Source: a virus. Taken from it: a stretch of DNA of 51,175 nucleotides. Shown piece after piece: positions 1 to 51,175 of this stretch. Location of the stretch: IMG/VR virus record IMGVR_UViG_3300044858_005064, positions 1-51,175 of that record; one strand, given 5' to 3'. The notes beneath the pieces are model-generated. The model saw nothing but the letters and a program-made list of their open reading frames with translations. It searched no databases and had not been told where the DNA came from. The position numbers and the translations under genes were made by a program. Each line of letters opens with the position of its first letter. The stretch's first letter is position 1.

Positions 1-2
1 CG

Positions 3-191
3 CTCTACGTGCTGTGCGTGAGCCGTAAGCAAGCGTTGGCCGCGGCGGGAGTGAGCGCAGTGCTTTACAGTCTTGGCGCGTACGGTGTCATGAGCTACAC
101 GCACAACATGTGGTATCTGCTGCCGTTGGCCTGCGGCGCGTTCGTTGGCACCTATGTAGCCGTGAAATACATGGGGGGCGGGCACGGATGA
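3..191 (+). CDS. small two-helix membrane protein, 5' end cut by window
   Basis: The reading frame is open from the first bases of the window, so the true start may lie upstream. The first start inside the window is a GTG at position 9, giving 60 residues. The visible part has two hydrophobic segments (about residues 8-30 and 34-53) separated by a short polar turn with aromatic residues, and ends in a Gly-rich, His-containing tail. This is a plausible inner-membrane protein of phage or host-like type. The segment [12 protein letters not shown] is reminiscent of short conserved membrane proteins seen in other large phages, but no function can be given. Its stop overlaps the next start (ATGA at 188-191), implying translational coupling. 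Confidence 0.6.
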
Positions 192-622
192 CGCCGTATC
201 GGCCGACGGTCATCGCCATTGATTTCGACCGGACGTTCACGAGCGACGTGGAATTTTGGCGCCTGTTTATTCGGCAGGCTGTGCAGCGTGGGCACCGAGT
301 GCTGTGCGTCACGGGCCGGTACGACACGCCCCAGAACAGGCTGCAGCTGGCGCAGGTGTTTGGCGAAGAGATATTTAAACGCCTCACGCGCTGCATATTC
401 TGCAACCATTCGCCCAAGCGCGCGATGACGCAGCAGCTGGGCTATAAAATCGATATCTGGATCGACGACATGCCCGAGGGAATTGGCGCCACGGACCCGA
501 AAGAGTTTAAAAAGCTAGAAGACCAGTTCGACGTGTGTGAAAGCCTGCCCATATTTGTAAACAGGGGCGTCAACCCCGATACTATATGGTTTCCGCCCGC
601 TTTCCCGCCCGCCGAGTTGTAA
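188..622 (+). CDS. HAD-superfamily phosphatase-like protein
   Basis: A 144-residue cytoplasmic protein. The ATG at 188 is preferred over an upstream in-frame GTG at 110 because it forms an ATGA overlap with the preceding stop. The N-terminus carries the HAD motif I as DFDRT (first Asp is the expected nucleophile, second the general acid/base). An SPKR segment supplies a motif III-type lysine, and IDDMPE fits the acidic motif IV that holds Mg2+. The length fits a minimal HAD fold with little or no cap domain, as in phage polynucleotide-phosphatase-like or 5'-nucleotidase-like proteins. The substrate cannot be told from the sequence. In the family the reaction is hydrolysis of a phosphate monoester through an aspartyl-phosphate. 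Neighbours are membrane proteins, which add no clue. Confidence 0.75.
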
Positions 623-623
623 C

Positions 624-1004
624 ATGCTAGACCAGATCACGACGGCGTATATTACAGCCCTGTTCCTCATATTTGCCGGCTATGTCGCTGGGTACGTCGT
701 GGGGCGGCTGGACATTATTTACAACACGCTGCGCGCCCTGAAACGGGTGGCGTTTGGCGCCGAACCAGCAGGCGCTCCGAGCCCGGTCGAGCGCACCACG
801 CAGAAATCCCGTACGTTCAGCGCCACCGAGCCTGCGCCAAAGTCCACGCTGGCGCCCATAGATATCAATACCAGCACGTTTGTGACCGCTGTGAACACTG
901 CCGGCATGGAACGCGCCGGGTCAGGCGAGCTTGGCAAAACCACGGCGGTACAGGATGATATTGGCTCGTCTGTGTCCAAGTTAGCGCAGCTTAAAGGGAA
1001 ATAA
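624..1004 (+). CDS. single-pass membrane protein with disordered tail
   Basis: A 126-residue protein beginning one base after the HAD gene stop. One hydrophobic segment (about residues 8-30, rich in Ala, Gly, Tyr and Val) is followed by a basic patch (RALKRVAF), which places the N-terminus outside and the tail inside by the positive-inside rule. The remaining 85 residues are rich in Ala, Ser, Thr, Pro and Glu and look unstructured. I do not recognise a family. It may anchor something to the membrane during infection, but that is only inference from topology. Confidence 0.6.
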   Translation: MLDQITTAYITALFLIFAGYVAGYVVGRLDIIYNTLRALKRVAFGAEPAGAPSPVERTTQKSRTFSATEPAPKSTLAPIDINTSTFVTAVNTAGMERAGSGELGKTTAVQDDIGSSVSKLAQLKGK

Positions 1005-1006
1005 TC

Positions 1007-2041
1007 ATGGCCAAGGGTTTAGACGTCGGAACTTCTTTTATCGTCCTCGCCTCTGACAGCTTGGAGCCGATCAGCTACACCAGCGACGATAAGGCTGAAT
1101 TTATCAGCTACAAAGATTTCCGGGACGCGTTCTACGTCATCAAGCCCACGACGCCTGTGGCCACGAAGATGATTGAGAAGGGCCTGCAGGGCAAGGTGTT
1201 TGTCAAAGACACTGACGGGAGTTTCATTCTCATCGGCCAAGACGCCATTGATAAAGCCATCGAGCGCAACGAATCTGCCAAGCGCCCCATGTACCGCGGC
1301 GTTGTCTCCCCGAAAGAGAAAGAAGCCAAGCGCGTACTGGCGTTCATTCTCAAGGAAGTGGCTGGCAAAGCCACCGAAGAGGGCGAAAAGCTGGTGTTCT
1401 GCGTCCCAGCGCAGCCCGTGGACCAAGACGACGAAGACTTTGACGTCGGCTATCACGAAGACGTCGTCAAAGCTGTACTCGCCGAGCAGGGCTACGCTGC
1501 GCGGGCCATCAACGAAGCCGAGGCGCTGTGCTACTCTGAGCTGGCCAACGACGACTATACGGGGATTGGGCTTTCGTGGGGCGCTGGCATGGTGAACGTC
1601 TGTGTCATGCTCAACGGCGAGCCCACGGTGCTGTTCTCGACCACCAAGTCTGGCGACTGGATCGACAGAATGGCCGCTGTGGCAACTGGCGAAGAAGACT
1701 CTGTCGTGCAGGCTGAGAAAGAGCAGGGGGACTTCACTATTGGCGAGGCGAACGAGAACCCCGTATTAGCCGCGGTGGGCGCCTACTACGAGCGCCTGAT
1801 CGACTACACCACGAAGCAGCTGGCGGCGGCATTACTGGGCCACAAAGCGCTGCCCAAGTTCAAAGAGCCGTTATTGATAGCATTTGCAGGCGGGACAACG
1901 CGGGCCAAGGGCTTTCTGGAGACGTTTGAAAAGAAACTCGCCGAGAATAATTTTCCGCTGCCTATCAAAGAAGTGCGCCACGCCAATGATCCGTTGCATG
2001 CTGTGGCGCGTGGCTGCTTGATCGCCGCCAAGATTCTTTGA
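1007..2041 (+). CDS. actin/Hsp70-fold ATPase (ParM/MreB/DnaK-like)
   Basis: A 344-residue protein with the nucleotide-binding signature of the actin/Hsp70 superfamily. Phosphate-1 loop GLDVGTSF is at residues 4-11. NEAEAL in the middle resembles the connect-1 region. The phosphate-2-like loop GLSWGAGMV is near residue 187, and the adenosine motif IAFAGGTTRAKGF is near residue 289. The order and spacing fit the fold. The length is close to ParM or MreB rather than to DnaK, and no substrate-binding domain follows. Filament-forming relatives in phages and plasmids position DNA or virions; chaperone-like relatives exist too. Which applies cannot be decided here. The gene stands alone, with 88 bases of non-coding DNA after it, and has a Shine-Dalgarno AAGGGA upstream. 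Confidence 0.75.
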   Translation: MAKGLDVGTSFIVLASDSLEPISYTSDDKAEFISYKDFRDAFYVIKPTTPVATKMIEKGLQGKVFVKDTDGSFILIGQDAIDKAIERNESAKRPMYRGVVSPKEKEAKRVLAFILKEVAGKATEEGEKLVFCVPAQPVDQDDEDFDVGYHEDVVKAVLAEQGYAARAINEAEALCYSELANDDYTGIGLSWGAGMVNVCVMLNGEPTVLFSTTKSGDWIDRMAAVATGEEDSVVQAEKEQGDFTIGEANENPVLAAVGAYYERLIDYTTKQLAAALLGHKALPKFKEPLLIAFAGGTTRAKGFLETFEKKLAENNFPLPIKEVRHANDPLHAVARGCLIAAKIL

Positions 2042-2129
2042 GTCTTTCTGGACAGCTTTCCGGTCGCCCAGTACGATAGGCAGCTCGCCCGAGCGTGGCG
2101 GATGTAGAGTCGTTAACAAGGATGTTAAT
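2042..2129. other. short intergenic gap with small stem
   Basis: 88 bases without a gene. It holds GCTC-GCCC-GAGC (2083-2094) and the Shine-Dalgarno of the next gene. Nothing else is evident. Confidence 0.4.
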
Positions 2130-2588
2130 ATGGGCGGCCGGCGAGGATTTGACGGAATTATTATTGCGCATCTTGGCAACATCTCCGGCCGGCAACCAGA
2201 CAAAGAAAATCAGCTGAAATACTTACAGGCGGCTCTGGATGCTGGGTATCACATCTGCGCCGAGGTTGTTTTCAGCAACGGGGCGTTTCTGTTGCCGACG
2301 GCCAAGGGCATGCAGTACGCGCCGCCGGCATTTTTCTCAAAACAGCGCGTGTGGGCCCGCTGCCACGACGCCGACACGCTCGACGCGCTGTGCAACATCG
2401 GCGCCCACGCGTTTATTGCCACGGCGGCGGATTTAACGATGACCAGCCACCAATTCATCTGGACATTACCGCCGCGAGAGCTGGCGCCGCGTTCGATTGC
2501 CGTGTACCCCGAACTGGCCGCCGCAGACTGGCTGGACAACTATGAGCCGGCCGGGATCTGCAGCAACGAACCGTCAAGCTACATTTGA
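2130..2588 (+). CDS. glycerophosphodiesterase/PI-PLC-like protein with altered active site
   Basis: A 152-residue protein preceded by AAGGA. Its layout follows small TIM-barrel phosphodiesterase-like proteins: a first strand ending in a catalytic His (H14), then GNISG, then KEN, a long helix, AGYHICAEV, and a closing segment TSHQFIWTLPPRELAPRS followed by PAGICSNEP. Family members normally read HRGN at the first strand, E-I/V-D at the second and GHD soon after. Here those places are HLGN, EVV (residues 45-47) and LLPT, so the conserved Arg, Asp and second His are missing. The fold assignment is by pattern memory. The probable reading is a binding protein or a divergent enzyme. Confidence 0.6.
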   Translation: MGGRRGFDGIIIAHLGNISGRQPDKENQLKYLQAALDAGYHICAEVVFSNGAFLLPTAKGMQYAPPAFFSKQRVWARCHDADTLDALCNIGAHAFIATAADLTMTSHQFIWTLPPRELAPRSIAVYPELAAADWLDNYEPAGICSNEPSSYI

Positions 2589-2626
2589 CCGTTTGTTTCT
2601 CTCTGTTCTTTGACAACTCAGGGTTG

Positions 2627-2662
2627 AGCTGCGTATCCCTTATGCTGAGGGTAATACGAGCT
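2627..2662. other. stem-loop upstream of structured RNA
   Basis: AGCT at 2627-2630 and AGCT at 2659-2662 close an imperfect hairpin whose inner arms are GTATCCCT and AGGGTAATAC (a two-base bulge). It lies in the gene-free stretch just before the candidate structured RNA. It could be its promoter-proximal leader or an independent fold. There is no T-tract, so it is not a convincing terminator for the gene before it. Confidence 0.4.
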
Positions 2663-2676
2663 GTTAAACTGAAGGT

Positions 2677-2895
2677 GTGTCAAAAGTTAGTCGTGGTGGC
2701 CGGCTGGTTAGGCGTTTCTTCTGGAGCAGGGATGCGAAGGGGGTTACAGGTTCCGTGGTCAGATTTTGTCGGGCTCACGGGTGGAGGAGTAGCGAATGCC
2801 ACACTGGTTAATTTATTAACCTTGTAAGTCGCTACAGAATTCCGGCTTCGGCTGGAACCGGACTCGCGGAAGGGGATCGCGAGGGCTTTTGACAC
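2677..2895 (+). ncRNA. candidate structured non-coding RNA, about 219 nt
   Basis: No gene is visible between 2589 and about 2955. Within it, GTGTCAAAAG (2677-2686) is perfectly complementary to CTTTTGACAC (2886-2895), forming a 10-bp closing helix. Nested, mutually compatible helices lie inside: CCGTG/CACGG (2753-2757 with 2776-2780), GTAGCGA/TCGCTAC (2789-2795 with 2829-2835) enclosing GGTTAA/TTAACC (2806-2811 with 2816-2821), TTCCGGC/GCTGGAA (2840-2846 with 2851-2857) capped by a TTCG tetraloop with a C-G closing pair, and CTCGCG/CGCGAG (2863-2868 with 2878-2883). A stable tetraloop plus a long-range closing helix is typical of functional RNAs. I cannot match it to tmRNA, RNase P, SRP or 6S RNA. 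The strand is inferred from the neighbouring genes. The 5' part (2687-2752) has only weak pairings. Confidence 0.55.
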
Positions 2896-2911
2896 ATTAG
2901 TTATTCCGGGA

Positions 2912-2926
2912 TTCGCGAAACGCGAA
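2912..2926. other. small perfect hairpin before holin-like gene
   Basis: TTCGCG, loop AAA, CGCGAA: a 6-bp perfect stem ending 29 bases before the chosen start of the next gene. There is no T-tract. It may be the 3' end of the upstream RNA unit or a leader element of the next gene. Confidence 0.35.
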
Positions 2927-2955
2927 AGTCGTTGGCAACAAAGCAGTTACGCGCT

Positions 2956-3312
2956 ATGGACCATGATTACTTACACGCGTTATCAGTGTTTAGCAGCGCC
3001 TTTGGGGCGGCGGCTTTTGCTGGGCTGGCAACCCTTTTGCGGTTTGCGCGGAAACTGTCTAAACTAGCAGTGGTCAGCGCGATGCTTAACGCCGGGTTTC
3101 TGGGGTTAGCGATTGCGCTGATCTGGTATCAAAACTACCGCAAAGCTGAGAATGTATACGGCTTGATCGGAATTTGCGTGCTGGCCGGCATGGGCGGCTC
3201 CACGTTGACCGATTTGGCTATTTCGCTGTTGTCCGGGGCTGGTATTAAAGTCACCATCGTCCATGAACGCGATCACGCAGGAGATCCCGCCGATGAGCAT
3301 GACCACCCGTAA
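2956..3312 (+). CDS. holin-like membrane protein
   Basis: Start chosen at ATG 2956 (118 residues); a TTG at 2932 is in frame but less likely. Three hydrophobic segments (about residues 10-29, 38-58 and 68-92), a short charged N-terminus and a hydrophilic, His/Asp-rich C-tail give the class I holin topology. The segment GMGGSTLTDLAISLLSGAG resembles the last helix of LydA-type and related phage holins. Holins permeabilise the inner membrane at the end of infection. The next small gene overlaps its 3' end, an arrangement common in lysis cassettes. No endolysin is adjacent, although peptidoglycan-binding and protease genes follow a few kilobases later. Family assignment is by resemblance only. 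Confidence 0.5.
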   Translation: MDHDYLHALSVFSSAFGAAAFAGLATLLRFARKLSKLAVVSAMLNAGFLGLAIALIWYQNYRKAENVYGLIGICVLAGMGGSTLTDLAISLLSGAGIKVTIVHERDHAGDPADEHDHP

Positions 3313-3454
3313 ATGTCTGAGCGTTGTGTCGTGGGGCGCGTCGCTCTTGTTCTGCGGCCTGTTGCTCTTTTCAGCCTACGCTGCCGCGGCGCATAAAACC
3401 GCTGACGCCAGCCCACCGATCGAGGCGACGACGACGATTCAAGCTCAACCCTGA
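3293..3454 (+). CDS. small exported or membrane-anchored protein overlapping the holin-like gene
   Basis: Start set at ATG 3293 because CAGGAG lies about 9 bases upstream; an earlier in-frame ATG at 3263 lacks this. The 53-residue product has a basic N-terminus (TTRK), one hydrophobic stretch of about 20 residues, an AYAAAA signal-peptidase-like site and a short Thr/Pro-rich tail. The first 20 bases overlap the upstream gene in another frame. Size, overlap and location suggest an accessory lysis protein, but there is no lipobox and no coiled coil, so a spanin assignment is not supported. Confidence 0.5.
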   Translation: MSMTTRKCLSVVSWGASLLFCGLLLFSAYAAAAHKTADASPPIEATTTIQAQP

Positions 3455-3460
3455 CACTAG

Positions 3461-3532
3461 TGCCTGATAGCTCAACGGTAGAGCGCGCGGCTGTTAACCG
3501 CTAGGTTCTAGGTTCAAATCCTAGTCAGGCAG
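3461..3532 (+). tRNA. tRNA-Asn (anticodon GTT)
   Basis: A full cloverleaf can be drawn. The acceptor stem TGCCTGA/TCAGGCA is 7 bp perfect, followed by T8 A9. The D arm is GCTC-AACGGTA-GAGC. The anticodon loop CTGTTAA holds GTT, and the T arm is CTAGG-TTCAAAT-CCTAG. The discriminator is G, as in bacterial tRNA-Asn. The first anticodon-stem pair is a C-T mismatch. CCA is not encoded: the genome continues G-CA-CACA, so the 3' end must be added. It is the only tRNA found in the window and lies between the small exported protein and the next gene. Confidence 0.93.
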
Positions 3533-3549
3533 CACACACGGAGAAAACC

Positions 3550-3759
3550 ATGGACCGGTTCGAGTTGGAAGAAGCGATCACGGCTTGTTTTAATACAACA
3601 GAAGACCTGAAGTTAATCACGGGCCGTGTGTTAGACGGCGAGACCACACCGGACATGCTGGCCAACACGCTGATTGGAATCCAAGAGCTTCACGAACTGC
3701 GCTGCCAGAAGGTGTGGGATATTTTCTCGACATTAATCGAACGCGGCATTATTTCGTAA
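3550..3759 (+). CDS. small acidic helical phage protein
   Basis: 69 residues, start preceded by GGAGAAAACC. It is all-helical in appearance and acidic, with N-terminal ELEEAITACFNTTEDL and a second amphipathic half ending in LIERGIIS. Proteins of this size with a similar FELEEAI...TEDL opening occur in many large phages without known function. There are no membrane segments and no cysteine motif. Confidence 0.65.
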   Translation: MDRFELEEAITACFNTTEDLKLITGRVLDGETTPDMLANTLIGIQELHELRCQKVWDIFSTLIERGIIS

Positions 3760-3778
3760 GACATCCTGAAGGCCAGCT

Positions 3779-4945
3779 ATGGACAGCTTATCAGCGCTTG
3801 ATCCGCTGGCATGGGATCCTGAGTTTCTGCAAGAACATCCGGCGTATGCTGCCGGCAATGCGCTGGGCTGGCTCTATCGGGGCGACAAGCAGGCCAGCAC
3901 CAATCAGCCGCTTTCGGGCCGGCTGTATGTCTCTAAGTCCGGCTGGCTTTTACTCTCGGTGCCCAACGCCCTTGTACGGGGTGTCTTCGACGCCTTGACC
4001 GCCCCGGGCGCTGAACTTCCCACCGCGGGCGTTATGAACGTGCCCAACGTGGCGAACGAGCTGTTAAACGCGCATATATCGGTCATGACAGGCGATGAGG
4101 TCGCATCCATCGGCGCGAACAAAATCAATGAGCGCGGCCACATGTTCGGCTACGCGCTGGGCGCCCTGAAAGAAATCGACGTGCGCAACGTCGACGGCGT
4201 GAGCAAAGTCTGGGCGCTGCAAGTCACAAGCCCCGCGCTGTCTGCGCTGCGCAAGAGCTACGGCTTATCTCCGATGCCCAAGGACGACGAGCCGTTTCAC
4301 ATTACCGTGGCTGTGCGCCGCAAGAACGTGCTGCGCCACAACAGCGTGAGCAAGGGCAACGCGGACGAGAACACCATGCCTGTTCAAGCATCGAGCCGCG
4401 GCGAGTTGAAGGCGGCTAGCCAACTTTCCCGCTCGGGACAAAAAGACCTGTTACATGGCGGAAAAGCCGATAATATGCCCGACCGGGAATTTGCCACCAA
4501 AGCCCTTCAAGAAGGACAAGCAGATGAGCGCGAACACACAGACAATGATCAAGTCGCCAAAGAAATTGCCAAGGATCACCTGTCCCAAGACCCGCGCTAC
4601 TACGAAAAAGAAACGCTCGTAGAGAAGATGAGCGAAAGCGTGTACGCCCAGCAGCTCGCGCAGTCGTTGCTGCAGCGGCCGCTGAAGTACGACTACAACA
4701 AGCCTGTGTTTGAGAACGTCCAGAATCACTTGCAGACAGTCAAGCAGCGCGGGGACTTCATCCTGCAGGCCCAGCAAAATCAGCAGCGCTACCGGGCGGC
4801 GCTGGACCCCAAATATAGATATCAATTGGCCCTGCAGGCGTTTCGCGGCAACATGCCCGGACCATCGTGGCAGGACCAGTTGATCTCGCAGTATGGTTCT
4901 GGCGCGCTGAACCAGATTTCCAGCTGGGCCGGAGGGCCGAAATAA
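3779..4945 (+). CDS. phage protein with 2H-phosphoesterase-like motifs and a helical tail
   Basis: 388 residues, start at ATG 3779 with GAAGG upstream. The N-terminal 180 residues contain two His-x-Ser/Thr-x signatures on hydrophobic strands, HISV at residues 99-102 and HITV at 174-177. This is the pattern and approximate spacing of 2H phosphoesterases (LigT/CPDase type, which act on 2',5' or cyclic phosphates). From about residue 190 the protein becomes polar and helical (Gln, Lys, Glu, Asp), with a Tyr/Gln-rich C-terminal part ending QISSWAGG. The tail looks like a structural or virion-associated region. A double motif could occur by chance, so the enzymatic reading is tentative. Confidence 0.5.
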   Translation: MDSLSALDPLAWDPEFLQEHPAYAAGNALGWLYRGDKQASTNQPLSGRLYVSKSGWLLLSVPNALVRGVFDALTAPGAELPTAGVMNVPNVANELLNAHISVMTGDEVASIGANKINERGHMFGYALGALKEIDVRNVDGVSKVWALQVTSPALSALRKSYGLSPMPKDDEPFHITVAVRRKNVLRHNSVSKGNADENTMPVQASSRGELKAASQLSRSGQKDLLHGGKADNMPDREFATKALQEGQADEREHTDNDQVAKEIAKDHLSQDPRYYEKETLVEKMSESVYAQQLAQSLLQRPLKYDYNKPVFENVQNHLQTVKQRGDFILQAQQNQQRYRAALDPKYRYQLALQAFRGNMPGPSWQDQLISQYGSGALNQISSWAGGPK

Positions 4946-4946
4946 C

Positions 4947-5210
4947 ATGCCGAATGTGTTCGACACGTTGCGCAACAAGATTTGGCCGAAGCCGAAGCCG
5001 ACACCAACCCCGGTGCCGCAGCCTGAGCCGCTCTCCGCGCTGGACTACGTCAAGGCGTGGCGGGTGCTCAAAAATATTCCGGTGCATAAATTAGCCCCCG
5101 TTGTGCTGTCGAGCGGGTTTGTGCTTTTTTTAGCTATCAGCGGCGTACTCGCGTGGGCGGCGGTGCTCCTGCGCTTTATGCTCGACATCATATTCATGTT
5201 TAATCGGTAA
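4947..5210 (+). CDS. small C-terminally anchored membrane protein
   Basis: 87 residues, starting one base after the upstream stop, with GGAGG 11 bases before the ATG. It has a KPKPTPTPVPQPEP proline-rich linker at residues 15-28, a helical charged middle, then one or two hydrophobic segments (about residues 51-85) to the end. The proline-rich linker followed by a tail anchor suggests that it holds a partner near the membrane or inside the virion. No family is recognised. Confidence 0.6.
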   Translation: MPNVFDTLRNKIWPKPKPTPTPVPQPEPLSALDYVKAWRVLKNIPVHKLAPVVLSSGFVLFLAISGVLAWAAVLLRFMLDIIFMFNR

Positions 5211-5214
5211 TATC

Positions 5215-6246
5215 ATGTTTGAAAAGCTTACAGCAACTGAGTGGCAGCGCGTCCCGGCCCGAATCGCCGAGCTGATGCCCTGCGCTATCGCCGTCAAAGT
5301 CGCGCACGAAATCGCCGCGGACAAGGCTGGTTTGTTAAGTGTTGGCGTGGCGACATGGGCACCTGATACCAATGCCGTGACGCTGTATTTGCCAGAACGG
5401 GCTACCAAGCAGGCTGTCGATATCTACGAACGCGAAATGGTTGATAGTGCCCGCCCGTTGGCTATCGTCAGTGGCCCGCAGCCGGACTGGGACTACGAGC
5501 TGATTGTGAAGCGCGGCGCCCTCTCGAACTGGACGGCCGGTGCATGGGACACGGCCAATAAATTACTGGGTGGACCGACGCCGCTGTCCAACGGTATTGT
5601 CAGCGGGTTGGTCGCCGGCGGACTGGGGTACGGCGCTGGCGCACTTGCCGAGCACTTGTTCCCCGAGCGGTATATCCAGCGGGGCAAATTACGGCGCACA
5701 CTGGGTAATGCGGGGCTACTGTTTGGCGCCGGCATTGGGCTCAATAACGCCTATGCCAACTCGCGGGCGATGAAAACAAATCTGTTTCAGGGCTTGCTCA
5801 CGCGTAATGACACACCAGTGAAATACAGCGCCGCCGAAAAGCTCGCGTTTGATTTCCATCCGGGGCCGAATCCGATGGTGCCCGGCGACTCTGGGCTGTA
5901 TTCGCCCACGGTGTCGGTGCCGCAGTTTAATAGCGCCGCGTGGAATGACGTGCAGCGCGGCATGGCCTACGGATATCAAAATCACACGCCGCCCCAGTAT
6001 GCCGCGGCGACGACAGGACTTATGGCCGGGCTCAGCACGCAAAACCGATCGCCGATTATCCGGCCGATTGACGTCATTCACGGGATTGCGTCCGCGGGCG
6101 TTGGGCTGGCGACGGCAAATCTCGCGGGCCGTACCTTGTCTGCGTTGGCCGGGTTAACGCCCGAAGGGCAGAATAAGTTACAGGACATGGGTTTGTGGGG
6201 CGGCATGATGCACGCCATTGTGCCGCAACTCTTTGGGTCACGTTAA
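5215..6246 (+). CDS. glycine-rich membrane-interacting phage protein
   Basis: 343 residues, start four bases after the previous stop. The first 110 residues look globular. From about residue 118 come Gly/Ala-rich hydrophobic stretches (SGLVAGGLGYGAGALAEHLF and GNAGLLFGAGIGL) separated by a basic loop (RGKLRRTLGN). A further Gly-rich segment near residue 290 is followed by a last hydrophobic run before LFGSR. The same Gly-rich hairpin style recurs in the protein at 11956-13224. Such proteins near structural genes may be internal virion or ejection proteins that enter the host envelope. That role is inference; no known domain is recognised. Confidence 0.5.
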   Translation: MFEKLTATEWQRVPARIAELMPCAIAVKVAHEIAADKAGLLSVGVATWAPDTNAVTLYLPERATKQAVDIYEREMVDSARPLAIVSGPQPDWDYELIVKRGALSNWTAGAWDTANKLLGGPTPLSNGIVSGLVAGGLGYGAGALAEHLFPERYIQRGKLRRTLGNAGLLFGAGIGLNNAYANSRAMKTNLFQGLLTRNDTPVKYSAAEKLAFDFHPGPNPMVPGDSGLYSPTVSVPQFNSAAWNDVQRGMAYGYQNHTPPQYAAATTGLMAGLSTQNRSPIIRPIDVIHGIASAGVGLATANLAGRTLSALAGLTPEGQNKLQDMGLWGGMMHAIVPQLFGSR

Positions 6247-6274
6247 TTACAGTAACGGCTGTTGCTGTCTCCGG

Positions 6275-6299
6275 GGTTCTCTGGCACAATAGAGAAACC
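6275..6299. promoter_or_regulatory. hairpin in leader of next gene
   Basis: GGTTCTCT (6275-6282) pairs with AGAGAAACC (6291-6299) as 8 bp with one bulged A, loop GGCACAAT. It lies in the 73-base gap before the gene at 6320, 14 bases ahead of a strong Shine-Dalgarno. No T-tract follows, so a processing site or leader element is more likely than a terminator. Confidence 0.4.
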
Positions 6300-6319
6300 T
6301 ACTCACAGGAGATATACAC

Positions 6320-6697
6320 ATGGCCACAAAGAAAAGTGTTACAACGGTACGCGAAGAGCTGCGTGTGCTGAATGATTCCGTCAATGATGTCACGCCGGCC
6401 GCAGACGACACAAACAGCTGGCTGACCCCCGAATTCTGGACGATGGCCGCGGGCGCCGTGTCGAATTTGGTAATGGTTGCGGTGATGATCGGCTGGATCA
6501 ACACGTCTGACGCTGAAACAATCACTAAGGCCCTGACGGCGCTCCTTGGCGCAACACAGGTCGTGGTACTCAACAGCGCGCTGATTTGGAAGTACATCTC
6601 CGGCCGCACGCAGATCCGGGCCAAGATGATCGACGCCCGATTCCGATACATGGAAGCGATTGCAGTTGAAAAACTGCGGTCAGACGGGAGTTTCTAA
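6320..6697 (+). CDS. two-helix membrane protein, holin-like topology
   Basis: 125 residues, strong Shine-Dalgarno (ACAGGAGATATACAC before ATG). The polar N-terminus of about 30 residues is followed by SWLTPEFWTMAAGAVSNL and a first membrane helix, a short TSDAETITK loop, a second helix ending in ALIWKY, and a basic C-tail SGRTQIRAK. Two-helix proteins with this EFWTM...IWKYISGRT pattern occur in other large phages and are often called holin or putative membrane protein. The true role is not visible. The next gene, two bases downstream, is also membrane-anchored, so the two probably work together. Confidence 0.6.
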   Translation: MATKKSVTTVREELRVLNDSVNDVTPAADDTNSWLTPEFWTMAAGAVSNLVMVAVMIGWINTSDAETITKALTALLGATQVVVLNSALIWKYISGRTQIRAKMIDARFRYMEAIAVEKLRSDGSF

Positions 6698-6699
6698 GC

Positions 6700-7104
6700 A
6701 TGCAACTGGAAGAGCTGGAAGCCAAAGTGAACGCGTCGCCCGCCCTGCGCGAGCTGCGCGATAAGTGCATGACAGAGATGTCTTTTCGCGTGGACAACTC
6801 TGCGCAGTTTGGCATTATTTTGATTCTCAGCATGATCTCTTTGGCCATTCAAATCGCCACGTACTGCAAGAACAAAAATAAAGCTGAACTGCTGCAGGAC
6901 ATGCGGAACATTCGGACCTTGCCGCCGCGGAAGCTGATGCGCTTGCGGCGCCGGGTGAACAAGCTGTGGCGCGAAGAATTTCCTGATTACCCGGTGAATC
7001 CAAGGGATCCGAATCCCATGCTGACGGTTATGTATGAATTGGGAGAAACTGCCGAGGACGCGGCGCTCAATGAGCTGCTGGCCCTCGCGAACGTACCGGA
7101 CTAA
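6700..7104 (+). CDS. single-pass membrane protein with basic domain
   Basis: 134 residues, start two bases after the previous stop, with GGGAG upstream. A helical N-terminal region of about 35 residues is followed by one hydrophobic helix (FGIILILSMISLAIQIATY, about residues 37-55) and a strongly basic segment (KNKNK; RKLMRLRRRVNKLWREEF). The C-terminus is acidic. No family is recognised. It appears paired with the upstream two-helix protein. Confidence 0.6.
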   Translation: MQLEELEAKVNASPALRELRDKCMTEMSFRVDNSAQFGIILILSMISLAIQIATYCKNKNKAELLQDMRNIRTLPPRKLMRLRRRVNKLWREEFPDYPVNPRDPNPMLTVMYELGETAEDAALNELLALANVPD

Positions 7105-7135
7105 TCTTTTCTTTTCGCTTGCAAGGACGCAACGC

Positions 7136-7966
7136 ATGGCCAAGAAAGCAAAAAAGCGCGCAATTCCGGCGGCGAATGTGCTGCCCACGCAAGAGATCCT
7201 GAAGAAACTCTACGATCTGGGCTATTTCGGCTCGAAGTCGTGGGCTGACGTGCAGAAGCTCAAGGGCACGCAGCTGACCAAGGCCATCAAGGCTTTTCAG
7301 TCGTTTCACGGGCTGAATCCCACGGGCGTGGTGGGGCCGAAGACCGCCAATAATATCAATAAGCGTCGGTGCGGCCTGCCGGACTTCAACATCACGGCGG
7401 CGAACAGTGCGCCGTGCAAGTGGCCGATGGCGAAGATCACGTACCACCACGAGATTACCCTGCCGGGCATGACAGACGAGCAGGTGAAAGAGGCCTATGA
7501 CATTGCGTTCTCGCAGTGGGCCAAGGTGTGCGACATCGACCCCACTCGCGTGGACACGCCGAATAAAGCAAACATTTACGCCAAGTCGGGTGTGGGTCGA
7601 GCAAACGGGTTAGATGACCGCGGCGGCACACTGGCGTGGAGCGAGCTGCCGTGCGGCGTGGCGGAGAACGTGCAGCTGGATCAGATGTTTGACGAGGCCG
7701 AGGCATGGAGCTTCAACATGGCCGTGGCGGTGATCTGCCACGAATTGGGCCACGCGCTGGGTTTGCCGCATTTGAGCAACGGCAACCTGATGGCGCCGTA
7801 CTACGATCCGAACGTTACTGCGCCGCAGAAGGGCGACGTTGAGGAGATCGTAAAACTGTACGGCAAGCGGACCAAGCCGTACGCGATTACCCAAGACGCC
7901 TCATTGCGCGTCGGCGGCACTATTGTTATCAATGGCCGACCGTACGTGTTAGTTCCCAAGACGTGA
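7136..7966 (+). CDS. matrixin (M10A, MMP-like) zinc metalloprotease with peptidoglycan-binding-like prodomain
   Basis: Start at ATG 7136 (AAGGA upstream), 276 residues; an in-frame ATG at 7034 lies inside the previous gene. Residues 18-75 form a PG_binding_1-type helical bundle. Residues 78-83 read RCGLPD, the cysteine-switch motif that keeps matrix metalloproteases latent by binding zinc through Cys79. The catalytic domain has LDDRGGTLAWSELP and a FDEAEAWS-type loop (family: FDGPGG.LAHA and HFDDDE.W). The zinc site HELGHALGLPH is at 202-212 (His202, Glu203, His206, His212) with Met-turn Met219. The closing helix GDVEEIVKLYG matches the family end. There is no signal peptide, so release by lysis or carriage in the virion is likely. 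Confidence 0.88.
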   Translation: MAKKAKKRAIPAANVLPTQEILKKLYDLGYFGSKSWADVQKLKGTQLTKAIKAFQSFHGLNPTGVVGPKTANNINKRRCGLPDFNITAANSAPCKWPMAKITYHHEITLPGMTDEQVKEAYDIAFSQWAKVCDIDPTRVDTPNKANIYAKSGVGRANGLDDRGGTLAWSELPCGVAENVQLDQMFDEAEAWSFNMAVAVICHELGHALGLPHLSNGNLMAPYYDPNVTAPQKGDVEEIVKLYGKRTKPYAITQDASLRVGGTIVINGRPYVLVPKT

Positions 7967-8003
7967 TACACTCAAGTAACCACTGTTTACGACTGGAGTT
8001 TTT

Positions 8004-8285
8004 ATGACATCTTTTCAATTGCTCTGCGCTGCGTTGTTTGTACTGGCGGTGTTGGTTGTGTATCGGGCACAGCTTGCGGCGGTTGTCCGTGGCTTGTTTC
8101 GCAAGAAGTCCGACGTGCCCGCAGTGCAGCCGTCGATCGCCGTGAATCTGGTGAACGATATTGTGTCGGTGACTAACTTGCGCGACCGCTTGGCCGCCGA
8201 GGGCTGCACTGAAGGTGTTGACGCGTGCACTGTGTTGCTGCGCGTGATTGTCGAGTACCAGCAACCGTCAAAGGGTGTTGTATGA
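8004..8285 (+). CDS. small single-pass membrane protein
   Basis: 93 residues, CTGGAG before the ATG. One N-terminal hydrophobic helix (residues 4-23) is followed by a basic boundary (RGLFRKKSD) and a short soluble domain with two Cys. Its stop overlaps the next start (ATGA at 8282-8285), so the two are probably made together. No family is recognised. Confidence 0.6.
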   Translation: MTSFQLLCAALFVLAVLVVYRAQLAAVVRGLFRKKSDVPAVQPSIAVNLVNDIVSVTNLRDRLAAEGCTEGVDACTVLLRVIVEYQQPSKGVV

Positions 8286-8737
8286 CCACAAAAAATTCTG
8301 GCGGTGTGTTAGTTGTTCTGGCCGGTATTTTACTGGCGGTGTCGCTGCTGTTCCCCAACGGACCGACCGTTGTGCGGCCAACTGTGTCGCCGTCTGCGCC
8401 GGTAACTCCGCAGGCTACTGATTCGGAGATTGTAAAGCTTCTCGCCGAAGCCGACGCGGCCGACAAGCTGCGTATTCGCGACGTGTACTCGGCGCTGAGC
8501 GTGATTTTGAAGCGCGACGCTGGTACGCGGGTCACAACTACGGAGCAGTGGGCTGATCTACAAGCTAATACGTTGCGGCTTGCGATTGACCAGCCCGGCA
8601 AGTATCCGGGACTGGATCGGGCGATTGAGGCTGTGTTTCTGGCCAAGGTAGGCACGGATGACGTGGTGCCCGGTACGCCGGAAACACAGGCCAAGTTAAT
8701 CGACGCGTGCGACACCATTGCGGCGTCCGCGCGATAG
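8282..8737 (+). CDS. membrane-anchored small protein
   Basis: 151 residues, start at ATG 8282 in an ATGA overlap with the preceding gene and AAGGG upstream. An N-terminal hydrophobic anchor (residues 8-25) is followed by a Pro/Thr/Val linker (PTVVRPTVSPSAPVTP) and a roughly 100-residue helical domain with conserved-looking EQWADLQANTLRLAID. The layout suggests an envelope-facing soluble domain tethered by a flexible linker. Function unknown. Confidence 0.6.
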   Translation: MTTKNSGGVLVVLAGILLAVSLLFPNGPTVVRPTVSPSAPVTPQATDSEIVKLLAEADAADKLRIRDVYSALSVILKRDAGTRVTTTEQWADLQANTLRLAIDQPGKYPGLDRAIEAVFLAKVGTDDVVPGTPETQAKLIDACDTIAASAR

Positions 8738-8747
8738 GAATTTTGAG

Positions 8748-9275
8748 ATGGCTGATACAGTGATTCTTCTTGCAGCAAAAGTAGGTTATACGCTGGTTTT
8801 GTTGTGGTATTTGGTGTACATCGCGCTTGCCGTGTACGCCGCGCTCTATCGCGGCTTAAACATATTTGTAAGTGTGCCGGTAGGTTTGAGAGTCGTTTTA
8901 CAAAGAGGTGAGACTATGGCGAATGTTCTGACATATCGTGTTTCTGTGAATGCCCCGGTTGACGGCGACGTCGTGTCGCGTGAGTTGACCGTGACGGTGA
9001 ACGGCGTTGAGTCATCGGTGGTGACGGCTGCCGGGAATGCAACTGACCTTGGTTCTGTGGACGTGCCGCAAGATTCGCTCGTTGTGCTTTCTTTGGTCGA
9101 CGTTGATGATTCCGGTAACAAGTCGGCGCCGGCGACGGTTGAGTTCGTTGCGCTCGACACGCTTGCCCCTGCGCAGCCCGGTGGTTTCAACGTGACACTG
9201 GTTAGCGAGAAGGTGGTGGATGACGCGCCGGTTGTTGAGGACGTCACACCTGAGACTGATACCACGAACGGTTGA
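8748..9275 (+). CDS. membrane-anchored Ig/Fn3-like beta domain protein with a likely internal start
   Basis: From ATG 8748 (AGGAA upstream) the product is 175 residues. A long hydrophobic N-terminus (about 40 residues) is followed by a beta-rich domain (residues 57-150) of Ig/Fn3 style, with alternating Val/Thr strands, SLVDVDDSGNKSAPATV and then PAQPGGF. A second in-frame ATG at 8916 is preceded by AGAGGTGA, the better ribosome binding site, and would give a 119-residue soluble domain without the anchor. Both forms may be made. The 8748-8915 part may alternatively be a separate small membrane protein fused by loss of a stop. Similar short VDVDDxGNxS domains occur in phage and planctomycete proteins; function unknown. 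Confidence 0.6.
   Translation: MADTVILLAAKVGYTLVLLWYLVYIALAVYAALYRGLNIFVSVPVGLRVVLQRGETMANVLTYRVSVNAPVDGDVVSRELTVTVNGVESSVVTAAGNATDLGSVDVPQDSLVVLSLVDVDDSGNKSAPATVEFVALDTLAPAQPGGFNVTLVSEKVVDDAPVVEDVTPETDTTNG
8905..8918 (+). promoter_or_regulatory. strong internal ribosome binding site
   Basis: AGAGGTGA followed by an ATG at 8916 lies inside the gene starting at 8748 and in the same frame. It is stronger than the site at the upstream start and argues for a second, shorter, soluble product. Confidence 0.5.
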
Positions 9276-9296
9276 TCTACATGCCGGAGACATGCC

Positions 9297-10322
9297 ATGG
9301 CCGCCAACGAGCATTTTTTTGAGAACGTCTATGACGTTGTGGCAGCGTATCAAACGGGCTTCGTGGGCGCATATAGCAGCCCCGAAGCTGCAGAAGCGTT
9401 GCGCGATCAGATCCAAGCCGCTGGTGGTATCCCCGACGGCGCCATGGCATGCTCGGCATATAAACTTGAGGAAACCGGCAAAGGCAAATTAAGCCTTCCG
9501 TTTCTTGAGATCCTGAAGCTCTATCCAGAGTCGTTGCCGGGTGGCGCGCAGGGCCGTGGCGATTGTGTTTCATGGTCGACGCGGAACGCCTGCTTGGGCA
9601 CCATGTGCTGCGAAATTACCAGCGGCGTGCCCGATCCGAACAGCAATAAGTTAGAAGGCGCCCCGGAAGTTTCTGATACTGCGCGACTCAACGGCGTCCT
9701 CAGCACGGAAGCGATTTACAATTGGCGCCGGCACGGCGGGGACGGCTGGAGCTGCGCTGAAGCCGCCCAAGTAGTGCTGAATGATTCCGGCCTGTGGTTG
9801 CGCAAAAAGTACGATGAAATCGACGTCGACTTCACGCAGTACAGCTCGCGCAATGCCGGGATTTATGGCGGTAAAACGCCCCCGGAGTCGTGGCGCGAGA
9901 TTGGTAAGAACCATCTTGTGCAAACTGTTACAGAAGTCGAAGAATACGAAGCGCTGCGTGATCTGTTAGCTAACGGGTACTGCGTGAGCAGCTGCGGCGG
10001 AGAAGGCTTCTCGTCGACACGTGACTTAAACGGCGTGAGTAATAGGCAGGGCGGGTGGGCCCACGCCCTCGCTTATCTGGCCGTGGACGACCGCGACGAA
10101 ATTAAAAAGCTGTATAACGGCCCGCTCGTGATGGTCCAAAACAGCTGGGGTTCGTGGAATGACGGAAGTCGGCGCATCTTTGGCACGACAGTAGATATTC
10201 CGGTGGGTTCGTTCTGGGCTCGCTGGGCAGATATCAAAAACCGTTATATGATTGCCATCTCTGGCGTGAACGGCTGGCCGCCGAAGAAGCTTAAGAATTA
10301 TGGCGCGCAGGGTAACATCTGA
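9297..10322 (+). CDS. papain-like (C1-fold) cysteine protease
   Basis: 341 residues, start ATG 9297 with GGAG upstream. All papain landmarks are in order: oxyanion Gln85 and nucleophile Cys90 in AQGRGDCVSWS, catalytic His256 in GGWAHALAYL, and Asn282 in VQNSWGSWNDG. A CC pair (104-105) and other Cys occur near the nucleophile. The first 80 residues form an N-terminal region with a VYDVVAAY opening and could be a prodomain or a substrate-recognition part. There is no signal peptide. Together with the MMP-like gene 1.3 kb upstream it gives this phage two unrelated proteases in one cluster. Possible roles are virion protein processing, degradation of host surface layers, or defence. The sequence does not decide. 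Confidence 0.82.
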   Translation: MAANEHFFENVYDVVAAYQTGFVGAYSSPEAAEALRDQIQAAGGIPDGAMACSAYKLEETGKGKLSLPFLEILKLYPESLPGGAQGRGDCVSWSTRNACLGTMCCEITSGVPDPNSNKLEGAPEVSDTARLNGVLSTEAIYNWRRHGGDGWSCAEAAQVVLNDSGLWLRKKYDEIDVDFTQYSSRNAGIYGGKTPPESWREIGKNHLVQTVTEVEEYEALRDLLANGYCVSSCGGEGFSSTRDLNGVSNRQGGWAHALAYLAVDDRDEIKKLYNGPLVMVQNSWGSWNDGSRRIFGTTVDIPVGSFWARWADIKNRYMIAISGVNGWPPKKLKNYGAQGNI

Positions 10323-10358
10323 GCGCAACGTGGTGCAAAAAGCGTAAAAGGACAACAC

Positions 10359-10727
10359 ATGTTTGAATGGCTTATGCTTCTTTTGACTCCGTGGGTGCCC
10401 AATGCCACACCGCCCCAAAAAGACTATATCGGTGTGGTCGCTGCAGAGGCTGCTTACTCTGCTTTACTTTCTGGCACGACGCCGGTAAAGCCTGCGCCGG
10501 CAAAGCCGATTGACCCAAACTGCCCGACATGCCACGGCACGGGCAAGGTCAAGACGGGCGACGGAATTAGCTGGACCAAGTGCCCGAAGTGCCAAGCGGA
10601 AACGCAGCAAATGCAATCGCTGCCGCCCGGGACATCGCCCAAAATGAAGTTACAGGTGCAGCCGCTGCCGGCGGTAAAAAGCAGCAGCAATTGTCCGACA
10701 GGCCAGTGTCCGCTTTCCCGTACATAA
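10359..10727 (+). CDS. small Cys-rich protein with DnaJ-type zinc motif
   Basis: 122 residues, AAGGA before the ATG. A hydrophobic N-terminus (residues 2-13) is followed by a Lys/Pro/Ala linker, then CPTCHGTGKVKTGDG and, 19 residues after the first motif, CPKC: a CxxCxGxG...CxxC zinc-binding unit like half of a DnaJ Cys-rich domain. A last CPTGQCPL sits near the C-terminus. Such units bind one zinc and often act in protein-protein contact. The specific role is unknown. Confidence 0.6.
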   Translation: MFEWLMLLLTPWVPNATPPQKDYIGVVAAEAAYSALLSGTTPVKPAPAKPIDPNCPTCHGTGKVKTGDGISWTKCPKCQAETQQMQSLPPGTSPKMKLQVQPLPAVKSSSNCPTGQCPLSRT

Positions 10728-10736
10728 GGGTGTTTT

Positions 10737-11231
10737 GTGTCTGATATTCAAGACAATTCCGGCAAGTGCTACAGTTATCGGGGTCTGAAGTTTTATGCCA
10801 AAAACGGGTTTATTTGCCTGCACGACGAAGAGACTGGTGAATTTTTCGTCCTGACCCGGAAAGAGTTTCTGCAGCGCGCGCAGGCTATTGGCGAAGAAGC
10901 CAAGCGGATGCGGTATATTGCCGCGGAAAACCCGAGTAAAGCCGCATGGCTTGCGGCGGATCGCGCTGATTTACAAAACGCGATTGATAACATGATCGCC
11001 TGCACCAAGGAAGCCAAAGAGCAGGGCGACCGGGATGACCCCGCTGTAGACGCGTGGTTTATGAGACATCGCCCGGGTCGAAAGAGTAAGATATCTTTGG
11101 CCAGCGCTGCTAACTTTAAGTCGGCAATGCCGGGCGCTTTACCACTTGGTAAGGACACCGGCAGGTACGCCACGCCTGACTTTACCGTTGGCGCGCCACC
11201 CAAGAAACTTATTCTGCCCGGAGATTATTGA
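10737..11231 (+). CDS. uncharacterised soluble phage protein
   Basis: 164 residues from GTG 10737, with AAGGG 7 bases upstream. The N-terminal half has a beta-hairpin-like region (YRGLKFYAKNGFICLHDEETG), the middle is helical and charged, and the C-terminal 50 residues are low-complexity with Pro/Gly and a PPKKLILPGDY end. It lies between the Cys-rich protein and a Gly-rich membrane protein, all closely spaced. No family is recognised. Confidence 0.6.
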   Translation: MSDIQDNSGKCYSYRGLKFYAKNGFICLHDEETGEFFVLTRKEFLQRAQAIGEEAKRMRYIAAENPSKAAWLAADRADLQNAIDNMIACTKEAKEQGDRDDPAVDAWFMRHRPGRKSKISLASAANFKSAMPGALPLGKDTGRYATPDFTVGAPPKKLILPGDY

Positions 11232-11232
11232 A

Positions 11233-11598
11233 ATGGATTTCAACAACGTTGACGAAAAAACAGCGTTCAAGATGGGCTTTTTGGCGCGTTGCTCTGAAGA
11301 GGGGCTGACCGGCGATGACCTCGACAGCCGTATTGAGTCAATTAAGCAGGCTGATCTTGCCAGTCTCTGGAACGGCGCCACGAATTTAGCTGGTGGAAGT
11401 GCCGGCTTCGCGCTCGGTTTGCCGGTGGCAGCCGGGCTGATTGGTGGCGGGTTGATCGGCACGGGCGCCGCGCACCTTACAGACCCAAAAATCGACGACG
11501 AGACGATCAAAGCGCAAGAATTGGCTAATACATATCGCGCTTATGCGAATCGGTTGCGTTCACGGAAGAAAGCACTGCAGTATCGTCCCGCGAGGTAA
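11233..11598 (+). CDS. small protein with glycine-rich membrane hairpin
   Basis: 121 residues; ATG 11233 is used because GGAG sits 10 bases upstream, while an earlier in-frame GTG does not. The N-terminal AFKMGFLARCSEEGLTGDDL is a compact helical unit. Residues 47-78 are a Gly/Ala-rich hydrophobic hairpin (AGGSAGFALGLPVAAGLIGGGL), and the rest is a charged helix ending in RSRKKALQYRP. It resembles in style the larger Gly-rich proteins at 5215 and 11956. A membrane or virion-interior role is inferred from this. Confidence 0.55.
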   Translation: MDFNNVDEKTAFKMGFLARCSEEGLTGDDLDSRIESIKQADLASLWNGATNLAGGSAGFALGLPVAAGLIGGGLIGTGAAHLTDPKIDDETIKAQELANTYRAYANRLRSRKKALQYRPAR

Positions 11599-11600
11599 TT

Positions 11601-11951
11601 GTGAGTCTGCGTAAATACCATGACGAGCTGGGCGGAGCCCAGCACGGAGATGCGCGTCTTCAGTGGCCCGGCACCCCAGACGGTTTTCCTGTTTTAAATA
11701 ATCCGTTTGCCAAACAGGATTTAAAGCAGGACGAACTGGACAATATCGACCTGCGTTACGACTTTAAGTCGCGCATGTTCGAATTGTGGGATCCGGCGCA
11801 CAAGGCGGATTTTGACGATGTAAATGATAAGATAGTGAACGGTTGGTACCGCCTGTTAAAGCGCGACAACCACTGGGACGAAGAGCACAAACATTTTATC
11901 GTATGGCTTGAATGGGCGCAGGTGTACGGCATGCTCCCGCCGAAGGTGTAA
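11601..11951 (+). CDS. uncharacterised phage protein
   Basis: 116 residues from GTG 11601, with GAGG close upstream. It is a soluble, aromatic-rich protein: LDNIDLRYDFKSRMFELWDPAHK, then GWYRLLKRDNHWDEEHKHF and IVWLEWAQVYGMLPPKV. There are no membrane segments. The high Trp/His/Asp content suggests a compact fold, but I do not recognise it. It begins two bases after the previous stop. Confidence 0.6.
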   Translation: MSLRKYHDELGGAQHGDARLQWPGTPDGFPVLNNPFAKQDLKQDELDNIDLRYDFKSRMFELWDPAHKADFDDVNDKIVNGWYRLLKRDNHWDEEHKHFIVWLEWAQVYGMLPPKV

Positions 11952-11955
11952 AATC

Positions 11956-13224
11956 ATGGCTGAACAAACGACTAAAGCAGCAATGGACGATTTCAGCGAC
12001 GACGCCGGCGGTGTGTTCCCCGCAGTGGCTAAGGCGCAAAGGCTGGGCCAGCCGAGCATGCTGGGCGAGTACAGCAACAGCTTCAAAAATATGTACGGCT
12101 TCCGCCCAGAAACGCCGTTTAAAGCTGTGGCTAATGCTGCATTAGATGCCGGCAAGTATCTCGGCAATCGGCTGGATAGCGCGACGGCGCCAGCCGGATA
12201 CAAACCACCAGTAGATACAACGCGTACTGGCGCTGTGGTCGATCAAGCCACAGCGTTTGCGAAAGGGCTGGTATCTCCAGAAGCGCAACAGGCTGTCGCC
12301 AACTCGGGGCCTGTGAAAGCTATCGCTGGAACTATAAATGCCGTAACAGATTCGGCGCCGCCTGTTGCAGCGCCGCCTACTACGGCTTCGTCGGCCAGTG
12401 CGCCATTTGCTGGCGCGGCAGCGTCGCCCGGTAGCACGTTTGGCAAGAACTTGCTGTTAACCGGCGGGCTTGGGCTGGGCGCCGTAGGCACATACTACCT
12501 GTTAAATAAATTGCTGTCTGGTCGGCGCAAGCGGCAGCAACACCAAAGCGTATACGGGCCGCCAAAGTTTGCGTCTGCGGGCGACATTATGGGCACTATT
12601 CAAGACGCGGCCGGCAAAGCGACCGATTATGTCGGCGACAAAGTCAACGCCGGTTTGGGCGCTATAAATCTCGGCGACTGGACATCCCCGCATCCAGACG
12701 GGCTGAGGGCAGGCGTGGCGCAAAAAACTATGGGTATTGGCGGCGTAGCCGCTGGTTTGGGCGGCACATATTTACTTGCGCAATATCTGGCGAAACGGCA
12801 AAAGCGCCAAAGCGAAAAAGACGATATCGAAAACGCGCGCAACGAATATTTGGCCGCGTTAACCGGCGTCAAAGCCGCGGCGCTTGACGAAGCGTACGAA
12901 AAATACGCGTCGCTAGCTGACATTGTGCAGGGTATAAAGAATTTTGGGCAGGGTGCCGCCGATTTCGGCCAGAAGTTACCGGGACGTCTTCAGACCGTTG
13001 GAGAAGACTACGGCGCGTTAGCGGCGCTGTCTGGACTTACTGGCGCAGCCCTTGGCGGGACGTACATGTACAACAAGACGCGTAATAACTCGCTGAGCGC
13101 CAATGCGCTCAAGGCGCAAGCACTGAAGGCGCGGATGCGGTCGCTTCCCGGTACGTGGATCGACCCTGAAGAGCTGGTAAAGGTTAAACAAATGGCTCTG
13201 GCTAACAACGCTGCAGCCACGTAA
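11956..13224 (+). CDS. large protein with three repeated glycine-rich membrane segments
   Basis: 422 residues from ATG 11956 (AAGGTG upstream). Three similar units are visible: TGGLGLGAVGTYYLLNKLL then GRRKRQ (about residue 170), GGVAAGLGGTYLLAQYLAKR then QKRQ (about 260), and LTGAALGGTYMYNKTR (about 360). Each is a Gly/Ala helix with a GTY motif followed by a basic patch. Between them lie Ala/Pro/Ser linkers and amphipathic helices (AGKATDYVGDKVNAGLG). The gene is directly upstream of the RNA polymerase. Repeated GxxxG-like helices with basic flanks would suit a virion-internal protein that inserts into the host membrane, perhaps escorting the polymerase. That is a hypothesis from layout only. 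Confidence 0.55.
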   Translation: MAEQTTKAAMDDFSDDAGGVFPAVAKAQRLGQPSMLGEYSNSFKNMYGFRPETPFKAVANAALDAGKYLGNRLDSATAPAGYKPPVDTTRTGAVVDQATAFAKGLVSPEAQQAVANSGPVKAIAGTINAVTDSAPPVAAPPTTASSASAPFAGAAASPGSTFGKNLLLTGGLGLGAVGTYYLLNKLLSGRRKRQQHQSVYGPPKFASAGDIMGTIQDAAGKATDYVGDKVNAGLGAINLGDWTSPHPDGLRAGVAQKTMGIGGVAAGLGGTYLLAQYLAKRQKRQSEKDDIENARNEYLAALTGVKAAALDEAYEKYASLADIVQGIKNFGQGAADFGQKLPGRLQTVGEDYGALAALSGLTGAALGGTYMYNKTRNNSLSANALKAQALKARMRSLPGTWIDPEELVKVKQMALANNAAAT

Positions 13225-13238
13225 ACCGGGGCACAGTC

Positions 13239-16200
13239 ATGGCCGAGCCTTTTTCCGCACCACCCCTGCCTGCCCTTACGCAGCCGCCGCAACCCTTACA
13301 GCCGCGTGCATTCGGCGACGTGGCTGGGATGCGTAAAAATATCTTTGAGCGGGCATTGTCCAGCGCGCAGGGTATCGAGCCGATCAAGAATGATCTGTAC
13401 ACGTTGCACCTGCAAGATGTGGGCTACGCCGGCCCTGAGATGTATGCGAAGGCTGACCAGAAGAAAGCTGTGCTGACGCGCGGCTCGCTAGCGCGCAAGA
13501 TGCAGGGCACGTGGACGCTCATTGATAACAAAACCAATCAGCCTGTTGCGCAGCGCCGGGCCACGATTGCCAATGTGCCGTATCTTACAGACTCCGGCAC
13601 GTTTGTGAACAAGGGCGTTGAGTACACGTTGGCCCACCAGATGCGCCTACGCCCGGGCGTGTTTACCCGCGAGAAAGAGAACGGCGAGCTGGAAGCGCAC
13701 GTCAATACGCTTCCCGGTAAAGGTCGTTCACATAGGTATTATCTCGACCCGCAAACAGGTGTGTTCAAGATCCAGATTGGCCAAGCGCAGATTCCGCTTA
13801 TGCCCCTGTTGCGCCACATGGGCGTGCCCGAGCAAGCCATGCGGCAGGCGTGGGGCAACGAGATCACGGCTGTCAACATGGAGAAGGGCGACGCGGGCAC
13901 GCTGGATAAGCTGTATCAACGGCTTGTGAATAAACCAATCGCGGGCGCCACAGCTGAAGAAAAAGCCAAAGCTATTAACGAGGAGTTCGCCAAGACCGAA
14001 CTAGACGAAGACGTTACCCGACGCACACTTGGCACGTCGCACAAGCACATGACGCCCGACACGATTCTGGCGATCACCAAGAAGCTCATCGCGGTCAATC
14101 GCAAAGAAGCCGAATCAGACGACCGTGATAGCATGGCTTTTCAATCAGTACATGGTCCTGAAGATCTGCTGGCCGAGCGCTTCACGAAAGACAAGAAGAA
14201 CCTGCGGCAGCTCCTCTGGAAAGCCACGGCCAAGAAGTCACTAGACCATATTCCCAGCGGCGTATTTAACAAAGCTATCAGTGCCGCGCTGATCGGGTCT
14301 GGGCTGGGTTCAAGTCTGGAAGAAATTAACCCGGCTGAGATTTTTGATCACCAAACGCGCGTGACACGACTGGGCGAAGGCGGCATTGGTAGCTTGGATT
14401 CGGTACCGGCTGAGTCGCGTAGCGTCCAGCCAAGCCATCTGGGCTTTATTGACTACTTGCGCACGCCGGAGTGTTATGACGCTGAAACTGAAGTGATGAC
14501 GCGTAGCGGGTGGAAAAAATGGCCAGATGTAACAGACGCTGACGAGTTTGCTTGCTTAAACGCCGCCGGTGTGTTGTCATTCCACGTCGCAGAAAAACTA
14601 CACGCCGCGCATTACGCCGGAATAATGTACGGCGGCAACACAGGTAAAATAAATTATCTGGTTACGCCAAATCATCGCATGTATACGCGACCGTTGTACG
14701 CCGGCGCCGCGTATCGAATAGAGCTTGCGCCGCATATGCATTTAAAGTTTCGTGGCGTTCTATCCGGCGGCTTTGATGCGTACGAAGGCGACGCAGTAAC
14801 TACATTTGCTGTGCCGCAACCAGAGTACACCAGCAATAATCGGGCCGTAGTTGACGCAGTCGATATTGCCGATTGGGCTGAATTACTAGGTTGGTATTTA
14901 GGTGAAGGCAATTGCGTATATCGGCCGGATACGGCGCAATATCACGTAAAAATAACGCAGTGCCAGAAACACAACCCAGAAAATTGCGATCAAATTCGGG
15001 CGCTTTTAAACAAATTGCCGTTTAAGTGGGGTTATCACGGCAAAGCGTTTACTATTGCCACAAAACAAGTTGCTGCGTATTTCAAGCAATTTAACGGCAG
15101 CCCCAAGCGCTGGATTCCCGACGTTTTTTTTCGCGCGCCCAGTAATGCCCGTTTTCGGTTGTTTGACGCGCTGATGAAAAGCGAGGGCCGCAAAAACAAA
15201 CAGGGCGAGCGCACATGTTTTTGCACATCAAGTCAGCAACTTGCTCGCGATTTTGAGCGGTTAGCGTTTGGGCTCGGGTATTCGTCGCGCACTGTGTTTG
15301 AAAAAGACAGTCGGCCGCACTCATCGACAGGTGGCTGCTGGATTGTGCATGTGCATAAACAAAATAGCCATCAGGTTTTACCGCGGGCGGCACGAGACGG
15401 GCGTTGTCACTATTTCACACAGCAGTATTCCGGCATGGTGTACTGCGCCACGGTACCGGGCGGTTTGTTGTACGTTCGGCGGCACGGCAATTGCGGTTTT
15501 TGGTGCGGTAACAGCGGCAAGGTCGGTGTTGACATGCGCTTTGCCGGCGGCGCAATGAAGGGCCAAGACGGCAAGATTTATACGCCCGTGGTCGACACCA
15601 AGACAGGCCAGACCACGTATAAAACCCCGCAGGAGCTGGCTGACATTCCGCTGGTGTTTCCCGGCGAGGACAAGCATGACCTGCCGATGGTGTCGGCACT
15701 AGTCGGCGGCAAGATTAAGTACGTGCCGCGCGATCAGGCCCAATACAGCCTGCCCAACATGGATAACACGTTCTCGGCCCTGTCGAACATGGTGCCGATG
15801 AAGACCATGATCAAGGGCCATCGTGTGATCATGGGTTCGCGCATGTTTACGCAGGCGCTGCCCCTCGTGAATGCCGAGGCGCCGCTTGTGCAGTCTGGGC
15901 AGGCGCATAATCCAAGCAGTTCTTATGAAGATGTCATGGGAGAAAAGCTGGGCGCTGTCAGGGCGCAGTCGGCCGGCCGTGTCGAGTCCGTGACGCCCGA
16001 CAGTATTGTGTGGCGCGACAAAGACGGCAATAAGCAAGTGACAGATCTGTATAACGACATGCCGTTCAACCGGAAAACGTTCTGGACGCAGACGCCCGCT
16101 GTGCAGGCCGGAGACTTTATCAAGCCGGGGCAGCTGCTGGCGCACTCTAACTTTACAGACAAGCAGGGCACCGCGGCGCTGGGCATGAACTTGCGTACGG

Positions 16201-18683
16201 CGTATCTGCCGTTTAGAGGCAAGAACTACGAAGACGCTATTGTGATCTCACAGTCTGCCGCCAAGCGCTTGACCAGCGAGCACATGTATCAGCACGAAGC
16301 CGAGTGGGACGCTAACACGCACGTCGGCAAAAAGGCGTTCGTGAGTCTGTTCCCGGGCGAGTATGACAAAAAGCTGCTGGATAACTTCGACGACAAGGGC
16401 GCCATCAAGAAGGGCATGGAAGTTAACTACGGCGATCCGTTAGTGCTCGTGGCCAAGAAGCGCGACGCTGTCTATGGCAAAGTCCATCGTGGCCGCGGCG
16501 GTAACTTTGCCAACGAGACAGTAACGTGGGACCACCATTCGCCCGGCATCGTGACTGACGTCGAGCACACGGACAAGGGCGTCAGCGTTGTTGTGAAGAA
16601 CAAGTCTCAAATGGAAGTGGGCGACAAGCTCACAGGCCGGTTTGGTGACAAGGGCGTGATTGCTGAAGTCGTCCCAGACCACCAGATGCCGCACGACAAA
16701 GACGGGAATCCTTACGAGGCGCTGGTCAGTCCGCTGGGTTTGATTAGCCGCGTGAATCCAGCTCAAGTTGTCGAGGCGGCCTTGGGCAAAGTGGCGGCCA
16801 AAACTGGTCAGCCGTACAAGATCCCCGACTTTGATAACAGCAAAGACCTGATTGATTTTGCGCAGAAAGAACTTGAGAAGCACGGTTTGTCAGACACTGA
16901 GCACGTCACGGACCCTGAGACGGGCCGGAATATTCCGGGTGTGCTGACCGGCAATCGGTTCTTCATGAAGCTGCACCACACCGCTGAGTCCAAGGGCCAA
17001 GGCCGCTCGACCGGTGGCTATACCGCTGAAGGCACGCCGGCCAAGGGCGGTAGCGAAGGCGCCAAGCGCATCGGCATGTTGGATCTGGGTGCGCTCTTAT
17101 CTCACGGCGCCGGCCAAGTCATTCGCGACGCCAAGATGGTGCGCGGCCAAGCCAACCCCGAATACTGGTCGCAGTTCATGGCGGGCTATTCGCCACCGCT
17201 GCCCAAGGTGCCGCACGTGTACAACAAGTTCGTCAATCAGCTTAAAGCCGCGGGTATCAACACTGTGCGCGAGGGCACGAAGACCCACATTATGGCGATG
17301 ACGGACAAGGATGTGGACTCGCTGGCCGGTGATCGTGAAATCAAGAACAGCGAGACGGTCGACTGGAAAGGCTTGATGAAGCCCAAAGCCGGCGGGCTGT
17401 TTGACGAAACAATGACGGGCGGCCACGGCGGGAATCGGTGGTCAAAGATAACATTACACGAGCCGATGCCTAACCCCGTCATGGAAGACCCCATTCGCCG
17501 TGTGTTGGGTATTACCGAGAAGCAATTCCGTGGCGTCCTTGCCGGCCAAGCCACACTGTTCGACAAGACCGGCCCAGAGGCAATTCAAGCAGCGCTGGCC
17601 AAGATTAATCTTCCCAAAGCGATTGAGCAGACCCGCCAAGATATCAAATCAGGTCGCAAGACCATTCGTGACGCCGCTGTCCGCAAGCTGGGTTTCCTGA
17701 AGAGCGCAGAAGCTACCGGCGTCCACCCGAAAGACTGGATGATGAGTAAGGTGGCTGTCTTGCCGCCGTTGTTCAGGCCCGTAACGACGATGGGTTCTAA
17801 GAAACTCCCGCTGGTAGACGACGCGAACTATCTTTACAAAGAGTTACTCGACGCCAACCACGTGTTGCGCGAAACATCCGGCGCCTTTGATAGCTATGGC
17901 GACGAGCGGCTGGGCCTGTATGACGCCGTGAAAGCCGTCAGCGGTTTGGGCGACCCGCAGCAGCCCAAAAACGTTGAGCGGAACGTTAAGGGTTTCTTGT
18001 CTAAGATTTTCGGTAGTTCGCCCAAGTACGGCACGGTTCAGCGCAAGCTGCTGAGTTCCACCGTGGACTTGGTGGGTCGGGCGGTGATTACGCCCAACCC
18101 GGATCTGGACATGGATCAGGTGGCACTGCCCGAAGAGAAGGCATGGGATATTTACAAGCCGTTCGTGGTGCGCGGGTTGGTGCGACGAGGAATGCCCAGA
18201 ATGCAGGCGCTAGACGCTGTTGAGGGCAAAAACAAAGCTGCGTTTGAAGAGCTGCACACCCAGATGAACAGCCGGCCGATTGTGATTAATCGCGCGCCCG
18301 TGTTGCACCGTTACGGCCTGATGGCGTTTTATCCGCGCCTGACCAAGAACAAGGTCATGGAAGTAAACCCTGTGATTACCAAGGGTTTTGGCGCCGACTT
18401 TGACGGAGACGCCATGCAGTATCACGTGCCCAGCACTGACGACGCTGCCAAAGAAGCTATTCACAAGATGCTGCCCAGCAAAAATCTGTTCTCGGCGGCT
18501 TCGTTTAAAGCGCATTACGTGCCGAACAAAGACTATCAAACTGGGTTGTATGTGGCGTCTAGCCGAACAAATCACAAATCTAAACCCCACGTATATCGCA
18601 CCAAGCGCGACGCTATGGCGGCGTACAAGCGTGGTGAAATAGGCGTAGACACCCAAGTGCATATTGTGGAAGATAATACGTAG
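13239..18683 (+). CDS. RNA polymerase beta fused to N-terminal half of beta-prime, intein-interrupted
   Basis: 1814 residues; 1467 after removal of the 347-residue intein (412-758). Beta landmarks in order: VPYLTDSGTF (113 on), FIDYLRTPE/SGKVGVDMRF across the intein (bacterial TPEGPNIGL region), GSRMFTQALPLVNAEAPL (about 866), LPFRGKNYEDAIVIS, GDKLTGRFGDKGV (about 1128), MKLHHTAESKGQGRSTGGY and a clamp end near 1345. Beta-prime begins at about 1365 (GLMKPKAGGLFDE) without the Cys-rich zinc ribbon, then LPPLFRP, VDLVGRAVIT, INRAPVLHR (about 1684) and the catalytic GADFDGDAM, with Mg2+ ligands Asp1720, Asp1722 and Asp1724. It stops shortly after this domain. Bridge helix and trigger loop are in the protein at 19572. 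No alpha, omega or sigma is seen in the window. Confidence 0.95.
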   Translation: MAEPFSAPPLPALTQPPQPLQPRAFGDVAGMRKNIFERALSSAQGIEPIKNDLYTLHLQDVGYAGPEMYAKADQKKAVLTRGSLARKMQGTWTLIDNKTNQPVAQRRATIANVPYLTDSGTFVNKGVEYTLAHQMRLRPGVFTREKENGELEAHVNTLPGKGRSHRYYLDPQTGVFKIQIGQAQIPLMPLLRHMGVPEQAMRQAWGNEITAVNMEKGDAGTLDKLYQRLVNKPIAGATAEEKAKAINEEFAKTELDEDVTRRTLGTSHKHMTPDTILAITKKLIAVNRKEAESDDRDSMAFQSVHGPEDLLAERFTKDKKNLRQLLWKATAKKSLDHIPSGVFNKAISAALIGSGLGSSLEEINPAEIFDHQTRVTRLGEGGIGSLDSVPAESRSVQPSHLGFIDYLRTPECYDAETEVMTRSGWKKWPDVTDADEFACLNAAGVLSFHVAEKLHAAHYAGIMYGGNTGKINYLVTPNHRMYTRPLYAGAAYRIELAPHMHLKFRGVLSGGFDAYEGDAVTTFAVPQPEYTSNNRAVVDAVDIADWAELLGWYLGEGNCVYRPDTAQYHVKITQCQKHNPENCDQIRALLNKLPFKWGYHGKAFTIATKQVAAYFKQFNGSPKRWIPDVFFRAPSNARFRLFDALMKSEGRKNKQGERTCFCTSSQQLARDFERLAFGLGYSSRTVFEKDSRPHSSTGGCWIVHVHKQNSHQVLPRAARDGRCHYFTQQYSGMVYCATVPGGLLYVRRHGNCGFWCGNSGKVGVDMRFAGGAMKGQDGKIYTPVVDTKTGQTTYKTPQELADIPLVFPGEDKHDLPMVSALVGGKIKYVPRDQAQYSLPNMDNTFSALSNMVPMKTMIKGHRVIMGSRMFTQALPLVNAEAPLVQSGQAHNPSSSYEDVMGEKLGAVRAQSAGRVESVTPDSIVWRDKDGNKQVTDLYNDMPFNRKTFWTQTPAVQAGDFIKPGQLLAHSNFTDKQGTAALGMNLRTAYLPFRGKNYEDAIVISQSAAKRLTSEHMYQHEAEWDANTHVGKKAFVSLFPGEYDKKLLDNFDDKGAIKKGMEVNYGDPLVLVAKKRDAVYGKVHRGRGGNFANETVTWDHHSPGIVTDVEHTDKGVSVVVKNKSQMEVGDKLTGRFGDKGVIAEVVPDHQMPHDKDGNPYEALVSPLGLISRVNPAQVVEAALGKVAAKTGQPYKIPDFDNSKDLIDFAQKELEKHGLSDTEHVTDPETGRNIPGVLTGNRFFMKLHHTAESKGQGRSTGGYTAEGTPAKGGSEGAKRIGMLDLGALLSHGAGQVIRDAKMVRGQANPEYWSQFMAGYSPPLPKVPHVYNKFVNQLKAAGINTVREGTKTHIMAMTDKDVDSLAGDREIKNSETVDWKGLMKPKAGGLFDETMTGGHGGNRWSKITLHEPMPNPVMEDPIRRVLGITEKQFRGVLAGQATLFDKTGPEAIQAALAKINLPKAIEQTRQDIKSGRKTIRDAAVRKLGFLKSAEATGVHPKDWMMSKVAVLPPLFRPVTTMGSKKLPLVDDANYLYKELLDANHVLRETSGAFDSYGDERLGLYDAVKAVSGLGDPQQPKNVERNVKGFLSKIFGSSPKYGTVQRKLLSSTVDLVGRAVITPNPDLDMDQVALPEEKAWDIYKPFVVRGLVRRGMPRMQALDAVEGKNKAAFEELHTQMNSRPIVINRAPVLHRYGLMAFYPRLTKNKVMEVNPVITKGFGADFDGDAMQYHVPSTDDAAKEAIHKMLPSKNLFSAASFKAHYVPNKDYQTGLYVASSRTNHKSKPHVYRTKRDAMAAYKRGEIGVDTQVHIVEDNT
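14472..15512 (+). mobile_element. intein with LAGLIDADG homing endonuclease in beta
   Basis: 347 in-frame codons between TPE and Ser759. The splice N-terminus is Cys412 (CYDAETEV, block A). Block B shows VTPNHRMY. Block F is VYCATVPGGLLYVRR, and block G ends FWCGN before Ser+1. The penultimate residue is Gly rather than His, as in a group of phage inteins. The DOD endonuclease has two LAGLIDADG-like helices, LLGWYLGEGN (548-557) and FDALMKSEGR (642-651), with acidic residues at the ends, so it may be active. Base composition differs: 25/60 G+C in each of 14641-14700, 14941-15000 and 15001-15060, against 36/60 in 13441-13500 and 16261-16320. This points to separate acquisition. Confidence 0.92.
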
Positions 18684-18704
18684 CTCGGATAACACGGAGG
18701 TTTT

Positions 18705-19349
18705 ATGTACACGATTAACCCTGAACTGCTTGCTCTGGCGCAGATGCGCCTCGAAAAAAGTGCCGTTGTTCCGCCCGGCGGCGACCCCTCGATGGGTGGC
18801 GGCGCGCCTCCAATGGACCCCGCGGCGATGGGCGCGGCGCCTCCTGTAGATCCGGCCGCAATGCAGGGCGGTGCGCCGATGGACCCCGCGGCCATGGGCA
18901 TGGCTCCTCCCGCCGCCCCAGCCGCTCCGGCCGCGCCGGCAGCGCCTGCTGCGCCCGGCCAAGCGGCGCCGCAGAAGCTCAAGCCTGAGCAGATGATGAA
19001 TATGCTCGACTACAGGCTGTATAACATGCAGCAGCAGCTTACGGCGATTATGAACGCGCTGGGCGTGCAAGTGCCGCCCGAGTCGTTGGTTCTGCCGCCG
19101 GGTTCGCCGGGCGCACCGCCGGCTGAGTCTGCGTTGCCGGGTGGCCCAATGGCCCCGCCGCCGCAAGCCCCCGGCGCGCCCAATGCGCCTCAAGCGCCGG
19201 GCGGCCCGCTTCCTCCGGGCGGCCCAATGGACCCTAGCGCACCGCCTGCCGATCCTGCCGCGATGAAGGGCGCGTCGGCGCACGATCTGCATGTAAAGGC
19301 CAGCGCTGTTGCTATCCTGCAGCGGAGCTTGAATAAGTATGCGGGTTAA
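18705..19349 (+). CDS. Pro/Ala/Gly-rich low-complexity protein lying in the beta-prime split
   Basis: 214 residues with CACGGAGGTTTT before the ATG. The short helical N-terminus (NPELLALAQMRLEKSA) is followed by repeats of MDPAAMG/APP, a run of PAAPAAP units and further GGP/APP stretches. A central helical island (KLKPEQMMNMLDYRLYNMQQQL) and a helical C-terminus (ASAVAILQRSLNKYAG) break the low complexity. The string PVDPAAM..GAP also occurs near the end of the scaffold-like protein at 29611, hinting that both are virion proteins. It occupies the gap between the two polymerase genes. Function unknown. Confidence 0.6.
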   Translation: MYTINPELLALAQMRLEKSAVVPPGGDPSMGGGAPPMDPAAMGAAPPVDPAAMQGGAPMDPAAMGMAPPAAPAAPAAPAAPAAPGQAAPQKLKPEQMMNMLDYRLYNMQQQLTAIMNALGVQVPPESLVLPPGSPGAPPAESALPGGPMAPPPQAPGAPNAPQAPGGPLPPGGPMDPSAPPADPAAMKGASAHDLHVKASAVAILQRSLNKYAG

Positions 19350-19545
19350 AACCCACCATAACTTGCAGCCGGCAGAGCAACTGGCACACACCGTTGTGAT
19401 CGAAGATGACAATGGAAACCCAATCTTTGTCGCGCTGCATATGTCTGAGGGAATTGTGTATTCAGACGCCAGCCAAAAAGATTTCCCGGGTATTTTGAAA
19501 CTCGCGGGGATTGAAACAGTACCTGTGGTTACGTTTATTGACTGA
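19339..19545 (+). CDS. small beta-rich protein between polymerase genes
   Basis: 68 residues; its start overlaps the previous gene by 11 bases. It has three or four short strands (HTVVIEDDNGNPIFVALH, IVYSDAS, VPVVTFID), no Cys and no membrane segment. It is the second of two small genes in the split of beta-prime. No family is recognised. It could be a polymerase accessory subunit, judged only by position. Confidence 0.5.
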   Translation: MRVKTHHNLQPAEQLAHTVVIEDDNGNPIFVALHMSEGIVYSDASQKDFPGILKLAGIETVPVVTFID

Positions 19546-19571
19546 ACACTGCTTAGCGCCGGATACGCTCT

Positions 19572-21446
19572 ATGTTGAAAACAACGCTAGGTCAGTTGCT
19601 GGTTAATGACGCGCTGCCGGAAGACATGCGGGACTATACGCGCGTTTTGAACAAGAAAAACACGGGCGCGCTGGCGACAGAATTAGCCAAGAAATACCCG
19701 GAAAAATACCGCGAAGTCATGAAAAAGCTTCATGACGTGGCGCTTGATTCCGCGTACACAACAAACGGCTTATCGTTCGGCCTGAAAGACGTGCGGCCGA
19801 GTTTGGCGGCGCAGCACACGCAGCTGAAAGTAAAACAGCAGTTGCGGCAGATTCTGGCGGATAGGGGCCTCAACGACGAGCAGCGCAATGCGAAAATACT
19901 CAAGCTGGCGTCGGAAGCGCAGCGGCAGCTTGTGGATGATGTGTATAACGAGGCCCACGGGCACGATAATCCGTTAGCGCACCAGATTGCTGGATCCGGC
20001 GTGGGCAACAAGTTCCAGCTGAACTCGATCCTTGGCGCCGACATGCAGTATCTCGACCACCGCGGCGAGCCTATTCCAATTCCTGTTATGCGCGGATACG
20101 CCCAAGGCTTAACGCCCGTGGAGTACTTTGCCGGCGCGTTCGGCACCCGCAAGGGTGTAATTGACCTGAAGACCGCCACAGCTGACGCCGGGTTCTACGG
20201 CAAGCAGCTTACGCAGATGGCGCACAGACTGCTTGTCACGGACCAAGACGAGCAAGACCAAGAGCGCCTAGCCAACGCCCACGAGCGCGGTTTTCCCACG
20301 GACATAGACGACCCCGACAACGAGGGCGCAATGCTGTCGCGACCCGTAGGGCCGTACAAGCGCAATACTGTGCTGACGCCCAAAATCATGCGCGACATCA
20401 AAGAGATGGGCGTTAAAGATATCTTAGTGCGCAGCCCAATTGTCGGCGGCCCAGAAGACGGCGGTGTCTATGCAAATGACGTCGGCTATCGCGAAAAAGG
20501 CCATCTGCCGCCTGTCGGAGACTATGTGGGTATTGCAGCCGCGCAGGCGCTTTCAGAGCCTGTCACACAAAGTCAGATTAGCTCCAAGCACTCTGGCGGC
20601 GTCGGTGGCGCAGGCGGGATTTCTGGTTTTAAAGCGCTCAACGCGCTTGTACAGGTGCCGAAGAAGTTTCCCGGCGGGGCAACACACGCTCAGGCAGATG
20701 GGCATGTCCAAGAAGTGCGTCCTGCGCCACAGGGCGGCTTTTATGTGCAAATTAACGGTCAAGACCATTATGTCCCAACGGACCGCGGCGTTACGGTTAA
20801 AAAGGGTGACGAGATCGAAGCTGGTGACACAATTTCGGAGGGTATGCCGAACCCAGCTGAAATTGTCCGCCATAAAGGCGTGGGTGAAGGCCGCCGCTAT
20901 TTTGTCCAAGCGATGCGGCAGGTGATGCAAAATAGCGGTATTACAGCCCACCGCAGAAACATTGAGTTGCTTTCGCGCGGCTTGATTAACCACGTGCGCA
21001 TGACGGACGAGCACGGCGACTACTCCCCTGACGATATCGTGCCGTATTCGATGTTGGAGCGAAACTGGACGCCGCGCGACGGGAGCGTAGCCGGCGCGCC
21101 GAGTACGCTTTCTGGGCACTATCTGGAACAGCCCGCGCTGCATTATTCCGTCGGCACGCCAATCACAAAAAACGTTGTTAAAACCTTGGGCCAGCACGGC
21201 ATTACAAATATTCAAGCGCACAGAGAGCCGCCGCCGTTTCAGCCCGAAATGGTACGCGGCATGTCGAACATCTCCAACGATCCTGACTGGATGACCCGCA
21301 TGCTCGGGTCGTACCAAGAAAAAGGCCTGCTGAACAGCGTACACCGCGGTTTAACGAGCAATACCGCCGGTAGCAGTTATGTTCCGGCGCTGGCACAAGG
21401 CGAAAACTTTGGCGTGACCGGAACGACAAGTGGGTGGAAGCCCTGA
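19572..21446 (+). CDS. RNA polymerase beta-prime C-terminal half
   Basis: 624 residues, weak Shine-Dalgarno. It starts at the segment equivalent to bacterial TTVGR (here TTLGQLLVNDALPEDM), then LDSAYTTNGLSFGLKDV. Next come the bridge-helix/trigger-loop region GVGNKFQLNSILGADMQYL, IPIPVMRGYAQGLTPVEYF, GAFGTRKGVIDLKTATADAG (about 183-205) and YGKQLTQMAHRLLVT. A later PVGDYVGIAAAQALSEPVTQ matches the bacterial VG..A.QSIGEPGTQLT helix. The C-terminus has GVGEGRRYFVQAMRQVMQNSG and HRRNIELLSRGLINHV, as in the bacterial C-terminal part. Together with the 13239 gene it completes a catalytic core. It must associate non-covalently with that protein, since no intein halves are present at the break. Confidence 0.95.
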   Translation: MLKTTLGQLLVNDALPEDMRDYTRVLNKKNTGALATELAKKYPEKYREVMKKLHDVALDSAYTTNGLSFGLKDVRPSLAAQHTQLKVKQQLRQILADRGLNDEQRNAKILKLASEAQRQLVDDVYNEAHGHDNPLAHQIAGSGVGNKFQLNSILGADMQYLDHRGEPIPIPVMRGYAQGLTPVEYFAGAFGTRKGVIDLKTATADAGFYGKQLTQMAHRLLVTDQDEQDQERLANAHERGFPTDIDDPDNEGAMLSRPVGPYKRNTVLTPKIMRDIKEMGVKDILVRSPIVGGPEDGGVYANDVGYREKGHLPPVGDYVGIAAAQALSEPVTQSQISSKHSGGVGGAGGISGFKALNALVQVPKKFPGGATHAQADGHVQEVRPAPQGGFYVQINGQDHYVPTDRGVTVKKGDEIEAGDTISEGMPNPAEIVRHKGVGEGRRYFVQAMRQVMQNSGITAHRRNIELLSRGLINHVRMTDEHGDYSPDDIVPYSMLERNWTPRDGSVAGAPSTLSGHYLEQPALHYSVGTPITKNVVKTLGQHGITNIQAHREPPPFQPEMVRGMSNISNDPDWMTRMLGSYQEKGLLNSVHRGLTSNTAGSSYVPALAQGENFGVTGTTSGWKP

Positions 21447-21474
21447 GCGTATTTATGTAGGATATAGGGGCGAA

Positions 21475-21498
21475 GCACTGTAAATTATTATTCAGTGC
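21475..21498. promoter_or_regulatory. leader hairpin after polymerase operon
   Basis: GCACTG (21475-21480) and CAGTGC (21493-21498) form a perfect 6-bp stem with a 12-base AT-rich loop, in the 71-base gap between the polymerase and the next structural gene. No T-tract follows. Confidence 0.35.
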
Positions 21499-21512
21499 CC
21501 AGTGTCAATAGT

Positions 21513-21528
21513 GCCGCATGGAGGTGGC
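21513..21528 (+). promoter_or_regulatory. hairpin with Shine-Dalgarno in ATGGAG loop (copy 1)
   Basis: GCCGC (21513-21517), loop ATGGAG (21518-21523), GTGGC (21524-21528); five pairs including one G-T. The GGAGG core straddles loop and 3' arm, and the start GTG at 21530 follows by five bases. The same loop recurs before the genes at 31483 and 32091. Confidence 0.5.
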
Positions 21529-21529
21529 C

Positions 21530-23905
21530 GTGTATAACAAAAAGACTAAAGAAGCGTCGTGGAAGCACTGGCTGAATGTTGTCAGGTCGCACGACCGCAG
21601 CCAGACCAAGCAAGCTGATCTTGGCGGCAAGGGCGACGACACGTCCTTCGAGCAGTCTTTTAGTAACTTAGCCCACGCCTACCTCCGCGATTCAGCCCCC
21701 AAGCTGTTGGATCACGAAATCGGTTTCCAGCTGCTCGACCGTAACCGCGAAAACACCAAAGCTATCGGTGTGTTCGCGTTCAAGCTCGGTTCGATGTGGC
21801 TGTACGCGCCCGTGTTCTTTCTGAACGGCGACTTGAAGGGGCACGAACTCCTGTACATCAAGAATCAGGACATGTTCGTGCCGCTCAAGGAAAACTGGAT
21901 TAACTACCTGCTTAACCGCAAACCCAACATTCTAGGCAGCGGCATCGACCGAAACCTTGCGGGTTTTGGCCAGCGCAACCCTGACTTTACGCAGCTTTCG
22001 CGGTCGCCGTCGAAGTTTGGCTCGGCGCAGCCTACGCTGAAAGAGATGATTACGGCGGTCATGGCGACGTTTGCCAAGACTGCTACGCAGAACACCGCTG
22101 CCGCGTTTGTCGAGATTGGCCAGCTGATGGACTTGAAGAAGTTCCTCAAGGAAGCTCGGCTTGAGACGCTGAACATGCTTGTGAAGACATGTCAGGCAGC
22201 CCCCGCTGTCGCGCAGGCCATCGACGAGTTTCACGGTTTAAATATCATTAAGGAAGCCATCGACTTGGCGAAGGCGCGGGCCAACCAGCCCAAGATCGCC
22301 AGCGTGCTGTCTGACGCGCCCAAGAAACCAGAAGCGCAGGCGGGTCTTAAAGTTATTTCGTTTGATGTTACGGTGCAAACCAAGCTCCCGGCCGGCTACA
22401 GCGAAGAAGACCAAGAGAAGCTGCTCCGCGACGGCGTGCTGATCAAGGACGAGCGCGGCGACGACAGCGTTTCGGTGCCGTATAACATCCAAGTCGAAAA
22501 GAAGCTGTTTACGCCGTCTGAGTCGGGACTGTATGACATTCTTGTCAAGGGTGGTGACATTGAGCGTTGCTACGTGGCTGTGCATCCGCAAGGTGCCGCC
22601 AAGCGGGCTGATTTCGTAACAGTCGTGCGCACGGAAGGCACGCCGGACTGGGTGAACACGCGGGCCGACCAAGTGTTTGCACTGGTTCGCATCGAAGGCG
22701 AAGACTTCGACACGTGGTTCAACGGCCTGACGGACGCAAATAGCCTTCCTGCCGGTAGCCGTGTCATGCTGATCGGCAAGAACGGCGACGCCACTGTGCC
22801 AGCCCGCGTCCTGCGCGAGTACGGCACCAGCGAGTATGACACCACGTCGTACGAAGTGCATTTGGAAGATTATTCCAAGCACCCGCCCCGCGGCAGCATC
22901 ATGGGCTGCGCCTATACCGACCCGCTGAACTACGACAAGTATCGTGACGGCGTACGGCTCCACTTGAACGCCAAGAAGGGTTCTAAGCTGCGCTCTAGCA
23001 TGGGCGATATCTTCGTGCCGGAAGGCTTCAAGCTCCTGCCGACCAGCAAGGGTGAAGACGACACAGACAAGCCAGAGGGCCAAGAAAGCTGTGGCTGCGG
23101 CGGCAGTGAGGATCCGCCGCTGATGCCGGGCAATCTCGCTGACGCCCAGTTGGCGCTGATGAGCAAAACCGCCAGCCTGACTGTGTATCACAACGGCACG
23201 GCTGTAACGATTAACAAAGAAGCTGCCGCCAGCCCTGTGCAGGCGCTGGTAACGCTTGTGGAGCATCACGGTCTGCGCGAAGACGCCGCCCGTGAAATTC
23301 TCAAGACAGCCGCCGCCAAGCGCAAGTACGAAGGCCGCATTAAGTACGCCGACCCGTATGGTGGCCCGATGATGGTCAACAGCGCGCCCGGCGCGCCGAG
23401 TGATCCGGGCCCTGTTATGGGCGGCGAGACAATTATGGGCGCCAGCGTGCCGACGCAGTTAGGCATTGATATTGGTGTGCCGGTATCTGGCATGAGCGCG
23501 AGCAATACCGACCGCAGTATTTACAACCCGAACACCCTGCTTGACAAAAAAGATATCCGCGCGGTGACTGATGCCGCGCAGACTGGTCAGCGAGAAGTAT
23601 TCGACACCGCCATGATCGGGTCGATGCTTAAGGCCGTGCGTGACGACAGCATGGTGGATCGTTACATGGGCGAGCTGACCAAGGGCCTCGATAAGCTAGG
23701 CCGGATTCTGTTCATGTTCTACTGGCACGGCGACCGGTTCGCTGAGCGGTATGGCAAGTCGGATATGCCAGAACTCGAAGACTCGCTGCGCAACGCGTTT
23801 GAAATGCTTGGCGACGTAATCCTGTTCCTCAAGCAAAAGACGATTGAGCCGTATCCCGAAGAGGCCGGCGCGGACGTAGATCTCGGCGCTACTGCAAACT
23901 CCTAA
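21530..23905 (+). CDS. large virion structural protein
   Basis: 791 residues from GTG 21530. The ATG at 21518 is in frame, but it is itself part of the GGAGG ribosome site, so GTG is preferred. The N-terminal 170 residues contain FSNLAHAYLRDSAPKLLDHEIGFQL and an AFKLGSMWLYAPVFFLNG strand-rich block ending in LLNRKPNILG. A helical central part (160-260) is followed by a long beta-rich section with a CGCGG cluster near residue 525. The C-terminal 130 residues are helical (DKLGRILFMFYWHGDRFAERYG). It opens the head module. The size and mixed fold suggest a portal-vicinity or large structural protein, but no portal signature is clear, so I leave it unnamed. Confidence 0.6.
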   Translation: MYNKKTKEASWKHWLNVVRSHDRSQTKQADLGGKGDDTSFEQSFSNLAHAYLRDSAPKLLDHEIGFQLLDRNRENTKAIGVFAFKLGSMWLYAPVFFLNGDLKGHELLYIKNQDMFVPLKENWINYLLNRKPNILGSGIDRNLAGFGQRNPDFTQLSRSPSKFGSAQPTLKEMITAVMATFAKTATQNTAAAFVEIGQLMDLKKFLKEARLETLNMLVKTCQAAPAVAQAIDEFHGLNIIKEAIDLAKARANQPKIASVLSDAPKKPEAQAGLKVISFDVTVQTKLPAGYSEEDQEKLLRDGVLIKDERGDDSVSVPYNIQVEKKLFTPSESGLYDILVKGGDIERCYVAVHPQGAAKRADFVTVVRTEGTPDWVNTRADQVFALVRIEGEDFDTWFNGLTDANSLPAGSRVMLIGKNGDATVPARVLREYGTSEYDTTSYEVHLEDYSKHPPRGSIMGCAYTDPLNYDKYRDGVRLHLNAKKGSKLRSSMGDIFVPEGFKLLPTSKGEDDTDKPEGQESCGCGGSEDPPLMPGNLADAQLALMSKTASLTVYHNGTAVTINKEAAASPVQALVTLVEHHGLREDAAREILKTAAAKRKYEGRIKYADPYGGPMMVNSAPGAPSDPGPVMGGETIMGASVPTQLGIDIGVPVSGMSASNTDRSIYNPNTLLDKKDIRAVTDAAQTGQREVFDTAMIGSMLKAVRDDSMVDRYMGELTKGLDKLGRILFMFYWHGDRFAERYGKSDMPELEDSLRNAFEMLGDVILFLKQKTIEPYPEEAGADVDLGATANS

Positions 23906-23915
23906 TAGGTGAAAA

Positions 23916-24335
23916 ATGGCTAGCACGATTTGGTCGGGCACTACTACATTTACAGCGCCCAGCGGCTCTGAAACAGTTGTGCCGGTAAAGATGCCGCACC
24001 GCGCAATTCTGCGCGGATACGCGCTCGTTCAGCTAACCGGCGCTGACAACAAGTTTGAGGCTGACCTTTATTCCAGCAAGCAGGACACCACGCCGAATAG
24101 CGCGTTGCCGGCTGAGGCTTTTCACGTTCTTAGTTTGGCTGATTTTGCTGACGTTGTATCAGATCAAGACGTCGTAGCGATTGCCGAAAATAGCAACGTA
24201 AACGTGGCGTACCTTAATCGCGACGGTTCGCCGTCAAACCCGCAACGGTTTTTGTATCTGCGAATCAAACCGAACGGCAGCGGCTCGAAGAATTTCGTGC
24301 TGACCGTCACTGTTGAAACACCGATGCTGCGCTAA
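23916..24335 (+). CDS. small beta-rich structural protein
   Basis: 139 residues, AGGTGA upstream. Nearly all strands and turns: STIWSGTTTFTAPSGSETVVPVKMPH, RGYALVQLTGAD, and a terminal FLYLRIKPNGSGSKNFVLTV. It looks like a jelly-roll or fibre-type domain. It is the first of three adjacent fibre-like genes inside the head module, so these could be capsid-attached fibres rather than tail fibres. Confidence 0.55.
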   Translation: MASTIWSGTTTFTAPSGSETVVPVKMPHRAILRGYALVQLTGADNKFEADLYSSKQDTTPNSALPAEAFHVLSLADFADVVSDQDVVAIAENSNVNVAYLNRDGSPSNPQRFLYLRIKPNGSGSKNFVLTVTVETPMLR

Positions 24336-24354
24336 ATATTTACGGAGCAATATC

Positions 24355-24672
24355 ATGCCTGATACACGTGTATTTCGCGCGCTGCATTTTCCACACCGCC
24401 GCCGTGAAGTTGTAAGCAACGCAAACCCAACGCCGACCAACGTCCAACCCGGCGAGATGTTGTACGATGAGGCAGCAAACAAACTGTATGCCGGCCTTGA
24501 AGACACAACGGCTGTGCAGATTGGTGGCGCGGATAACAACTATGTAGAGAGTGACGCCACCGGGATTCAGAGCGCAACGGTGATTACAAACATCGTTAAA
24601 ATTACTCAAACCGGGTATAACGCGCTGACGACTAAAGATCCGGCAACTGTGTACTACATTGTTTCCGGGTAA
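24355..24672 (+). CDS. short fibre-like protein
   Basis: 105 residues; ATG 24355 has GGAG 11 bases upstream. The segment NVQPGEMLYDEAANKLYAGLED followed by TTAVQIGG is typical of trimeric phage fibre repeats (PGEL..D.....LY.G..DG...). No receptor-binding tip is seen. It may be a connector to the next, larger gene, which starts 5 bases after its stop. Confidence 0.6.
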   Translation: MPDTRVFRALHFPHRRREVVSNANPTPTNVQPGEMLYDEAANKLYAGLEDTTAVQIGGADNNYVESDATGIQSATVITNIVKITQTGYNALTTKDPATVYYIVSG

Positions 24673-24677
24673 TTGCT

Positions 24678-25733
24678 ATGCCAAGAGTAGACAGCGACAC
24701 ATACATAGGCAGCGGCAATATCACGGCTATCAAAATAGGCGATGACGACGTTGAACGCGTGTTTGTAGGCGATACTTTGGTGTTTTGCCGCGGCGACTCG
24801 TGTTGTTCTGAAGCAACGGCTCCGGTCAAAATGACTGGCTGGGTTGCCGGCGAGCGTACGCTTTCTCCTATTAATTACGCGCCTTATGGGCGTGAGACTT
24901 ATCAATACGGGGATGAAGTTGTTCGCTACGAGACGGGCGTATGGCTTTACACAAATGCGACGTACGGAGAACTTGCGCGGGCATACAGTTATGCGGCCCG
25001 CCCGTGGTTAGTCAATTGGCCGGCCCCGTTTACGGCTGAACAGGTTTGCCCTCCGTGCGTTAATGGATGCACGGATAACACGGCCACTAACTACAACCCT
25101 AACGCAACGTGCGACGACGGCTCGTGTATTCCATGCGTCTATGGTTGCATGAATCCAGCCGCCGACAATTACAACCCGTTAGCAACTTGCGATGACTTTT
25201 CGTGTACTGGCGATTCCGGTTTTAAGTGGATGAGAATGAATAGCGTAGCTTCCACCACGGCGTCTGGAATTGGGCAGAACAACATCACAGTCGCAATTAC
25301 CCAAAGTGGTGGCGGGATGTTTGAACACAGCGGCATGTACAACCCCAGCACTTTTCCGGCAGAATACGGCGTACCAAGCAGCGGCAAGCAAATTGGAAAC
25401 ACGCAGACCGGGGTATTTACTGCGACGTTTAGTTCGCCCGTCACAGATGCCTTAGTCGCGTTTGCGAGCGTCGGTAATGGCGGTACGGCAGTTCCAGTGC
25501 AGGTACGCGATGCGAATGGCGCGCCAAAACCGTTTACGCCGGTATGGGAGTCAGGCAGCGAAACAACATATCAAAATCCCGTAGGCGCTACGCAGTACAC
25601 ACAATTTACTGGCGCAGAAGGGTTTAACATTATTCGAATCGACGGCACAATGAGTAGTGTGACGTTTAACTACACAGTCAGTGAATATTACTGCACAGTC
25701 TGTTTCGGGTTTGTTGACCAGAACGTGCCGTGA
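24678..25733 (+). CDS. fibre/adhesin-like protein with two GCTD-type Cys-rich repeats
   Basis: 351 residues, weak ribosome site. An N-terminal beta region (1-115) is followed at residues 123-178 by two tandem Cys-rich units: NGCTDNTATNYNPNATCDDG...C and YGCMNPAADNYNPLATCDDFSC. This GC(T/M)xxxAxNYNPxATCDDxSC repeat is familiar from secreted proteins of Bacteroidetes and some algal viruses, where the Cys pairs are presumed to be disulphides. The C-terminal 170 residues are beta-rich (FSSPVTDALVAFASVGNGG) and resemble a lectin-like fold. A surface-binding role is likely by context. Confidence 0.6.
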   Translation: MPRVDSDTYIGSGNITAIKIGDDDVERVFVGDTLVFCRGDSCCSEATAPVKMTGWVAGERTLSPINYAPYGRETYQYGDEVVRYETGVWLYTNATYGELARAYSYAARPWLVNWPAPFTAEQVCPPCVNGCTDNTATNYNPNATCDDGSCIPCVYGCMNPAADNYNPLATCDDFSCTGDSGFKWMRMNSVASTTASGIGQNNITVAITQSGGGMFEHSGMYNPSTFPAEYGVPSSGKQIGNTQTGVFTATFSSPVTDALVAFASVGNGGTAVPVQVRDANGAPKPFTPVWESGSETTYQNPVGATQYTQFTGAEGFNIIRIDGTMSSVTFNYTVSEYYCTVCFGFVDQNVP

Positions 25734-25757
25734 TGGCATTACAAAATCGCGTAACGT

Positions 25758-26705
25758 ATGCTGAACGCATTTAAAAATAGCCCCCGGCGTGCGCCAAACT
25801 GGCGCTGGCTGCGGGCTGTACAAATTGACGGCGGCGGCAAACGAGCTTCGCGCGCGGTTGACGGGCCGGACGGTTTTGAGTGGATTCGCCGGGCCGTGCG
25901 GCTGAAACGGCGGTTTGAGCAGGCAAACAACCGCCCTGACGCAATTTACGCCCTGTTAGAGCGCGACAGCGATTTATTCTGGGCGCACTCGATGTGGGCC
26001 GAGGATAAGGCGCCGACCCGCTGGGGTATCGAAGCCCGGATTATTGCCGGCGAGACAGACGATGAAATCGCGGAGAAAGTCGGCGTTAGCCCGGCTGTTA
26101 TTTCAGCCTACGCTAACGTCTTTTTCGATATTCGCGACAAAGTTAACCACACAGACTACATGGTTAACGTGGTAATGGCCGACGCCGTCACCCGCGGGCT
26201 GCAAGAACGGCACTACGACCTACTCTGGAAATTACTTGGATATCACGGCGGCTCGCACGTTCTAAATGCGGTAATTAACAAATTTACCGCAACCAAGCGC
26301 CCGGACACGCCAGACGAAGTCTCCGGTTTCTTCCAAGACTTCGCGATCAATACAATGAAATACAAGGCGGCGCTGGCTACATTGACGGTCCAGATCAATA
26401 CCCACACGCAATTGGCGCTTATTGACTCGTTTGTAAAATACGTTGAAATCGAGCGTACGACGGAAAGCGCCAGTAAAGCGCACGGTACAATTGTCGAAAA
26501 TATCGGCGCCATGCTGGCGTCCCTACCGTTCAAAGTAGCGACAAAACTGGATTCCGCAGCTATAAAAATGTTACCTTTTGATGATGGCGCAGCGGAGTTA
26601 CGCAACGACGAGTTAATGACGCTTGCTACTGGCGGCGCGCTAACGAACAAGACCGAAATTCAAGGACTGCACTTCCCGGAGACAAACAATGCGGGCACTA
26701 AATAA
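25758..26705 (+). CDS. helix-turn-helix protein, possible small-terminase-like or packaging protein
   Basis: 315 residues, no clear Shine-Dalgarno, so the start is uncertain. A basic N-terminus (SPRRAPNWRWLRA) leads to a helical domain. At about 90-120 is an HTH, with IIAGETDDEIAEKVGVSP and then AVISAYANVFFDIRD. A long helical C-terminal part ends with LPFDDGAAELRNDEL. HTH followed by helical bundle, next to head genes, would suit a small terminase or a packaging regulator. No ATPase is adjacent, so this is only one reading; a sigma-like or transcriptional regulator is the alternative. Confidence 0.55.
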   Translation: MLNAFKNSPRRAPNWRWLRAVQIDGGGKRASRAVDGPDGFEWIRRAVRLKRRFEQANNRPDAIYALLERDSDLFWAHSMWAEDKAPTRWGIEARIIAGETDDEIAEKVGVSPAVISAYANVFFDIRDKVNHTDYMVNVVMADAVTRGLQERHYDLLWKLLGYHGGSHVLNAVINKFTATKRPDTPDEVSGFFQDFAINTMKYKAALATLTVQINTHTQLALIDSFVKYVEIERTTESASKAHGTIVENIGAMLASLPFKVATKLDSAAIKMLPFDDGAAELRNDELMTLATGGALTNKTEIQGLHFPETNNAGTK

Positions 26706-28089
26706 AGAAGCTGAGCAGAAACTGATCAGTGCTATCGAGCGCGCCGCAAGCCTTGTCAACGCGGGCTCGACGCCGAACGACGCCATTATCAAGAGCGCGT
26801 CTGACGCCAATATCCCGGCCGGGCACATCAATCTCATGGTGCACGCCTACAACACTGGCCGCACCACCAAGCAGCGCGAACAGGGCGAGAACACATTCGA
26901 CAAGTCGGCGGATTTCCAGCTGGCGAACGCCGATGCGGTCATGGAAGCGCTGTACCCCAAGCAGGTAAAGACATCCAGCGCGATTGAGCAGTCCAGCGTT
27001 GTGTCGACCGAGTATGCCGTATCGCCGATGGGTTTTCTTGGCCGGCGCAAGGCTGAGATGGACAAGGCTGCTGCCGCGCAAGCAGTCCTGCCGGCCAAAA
27101 CATGGGTGCCAGCTCCGCGTGACGAACAAGCTGCTGTTGAGCGAGCTTACAGCCAGAAGGTCGCTGAAAAGCGGGCGGCTGAAGAAGTACGGCGAGTCGC
27201 TAGCGCGGCGTACCAGAAAGCTGCCGCCGAGATGGAAAAGCTTTGCGAGTATTTCCGCGTTCCCGGCAACATGTCGTTCGGCGACGCTGTGCGCGAAGTG
27301 AGCATGCGGCTCGGCAACGACGGCGAAATGGTGTTGAACAAAGTAGCTGCCGTGTATCCGCATGTGACCAAGCAAGCGGCCACGCGAGAAATGTATATTG
27401 GCAACCCAGTCCCGTGCCAGCTTGTCGAGAACGTGTTAAACGCTGTAGAAGACTACAACACGGCTCAAAAAGCGGCTAATAATATCAAAACAGCTTCGGC
27501 GCCGACTAAGAAAGAAGTACCAGAGTTTCTTACAGGGTCGATCCTGTACAGCCCGGTCGAAGCGCCCCTGACGCTGAAAGAAGCCGCACCCAGACCGCCG
27601 CATGCACCAGCGCCGGAACCGACAATGACTTTAAAAGATTTTTTCAAAGCGCCGGCTGTTAACGTGGCTAAACGGATGGCTGGCGCACCGCAAAAACCAT
27701 CAGGTTTGTCTGGACTTATGTTTGACGCGCCGCAAACAAACAAAGATGTTGTAAAAGATCAGTACGGCAAACTTACCGACCCCGAGCACGAGCTGGCGCT
27801 GCGCGATATCAGATCGCAAGGTACTATTCATGACTTGATGCTGAACGACCCCGTGATCTCCGGTTACGACCCGCACGATGTGGCGATGGCGTACAACGAG
27901 ATCTCTGACACGGCGCCCAGTCTTGGTGATTCTCCAGCTGTTATGCAGGCCATGATGCGCAAGCGCCTGCAGGCCGGCGAAATGGGCGACTTTGACGTAA
28001 AGCAGCTGCTCGAAATGGACAAGCTGCGCGCTGACCGCGATTCGTCGCTACTACGTAATCGTCAAACAGAACAAGATCTCCTGTCGTAA
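26689..28089 (+). CDS. helical virion-associated protein
   Basis: 466 residues; CGGAGA before the ATG, overlapping the previous gene by 17 bases. The N-terminal half is helical and rich in Ala, Lys and Glu (ERAYSQKVAEKRAAEEVRR). A Pro-rich hinge follows at about 285-310 (RPPHAPAPEPTM), then a MTLKDFFKAP segment and a C-terminal acidic helical region. It sits between the HTH protein and the prohead protease. This suggests a head-interior or assembly protein, but no domain is recognised. Confidence 0.55.
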   Translation: MRALNKEAEQKLISAIERAASLVNAGSTPNDAIIKSASDANIPAGHINLMVHAYNTGRTTKQREQGENTFDKSADFQLANADAVMEALYPKQVKTSSAIEQSSVVSTEYAVSPMGFLGRRKAEMDKAAAAQAVLPAKTWVPAPRDEQAAVERAYSQKVAEKRAAEEVRRVASAAYQKAAAEMEKLCEYFRVPGNMSFGDAVREVSMRLGNDGEMVLNKVAAVYPHVTKQAATREMYIGNPVPCQLVENVLNAVEDYNTAQKAANNIKTASAPTKKEVPEFLTGSILYSPVEAPLTLKEAAPRPPHAPAPEPTMTLKDFFKAPAVNVAKRMAGAPQKPSGLSGLMFDAPQTNKDVVKDQYGKLTDPEHELALRDIRSQGTIHDLMLNDPVISGYDPHDVAMAYNEISDTAPSLGDSPAVMQAMMRKRLQAGEMGDFDVKQLLEMDKLRADRDSSLLRNRQTEQDLLS

Positions 28090-28106
28090 CTCGCTAGGAA
28101 CACGCC

Positions 28107-29564
28107 ATGAGCATGATCAAAGTTATTCAGCCGCACGCGCAAGACTTCAGCGAGCCGGTGGCGTCGTTGATTAAAATCTCCAGCCGCGGCCTGATTGGCG
28201 CCGACAAGCAAGATTTTGTGAAACGCGCTGGCGCCGAATTTGCGCACAAGCTGGAGCACATTAAATTCGCAAAAGATGAAGTTCCTGTGCACCTGATCGC
28301 CATCGGCGCCACGGAAGACTACGGCCCCAATCGTAACGGTGACGGCTTTTCCCGCGAGTGCTGCGAGAAGTACCACCCGACGTTTGAGAAGTTTGCGCGG
28401 TTCTATCGGGACCACGCCAATAAAAACCCGGCCAAGAGCTTTGGTATTGTTAAAGCCAGCGCCTACCACGAGCCGATGCGCCGAATTGAACTTGTCTGCG
28501 CGCTGAACGGCTCGAAAGAAGCCGCTGAGCGTAACGGCGGTTTAATCGCTGACAAAGAGATTGAGAAGCTGGCTAACGATAAAGACATTGCCGTCTCGAT
28601 GGCCTGCAAGATCCCGTTTGATAAGTGTTCGTCCTGCGGTAACTCGGCCAAGACGCGGGCTGAGTATTGCGACGCTATTGAAAACGGTGGCCATTGCAAA
28701 GCTGGCGGACTTAAGCACAATATCGGTCGTGTTATGGAAGACGGGCACGTCTTACACGCTGACAATCCCAACCCTAGCTTTTTTGACATTTCTCATGTTT
28801 TCCGCCCGGCTGATCGCATTGCGTATGTTTCTGGAAAGCTTGAAAAAGCTGCTGGTGTGGGCGTTCTGTCTGGTTCGGAACTGGCTGAGCAGCTGGGCGT
28901 AACAGCGCCTATTGGCTTTGACGCCGGCGGCCTGTCAAAACGCGCGCAGTTACAGCTAGAAGCGTTAACACAACTTGTGCAGGCTGAAAAGTTGGCCGGA
29001 GCCAACGCTTCAGGCTGGATGCAAGTTGCGCTGGCAGCGGCGCCGACCGTACAGCCGCCTATTGATATGAATACCTGTCCGGCTGTTAAAATAGCTGGGG
29101 TGTTAAGCGGTTTGGCTGACGCGGGTGTTATCCTTCCGCTGCGCGACTTTTTGCAGCTCACCGTTAAGGCATCAAACGACCAGCTTGTTGGCGCTGTAGC
29201 AACTGCGCTGCCCAACATCTTTTCAAAGGTGGCTAACGATCCAGAAGTTGTGTCGTTACTAGAAAATAACGTATATTTGCCTTCAGAAAGCGCGGCACCA
29301 GCAGTGCGCGTATGGGCAGAAAAAGTAGCGCGCACTCATAGCGTATTACCGACTAACGTCGAGAAACGAGCTTATTTAGCCGCAATTCGTAACGTTCAAC
29401 CGGTTGAATTTCCATCTGAGAAACAAGCAAGCGGAACAGCAGAAACAGCTCTTGCGCAACATTACGCCTTGTATAAGATTGCTGCCTGCGCTCTGGTCTG
29501 CGAAAAATATGGAAATACTTGGTTGACAGCAAACCACTGTGTACTGCAAAATTATGTTACATGA
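28107..29564 (+). CDS. prohead maturation protease-like protein
   Basis: 485 residues, AGGA upstream. The N-terminal domain resembles prohead serine proteases: YGPNRNGDGFSRECC, then YHPTFEKFARFYRDHANK with a candidate catalytic His103. Strands with GIVKASAYHEPMRRIELVCAL follow, and VSMACKIPFDKCSSCGN carries candidate nucleophile Ser164. A Cys cluster (174, 177, 188 and a later GHC) may bind zinc. PSFFDISHVFRPADRIAYV closes the domain. The 220-residue C-terminal part is helical and may be a scaffold-like or self-cleaved region. Position just ahead of the scaffold-like, decoration-like and capsid genes supports the assignment. Catalytic residues are inferred from pattern. Confidence 0.65.
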   Translation: MSMIKVIQPHAQDFSEPVASLIKISSRGLIGADKQDFVKRAGAEFAHKLEHIKFAKDEVPVHLIAIGATEDYGPNRNGDGFSRECCEKYHPTFEKFARFYRDHANKNPAKSFGIVKASAYHEPMRRIELVCALNGSKEAAERNGGLIADKEIEKLANDKDIAVSMACKIPFDKCSSCGNSAKTRAEYCDAIENGGHCKAGGLKHNIGRVMEDGHVLHADNPNPSFFDISHVFRPADRIAYVSGKLEKAAGVGVLSGSELAEQLGVTAPIGFDAGGLSKRAQLQLEALTQLVQAEKLAGANASGWMQVALAAAPTVQPPIDMNTCPAVKIAGVLSGLADAGVILPLRDFLQLTVKASNDQLVGAVATALPNIFSKVANDPEVVSLLENNVYLPSESAAPAVRVWAEKVARTHSVLPTNVEKRAYLAAIRNVQPVEFPSEKQASGTAETALAQHYALYKIAACALVCEKYGNTWLTANHCVLQNYVT

Positions 29565-29571
29565 ACGGAAG

Positions 29572-29592
29572 CTAGTCGTTTAAAACGATTAG
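29572..29592. promoter_or_regulatory. hairpin before scaffold-like gene
   Basis: CTAGTCGTT, loop TAA, AACGATTAG: nine pairs with one G-T, placed between the protease gene and the scaffold ribosome site at 29598-29604. No T-tract follows, so it may be an RNA processing or translational element. Confidence 0.4.
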
Positions 29593-29610
29593 AACCCAAA
29601 GGAGATGACC

Positions 29611-30975
29611 ATGGCACGGATGCAACGTTCACTGTTCGCTCAACTTAACGCTCTGGCTGAAGAGATTTCGCAAAGCTCTGTGAAGTCTGCCGCCGAGAAG
29701 GTCGCTGGCCCCACGCCGTCCGATCCGGGTGGCTATCAGGGCGCCTCGACTCACCCCAGCACCAGCGTCGACAACGACGTGCAAACCGCCAACACCGGCG
29801 CCCGCGCGAGCGAGTACGAAGCTGACATCAAGAAGCAGCAAGGCGCTCTTGCCGTTGACAACACACCAGAGATGTCGCAAGAAGGTCGTCAAGACGACGT
29901 GCAGCTCAACATCAACACGAATGTTGCTGCGACCGGCGAAGATCCCGCCGCTGAGCGCGATTACAAGGGCACCAAGGATGACCCGGGCACCACGCATCCC
30001 GCCAAGACCAATGATGGCGAGAAGTATAGCTCGGTAAACTTCAAGGAAGCCCGTGCGCATTGCAGCAACCTCGGCAACGACATTCTGGCCAACCTCATTA
30101 ACTTCGGTACCGCGAACCTTGATAAGCAGGCTGAGATGCCGGCTTTTCTGAAGGAGAAGATCGAAGAAAAAAAAGAGGAAGCCGGTAATGCGCCGACCGG
30201 CGAATTAAAGGGCGGCCAAAAGAAGCTTGACGTCGATAAAGACGGAAAGATTGAAGGCTCGGATCTTAAGTCGCTGCGCGATGGCAAAGAAGCCGCGTTT
30301 AACGCTGGTTACGAGCTGGCTGCGCAGCTCGGCATGGACAAGGCTGCTGCTGAAGCTTCCGTGCGCGAAGTTTGCGCTAACACGATTCGTGAAGCCGACG
30401 AAATGGCTGACCTGTTTATCGGGTTTGCTAGCTCCAAGGCTGCAGCCGCTGATCCGACTGAAGAAGCTGCTGAGGGCGAAGATCACTCGGCTCCGGCCGA
30501 TGCAGCCTCTGGTGCCAGTGACGCTCCTCCGGTTGCGGCTGAAGAAGCTGCTGGCGGCGTTGCCCCTGAAATGGGCGGCGAAATGGGCGGCGAAATGGGC
30601 GGCGAAATGGGCGGCGAAATGGGCGGCGCGCCGTCGGAAGACGACGCCGTGCAGGAACTTGCTATGGCTCTGCAAGAGCTTGGTATTCCGCCGGAAGCAC
30701 TGATTCAGGCTATTTCTCACGGCGGCGCTCCTGCCGGCGGCGAGGCTGACGCTATGGGCGGCATGGGTGGTGAGGCTCCGGTTGACCCGGCTGCGATGGG
30801 CGGCGCGCCAAAGCTGGCGGCTGCTACACCGGCTGGTGAGCTGGACACCATTGGCCGCGCTGTTGTGAATTTTAAACGAGCTGGCAAGTTTCAGATCAAG
30901 GAAGCGCGCACCAAGCGGTCGCGTGAACTCCGCGATATGATGAAGCAGCACGTTATTGAACTTGTCAACCGTTGA
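29611..30975 (+). CDS. scaffold-like head protein with an EF-hand loop and GGEM repeats
   Basis: 454 residues from ATG 29611. AAAGGAG ends 6 bases upstream; an ATG at 29605 abuts it and is rejected. Acidic and largely disordered N-terminal 150 residues are followed by a helical section. A canonical 12-residue EF-hand loop, DVDKDGKIEGSD (207-218), then leads into two helices. After an acidic linker come five MGGE-type repeats, a helix (DAVQELAMALQELGIPPEALIQAI) and a Gly/Met/Pro stretch with PVDPAAMGGAP. A basic C-terminus (EARTKRSRELRDMM) fits the capsid-binding end of scaffolds. The EF-hand suggests calcium-dependent folding or release. Scaffold role by position between protease and capsid. 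Confidence 0.6.
   Translation: MARMQRSLFAQLNALAEEISQSSVKSAAEKVAGPTPSDPGGYQGASTHPSTSVDNDVQTANTGARASEYEADIKKQQGALAVDNTPEMSQEGRQDDVQLNINTNVAATGEDPAAERDYKGTKDDPGTTHPAKTNDGEKYSSVNFKEARAHCSNLGNDILANLINFGTANLDKQAEMPAFLKEKIEEKKEEAGNAPTGELKGGQKKLDVDKDGKIEGSDLKSLRDGKEAAFNAGYELAAQLGMDKAAAEASVREVCANTIREADEMADLFIGFASSKAAAADPTEEAAEGEDHSAPADAASGASDAPPVAAEEAAGGVAPEMGGEMGGEMGGEMGGEMGGAPSEDDAVQELAMALQELGIPPEALIQAISHGGAPAGGEADAMGGMGGEAPVDPAAMGGAPKLAAATPAGELDTIGRAVVNFKRAGKFQIKEARTKRSRELRDMMKQHVIELVNR
30571..30630 (+). repeat. 12-bp tandem repeat, five copies
   Basis: ATGGGCGGCGAA is repeated four times exactly from 30571 and once more as ATGGGCGGCGCG. It encodes Met-Gly-Gly-Glu units inside the scaffold-like protein and is likely to vary in copy number by slippage. 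Confidence 0.9.
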
Positions 30976-30991
30976 TATCCCGGAGGTTTTA

Positions 30992-31420
30992 ATGTCTACA
31001 AACAACGCTCTCGTACAGAAGATCGTCGACTACATCGGGTTTTCCGATGCCGCGATGACTAAGGCCGCGTCCGTAATCAAAGCTCAAGAAGAAACGCAAG
31101 AAAAGCTGGCTCGGCTTATCCCCGAAGCTGTGAAGGCTTGCGTTGAGAATGAGCGCATTGAAGCCCACCAGAAGGAGGCGCTTGACGCTGCCCTTCGGGA
31201 TCCGGTCCGCGCGATGGAACTTGTGATCAAATTGGCCTCGCATAAAAACGCGGCTGAGTTGTCTCGCATTGGTGCTCCGCTGTCTTCGACAACGAAGACA
31301 GCTGGGTATGATCCGTCGGCTAGTTTGACGAGCGGGTATGTGGGTGCCCGCGATGGTCGCCTCAAGGCTTCTGACGTGAAGTTGTTCACCGGCCTTGGTC
31401 TGAATCCGCCCACTGCCTGA
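30992..31420 (+). CDS. small helical head-module protein
   Basis: 142 residues; ATG 30992 has CGGAGG 6 bases upstream. A helical region rich in Lys, Glu and Ala (residues 1-90, VKACVENERIEAHQKEALDAAL) is followed by a polar C-terminal tail with Gly/Ser/Thr. It lies between the scaffold-like and decoration-like genes. Perhaps a minor capsid or assembly factor; no family is recognised. Confidence 0.6.
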   Translation: MSTNNALVQKIVDYIGFSDAAMTKAASVIKAQEETQEKLARLIPEAVKACVENERIEAHQKEALDAALRDPVRAMELVIKLASHKNAAELSRIGAPLSSTTKTAGYDPSASLTSGYVGARDGRLKASDVKLFTGLGLNPPTA

Positions 31421-31426
31421 ATTCGT

Positions 31427-31457
31427 TTAACTACCCGGGAACATGATGTTCCCACAA
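31427..31457 (+). repeat. relic copy of the capsid leader, with 17-base palindrome
   Basis: TTTAACTACCCGGGAACATGATGTTCCCACAAT-type sequence here is nearly the same as the leader of the capsid gene (about 32060-32092), with one base inserted and ATGATG in place of ATGGAG. In this copy GGGAACAT (31437-31444) and ATGTTCCC (31446-31453) form a perfect palindrome, but the ribosome site is lost. Confidence 0.6.
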
Positions 31458-31463
31458 TTGACA

Positions 31464-31479
31464 AAGACATGGAGGTCTT
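31464..31479 (+). promoter_or_regulatory. hairpin with Shine-Dalgarno in ATGGAG loop (copy 2)
   Basis: AAGAC (31464-31468), loop ATGGAG (31469-31474), GTCTT (31475-31479): five perfect pairs. The start ATG at 31483 follows after three bases from the stem. Same loop as before the 21530 and 32091 genes. Confidence 0.55.
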
Positions 31480-31482
31480 ACA

Positions 31483-32052
31483 ATGGCTTACGCTCCCGAT
31501 CTGATGTTCGAACACGGCCTTGACGTTAAAAAGGGCTGGTTCGATATGGCGTCCCTTGACTACTCGGCCAAGCTGTCGAGTTCTGTGTCGTTCGATGTTC
31601 CGCGCGGTCGCGTTGTGCATCTTGAACTGGCTGCCGGCAAGGAAGTATTCCTTCCCGGTGTTAGCGGTTCGCACATGGCGATCTTCCTGCTGAACGGCGC
31701 CGGCGATGCCGACGTCAGCAACCCCGGCACGACAGCTGGCGGCAAGTTCATGCATCAGGCCGTTTCGCCTTCGGGCAAGCTGTCGGGTCTTGTTGCCACC
31801 GGCGGTTACGAGATTGCTTCGACTGAATTCGACACCTCGCAGACTTATAACCCCGGCGACCTGCTCACAGCCGGTACTTCGACTAGCGTTGCCTCCACGG
31901 GCGGCGTGCTGACGAACCAAAGCGCTGTTCAGTACGTCAACGCGGTCTGCGGTGTTGTTTCCAGCGGCGCGTCGAATAACCATAACGGCGTCCAGACACT
32001 TTCGTTCTGGAGCGTTTATCTGCCCGCCGGCACTGCTGCCACTATCGACTGA
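31483..32052 (+). CDS. capsid decoration-like protein
   Basis: 189 residues with a strong ribosome site. The protein is beta-rich throughout (VSFDVPRGRVVHLELAAGKEVFLPG; SHMAIFLLNGAGDADVSN; YNPGDLLTAG), ending in FWSVYLPAGTAATID. Its position directly before the major capsid gene, and codon use typical of the highly expressed neighbours, fit a head decoration or cement protein. Some phages place a second capsid protein here instead. No direct family match was recognised. Confidence 0.6.
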   Translation: MAYAPDLMFEHGLDVKKGWFDMASLDYSAKLSSSVSFDVPRGRVVHLELAAGKEVFLPGVSGSHMAIFLLNGAGDADVSNPGTTAGGKFMHQAVSPSGKLSGLVATGGYEIASTEFDTSQTYNPGDLLTAGTSTSVASTGGVLTNQSAVQYVNAVCGVVSSGASNNHNGVQTLSFWSVYLPAGTAATID

Positions 32053-32070
32053 CCTAACTTTTAACTACTC

Positions 32071-32086
32071 GGAACATGGAGGTTCC
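32071..32086 (+). promoter_or_regulatory. hairpin with Shine-Dalgarno in ATGGAG loop (copy 3)
   Basis: GGAAC (32071-32075), loop ATGGAG (32076-32081), GTTCC (32082-32086): five perfect pairs, four bases before the capsid start. It is the third copy with an identical hexaloop. Confidence 0.55.
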
Positions 32087-32090
32087 CACA

Positions 32091-33017
32091 ATGCCCACTC
32101 AGCAAGAAGTACAACTGCTCAACGAAACACTGTTTGAGCAGCTCGATACCCCCGGCATGCAGAAGCAGGCCATCGACGCAGTTAACGACTTCACGCGCAC
32201 CAAGATGCGTGAAGACGGTTTCTACCGTCGGATTATGCCCCCGCTGACCATCACCAACGACGAGCTGGACCGTCAGGTTGACACTGACAAGCCCGTCAAG
32301 GTTGTGGACAAGGAGCCCGATTCCCCGGCGGCTGTGTCGCTCCCGTTTGCGACACTCCCGATCAACTTCTACATCCGTGGCCCGCGTTACCGCGTCATGT
32401 TTGACCGGATCGTGTCGCCCCGCGCTGTGAAGGACGTCGACGAACTCCGTACGTATGTCATCGACATTCGTCAGGTGCTCAGCGACAACATGATCAAGGA
32501 CATGCTCGCTGAGGAAGACGGCAAGTTTATTGCCGCCTTCAACGCCGTGCTGCCGACTGCTGGTGTTGCTAACGTCGCTAGCGGCGTTGTGCAGTACGAG
32601 GAGATCAGCGGCGGCATCACCCGTGAGACGCTTGTTGACGCCCTGAAGGTTATGCCCCGCACGCCGTCGCACTTCGAAGTGGAGACTTGCTTGGTGAACA
32701 ACATCACCATCAAGGAACTGCTGAAGTTCGGCCGCGACGAAATGGGCGGCGACTTCTCGCAGGACATCATCAAGAACGGTTGGGCGGAGACTAATTTCCT
32801 CAACACTCGCTGGATTGTTACGATCAAGCGCGATCTTGTGCCTGACGACTCGTTGTTCATGTTCGCGTCGCCGAAGTTCATCGGCAAGAACTACGAGCTT
32901 GAGCCCACCACGATGTACATCCGTCGTGAGGCGTTCATGCTGGAGTACTTTGCCTACCAGACGCAAGGCGGCTCGTTCGGTCACACGAACGGTCTGGCTC
33001 GCGTTGACTTCAAGTGA
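32091..33017 (+). CDS. major capsid protein
   Basis: 308 residues from ATG 32091; the ATG at 32076 is part of the ribosome site (ATGGAGG) and is not used. Features of HK97-fold capsids of large phages: an N-terminal helical arm (QEVQLLNETLFEQLDTPG), DFTRTKMREDGFYRRIMPPL, a long central helix (VIDIRQVLSDNMIKDML), then a strand/helix alternation with EVETCLVNNITIKELLKFG and FMFASPKFIGKNYELE. The C-terminus is FMLEYFAYQTQGG then NGLARVDF. Position after protease and scaffold-like genes, before neck genes, and the strong ribosome site, support this. The 308-residue length is modest for this fold. No separate delta domain is obvious. Confidence 0.8.
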   Translation: MPTQQEVQLLNETLFEQLDTPGMQKQAIDAVNDFTRTKMREDGFYRRIMPPLTITNDELDRQVDTDKPVKVVDKEPDSPAAVSLPFATLPINFYIRGPRYRVMFDRIVSPRAVKDVDELRTYVIDIRQVLSDNMIKDMLAEEDGKFIAAFNAVLPTAGVANVASGVVQYEEISGGITRETLVDALKVMPRTPSHFEVETCLVNNITIKELLKFGRDEMGGDFSQDIIKNGWAETNFLNTRWIVTIKRDLVPDDSLFMFASPKFIGKNYELEPTTMYIRREAFMLEYFAYQTQGGSFGHTNGLARVDFK

Positions 33018-33052
33018 TATTGCGTACGTTTTAATTACAAGGAGCACTAGTT

Positions 33053-33436
33053 ATGGACAATGTTAAGGTAGCGGCTGAGCAGGCATACGCCACAATCGTG
33101 ACGGAACTTGCTGCGCCGCATTTCTTCGAAAAGCTTGCCGCGCACGGGATTGCCCCGCGCTCGGAAAGCGAGGCCGCAGAAATGTGGTCGGCGGCGTCCA
33201 AACTGCATGTGCTCTACACGGCTGAACAGGAAAAGGCCGCGGCTGCGCAAGTATCCTCGCTCAGTGCTGCTAACAAGCAGCTTGACGAGGTACTTGCCGC
33301 CGCGGGCCTTGGCGGCCGCGCTGAGAAGTCGTCTGCTTACGCCGGCGCTGCCGACGTAGCGGCCGCGACGCCTGCAATTGCGCAGGCTGTTTTAACGTTG
33401 CAAGCCGCCGCGGCTGCGGCCATGCAGAACGCCTAA
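33053..33436 (+). CDS. small Ala-rich helical protein after capsid
   Basis: 127 residues, AAGGAG upstream. Almost all helix (AEQAYATIVTELAAPHFFEKL; EAAEMWSAASKLHVLYTAEQ), ending in a long Ala run (LTLQAAAAAAMQNA). Possibly a head-completion or minor capsid protein by location. No family is recognised. Confidence 0.6.
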   Translation: MDNVKVAAEQAYATIVTELAAPHFFEKLAAHGIAPRSESEAAEMWSAASKLHVLYTAEQEKAAAAQVSSLSAANKQLDEVLAAAGLGGRAEKSSAYAGAADVAAATPAIAQAVLTLQAAAAAAMQNA

Positions 33437-33454
33437 AGAATAACGGAGTGAACA

Positions 33455-33808
33455 ATGCCCAACACGACAACTGACCTGTATACAACAGTGAAGAACACGT
33501 CCGGCGCGGACCGGGTGTTCGGCTTTCTGAGCAAGCACGGCAAGCGGCTGGCTAACAATGCGACGTTCACGGTCCCCGGTGACCTTGTCGGCGCGCTGGG
33601 CGCCCAGCGTAGCCAGAGGAATTTTCAGGCGCTGGAACGCGCCCTGCTGAACGGCGACCTTGAGATCATTAAGTCCCCGTCTGTGTACATCCTCGACGAG
33701 GATGGTGTCGGTACGGCTGAACTGGCGATGGCCGGCCGCGTTCTTGGTACGACTGACCCGTCGTACTCGCAAGGCGCAGACCCGAACTTCGTCCAGAACG
33801 ACGACTGA
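33455..33808 (+). CDS. structural protein of head/neck region
   Basis: 117 residues, CGGAG upstream. TTDLYTTVKNTSGADRVFGF, then LSKHGKRLANNATFTVPGDL, a helix with QRNFQALERALLNGDLEII and strands. The VKNTSGA..VFGFL..HGK.L motif is one I associate with conserved small structural proteins in phages with large genomes. It ends just before a terminator, closing the head operon. Confidence 0.6.
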   Translation: MPNTTTDLYTTVKNTSGADRVFGFLSKHGKRLANNATFTVPGDLVGALGAQRSQRNFQALERALLNGDLEIIKSPSVYILDEDGVGTAELAMAGRVLGTTDPSYSQGADPNFVQNDD

Positions 33809-33835
33809 TCTCACGCAAGCGCAATCGTTTCACGG

Positions 33836-33870
33836 AAGGGCTGGCCGTTACTGGCCAGCCCTTTCTATTT
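33836..33870 (+). terminator. rho-independent-type terminator closing head operon
   Basis: AAGGGCTGGCC (33836-33846), loop GTTACT, GGCCAGCCCTT (33853-33863): an 11-bp perfect stem followed by a T-rich tail (TCTATTT). This is the clearest intrinsic terminator in the window and separates head and neck/tail transcription units. Confidence 0.85.
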
Positions 33871-33871
33871 G

Positions 33872-33877
33872 TATACT
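33872..33877 (+). promoter_or_regulatory. candidate -10 element of neck/tail operon
   Basis: TATACT preceded by TTTG, directly after the terminator and 31 bases before the next start. No good -35 (TACTGG at the expected place). The same TGTATACT occurs before the tail sheath gene (37096-37103), so it may be a phage-specific promoter motif. Confidence 0.45.
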
Positions 33878-33902
33878 GATGAGATAACCGGAGAACAGCA
33901 CT

Positions 33903-34922
33903 ATGGTAGTTATTGCCACGCCTGCGCCGCACCCAATTGTGACATGTTGCAATAACACAGACACCACCGGGCAAGAGCCGCAGCCACCGGTTGCTGCAAT
34001 CGGGCAGAACGTCATCAGCTCAAATGTGTCGACGGTCAACGGCAAGCCAAACCTGTCGCGCATGCGATCTGTGTCGTTGACGCAGGGGCAGTGCGCGACG
34101 ATTACGTGGCAGCTGCACGACAATGCCGGCGCACCGGTTGACCTGACAGGCGCCGGTTTTGGTCCGAGTACGCCGCCAAATAATCCCTACGCCGTCGTAT
34201 TTCGCATCAAGGAGCAGCTGTCTCTGGGGGTTGGAAACGCGCCGGTTGAAGTGCCCGCGACCGTTACAGACGCCGCCACGGGCCAAGTAACGGCACAGCT
34301 TGGCGCCAACATGGTTGGTATTCCGGGCATCTATTACGGCGAAATGGCCCTTGTTACGGCGCCGGCCGACGCCGGCACAGCCCGCTGCGTCATTTTTTCC
34401 AACACATTCTCTGTGGTTATTGCGCGCAGCACGTTTGGCAACGAGCAAGCTGGCTACGGCGGCCCGCCCAGTATTGCTGAGATCCGGCTACATTTGCGCG
34501 ACTCAAGCCCCAGCGAAAGCTTTTTGCTGGATAACTTCATGTTCGACGACGCCGAGATTGCGCTGGCTATTACGCGCCCTGTGATGTACTGGAACGAGAT
34601 CCCGCCGCCAATTGACGCTGTGTACACAACGCAGAATTTTCCGTTTAGATATCATTGGCTCGAAGGGATTTGCGCCAACTTGTTCATGATGGTCGCGGAG
34701 CAATTTCGCCGCAATCAACTGGGCTATACAGCCGGCGGCATGTCTGTCGACGACCAGAACAAAGAAGCGAATTACGAACGCGCGGCACAAGCGCGCTGGC
34801 AGGCGTACAAAGACTGGGTGCGGGCGACAAAAGCCAGCATTAATCTTGAGGGGTGTTACAGCGAGGTTTCGTCAACGTACAAGTACAGCTCTTACAGTGA
34901 CGCTATTCGTATTCGGTACTAG
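33903..34922 (+). CDS. neck / head-tail connector-like protein with beta domain
   Basis: 339 residues, CCGGAG upstream. The N-terminal 170 residues are beta-rich with VSLTQGQCATITWQLHDNAGAPVDLTG, like BppU-type N-terminal domains found on baseplate and neck proteins. The second half has IAEIRLHLRDSSPSESFLLDNF then MFDDAEIALAITRPVMYWNE, a helical pattern common in head-completion proteins. The final part is helical with Tyr/Ser-rich end. The order after the terminator and before terminator-like and sheath genes suggests a neck component. Confidence 0.5.
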   Translation: MVVIATPAPHPIVTCCNNTDTTGQEPQPPVAAIGQNVISSNVSTVNGKPNLSRMRSVSLTQGQCATITWQLHDNAGAPVDLTGAGFGPSTPPNNPYAVVFRIKEQLSLGVGNAPVEVPATVTDAATGQVTAQLGANMVGIPGIYYGEMALVTAPADAGTARCVIFSNTFSVVIARSTFGNEQAGYGGPPSIAEIRLHLRDSSPSESFLLDNFMFDDAEIALAITRPVMYWNEIPPPIDAVYTTQNFPFRYHWLEGICANLFMMVAEQFRRNQLGYTAGGMSVDDQNKEANYERAAQARWQAYKDWVRATKASINLEGCYSEVSSTYKYSSYSDAIRIRY

Positions 34923-34924
34923 AC

Positions 34925-36187
34925 ATGTCGCAACAGCGCATATTCCCTTTTCGCCGCGTATCTGTGGATCATATGGTCCGCGGCGTTACCCGTGTCTGGT
35001 GGCAGCTTGAAACAGATTTTAAGCAGCCGGGACCGTATGTATTCCAGCTGCAGTTCGGCAAAACAGGGCTGCGCAACGCCAACGACTGGGTAAACATTGG
35101 CCCGCCTGTTACCAACGGCTTTGTAGCCTATGACCCGGCTTGGCACGACTCTGGCTACGATTTACTCAGCCATTACCGCGTCACGCTCACAACACCGGCG
35201 GAAACATACGTCTCGCAACCGGCCAGCTGTTTCGGCGAACTAAACGAGCACGACTGGGCGCTGTCGCGTGAGATTATTCGCAAAGAACAAGTGCGCAATA
35301 GGCTCGTTGCGACGCCCGGCTATTTAGTCAAACCAATGCGTTTTGGTGAGCCGTGTCCGCGCTGCCGTGACCAGCTAACTCAAGAAATCACAGACTCGGA
35401 CTGCCCCGTCTGCCAAGGTACCGGGTTTAGGGTTGGCTATCATCCGCCGCTGGAACTGCAGTGCTGGGACCTGTCGCTGCCGACGATTACGGAACAAGTT
35501 GACGAGCAGCTTAAAGGCACAACACGCGACAATCCATATATCACAGCCCGCGTAATCGGATTTCCGGCGCTAAATAAAAATGACGTCTGGGTTAACGCCG
35601 CCAGTGATGAGCGCTGGCTGGTGGAATCAATTCAGATCATTGCGGCGCTACGTAACGTACCCATTGTGTATAACGTGCAGCTGGGTTTAATGCCGTTTAG
35701 CAACCCAATTTACGCGTTAGACGTTACCGGCGCGCCAGCAGAAACACCGGTATACAGGCGACCAATTGTAGGCGCCGGGAGCGTGCTTGTAGACCATAAC
35801 TACGGCGGGCCCGATACGTTAGCTTATTACAATGGCGCCGGCTGCCCAATTGAAGGGGCGACAGTATACGTGTTTCCAGCGGCCGTCTATGCCGCGGCGC
35901 AACCCAGTTTTCCAGCCCGTGATGTCGCGATTGCGCGGGCAAACACGGCAGGAAGCGGGCGTTGGGACACAGGTTTAAAGCTCAATCCCGGTAATTACGT
36001 TTTGTTATTTGAACGTGTCGGCGATTACGGCCCAGACGTGCAGGCGCTCACAGTGACAGCCCCGGCCGCTATTATGAGCAACGCGGCCGACGTCGCACCT
36101 GTATTAAAGCCAAGTGCGTCGCGTAACATACCTGTGCAGACAAAACCGGCCAAAGAAGCGGACAAAAATGACTTCTGGGCGATTTAA
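34925..36187 (+). CDS. structural protein with zinc-ribbon insert
   Basis: 420 residues starting two bases after the previous stop. The first 110 residues are beta-rich. Then REIIRKEQVRNRLVATPGYLVKPMRFGEP leads to a CPRC...CPVCQGTGF zinc ribbon at about 142-164, followed by strands. The C-terminal 130 residues form a separate beta domain with a Pro/Ala linker and a charged end. A zinc ribbon within a neck or baseplate wedge protein occurs in several large phages, where it is structural. Role inferred from place in the operon. Confidence 0.55.
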   Translation: MSQQRIFPFRRVSVDHMVRGVTRVWWQLETDFKQPGPYVFQLQFGKTGLRNANDWVNIGPPVTNGFVAYDPAWHDSGYDLLSHYRVTLTTPAETYVSQPASCFGELNEHDWALSREIIRKEQVRNRLVATPGYLVKPMRFGEPCPRCRDQLTQEITDSDCPVCQGTGFRVGYHPPLELQCWDLSLPTITEQVDEQLKGTTRDNPYITARVIGFPALNKNDVWVNAASDERWLVESIQIIAALRNVPIVYNVQLGLMPFSNPIYALDVTGAPAETPVYRRPIVGAGSVLVDHNYGGPDTLAYYNGAGCPIEGATVYVFPAAVYAAAQPSFPARDVAIARANTAGSGRWDTGLKLNPGNYVLLFERVGDYGPDVQALTVTAPAAIMSNAADVAPVLKPSASRNIPVQTKPAKEADKNDFWAI

Positions 36188-36189
36188 GT

Positions 36190-36381
36190 ATGCGCGAAAA
36201 TGCGGACGAAACAGCCGAAGCCAATGCTGCCAAAGAAGCGGCCAAGCACGTGCCGCAACTAGCCAAAATCAAGCTTGGGTCAAAACTGCCGAAAATGTTG
36301 CCGCCCGTAAAGATGTTGGAACAGCCAAAAAAGGACCCGTTGCGTGAGTACCTACGACGACTCAAATCCGCCAGAGGTTGA
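36190..36381 (+). CDS. small basic protein overlapping the next gene
   Basis: 63 residues, start two bases after the previous stop without a clear ribosome site, and overlapping the next gene by 38 bases. Helical, very Lys/Glu/Ala-rich, with LAKIKLGSKLPKMLPPVKML. It could be real, given tight packing, but evidence is only positional. Confidence 0.4.
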   Translation: MRENADETAEANAAKEAAKHVPQLAKIKLGSKLPKMLPPVKMLEQPKKDPLREYLRRLKSARG

Positions 36382-37054
36382 AGCCCAGTTCCCGCCGGGC
36401 AGCGAGCCGGAGAACCGTGTTGATAAGGTCAGCACGCTATGTTCTTATGGTATGCGCCCGCACGTTATGACCGGGCTTTTACGGCAATTGTTAATCGGGC
36501 ACTTCTCTGACCCGAGCAATATTGACGAGCCGCGCGTACGGAAGCACATCCAGAACCTTGGCGCGTGGCAGCCGGTAGATAACGGTTTGAACGCCGGCGG
36601 CATTTTGATAGAAAGTATTACTCGTTGGCTGCCCCAAACTGCCGATAAACGCCCGGCTGTGTTAATTAAACGCAACGGCTGGAAATGGTTGCGGCAGGGT
36701 ATTGGTGATTTGGCAAGTAAAAATGAGTATACTGGTGCTGATGCGTACGCCGGAGTGTGGGAGGGCAGTCACACACTGTATTGCCTGTCTCCAAACGGCG
36801 CTGAAACCGAATTTTTAACGACGGAAGTCGTTAAGTTTTTAATCAATTTTTCGCCCCTCATCCGCGACCAAATGAACCTTCACCGGTTTATTGTGGCCGA
36901 GGTTGGTGGGATAGGAGAGATTCAAGAAGTTGTACAGGGTTATGCCGTACCTGTCACTGTTTCGTATGTCGCCGAGGAAGCTTGGACGCTCCAGCCGTAC
37001 GTACCGCGTTTAAAGCGGATTGTCTTTAAGGCATCAGATTTACTGTCCTATTAA
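36344..37054 (+). CDS. tail terminator-like or neck protein
   Basis: 236 residues from GTG 36344 with AAGGA upstream. The alpha/beta pattern is RHVMTGLLRQLL-like helix, GGILIESITRWLPQTADKRPAVLIKRNGW, then YAGVWEGSHTLYCLSPNGAETEFLTTEVVKF, and terminal strands IVAEVGG... and VPVTVSYVAEEAW. The sequence of helix, strand, helix and a closing sheet with hydrophilic ends is in keeping with tail terminator proteins, and the gene stands directly before the sheath. Not confirmed by motif. Confidence 0.45.
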   Translation: MSTYDDSNPPEVEAQFPPGSEPENRVDKVSTLCSYGMRPHVMTGLLRQLLIGHFSDPSNIDEPRVRKHIQNLGAWQPVDNGLNAGGILIESITRWLPQTADKRPAVLIKRNGWKWLRQGIGDLASKNEYTGADAYAGVWEGSHTLYCLSPNGAETEFLTTEVVKFLINFSPLIRDQMNLHRFIVAEVGGIGEIQEVVQGYAVPVTVSYVAEEAWTLQPYVPRLKRIVFKASDLLSY

Positions 37055-37097
37055 GAATTTTGCGGTCGTGTATTTTTTTTTGAAACGCGTGGTTGTG

Positions 37098-37103
37098 TAT
37101 ACT
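37098..37103 (+). promoter_or_regulatory. candidate -10 element before tail sheath
   Basis: TATACT in TTGTGTATACTACTGCTGA. The 97-base gap before the sheath gene also has a run of nine T (37073-37081). A similar TATACTGGTGCTGA occurs inside the preceding gene at 36728. No good -35. Confidence 0.4.
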
Positions 37104-37151
37104 ACTGCTGAGCACCATACCGCACACAAATTTAGGCACGGAGGCTGACGC

Positions 37152-40100
37152 ATGTCGAGCTACGTAAAACCCCAAGTTCTCGTTTTCCAAGAATTCAAGA
37201 TCGTCCCGACCGAGATCACGGAGCCGCTGCGCGCTCACATCGCCGGCCCTCACGCCGTTCTCCATCGTTACAGCAACACGGATGAAAAGAAGCACACGCT
37301 GCTCGGCACGTACGACCGGCTGAACGACACATGCTATCCGTGGCCGCAGCGCCAGCCGGGTTCGGTTGTTGACCTTCCGTATGTGAAGGTTCACATCGAC
37401 GACGCCATGCTGCAATATTACGTGCACAATCTCGGCGAGAGTGATACAACTATCACTGCCGTCCCGGGCAAGATGAACTGGATTCAGTCCAGCACGCTGT
37501 CGTTCAAGTCGAACGGCGCGGCCTACCCGCGATCCGGTGTGTTTTTTGATCGTGACGTACAGCTCGGCGACGTCGTTCAGCTTCGGAGCGTAAGCGCCGA
37601 CAACGACTGCGAAGAGACTGTGCTTAGCACGTACGTCACTGGCTTTGCCAGCGACCTCGTGCCGTCGCGCATTCTGCCGGCGACGGCTGACGTAAACAAC
37701 CAAGACAGTTATACAGCCTTAAGCGTTAACGGCGTTGACGTTACAGTTTCGCAAATTGATGGCGTTGACAACAGCGTGGCAGTGACCGTGCTGGATGCTG
37801 AGGACGAAGGCGCCAACGATTATGACGGCCTTGCCGCCGGTTACGTCGAGGAAGAGTACGTTGTCGAAGTTGTTAAGAGTTCGGTGGCTGGTTGCGCTGC
37901 CGCGCGTCTGCGCGTCACGTCTGCCAGTGGCACCGACGACGTGGCTGAAATTCAGCCGAATGATTTCGACGATGCTGATGGCGTGACCTTTATCGGCACC
38001 CGCGGCCTGTCGGTACGTTTCACGACAGTCAACCTCGACCAGTTCGTGGTCGGCCAGAAGTGGAAGTTTGACGTTAAGCAGACCTACGAAAAGGTCAAAG
38101 CGGTGTCGGACGCCGACGGCGTTAACGCGACTGGTGAGTCCGTGAACGGCGTGATGGGCGACCTTGATATTCTGGGTGCCTACGCTGGTGCCAAGAACGA
38201 CACTTACGTCATCGAGTGCACCAAGGGCGGCGTGTGGGCTGATCTCCCCGAGATCACCGTGCGCACCGTCAAGGGCCTCGATTTCTCCGGCCCGACTGAA
38301 GTGGCTGGCGACGGCGTCGGTGGCAACGCGGTCAGCGTAAACATCGGCACGAACGGCGTGAAGGTGAAGTTTAAGTCGTTCACCGACGGTCAAGAAGACG
38401 ATTACGCTGTGCCCGGTCTGCGCAAGGGCGACAAGTGGTACATCACCGTGAATTCCAGTCAGGCTGGCCCGGTGCGCAAGCTTATCCTCCGCGACGACCT
38501 GCCGGTTGCACTGCTGACGCAGGACAACGTGCCGGTCGACAAGGTGGGCCCGATCAGCATCACGAATGTCGGCGGCGGATACGGCACTGTGCCCGCGGTA
38601 ACGTTCTCGGCTCCGGGTGAAGGTGTTGTTGGCGCTGCGACAGCTACTGGCACGGCTGTGCTCGGTACTGGCGACAACGCCGGTAAGGTTGTTGGCATCA
38701 CCGTAACAAATCGTGGCGCCGGTTACACCGTTGCCCCGACTATTACGATTGCGGCGCCGCCCGCCGGCGGCGGGTCGGTAACAGCTACGGCAACCTGCCA
38801 GTTGATCAGCGGTGAGGACATGGACCTCAAGCTGTTCATCAAGGACGATATCCAGATCTCGAAGAACCGCATTGGCTTCGCGCCGATGACGAACTTCTGG
38901 TACGAGGATACCCAGATCTGCGTGCAAGAAGGCATCGTCGCTTACCACCCTGAGTGGACAAGCGCCGGCGCTGAGCAGCCGCTGAACGTCATGGCTGGCA
39001 AGGTGTACGTCGAGTACCGCGAGTGGCTGGCTGAGCTGGCCGACGAGGTCAACTCGATCAGCGACGTGGCTAACCTCGACCAGATCAAGGGCCAGCTTGA
39101 CCCCGATAACCCGCTGAAATGGGGCGTGTACAAGGCGCTCTCTAACAGCAATGGTACAGTTGTGAAGTACACCGCGGTTGCCGATCCCGAACTGTTTGAC
39201 GAGGAAGGCCGCTCGCTCGGACCGGACCTCGCCAAATGGGCGCAAGTGCTTGAGCGCATCAAGGGTCGCGACGACATGTACAACCTTGTCCCGATGACGT
39301 TCGACCGCAGGGTGCAGAACCTGTGGGCGGCGCACATCGGCGGCGAGTCGAACGAGATCGCCAACAACTGGAAGGCTGGGTTCTTCGCCGTGAAGGCGCA
39401 CCCGGTAGCGAAGGTTGCTGGTCAGGGCGCGCTGATCGCAGGCGTGCTTGGCGAAGAAGTAGTCGACCCCGTGCTGGCGACATTGTCGGATGATCCGAAT
39501 GCGACCAACACGCAGTACACGCGGCTTACGGTCACGTCGGGCAACGGTTATTTCATCACCAACGACGTGCGTCCGGGCGACGTCGTTCGGTATAACTACA
39601 CTGTTGACGGTTTCGGTGAAGAGCAATACGAAGAATACGTTGTAGACGCGGTTGTTTCGGAATCGACACTGCTGTTGTACTCGGGCGGCGACGTCGCCGT
39701 GACCGTGCCGCAGCGCGTTGAGATCTATCACAACCGTACTCGCAACGAAGTCGTTGACGACATTGTGCAACAGGCTGGTTCGCTGTCGAATCGTCGCGTG
39801 TGCGCAGTGTGGCCCGATCAGGTTGGCGAGGCTGGCACAGTTCAGCCCGGCTATTACCTGTCGGCCGCGCTGGCTGGTTTGGTGTCGGGTGTTGTGCCCC
39901 ACCAGCCGCTGACGAACGTGGAAGTCGCCGGTTTTGACGACTACAGCCGGTCGTACAAGTACTTCAACGAAACGCAGCTTAATCGGCTTGCCGAGGCGGG
40001 AACGTGGATCGTGACTGAAGACAAGGACGGCACGCCGTTCACGCGGCATGCGCTGACGACGGACAACCTCGACCTGAATCGTCGGGAAGAGATGATCCGC

Positions 40101-40385
40101 CGCAACGTGGATAGCATGTCGTACCTGTTCCTGCGCCGCCTGCGTCCGTTTATCGGCCGCACCAACGCGCAACCGGGCATGGTCGCACGGCTGAAATACG
40201 AAGTCACAGCCGTGATCGATTTCCTGTCGAGTAACGGTTACACAGAAGAGCTTGGGTCGCAGCTCATCAGCGGTAGTATCCGCAAGCTGCAGATTCATCC
40301 GCTGCTGAAGGATCGTATTGAAATCGTTCTTGACCTTGTTGTCCCGGCGCCGCTCAACAACATTGAGCTGCACTTGGTGGTCTGA
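37152..40385 (+). CDS. giant tail sheath protein with inserted domains
   Basis: 1077 residues, about twice the usual sheath size, with CACGGAGGCTGACGC before the ATG. The N-terminal 170 residues and C-terminal 500 residues carry the sheath core (RRVCAVWPDQVGEAGTV, then SAALAGLVSGV, FDDYSRSYKYFNETQLNRL, and a final domain ending in INNIELHLVV-like strands). Between them lie beta-rich inserts, including two tandem units near 467 and 514 (ISITNVGGGYGTVPAVTFSA; GITVTNRGAGYTVAPTITIA). The C-terminal handshake motif arrangement (LSSNGYTEELGSQLISGSI) is as in contractile phages. Role: contractile sheath around the tube. Inserts probably project from the tail surface. Confidence 0.85.
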   Translation: MSSYVKPQVLVFQEFKIVPTEITEPLRAHIAGPHAVLHRYSNTDEKKHTLLGTYDRLNDTCYPWPQRQPGSVVDLPYVKVHIDDAMLQYYVHNLGESDTTITAVPGKMNWIQSSTLSFKSNGAAYPRSGVFFDRDVQLGDVVQLRSVSADNDCEETVLSTYVTGFASDLVPSRILPATADVNNQDSYTALSVNGVDVTVSQIDGVDNSVAVTVLDAEDEGANDYDGLAAGYVEEEYVVEVVKSSVAGCAAARLRVTSASGTDDVAEIQPNDFDDADGVTFIGTRGLSVRFTTVNLDQFVVGQKWKFDVKQTYEKVKAVSDADGVNATGESVNGVMGDLDILGAYAGAKNDTYVIECTKGGVWADLPEITVRTVKGLDFSGPTEVAGDGVGGNAVSVNIGTNGVKVKFKSFTDGQEDDYAVPGLRKGDKWYITVNSSQAGPVRKLILRDDLPVALLTQDNVPVDKVGPISITNVGGGYGTVPAVTFSAPGEGVVGAATATGTAVLGTGDNAGKVVGITVTNRGAGYTVAPTITIAAPPAGGGSVTATATCQLISGEDMDLKLFIKDDIQISKNRIGFAPMTNFWYEDTQICVQEGIVAYHPEWTSAGAEQPLNVMAGKVYVEYREWLAELADEVNSISDVANLDQIKGQLDPDNPLKWGVYKALSNSNGTVVKYTAVADPELFDEEGRSLGPDLAKWAQVLERIKGRDDMYNLVPMTFDRRVQNLWAAHIGGESNEIANNWKAGFFAVKAHPVAKVAGQGALIAGVLGEEVVDPVLATLSDDPNATNTQYTRLTVTSGNGYFITNDVRPGDVVRYNYTVDGFGEEQYEEYVVDAVVSESTLLLYSGGDVAVTVPQRVEIYHNRTRNEVVDDIVQQAGSLSNRRVCAVWPDQVGEAGTVQPGYYLSAALAGLVSGVVPHQPLTNVEVAGFDDYSRSYKYFNETQLNRLAEAGTWIVTEDKDGTPFTRHALTTDNLDLNRREEMIRRNVDSMSYLFLRRLRPFIGRTNAQPGMVARLKYEVTAVIDFLSSNGYTEELGSQLISGSIRKLQIHPLLKDRIEIVLDLVVPAPLNNIELHLVV

Positions 40386-40430
40386 TCTCAAATTAGTTAA
40401 GCAGTCAACTTCACAACACTTAGGTGAACT

Positions 40431-40874
40431 ATGGCATCTCCTTTCGGTAAAGAACAAACGCACAATGGCTCGTTTCGCGCTGAAGATCTGACAATGACAT
40501 TTGGCGGAGCAGGCGGCCCGGGTGCGCTCGTACAGCAAGTTAATTTCACGCTGACGCGGCAGATTAACACGCTGTATGAAATCGGTTCGTCAAACGTGTA
40601 TTACGTCGGTAATCGGCGTCAGGGTCAAGCGCAGCTGAGTCGCATTGTGGGCGGCACTGCTAACTTTAAGACTCTGGTCAATGACTACGGCGATATGTGC
40701 ACGCCCAAGGACGTCGTACTGACAGCCGCCGGCGGCTGCGGCGGGACTAGCGGTTCCGTAACGTATACGCTGAAAAAGGCAACGCTCACGCAACTGGGCG
40801 CCAGCGTCACGGCGCAAGATGTCGTGATCACGGAAAACCTTGGTTTCATGTTTTTAGACATTGACTATGCCTGA
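40431..40874 (+). CDS. tail tube protein
   Basis: 147 residues, AGGTGA upstream. Beta-rich fold with AEDLTMTFGGAGGPGALVQQV, RQINTLYEIGSSNVYYVGNRR, QAQLSRIVG and a terminal ENLGFMFLDIDYA, matching the two-layer beta barrel of tube proteins. It follows the sheath directly, as expected. A Cys-containing loop (GGCGGTSG) is a small peculiarity. Confidence 0.75.
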   Translation: MASPFGKEQTHNGSFRAEDLTMTFGGAGGPGALVQQVNFTLTRQINTLYEIGSSNVYYVGNRRQGQAQLSRIVGGTANFKTLVNDYGDMCTPKDVVLTAAGGCGGTSGSVTYTLKKATLTQLGASVTAQDVVITENLGFMFLDIDYA

Positions 40875-40902
40875 TTTGCGGTTTTGCTATTTATGTCGGT
40901 AA

Positions 40903-40939
40903 TTAAACGGCGGTTGCGTTTTACGCAACCGCCGTTTAA
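40903..40939 (+). terminator. strong hairpin after tube gene, terminator-like
   Basis: TTAAACGGCGGTTGCG (40903-40918), loop TTTTA, CGCAACCGCCGTTTAA (40924-40939): 16 perfect pairs. No T-tract follows, so it could be a terminator, an RNA-stabilising 3' end for the abundant tube and sheath mRNA, or a processing site. Confidence 0.65.
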
Positions 40940-40945
40940 GGTATT

Positions 40946-40994
40946 AGGCGGTAACGCCTTGGGTTTTATACCCGTAACCACACCATTTTTGGTG
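40946..40994. other. three further small hairpins before spike gene
   Basis: After the 16-bp hairpin come AGGCG/CGCCT with a GTAA (GNRA-type) loop (40946-40959), GGGT/ACCC with loop TTTAT (40961-40973), and CACCA/TGGTG with loop TTTT (40981-40994). The last one includes the GGTGG ribosome site of the next gene. Four consecutive stems within 92 bases make this a structured intergenic RNA. Confidence 0.5.
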
Positions 40995-41002
40995 GATAAT
41001 CA

Positions 41003-43891
41003 ATGAGCATCGACCCCCCGGCTCATCGGGTGGGCACTACGCCCGCGTCGAGCCCGCCGTACGCCAATGATCCGACGTTAGCCACGCGCCGGCTGCAAAA
41101 CCAGACGCAGTACGGCGGGCGGACTACGACGACAGCGTATGGTGCCCACACTACCCCGGTTGCCGACCCTAACTGCAATCTTACGGGCTTTAAAACGGGG
41201 TTCCAAGATACTGGCCGGCTATGTTTGGGCTGGATCATGGACGGCACGTCGATAGCGAACTGCTACCGCGTGCATCTAGAAAAGGGTTTTACGCCCATTA
41301 TTGCCACGGCCTGTTCTGGGACCAGTGGCGTGGCTTTTGGCGCCACGGAGATCAATACATACACTCCCGGCACCTGCGTTATCGTCATGGCGCACGATAA
41401 GCAGTTTAAAGGGTTTATCCTTGGCGCCGTGCCAAACGTATTGGATATCGGTAAACGCGCTTACCACGACTATATCTCACAGGCCTCTAGGAAGCGCGTA
41501 GACGACGTACACAAGAAGTACCTGAAGCAGCCCCAAAGCGGGCAAATGGTCGATTACAGCGCGTGGCGGGCGTGGGACGCCACGCTCGCCAGTGAATGGG
41601 GCGCCATCACCAGTACGGGCGCGGGCGTCACGCTGGACGATTTCATGTTCCGCGTGTCGATGAACGAGTTTTGCGGCGTGTACGGCTTCTACCACGACTC
41701 CCTCTTGCGGGTGGCCGGTTATAACATGCAGGTGTGGACGGCCGGCAGTGAGCGCGAGGCGTTCATGGATCAAGCCGAGTGCAACGATACGCAGGGTTAT
41801 TCGCCGTATCCGTGGGAAGCCATGGGCATGCTAATCCCGGGCGAAATGATTGAAGAGTATCAGCCCGCAGATTACCAGTGCTCGTCGGCAAAGCCCTATT
41901 ATGCGCACTGGGAAAATAAACACGAGTTTCAGCAGCCGTACCATCGCACCCAGCAGTTCTTTGGCTATTTAGGACAAGGCAGCCGTAATGTTATTCATGC
42001 GCCGCCGCCCGGACTAGAGCGCTGGACGTATGACGGCAAAAAGGGCAGCCCCGGCGAAACGCCTTACGACTCTCGCGTTGAGACTGAAGGGGGTGGCGCG
42101 CCTGATTGCGGCGGCGGCGGCGACAAACTGACAGATCACAACCCGAAACCCGCTTACGGTTTGCGCGAAGAAAACACAGCGCAAGACGGGCGTTTATTCT
42201 TTGCGTCGGCCAAAGGTATTGTGCTGTCCAAGCGGATCCTGTTGCCCATGCCGCAACGGATTAAGCGCCCGGAAGATCAAAAGGAAGGCGACGACGCTGA
42301 AAAAAACTACAAGGCAGCGAGCAAATACGGCGAAGGACCAGAACATTCGATTACCGGTACGATCAAGGCTACCGACACTGATTACCCTAATTTACAGCGC
42401 GCTGCTGCCGTTCTCGACTTGCACGGCTATCTGTTTAATTACGCGGGGCTGCATCCTTTTTACTGGCACGCGAAAGACTACAAGACGTGGGAGCAGCAAG
42501 AGCTAGAGTACGCGCAGGTCAATCAAAAGATTCCAAAATTTCAAGACCTTGCTGCGTCAAAGATGTACCTCAAGGAAGAAGAGCCGAAGACATTCAAAAT
42601 TGACCATCGGTATGAAAAGGCCGGCGAACAGAAGTTCTATGAGACAGAATCGTTCGTGTCGTTGCTGGAAGACGGGGGTGTAGTTATCGGAGACGGTTAC
42701 GGCGCTGAGATTCGCATGTCCGGCGGGTGCGTGTTCATCTCCGCGCCCGGCGACGTATGGCTCAAGGGCGGCCGTGACGTGCAAACATGGGCGGGCAACG
42801 ATGTAATCCAGAAAGCGTACAAGTCGGTCGACATTTCTGCGACGAAAAAGAATGTGCGCATTAAGGCCGAGGCCAACGTGATGGTGCTCGCCGGCAACGA
42901 CTCGTCCGAAAAAGAAGGCGGGATTTTGCTTGAAAGCCGCATGAAAACGCCGAACTACGATTTCGAGCAAAGCGGTGATAACGTTAAATTTGCCGGCATT
43001 GTGCTGCGCGCGCCGAACGCCAATGTTGTCAGTTTGGCACACCAGATTTACCTGCGCACGGGTGGCGGCGGCAGTTCAATCAAGCCGGGCAACATCACCA
43101 TCGACGCCGGCAAGGGTGAAAAAGAGATCGTTACTAAGTCGAATAACTTCTATGAGTTCTTGCAGCGCGGAGGTCGGCATTATCAGTTCTTCGGCATGAA
43201 CGACTACCAGAAGGCGAACATGTTCTCAGAGAACTTTACGCTGTTGACTGGGCCGCTAGGCACTGAAAGCCACATCATTGCGGGCGGTGGATTGTTATCA
43301 AAAGCCAGCGTCTTGGTCGCAAAGGGCCACATTGTTACAGAGGCCGCGGCAAAAGGCGCTATTTTCGTGGCGCCCTGTGACGGCGACTGCCAAACGCAGG
43401 TTAACAAAGCCATTGACGAGATCCGCAAGCTTATTGACGACGAAATACCGCAAATCGGCGCGCAGATTGATAACCAATTGCTAGAACAGCTGTGGTACGC
43501 AGATAAAAAAGCTGGCAATGCGCGCGTTATGGATATCGCTGAGTTTTCGTTCCGCACCGACGCCGACTACAACATCCCTGATTTTGTGCTGTACGAAGAC
43601 CGTTGGCAGCAGATGGCGCGCTTGGGCTCTGGTAGCCCGGAAAAATGGACAGAAAAGCCTGTGAAAGTCAAAACGGGGCCCGACTCGTTTCCGTTCCCGG
43701 GTAAAAAGTGGACGAAAGACGAGCAGACGTACGTCGAGCAAGACTTTAATATCGTGCAGCAAAACGGCGGGTACATTGATAAGGCTCGTGGTACAGCGCC
43801 AAGCCTGTCCGGCGAGTACAAAAACCCCGAGTTCAAAGATAACAATAAGCAAACACTGGACGGTACGTACCCGATTATCCCGAGAAAGTAA
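41003..43891 (+). CDS. baseplate hub / spike protein (VgrG/gp5-like)
   Basis: 962 residues with GGTGG before the ATG. The N-terminal 180 residues contain an OB-like region (ACSGTSGVAFGATEINTYTPG, then CVIVMAHDKQFKGFILG). The middle has loops rich in Tyr/Trp and a Gly-rich stretch (GGGAPDCGGGGDK). From about residue 560 comes a repetitive beta-helix typical of spikes: GGCVFISAPGDVWLKGGRD, NDVIQKAYKSVDISATKKN, VRIKAEANVMVLAGND. The C-terminal 140 residues are more hydrophilic. Cell-puncturing spike function is standard for this fold and context. Confidence 0.72.
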   Translation: MSIDPPAHRVGTTPASSPPYANDPTLATRRLQNQTQYGGRTTTTAYGAHTTPVADPNCNLTGFKTGFQDTGRLCLGWIMDGTSIANCYRVHLEKGFTPIIATACSGTSGVAFGATEINTYTPGTCVIVMAHDKQFKGFILGAVPNVLDIGKRAYHDYISQASRKRVDDVHKKYLKQPQSGQMVDYSAWRAWDATLASEWGAITSTGAGVTLDDFMFRVSMNEFCGVYGFYHDSLLRVAGYNMQVWTAGSEREAFMDQAECNDTQGYSPYPWEAMGMLIPGEMIEEYQPADYQCSSAKPYYAHWENKHEFQQPYHRTQQFFGYLGQGSRNVIHAPPPGLERWTYDGKKGSPGETPYDSRVETEGGGAPDCGGGGDKLTDHNPKPAYGLREENTAQDGRLFFASAKGIVLSKRILLPMPQRIKRPEDQKEGDDAEKNYKAASKYGEGPEHSITGTIKATDTDYPNLQRAAAVLDLHGYLFNYAGLHPFYWHAKDYKTWEQQELEYAQVNQKIPKFQDLAASKMYLKEEEPKTFKIDHRYEKAGEQKFYETESFVSLLEDGGVVIGDGYGAEIRMSGGCVFISAPGDVWLKGGRDVQTWAGNDVIQKAYKSVDISATKKNVRIKAEANVMVLAGNDSSEKEGGILLESRMKTPNYDFEQSGDNVKFAGIVLRAPNANVVSLAHQIYLRTGGGGSSIKPGNITIDAGKGEKEIVTKSNNFYEFLQRGGRHYQFFGMNDYQKANMFSENFTLLTGPLGTESHIIAGGGLLSKASVLVAKGHIVTEAAAKGAIFVAPCDGDCQTQVNKAIDEIRKLIDDEIPQIGAQIDNQLLEQLWYADKKAGNARVMDIAEFSFRTDADYNIPDFVLYEDRWQQMARLGSGSPEKWTEKPVKVKTGPDSFPFPGKKWTKDEQTYVEQDFNIVQQNGGYIDKARGTAPSLSGEYKNPEFKDNNKQTLDGTYPIIPRK

Positions 43892-43908
43892 CCGCAAAGG
43901 AGTGCGCT

Positions 43909-44919
43909 GTGGAATTGGTAGAAAATCCGTATTTTTCTGACTTTACAAAGAAAACACTGGCGCAGTTTGGCTGGGTCGAAGGCGATCCTCTGCCGACAGC
44001 GCTCAGCGACACGTTATTGCGCATTAAAGAAACGTTGCCGCCGTCTCAACGTACGGATGTTTTAGTCGATTTGGCTGTAATGACGCCCGAAAGCGTTGAA
44101 GAAGTTAAAAACTTACTGGTAGCCGCCAAAAAGTACGCGGCGGATAAGACACAGCAAGCAGAAATTGACCAAAAAACAGCTGGCCTGTCTGCCAGCGCCC
44201 GTGCGGTATACGAGCAAATCGTAAAAGGTGAGGCGCAGCCACCAGAAGCGCCGCAGATCGTCGATGATCGCGCTGAAATCAGCAAAGAGCCTGCGCCCGA
44301 GATGGAAAAACCGACTATCGAGGTTGACGTACCGCAAGAACCTGCCGTTATCGCCAATCCGCCGGCGGAACAGTCGGTAATTCTGCCTTTTTGCCCGCGC
44401 TGCGGCTGGGACATGCGACAAAAGTTCGAGGTGCAGCCGACAGACCGCGATAAAGAAGACTTTTTGGCCACGTTGCTTGGTGGTACGCGCTTCAAGAAGA
44501 GCTACGAGCTGTTTGGCGGCAAAATTATCGTGACATTCAGGGGTTTGCTGGCCGACGAGAACAAACTGATCTATCGGCAGCTTGTCCTAGACCAGCAAGA
44601 GAATAAAGTTGCAACAGAAGCTGAGTGGTTCGTCCAGATGATGGATTATCGGCTGGCGTGCTCGCTAGAAGATATCAAAGACAAGGCGGGCAAGGTTATC
44701 GCGGTGGTACCAGAGCTGAGCGAGATGCCGTTTACGCGAAATCCAGAGCAGCCGCTGGAAACAGCACTTGTAAAACAGTTAGAGTTTGTAAGTACGAAGA
44801 TTTTGGCCCAAGAAGTAACACGACGCCTTGTCGCAACGCACCTGCGGCAGTTCCAAAGGCTGGTTGAAGCTCTTGAAGCCATGGCGCTTGAACCAAGTTT
44901 TTGGAACGGGATCGAATAG
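43909..44919 (+). CDS. tail assembly chaperone-like protein with zinc ribbon (zero-frame product)
   Basis: 336 residues from GTG 43909 with AAAGGAG upstream. A helical N-terminal part (40-110) is followed by a Pro/Glu-rich linker (110-160), CPRCGWDM (about 163) and a folded C-terminal domain with FKKSYELFGGKIIVTFRGL and long helices. It overlaps the following reading frame by about 28 bases next to a run of five T, as in the G/GT pair of tail chaperones that lie before tape-measure genes. Chaperone role rests on position and overlap. Only one CxxC is seen, so zinc binding is uncertain. Confidence 0.55.
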   Translation: MELVENPYFSDFTKKTLAQFGWVEGDPLPTALSDTLLRIKETLPPSQRTDVLVDLAVMTPESVEEVKNLLVAAKKYAADKTQQAEIDQKTAGLSASARAVYEQIVKGEAQPPEAPQIVDDRAEISKEPAPEMEKPTIEVDVPQEPAVIANPPAEQSVILPFCPRCGWDMRQKFEVQPTDRDKEDFLATLLGGTRFKKSYELFGGKIIVTFRGLLADENKLIYRQLVLDQQENKVATEAEWFVQMMDYRLACSLEDIKDKAGKVIAVVPELSEMPFTRNPEQPLETALVKQLEFVSTKILAQEVTRRLVATHLRQFQRLVEALEAMALEPSFWNGIE

Positions 44920-45287
44920 CAGCGTATATGGTGCGCGCTGCCGCGTCGGGAGCGGTTGACTACTCCCGTGCCGATCCCACAGACATAAACTGGCGGATAA
45001 AACACAGATTACTGCTGACCGAGCTACAGCGCCGAGAAGAACAATCCCTGACAGAACACCTGCACCGGCATTGGTGCGCCTATGTCGCTCACGGGTCGCT
45101 TACCGAGGACAGTTTTAAAAATATCAAAGGCTCTGCGACAGACACTTTGACTGAATTACAGGCCCTTGTTTTCCCGTGGGCTGTAAAAACCGAGAATAAA
45201 GACGAAAAAGGTACAATAGATGACGAGACGCAGCGCCTAGTTAATAAGTACAAAGTTTGGCGCGCCGAAAAACCAGCCGATAAATAG
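44892..45287 (+). CDS. frameshift extension of the tail chaperone (or separate small gene)
   Basis: The frame is open from 44892, after a TGA at 44889, to 45287. The first ATG (44928) has no Shine-Dalgarno; a TTG at 44901 is another possible start. A -1 shift on the T-run at 44898-44902 (zero frame AGT TTT TGG) would join it to the upstream protein before that protein's TAG at 44917. The product adds about 128 helical residues (TELQRREEQSLTEHLHRHW; DSFKNIKGSATDTLTELQAL). This is like GT or gp14-type extensions that bind the tape measure. Confidence 0.55.
   Translation, partial: TKFLERDRIAAYMVRAAASGAVDYSRADPTDINWRIKHRLLLTELQRREEQSLTEHLHRHWCAYVAHGSLTEDSFKNIKGSATDTLTELQALVFPWAVKTENKDEKGTIDDETQRLVNKYKVWRAEKPADK
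44896..44904 (+). promoter_or_regulatory. candidate -1 ribosomal frameshift site
   Basis: Zero-frame codons AGT TTT TGG: the P-site TTT can re-pair one base back. This lies in the 25-base window between the -1-frame stop TGA and the zero-frame stop TAG. It is not a canonical X XXY YYZ heptamer, because the A-site pairing is poor after the shift. Confidence 0.4.
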
Positions 45288-45299
45288 CAGAGTCGCCCA

Positions 45300-48200
45300 A
45301 TGCCGCAGTACCCATTTTTACACCCGACGCCGTATAATCCGGGTAATATGGGGCCCGGCAGCGGCGATCTGGGCCAGCTGATGGCCATGTTTGCTGGGCC
45401 ATTAATGGGCGCAATGGCGGGCCCGGGCAATTTCGTGCCCCACCTGATGCCGACGCAGGCTGTCATGGACCAGCACGCCATGCGGGCATACCAGAACGAT
45501 ACGCGGGTGGCCACGTTTAACACCAATGCCGCGGGCAACGACAATCTTGCCACGCGCCTGCTGGGTATGCGGGCTGCTGTCACAAACGCGCCGGCGACAC
45601 AGCTCAATCACGAACAAGCGCAAAACATGGCCGGGATGTTAAACAATCCCGTGACCAAAGCCTTACTTGGCGCAGCTGTTGGGCCAGAGAACCTTGAGGC
45701 CGCCTTCCACGGCAGCAAGGGCGACGTGGGTGCGCTAGCGCAGAGTGTTAATAAAATCGGCTATTTTCGCCAAGACCCTACTGGCGGCGGGCGCATGAGC
45801 GCGCAGGGGCTGCAAAGCTACAGCACTGGCATTTACAACGAGCTGTACGAGCCGCACGGCAACACCGAACAGCTCGCCGACGAAACGCGCAAGGGTAACG
45901 CAGACAGCGCGCGCCGGCTTAAAAAAGCCGCCCGCGCGGAAGAAAAAGAGATCGTGTCTGATGATATGGCCAGCACACGGCTAATGGAGCTAGACGACTC
46001 TAAAACCCGCGTTGACCAGCTGTATAAGAAGTACGTTTCCGGCGGCAAAGCGACGGATCTTAAAGAACAGGCAAAAGAACTAACAAAGTTCGACCGCGCG
46101 TTGAATGAAGCCGGCGTCCTGTCAGACACCGAAATTACAGTCGGCGGCTTGAAGAAACGTGCCGACAAGATGGCCACGAACGACATGCACGGGTTTATGG
46201 CCGGGCAGATTGGCCAGCTTGCGGAAGACATGTTTCAACGCGGTAAGTTACCGCAGGCGCTCGGGTCTATGTCGGCGGCTGATCGCGTGAAGCTCATCCA
46301 GAGTTCTGGCCGTGACGAAGAAACTATGGACAAGCTGGCGCGCGACTATGGCCACCGCGAGCTGATGAAAGACACCGAGTACCGCGGCAAGACAGCCGAA
46401 GGCCAGAAAAAAGAGCTTGAGTCGAAGCTGGGCACATTCAAAGACACACTGGGCGAAACGTTTAAAGAATTAGACAAAGCGCAGCGCGGTGACACGGGCG
46501 CAAAATCTGTAGATAAGCTTGAGCAGCTTGCTGGCATGGACCTAATGGCCGGCAACGTTGACGCCAAACGCTCAGCCGGCGCTATTAAAGAAATGACCGG
46601 CGCCGTAGCCGCCGTGCGCGAGATCTTTGGAGACAACGGCAATCCCAACGCTCCGATGCCGGCACTGCTTGCGGCACTGGATCAGTTAACACAGGGCGCG
46701 GGCAGCCAAGTTAGCGGCGGCAAAGTCGAGACGGCGTTGCGGCAGATGCAAACGCTGGCAAAAGAAAGCGGCGTTGGTTTTGAGCAGCTGGCGGGGTTGT
46801 CTGCCAACATGGGCGCGATGGGCGACATGCTGGGCGTCGCCAAAGGCACCACCATGCAAAGTACAGCGCACGTACTCGCCGCGACGAAGGTCATGCGAGA
46901 CACCGGCGCGTTTGCAAAGCCTGTCTATGGTGCGATGAGCCAAGAAGAAGCGATGCAGAACGTCGCGGAGCGGGAAATGCGCGGTAACGCGTCGACCAAC
47001 GCGATGGGTATGGCCACGCTCAAAGCGCTGTACGAAGCCAGCCCCGGAAAGTATGCCGGTTCTGAAATGGAAGCCGCTATTAAAGCCTATAGCGATCCAA
47101 ACTCTGACGGCACTTATGAAGACCCCAAAACCGGCGAAAAGAAAAATATTAAAGAAGTCATTGGCAAAGGTGGCATCCAAGCAGCCGGTGAAATGTTTGA
47201 ACGCGCTGGCGGCACCCAGTCGCAGTTCTCTACCACGTACTATGACCCGACGACAAAACAGCATGTGCAAGCTGGGTTCGGGTTTTCTACACAAAAGTAC
47301 GAAGTTGCGCGGGATATCAATAACGCTGAAACGTCAAATGCTATCCATAGCAACATAGCAACATATGCCAGCAAAAACGCTGGCAGCGAATTCGCAAAGC
47401 TGAGCAAAAAAGACCGCAACGAGCTGTCGCACGATGCGGGCGCCGCGCTTACCGATTTAATTATTGCAACGTCAGACATGGAGCGCGGCGAACAGATCAC
47501 ACATATCCAGAAGAACATGGAAGCGTCGCTCACGGATGTATTTACGAAACGAGGGCACGCGAATCCTGCCGCGGCTGCCAAAGAAGCCATGACCGCAATG
47601 ATCGGAGCTGACTCGGACACACAACGCGCTGAGCTGCAAGAAATGATTGCTGGCGCCAACGCGTTTTACGGGTTCCAGACCGGCGGCAAAAATCTGGCGT
47701 CATTAGCGCAGACTGACGCGCACGGCCGTGGCGCCAAAATCAGCAAACAGTTTCAAACAAGTCAGGCTATTGCAAAACGTAAAGGACAGTTCGGCGGCCA
47801 AGAAGCTGGCCCGCTGCAAGGCATGTCTGACTATCTGTTTGAAATTGCGCAAAGCGGTGAAAACTTCACTTACGAAGGCGCGATGCAAGCAACGCTGAAA
47901 AGCATTCCAGATAGCGAACTGCGCCAGCGGTATGCAAAAGAAATGACCGGCGGGTTTACAGCGTTACAGAATGCTACACGTGACGCGTCTTATACAAACA
48001 AAGATATTGATGCTATTGCCAAAAGCGGTGACATCAAAAAATTGCGCGAACTCGGCGGGATGAAAACAGACCCGGCCGACAAAGACTTCGTCACGATTTA
48101 CAGCGACGCCAAGATGACCGAAAAACGCGACACCGAAATTGCCGCGATGACGCCAGAAGCCGTCAAAAAAGCGTACGCTGACCACATCGGCGGCGGCGAA

Positions 48201-49889
48201 AGCTTAACGCACGCAGACCGGCTTAAAGAGCTGAAAACTAACTCAAAGTTTTTAGGCGCAGTGGACTCCAAACTGCTCAAGCCTAACGAAATGACCATGG
48301 CTGACGCGACGCAAAAAGCCAAAGACGTCAGCTCGGGTACAGCCAAAACACCGGCGGACAAAGCGCGGTTAGAAGATCTCGACAAGATTCGCGCGAGCTT
48401 CTTCAAGGGCGAAGACCCAGACAAAGTACAGGCTGGTGTCCACGCGGCTATTCGGCAATTTGGCGCGCTGGGTGTTGACGCAGCGCAATCCGAAAAACTG
48501 CATAAGCTTGTAATGGGCAACGATGAAGCGTCGAAAGAAGCGCTGCAAAAAGAGATTGGCGGAATGCGATTTGCGTCAGAGCAGCACAAGAAGGATTTCA
48601 CGGCTATCTTAACGGCGCAGCAAGCCGGCAAACAGTTAATGCTTGATGCCGCTGGTTTCCGGCCAGAAGCCGACAAACAACTTACAGCGCCGCCGCATCA
48701 GCCGAACGAGCGCTACAAGCCAGACGCGGCGCATACACCCGCCGCCGGAGCTGCCGCGCCGGCATCCGCTGCGCCCGCAAAGAAACAAACCACGTGGGAG
48801 TGGCTACTGGGCCTGCCCGGCAGCATAGACCCGACGCAGGAGAAAAAAGAAGACGCTGCGCTGGCGCCACCCGGCGGGACAACCAGAGAAGTAGATACGC
48901 CCGAAGTTGCCGCGCTGAAAAAAGAGCGCGAAGCTATTCAGGAACCTATGACGGCTGACGATGCGTACATGGCGCGAACCGAAGCGGAGCATGCCGCCGC
49001 CGAGCGCGATCTTCCAAACTCAAAAACACCTGTTAAAGATAAAAAAAATGTAAAAACGCAAGAAGAAGAAATTATCGCGCAGCGTGCAGCTAAAAAAATG
49101 GGGCTCTCCGTACGCGGCGGCTACCAGCGGGACCGCGAAATTGCGCAAGTAAATGGCGTAATTGTCAAAAATACCGATGACCGCTATTTAGGCGGCAAGC
49201 TGCTGGATCCAAAAGTTTTAGACGAAGTAGAGCAAGAGTATTACGCCGCAAAGCGAGAAGGTAAAAGTCCGTACAGCCCCGAAGCGCAAAAGATAATCGC
49301 GGTTGACGAGAAGATCGAGCAAGAGAAGAAAAAACAGGCAGAACAACAAGCGGCTGCTGTTAAAACAGCAAATGATCAAGCAATTGTGCAGCAATCTACT
49401 GGTATGTCGCCAGAGGACATTGCGGCGGCTGGTGAAGAGCCCACAGGCACAACGCCGCCGACGCCGGAACAAAATATTCCCAAGCCTTCAGCCGCACCTA
49501 CAGAGACAGCGCAAACTACGCCAAAATCTTCAGGCGACAGCTTGTGGTCGAGCGTCACCAAAAAAGTTATGGCTGTTGCAAATAGCGCGCTCGGTATTAG
49601 CATGCCGGACGCGAAACAAGGTGGCGACGCATCGCAAACAGCGTCTGCCCGCAGTGGCGTAGCTGCTGCGCAAACAACTGCTATTAATTCGCGTAACGTA
49701 GATCCGGGCATGACAGGCAGTAAAGAAACGCAAAAGCTGTCTATTAGCGGCACCTTATCGCTGCAGGGCCTGAACGAGGCTATTGTCACCGCGCGGGGAA
49801 CGCAGCCGATTGCCACAGAAGGTGGCGGCGCGCCAATTGTTATGGACCCGCCGCGCACACCAATTGATAATTTTGCGCCAAAGGACTAG
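45300..49889 (+). CDS. tape measure protein
   Basis: 1529 residues, the longest tail-region gene, placed after the chaperone pair and before baseplate genes. Largely helical with many Ala, Lys, Glu and Gln. It opens with a Gly/Met/Pro-rich hydrophobic N-terminus (MGPGSGDLGQLMAMFAGPLM), continues as a long charged coiled-coil-like body, and has a Pro/Ala-rich linker at about 1125-1165. The C-terminal third has low-complexity Lys/Glu/Gln and Thr/Pro segments, and the end is beta-like. No lysozyme or peptidase domain is recognisable inside. It sets tail length by family role. The weak ribosome site suggests coupling to the upstream frame. Confidence 0.75.
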   Translation: MPQYPFLHPTPYNPGNMGPGSGDLGQLMAMFAGPLMGAMAGPGNFVPHLMPTQAVMDQHAMRAYQNDTRVATFNTNAAGNDNLATRLLGMRAAVTNAPATQLNHEQAQNMAGMLNNPVTKALLGAAVGPENLEAAFHGSKGDVGALAQSVNKIGYFRQDPTGGGRMSAQGLQSYSTGIYNELYEPHGNTEQLADETRKGNADSARRLKKAARAEEKEIVSDDMASTRLMELDDSKTRVDQLYKKYVSGGKATDLKEQAKELTKFDRALNEAGVLSDTEITVGGLKKRADKMATNDMHGFMAGQIGQLAEDMFQRGKLPQALGSMSAADRVKLIQSSGRDEETMDKLARDYGHRELMKDTEYRGKTAEGQKKELESKLGTFKDTLGETFKELDKAQRGDTGAKSVDKLEQLAGMDLMAGNVDAKRSAGAIKEMTGAVAAVREIFGDNGNPNAPMPALLAALDQLTQGAGSQVSGGKVETALRQMQTLAKESGVGFEQLAGLSANMGAMGDMLGVAKGTTMQSTAHVLAATKVMRDTGAFAKPVYGAMSQEEAMQNVAEREMRGNASTNAMGMATLKALYEASPGKYAGSEMEAAIKAYSDPNSDGTYEDPKTGEKKNIKEVIGKGGIQAAGEMFERAGGTQSQFSTTYYDPTTKQHVQAGFGFSTQKYEVARDINNAETSNAIHSNIATYASKNAGSEFAKLSKKDRNELSHDAGAALTDLIIATSDMERGEQITHIQKNMEASLTDVFTKRGHANPAAAAKEAMTAMIGADSDTQRAELQEMIAGANAFYGFQTGGKNLASLAQTDAHGRGAKISKQFQTSQAIAKRKGQFGGQEAGPLQGMSDYLFEIAQSGENFTYEGAMQATLKSIPDSELRQRYAKEMTGGFTALQNATRDASYTNKDIDAIAKSGDIKKLRELGGMKTDPADKDFVTIYSDAKMTEKRDTEIAAMTPEAVKKAYADHIGGGESLTHADRLKELKTNSKFLGAVDSKLLKPNEMTMADATQKAKDVSSGTAKTPADKARLEDLDKIRASFFKGEDPDKVQAGVHAAIRQFGALGVDAAQSEKLHKLVMGNDEASKEALQKEIGGMRFASEQHKKDFTAILTAQQAGKQLMLDAAGFRPEADKQLTAPPHQPNERYKPDAAHTPAAGAAAPASAAPAKKQTTWEWLLGLPGSIDPTQEKKEDAALAPPGGTTREVDTPEVAALKKEREAIQEPMTADDAYMARTEAEHAAAERDLPNSKTPVKDKKNVKTQEEEIIAQRAAKKMGLSVRGGYQRDREIAQVNGVIVKNTDDRYLGGKLLDPKVLDEVEQEYYAAKREGKSPYSPEAQKIIAVDEKIEQEKKKQAEQQAAAVKTANDQAIVQQSTGMSPEDIAAAGEEPTGTTPPTPEQNIPKPSAAPTETAQTTPKSSGDSLWSSVTKKVMAVANSALGISMPDAKQGGDASQTASARSGVAAAQTTAINSRNVDPGMTGSKETQKLSISGTLSLQGLNEAIVTARGTQPIATEGGGAPIVMDPPRTPIDNFAPKD

Positions 49890-49891
49890 GC

Positions 49892-50365
49892 ATGACACTC
49901 GCATTTTCACCATGTAGTGGCGCTGTGACCGTGGCGCGGCCGGGCTGTACAAGCGCGGACGTATTTGCTATTAAAGTTGACGGCGCTGAGTTGGACGCAA
50001 TCATTACCGGCATGACGCTGGAAATGTCCGGCAACTATCAGTTTTTGCACACGGTCAACGATTTTATTTACTTCTACTCGTTCGGTGATCGCGTTGGCCA
50101 GCTTAGCGTGAGTGGCATCGGCTTTGTGCGTCCATGCGCTGGCGCTGACAATAAAGGCGCAATTATGAAGCTCTATGACTACTATATGGCAAAACGCGCC
50201 TCAAAACGTGGTGGTCGTGCGCTTAAAGTCACAATAGGCAACGACAAAGATATCAAAACATTTCACGGGTTTTTGACCGGCATGCGCCTCGATGTAAATG
50301 ACGGCACACTGGGCACAATCGGTTACTGGACATTGCGCTTTGACGTCATTCCGCAGCAAACCTGA
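49892..50365 (+). CDS. baseplate / tail-tube-initiator-like protein
   Basis: 157 residues, AAAGGAC (inside the preceding gene's end) before the ATG. Beta-rich with ADVFAIKVDGAELDAIITGMTLEMSGNY, FIYFYSFGDRVGQLSVSGIGFV and a terminal TIGYWTLRFDVIPQQ. The fold pattern is like tube-type proteins found at the baseplate end of tails. Two Cys at the N-terminus and one in the middle. Placed between tape measure and wedge-like gene. Confidence 0.55.
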   Translation: MTLAFSPCSGAVTVARPGCTSADVFAIKVDGAELDAIITGMTLEMSGNYQFLHTVNDFIYFYSFGDRVGQLSVSGIGFVRPCAGADNKGAIMKLYDYYMAKRASKRGGRALKVTIGNDKDIKTFHGFLTGMRLDVNDGTLGTIGYWTLRFDVIPQQT

Positions 50366-50372
50366 GCTTAAC

Positions 50373-51175
50373 ATGATTAATCACGCGCGCACACTGTTGC
50401 TGAATACGCCCGCTAAAAAAGCGCGGCGTGACGCCGTTAGCTACGAGTACATTCCGCCAGCATTTCACCCGCTCCAGTTATCCGGGCCGTTGGCAGCGAT
50501 CCGCGCTGCGTTATTTGGCACAACGCCTGACAATTACTTTCTAAATTTTCGCGCTAGAGAGCTGCTGCGCTACATCCACGAAACAGACTTGGCGCAGTAT
50601 ATCTACGCGCTGGATAAACGCGTAACTTATTGGCCCGAGTACGACGCTACAGATTTTACGGCGACGAAACAGGTCACGCTTACGCAAACTGCCGGCCAGC
50701 CGCGGCGCATCGCAGTAGCGGGTCGGTTTGACGTTAGTAACGCGAGCGGTCGCGCGGCGCGTCAATACACCGTTACACTGGCGCCCGGCAATACAACGCT
50801 TTTTACGACGACTATTACAGAATTAAATACGGCGCCGTCAGTTCCAGTAACAACAACTTTTAATGACTTAAGTACAGCACCGGCTATTGACGTGCCGCAG
50901 ACAAACTTAAAGTTACGCTTTTCCAATACTGGTGTCGGTACGCTGGTGCCAGACGCCGCTATTATCACTGAAGTTGGCGATATAATTGTTGTTGAAGACT
51001 ACAATTCAACAGCCGCAATTGCATTAGAAAGCGCCGGAGGCGGCGCCGAACCGGCGCAGTTTTCAGCGGCCCGGTGGTCGCTGGATGTGCGCGCGCGCCC
51101 GCCGGCAGCCATTACGACTATTCTGCCAATTTTAGAACTGCTCGGCGAGCCCAACGTTTTAGCTTTATTTGGTGC
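50373..51175 (+). CDS. baseplate-region protein, 3' end cut by window
   Basis: Open from ATG 50373 to the last base, 267 codons without a stop. The N-terminal 80 residues are basic and helical (NTPAKKARRDAVSYEYIPPAFHP; FRARELLRYIHETDLAQYIY). They are followed by a beta-rich part with KQVTLTQTAGQPRRIAV, FDVSNASGRAARQYTVTLAPG and an Ala/Gly-rich loop. Likely a baseplate wedge or hub component by location. No family is recognised. Confidence 0.65.
   Translation, partial: MINHARTLLLNTPAKKARRDAVSYEYIPPAFHPLQLSGPLAAIRAALFGTTPDNYFLNFRARELLRYIHETDLAQYIYALDKRVTYWPEYDATDFTATKQVTLTQTAGQPRRIAVAGRFDVSNASGRAARQYTVTLAPGNTTLFTTTITELNTAPSVPVTTTFNDLSTAPAIDVPQTNLKLRFSNTGVGTLVPDAAIITEVGDIIVVEDYNSTAAIALESAGGGAEPAQFSAARWSLDVRARPPAAITTILPILELLGEPNVLALFG

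What the first reader, a model, noticed from the sequence alone, without database searches (positions are those of the whole stretch)
13239..21446. Phage RNA polymerase: beta fused to half of beta-prime, second half separate
The first protein joins all beta blocks to the DFDGD-bearing first half of beta-prime without a stop. The bridge helix and trigger loop are encoded by a second gene 0.9 kb downstream. Full beta/beta-prime fusions are known (Helicobacter, Wolbachia) and jumbo phages of the phiKZ kind split both subunits. A beta plus N-beta-prime fusion with a free C-beta-prime is an arrangement I cannot place. Similarity to bacterial motifs (GDKLTGRFGDKGV, INRAPVLHR, GADFDGDAM) is far higher than in phiKZ-type enzymes.
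Basis: partly seen in the sequence, partly recalled or inferred. Interest (0 to 1): 0.85.

Follow-up and report, generated by a model that had tools for sequence, protein, structure and literature searches.

The report
Half-fused, half-split phage RNA polymerase
This uncultured phage encodes a bacterial-type RNA polymerase as one large protein, joining all of one core subunit to half of the other, plus a small protein carrying the missing half; many related phages share the layout, and their relatives also show fully joined and further split versions, so this is probably a fused enzyme later cut in two and perhaps carried inside the virus particle.

Summary
ORF 13239-18683 (1814 aa) is complete beta joined to the DFDGD half of beta-prime; ORF 19572-21446 (624 aa) is the rest of beta-prime. 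It is not an assembly artefact: 73 of 99 non-redundant related loci (95% identity) show it, as do the isolates Salmonella phage Arash and Vibrio phage D69 at about 31% identity. Spliced, the fusion is 1467 aa.

The half fusion has a likely explanation. The same clade contains full beta/beta-prime fusions (17 loci), joined exactly where the window is split, and a nested group split once more. On a bacteria-rooted tree the cheapest history is separate genes, full fusion, then a split after the DFDGD barrel. Catalytic residues are intact; the N-terminal zinc domain is lost; alpha and omega were not found; relatives' long contigs carry a divergent sigma.

Arash's fusion, C-half and orthologous sigma were all detected by published mass spectrometry of its particles, and gene order matches, so a virion-packaged enzyme is the best inference. 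The arrangement exists in deposited genomes, but I found no paper describing it. New variant of a known kind.

The parts
13239..18683 (+). RNA polymerase beta / N-half beta-prime fusion gene (1814 aa with intein, 1467 aa spliced)
   Evidence: ORF; Pfam/NCBIfam; alignment to E. coli rpoB/rpoC
13239..14471 (+). N-extein: N-terminal part of beta up to TPE (E. coli P564-E565)
   Evidence: alignment A1 and E. coli map
14472..15512 (+). LAGLIDADG intein, residues 412-758 (Cys1 ... CGN followed by Ser+1)
   Evidence: empty site seamless in most relatives; homologues at the same site in L089-L091, L130, L133, L166; profile hits solved inteins 7qsu, 2cw7 at E 2e-8; full-length match inside the P1201 thymidylate synthase gene
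15513..17274 (+). C-terminal part of beta (contains GDKLTGRFGDKG with both catalytic lysines); end approximate
   Evidence: AF2 model of the betaC-beta-prime-N piece, mean pLDDT 84.9; Foldseek match to Thermus beta
17275..18680 (+). N-half of beta-prime, without the N-terminal zinc-binding domain; start approximate
18396..18410 (+). catalytic DFDGD motif
   Evidence: sequence; aspartates invariant in the 13 aligned phage pairs
18705..19349 (+). intervening Pro/Ala-rich gene (214 aa) between the two RNAP genes
   Evidence: ORF; tblastn matches in 140 fetched loci, low-complexity filter off; no Rfam intron match in the gap
19572..21446 (+). C-half of beta-prime (bridge helix, trigger loop), 624 aa, separate gene
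   Evidence: PDB profile match to bacterial beta-prime E 4e-72
20109..20249 (+). bridge-helix region (limits approximate)
   Evidence: alignment to E. coli beta-prime
20589..20591 (+). trigger-loop histidine (E. coli H936 equivalent)
   Evidence: invariant in the 13 aligned sequences
32076..33017 (+). major capsid protein homologue; places the RNAP genes upstream in the structural module, in the same order as in phage Arash
   Evidence: phmmer to Arash gp226 E 2e-35

Best explanation
The two genes encode the catalytic core of a complete bacterial-type RNA polymerase that works as two chains: beta plus the N-half of beta-prime in cis, and the C-half of beta-prime in trans. The intein in the first chain must splice itself out before the enzyme can form. 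The ancestral form was most likely a single full-length beta/beta-prime fusion, as still seen in sister phages; one gene break in the loop after the DFDGD barrel separated the bridge-helix/trigger-loop half. The enzyme probably needs no alpha or omega, uses a small phage sigma, is made with the structural proteins, is packaged in the virion and injected to transcribe early genes. Shown: architecture, conservation, intein by sequence, conserved catalytic residues, sigma gene in relatives' long contigs, alternative architectures in the clade. Inferred: activity, splicing, assembly, packaging in this particular phage, presence of the sigma gene in this phage (its known contigs end before the expected position), early-gene role, order of events.
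For: Architecture and completeness. Same arrangement in 73 of 99 non-redundant loci and in Arash and D69. Full fusions joined at the split point, usually with 0-5 linker residues (up to about 18 in several), in 17 non-redundant loci. Tree: phage clade 100, split forms together 99, full fusions together 88, doubly split forms nested beside Arash 100; counting events gives 2 if the full fusion is ancestral versus 3 if the half fusion is. Aspartate triad, both beta lysines, R1106, beta-prime R425 and trigger-loop His invariant in 13 aligned phage pairs. Sigma: all 23 IMG/VR records of 127 kb or more in the first set, and Vibrio D69, carry a homologue of Arash gp10; records of all three architectures do too; Sigma70 region 3 above cut-off. 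One RNAP per genome, omega and alpha not found. Arash particle MS: gp206 3516 spectra, gp216 1210, sigma gp10 467 (PMC10585845), about 2.3, 2.0 and 2.0 per residue by my arithmetic. Structural-module synteny with Arash. Intein.
Against: No biochemistry was found for any member. The Arash authors allow that the enzymes may be abundant carry-over. Window and Arash proteins are only about 31% identical. The trigger-loop arginine (E. coli R933) is Ser and M932 is Ile, and both beta-prime zinc sites are lost, so activity is not assured. The root between full fusions and split forms hangs on a long branch to five bacterial-type outgroups, and full fusions are monophyletic rather than paraphyletic, so the order of fusion and split is not proven. 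The window and its identical 73-kb contig contain no sigma. The single-sequence AF2 model of the intein was uninformative (pLDDT 36).
Confidence: 0.72

Rival explanations
1. The same two-chain enzyme, but not packaged: a non-virion RNAP made during infection for middle or late genes, encoded beside structural genes only because it transcribes them.
For: No virion proteomics for this phage; high expression could leave RNAP in particle preparations, as the Arash authors note.
Against: Only one RNAP per genome; Arash gp206 is the most counted particle protein, 128 unique peptides, with C-half and sigma at similar counts per residue.
Confidence: 0.2
2. The half fusion is primary: beta fused to an already split beta-prime (for example cyanobacterial-type rpoC1), and the full fusions arose later by re-joining.
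For: Full fusions form one clade (UFBoot 88), so the root does not by itself make them ancestral; cyanobacteria and phiKZ-type enzymes are split nearby.
Against: Needs one more event; the cyanobacterial split lies about 20 residues further downstream. Cyanobacteria were not in the tree, so a cyanobacterial origin was not directly tested.
Confidence: 0.2
3. The two halves are one protein after all, joined after transcription or translation by an intron, frameshift or split intein.
For: Inteins are frequent in these RNAP genes; Vibrio phage D181 has a homing endonuclease gene inside the fusion gene.
Against: Stop codon and separate start are conserved and the gap grows to 5.3 kb in relatives; no Rfam intron in the gap; neither gene end carries an intein half by sequence.
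Confidence: 0.03
4. A decaying or sequencing-broken rpoB/rpoC pair.
For: One locus (L054, same contig as L152) is indeed fragmented.
Against: Intact frames and conserved catalytic residues across the clade.
Confidence: 0.02

Closest known systems
RNAP of Salmonella phage Arash (gp206 + gp216; OQ632216, PMC10585845) and Vibrio phage D69
   Same: Same half fusion and separate C-half, same split point, same sigma family, same structural-gene order; particle MS in Arash.
   Different: 31% identity; no intein at this site; C-half zinc cysteines largely kept; annotated simply as beta and beta-prime, the fusion not remarked on in the paper.
[quoted passage not shown]
   Same: Bacterial-like phage RNAP branching apart from cellular enzymes; uncultured tailed phages; RNAP beside structural genes.
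   Different: Defined by beta and beta-prime hits of at least 800 aa with an NADxDGD motif, with capsids of PF07068; here fused/split, GADFDGD, and no PF07068 hit (that search had no positive control). Overlap with their contigs could not be checked.
phiKZ/AR9-type jumbo phage vRNAP and nvRNAP (PMC7598289)
   Same: beta-prime split after the DFDGD barrel; no alpha/omega; a virion form exists.
   Different: Their beta is also split, sequences are far more divergent, and two enzymes per phage are usual.
crAss-like phage RNAP (fused beta/beta-prime; described in PMC7481178)
   Same: Sister phages here also have a single-chain fusion.
   Different: The crAss enzyme is not recognisable by COG0085/COG0086 models; the window's enzyme is, and is split.
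Helicobacter/Wolbachia rpoBC fusions; cyanobacterial and plastid rpoC1/rpoC2
   Same: Each shows one half of the arrangement (fusion, or a beta-prime split near this place).
   Different: Neither combines both (own knowledge).
Insert in the thymidylate synthase gene of Corynebacterium phage P1201 (intein, own knowledge)
   Same: Full-length match to the window intein, 25% identity.
   Different: Host gene is thymidylate synthase; here RNAP beta.

Membership tests
Arash-type half-fused RNAP (proposed here) | beta and N-beta-prime in one ORF, C-beta-prime separate, break at E. coli beta-prime about 555-575 | tested here: met
Arash-type half-fused RNAP (proposed here) | homologue of the Arash particle sigma gp10 in the genome | tested here: inconclusive
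   present in the relatives' long records, but the window and its identical contig are fragments that end first
mReC | beta and beta-prime each matched at 800 aa or more (as separate proteins, on my reading) | tested here: not met
   fusion plus 624-aa C-half; criteria
mReC | NADxDGD motif | tested here: not met
   GADFDGD in window; NADFDGD in only some relatives
mReC | capsid protein PF07068 | tested here: inconclusive
   no hit in the window MCP or in 14 records; Arash and D69 MCP match PF05065 weakly; no positive control rang
mReC | clade apart from bacteria | tested here: met
   UFBoot 100, against five bacterial-type outgroups only
phiKZ-type RNAP | beta split into two proteins | tested here: not met
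phiKZ-type RNAP | beta-prime split after the DPBB | tested here: met
Full beta/beta-prime fusion (Helicobacter type) | whole beta-prime in the same chain | tested here: not met
   met only in sister phages
Class 1 LAGLIDADG intein | Cys at position 1, TxxH in block B, terminal Asn, Ser/Thr/Cys at +1 | tested here: met
   C1, TPNH, CGN followed by Ser; penultimate residue is Gly not His
Class 1 LAGLIDADG intein | seamless empty alleles in relatives | tested here: met
Class 1 LAGLIDADG intein | protein splicing activity | not testable with these tools
   needs expression
Virion RNA polymerase | present in and injected from particles | not testable with these tools
   only published MS of the relative Arash

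The most novel reading that the evidence does not exclude
A large, mostly uncultured phage clade carries a virion-packaged sigma-dependent RNA polymerase whose two core subunits were first fused into one chain and then re-split once and twice, with inteins repeatedly invading catalytic regions. It would be a lineage in which the steps between single-chain and fragmented multi-subunit RNAP are preserved, showing that split phage polymerases can be derived rather than primitive.
Probability: 0.5. Interest if true: 0.8.

Novelty: new variant of a known kind. Interest (0 to 1): 0.62.

Why it matters
Whether fragmented phage RNA polymerases are relics from before the last universal ancestor or cut-down cellular enzymes is debated; Iyer and colleagues argued that the phiKZ-type ones were not derived by splitting (PMC7824862). 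Here one alignable clade contains full fusion, single split and double split, which makes the question testable by phylogeny and shows that chain number is labile. It also offers a compact bacterial-like enzyme, apparently without alpha, omega or the beta-prime zinc domain, with a small dedicated sigma, as a model for minimal multi-subunit RNAP and for injected transcription machinery. Arash, a cultured relative, makes experiments possible now.

Tried and rejected
Assembly error: rejected by conserved relatives. Intron or trans-splicing rejoining the halves: no Rfam hit, intervening gene, no intein halves at the ends. Alpha and omega subunits: one weak sub-threshold alpha hit and no omega hit. 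Host assignment through GTDB genomes: the scan with the C-half alignment returned no confirmed relative, so the host is unknown. AF2 of the intein from one sequence: uninformative. First IQ-TREE run with 73 taxa timed out and was replaced by FastTree and a 36-taxon IQ-TREE. BFVD fold search gave only distant viral RNAPs. Sigma region 2 and region 4 Pfam models miss or barely reach the sigma in the close group; it was found by its repeated ORF and an own profile. Archaeal A'/A'' split considered and rejected: it lies between bridge helix and trigger loop.
Full report
OBSERVATION. The window is a 51,175-base virus record. ORF 13239-18683 (1814 aa) and ORF 19572-21446 (624 aa) are intact on the + strand. 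Pfam and NCBIfam identify RNA polymerase beta and the first half of beta-prime in the former and the second half of beta-prime in the latter. The bacterial rpoC model ends at position 535 of 1147 in the first protein and resumes at 548 in the second. Aligned to E. coli, beta is complete to its last residues, followed by a short linker and beta-prime from near its N-terminus. The N-terminal zinc-binding domain (C70/72/85/88) is absent. The split falls at E. coli beta-prime 555-575, right before TTVG.

INTEIN. Residues 412-758 interrupt beta after TPE (E. coli P564-E565). Most of the first set of relatives lack the segment, with a seamless site. Homologues sit at the same site in L089-L091 (75% identical), L130, L133 and L166. 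A six-member profile hits solved inteins 7qsu, 7qss and 2cw7 at E 2e-8 to 3e-8, LAGLIDADG_3 is found in all six, below its cut-off in the window member, and the segment matches the thymidylate synthase gene of phage P1201 over its full length. Block A, TPNH, LLGWYLGEG, CGN and Ser+1 are present. L133 has Met at +1, so that copy may not splice. The mature fusion would be 1467 aa.

CONSERVATION. The first IMG/VR scan returned 64 loci, and a scan with the fusion alignment found 405 related stretches, 80 kept. In these two sets loci with enough sequence carry the half fusion and a separate C-half, with a gap of 0.8-5.3 kb, apart from a few interrupted by inteins, insertions or frameshifts. Among isolates, Salmonella phage Arash (gp206 1525 aa, gp216 606 aa) and Vibrio phage D69 (1527 and 609 aa) have it too at about 32% and 25% identity for the two proteins.

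THREE ARCHITECTURES. A wider scan analysed with profiles gave, among 99 loci non-redundant at 95%: 73 half fusions, 17 full single-ORF fusions of about 2050-2600 aa (the longest with insertions), and 5 loci split again inside N-beta-prime (L174, L178, L183, L186, L187); one further locus put in that class by the script (L064) and three others are interrupted by inteins, insertions or frameshifts. In full fusions the sequence runs straight through the window's split point, usually with 0-5 linker residues and up to about 18 in several loci. IQ-TREE on 36 taxa: phage clade 100, half plus double-split forms 99, full fusions 88, double-split forms nested beside Arash 100; FastTree on 73 taxa has the same topology at this level but supports the half-plus-double-split group weakly (0.46). 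From separate bacterial genes, full fusion as ancestor needs two events, half fusion as ancestor three. I therefore favour fusion first, split later; the long outgroup branch and the monophyly of full fusions leave the alternative open.

FUNCTION. The DFDGD aspartates, beta K1065, K1073, R1106, beta-prime R425 and trigger-loop H936 are invariant in 13 aligned pairs; R933 is Ser in the window and M932 Ile. An AF2 model of the beta-C/beta-prime-N piece, 37 sequences, has mean pLDDT 84.9, with the junction modelled as a short hairpin; Foldseek aligns its beta part to Thermus RNAP beta. No omega and no convincing alpha was found, and one RNAP per genome. A small sigma-70 family protein is present in all 23 IMG/VR records of 127 kb or more in the first set and in D69, also in full-fusion and double-split phages; its profile matches SigA/RpoS and members match Sigma70 region 3 above cut-off. 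Its member in Arash is gp10 (24% identical to the first member). The window and its 73-kb twin lack it; in L003's contig it lies about 35 kb beyond the C-half, which would be past the window's end (inference from contig coordinates).

PACKAGING. In published Arash particle proteomics gp206 has 3516 spectra, gp216 1210 and sigma gp10 467 (PMC10585845), about 2.3, 2.0 and 2.0 per residue by my division; gp196, a second sigma annotated in Arash, is not mentioned in the text searched. The window matches Arash in order: C-half, gp218, gp222, capsid gp226, gp233, gp234, gp236. I infer a virion RNAP for early genes, as known for phiKZ-type phages; the Arash authors themselves note that carry-over is possible.

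COMPARISON. mReC phages are the nearest named group, but their published criteria are not met or not testable here. phiKZ-type enzymes share the beta-prime split region but also split beta. Searches of the open paper library found no description of this arrangement or of inteins in it; subscription papers and the mReC supplements were not available, so priority is not proven.

VERDICT. Real and widespread, unnoted in the papers I could read, and explained best as a formerly full fusion re-split into two chains. New variant of a known kind; interest 0.62.

Noticed in passing
L057 fusion 2-3556 and C-half 5537-12283: About five inteins in one RNA polymerase (two in the fusion, the first cut by the contig end; three in the C-half, including around the trigger loop). 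Other sites occupied in L052, L053, L064, L138, L153.
   Followed up: partly
L069 (Vibrio phage D181) 4298-5247: A homing endonuclease gene interrupts the fusion gene at about residue 515, possibly an intron; D148 looks the same from the search table.
   Followed up: no
C-half genes of L045, L057, L060, L064, L147, L159: C-beta-prime carries long C-terminal extensions of roughly 300-750 aa of unknown function.
   Followed up: no
L074-L083 sigma N-termini; L014, L024, L036 fusion N-termini: Both sigma and some RNAP fusions start with a similar SIL(G) motif, perhaps a packaging tag; not tested.
   Followed up: no
L071 11892-12596 and L072 20657-21694: Arash has two sigma factors; gp10 is reported in particles, gp196 was not found in the paper text searched.
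   Followed up: partly
L133 fusion about residue 744: Intein at the same site but with Met at +1, possibly unable to splice.
   Followed up: no
window 3461-3533 and 7034-7966: tRNA-Asn gene and an endolysin-like gene upstream of the RNAP.
   Followed up: no
L252 (Vibrio phage Va2), L253 (Rhizobium phage RHph_Y65), L251 (Yersinia phage GN1): Other isolated phages with unsplit beta-prime-like genes; Yersinia GN1 has separate adjacent beta and beta-prime.
   Followed up: no
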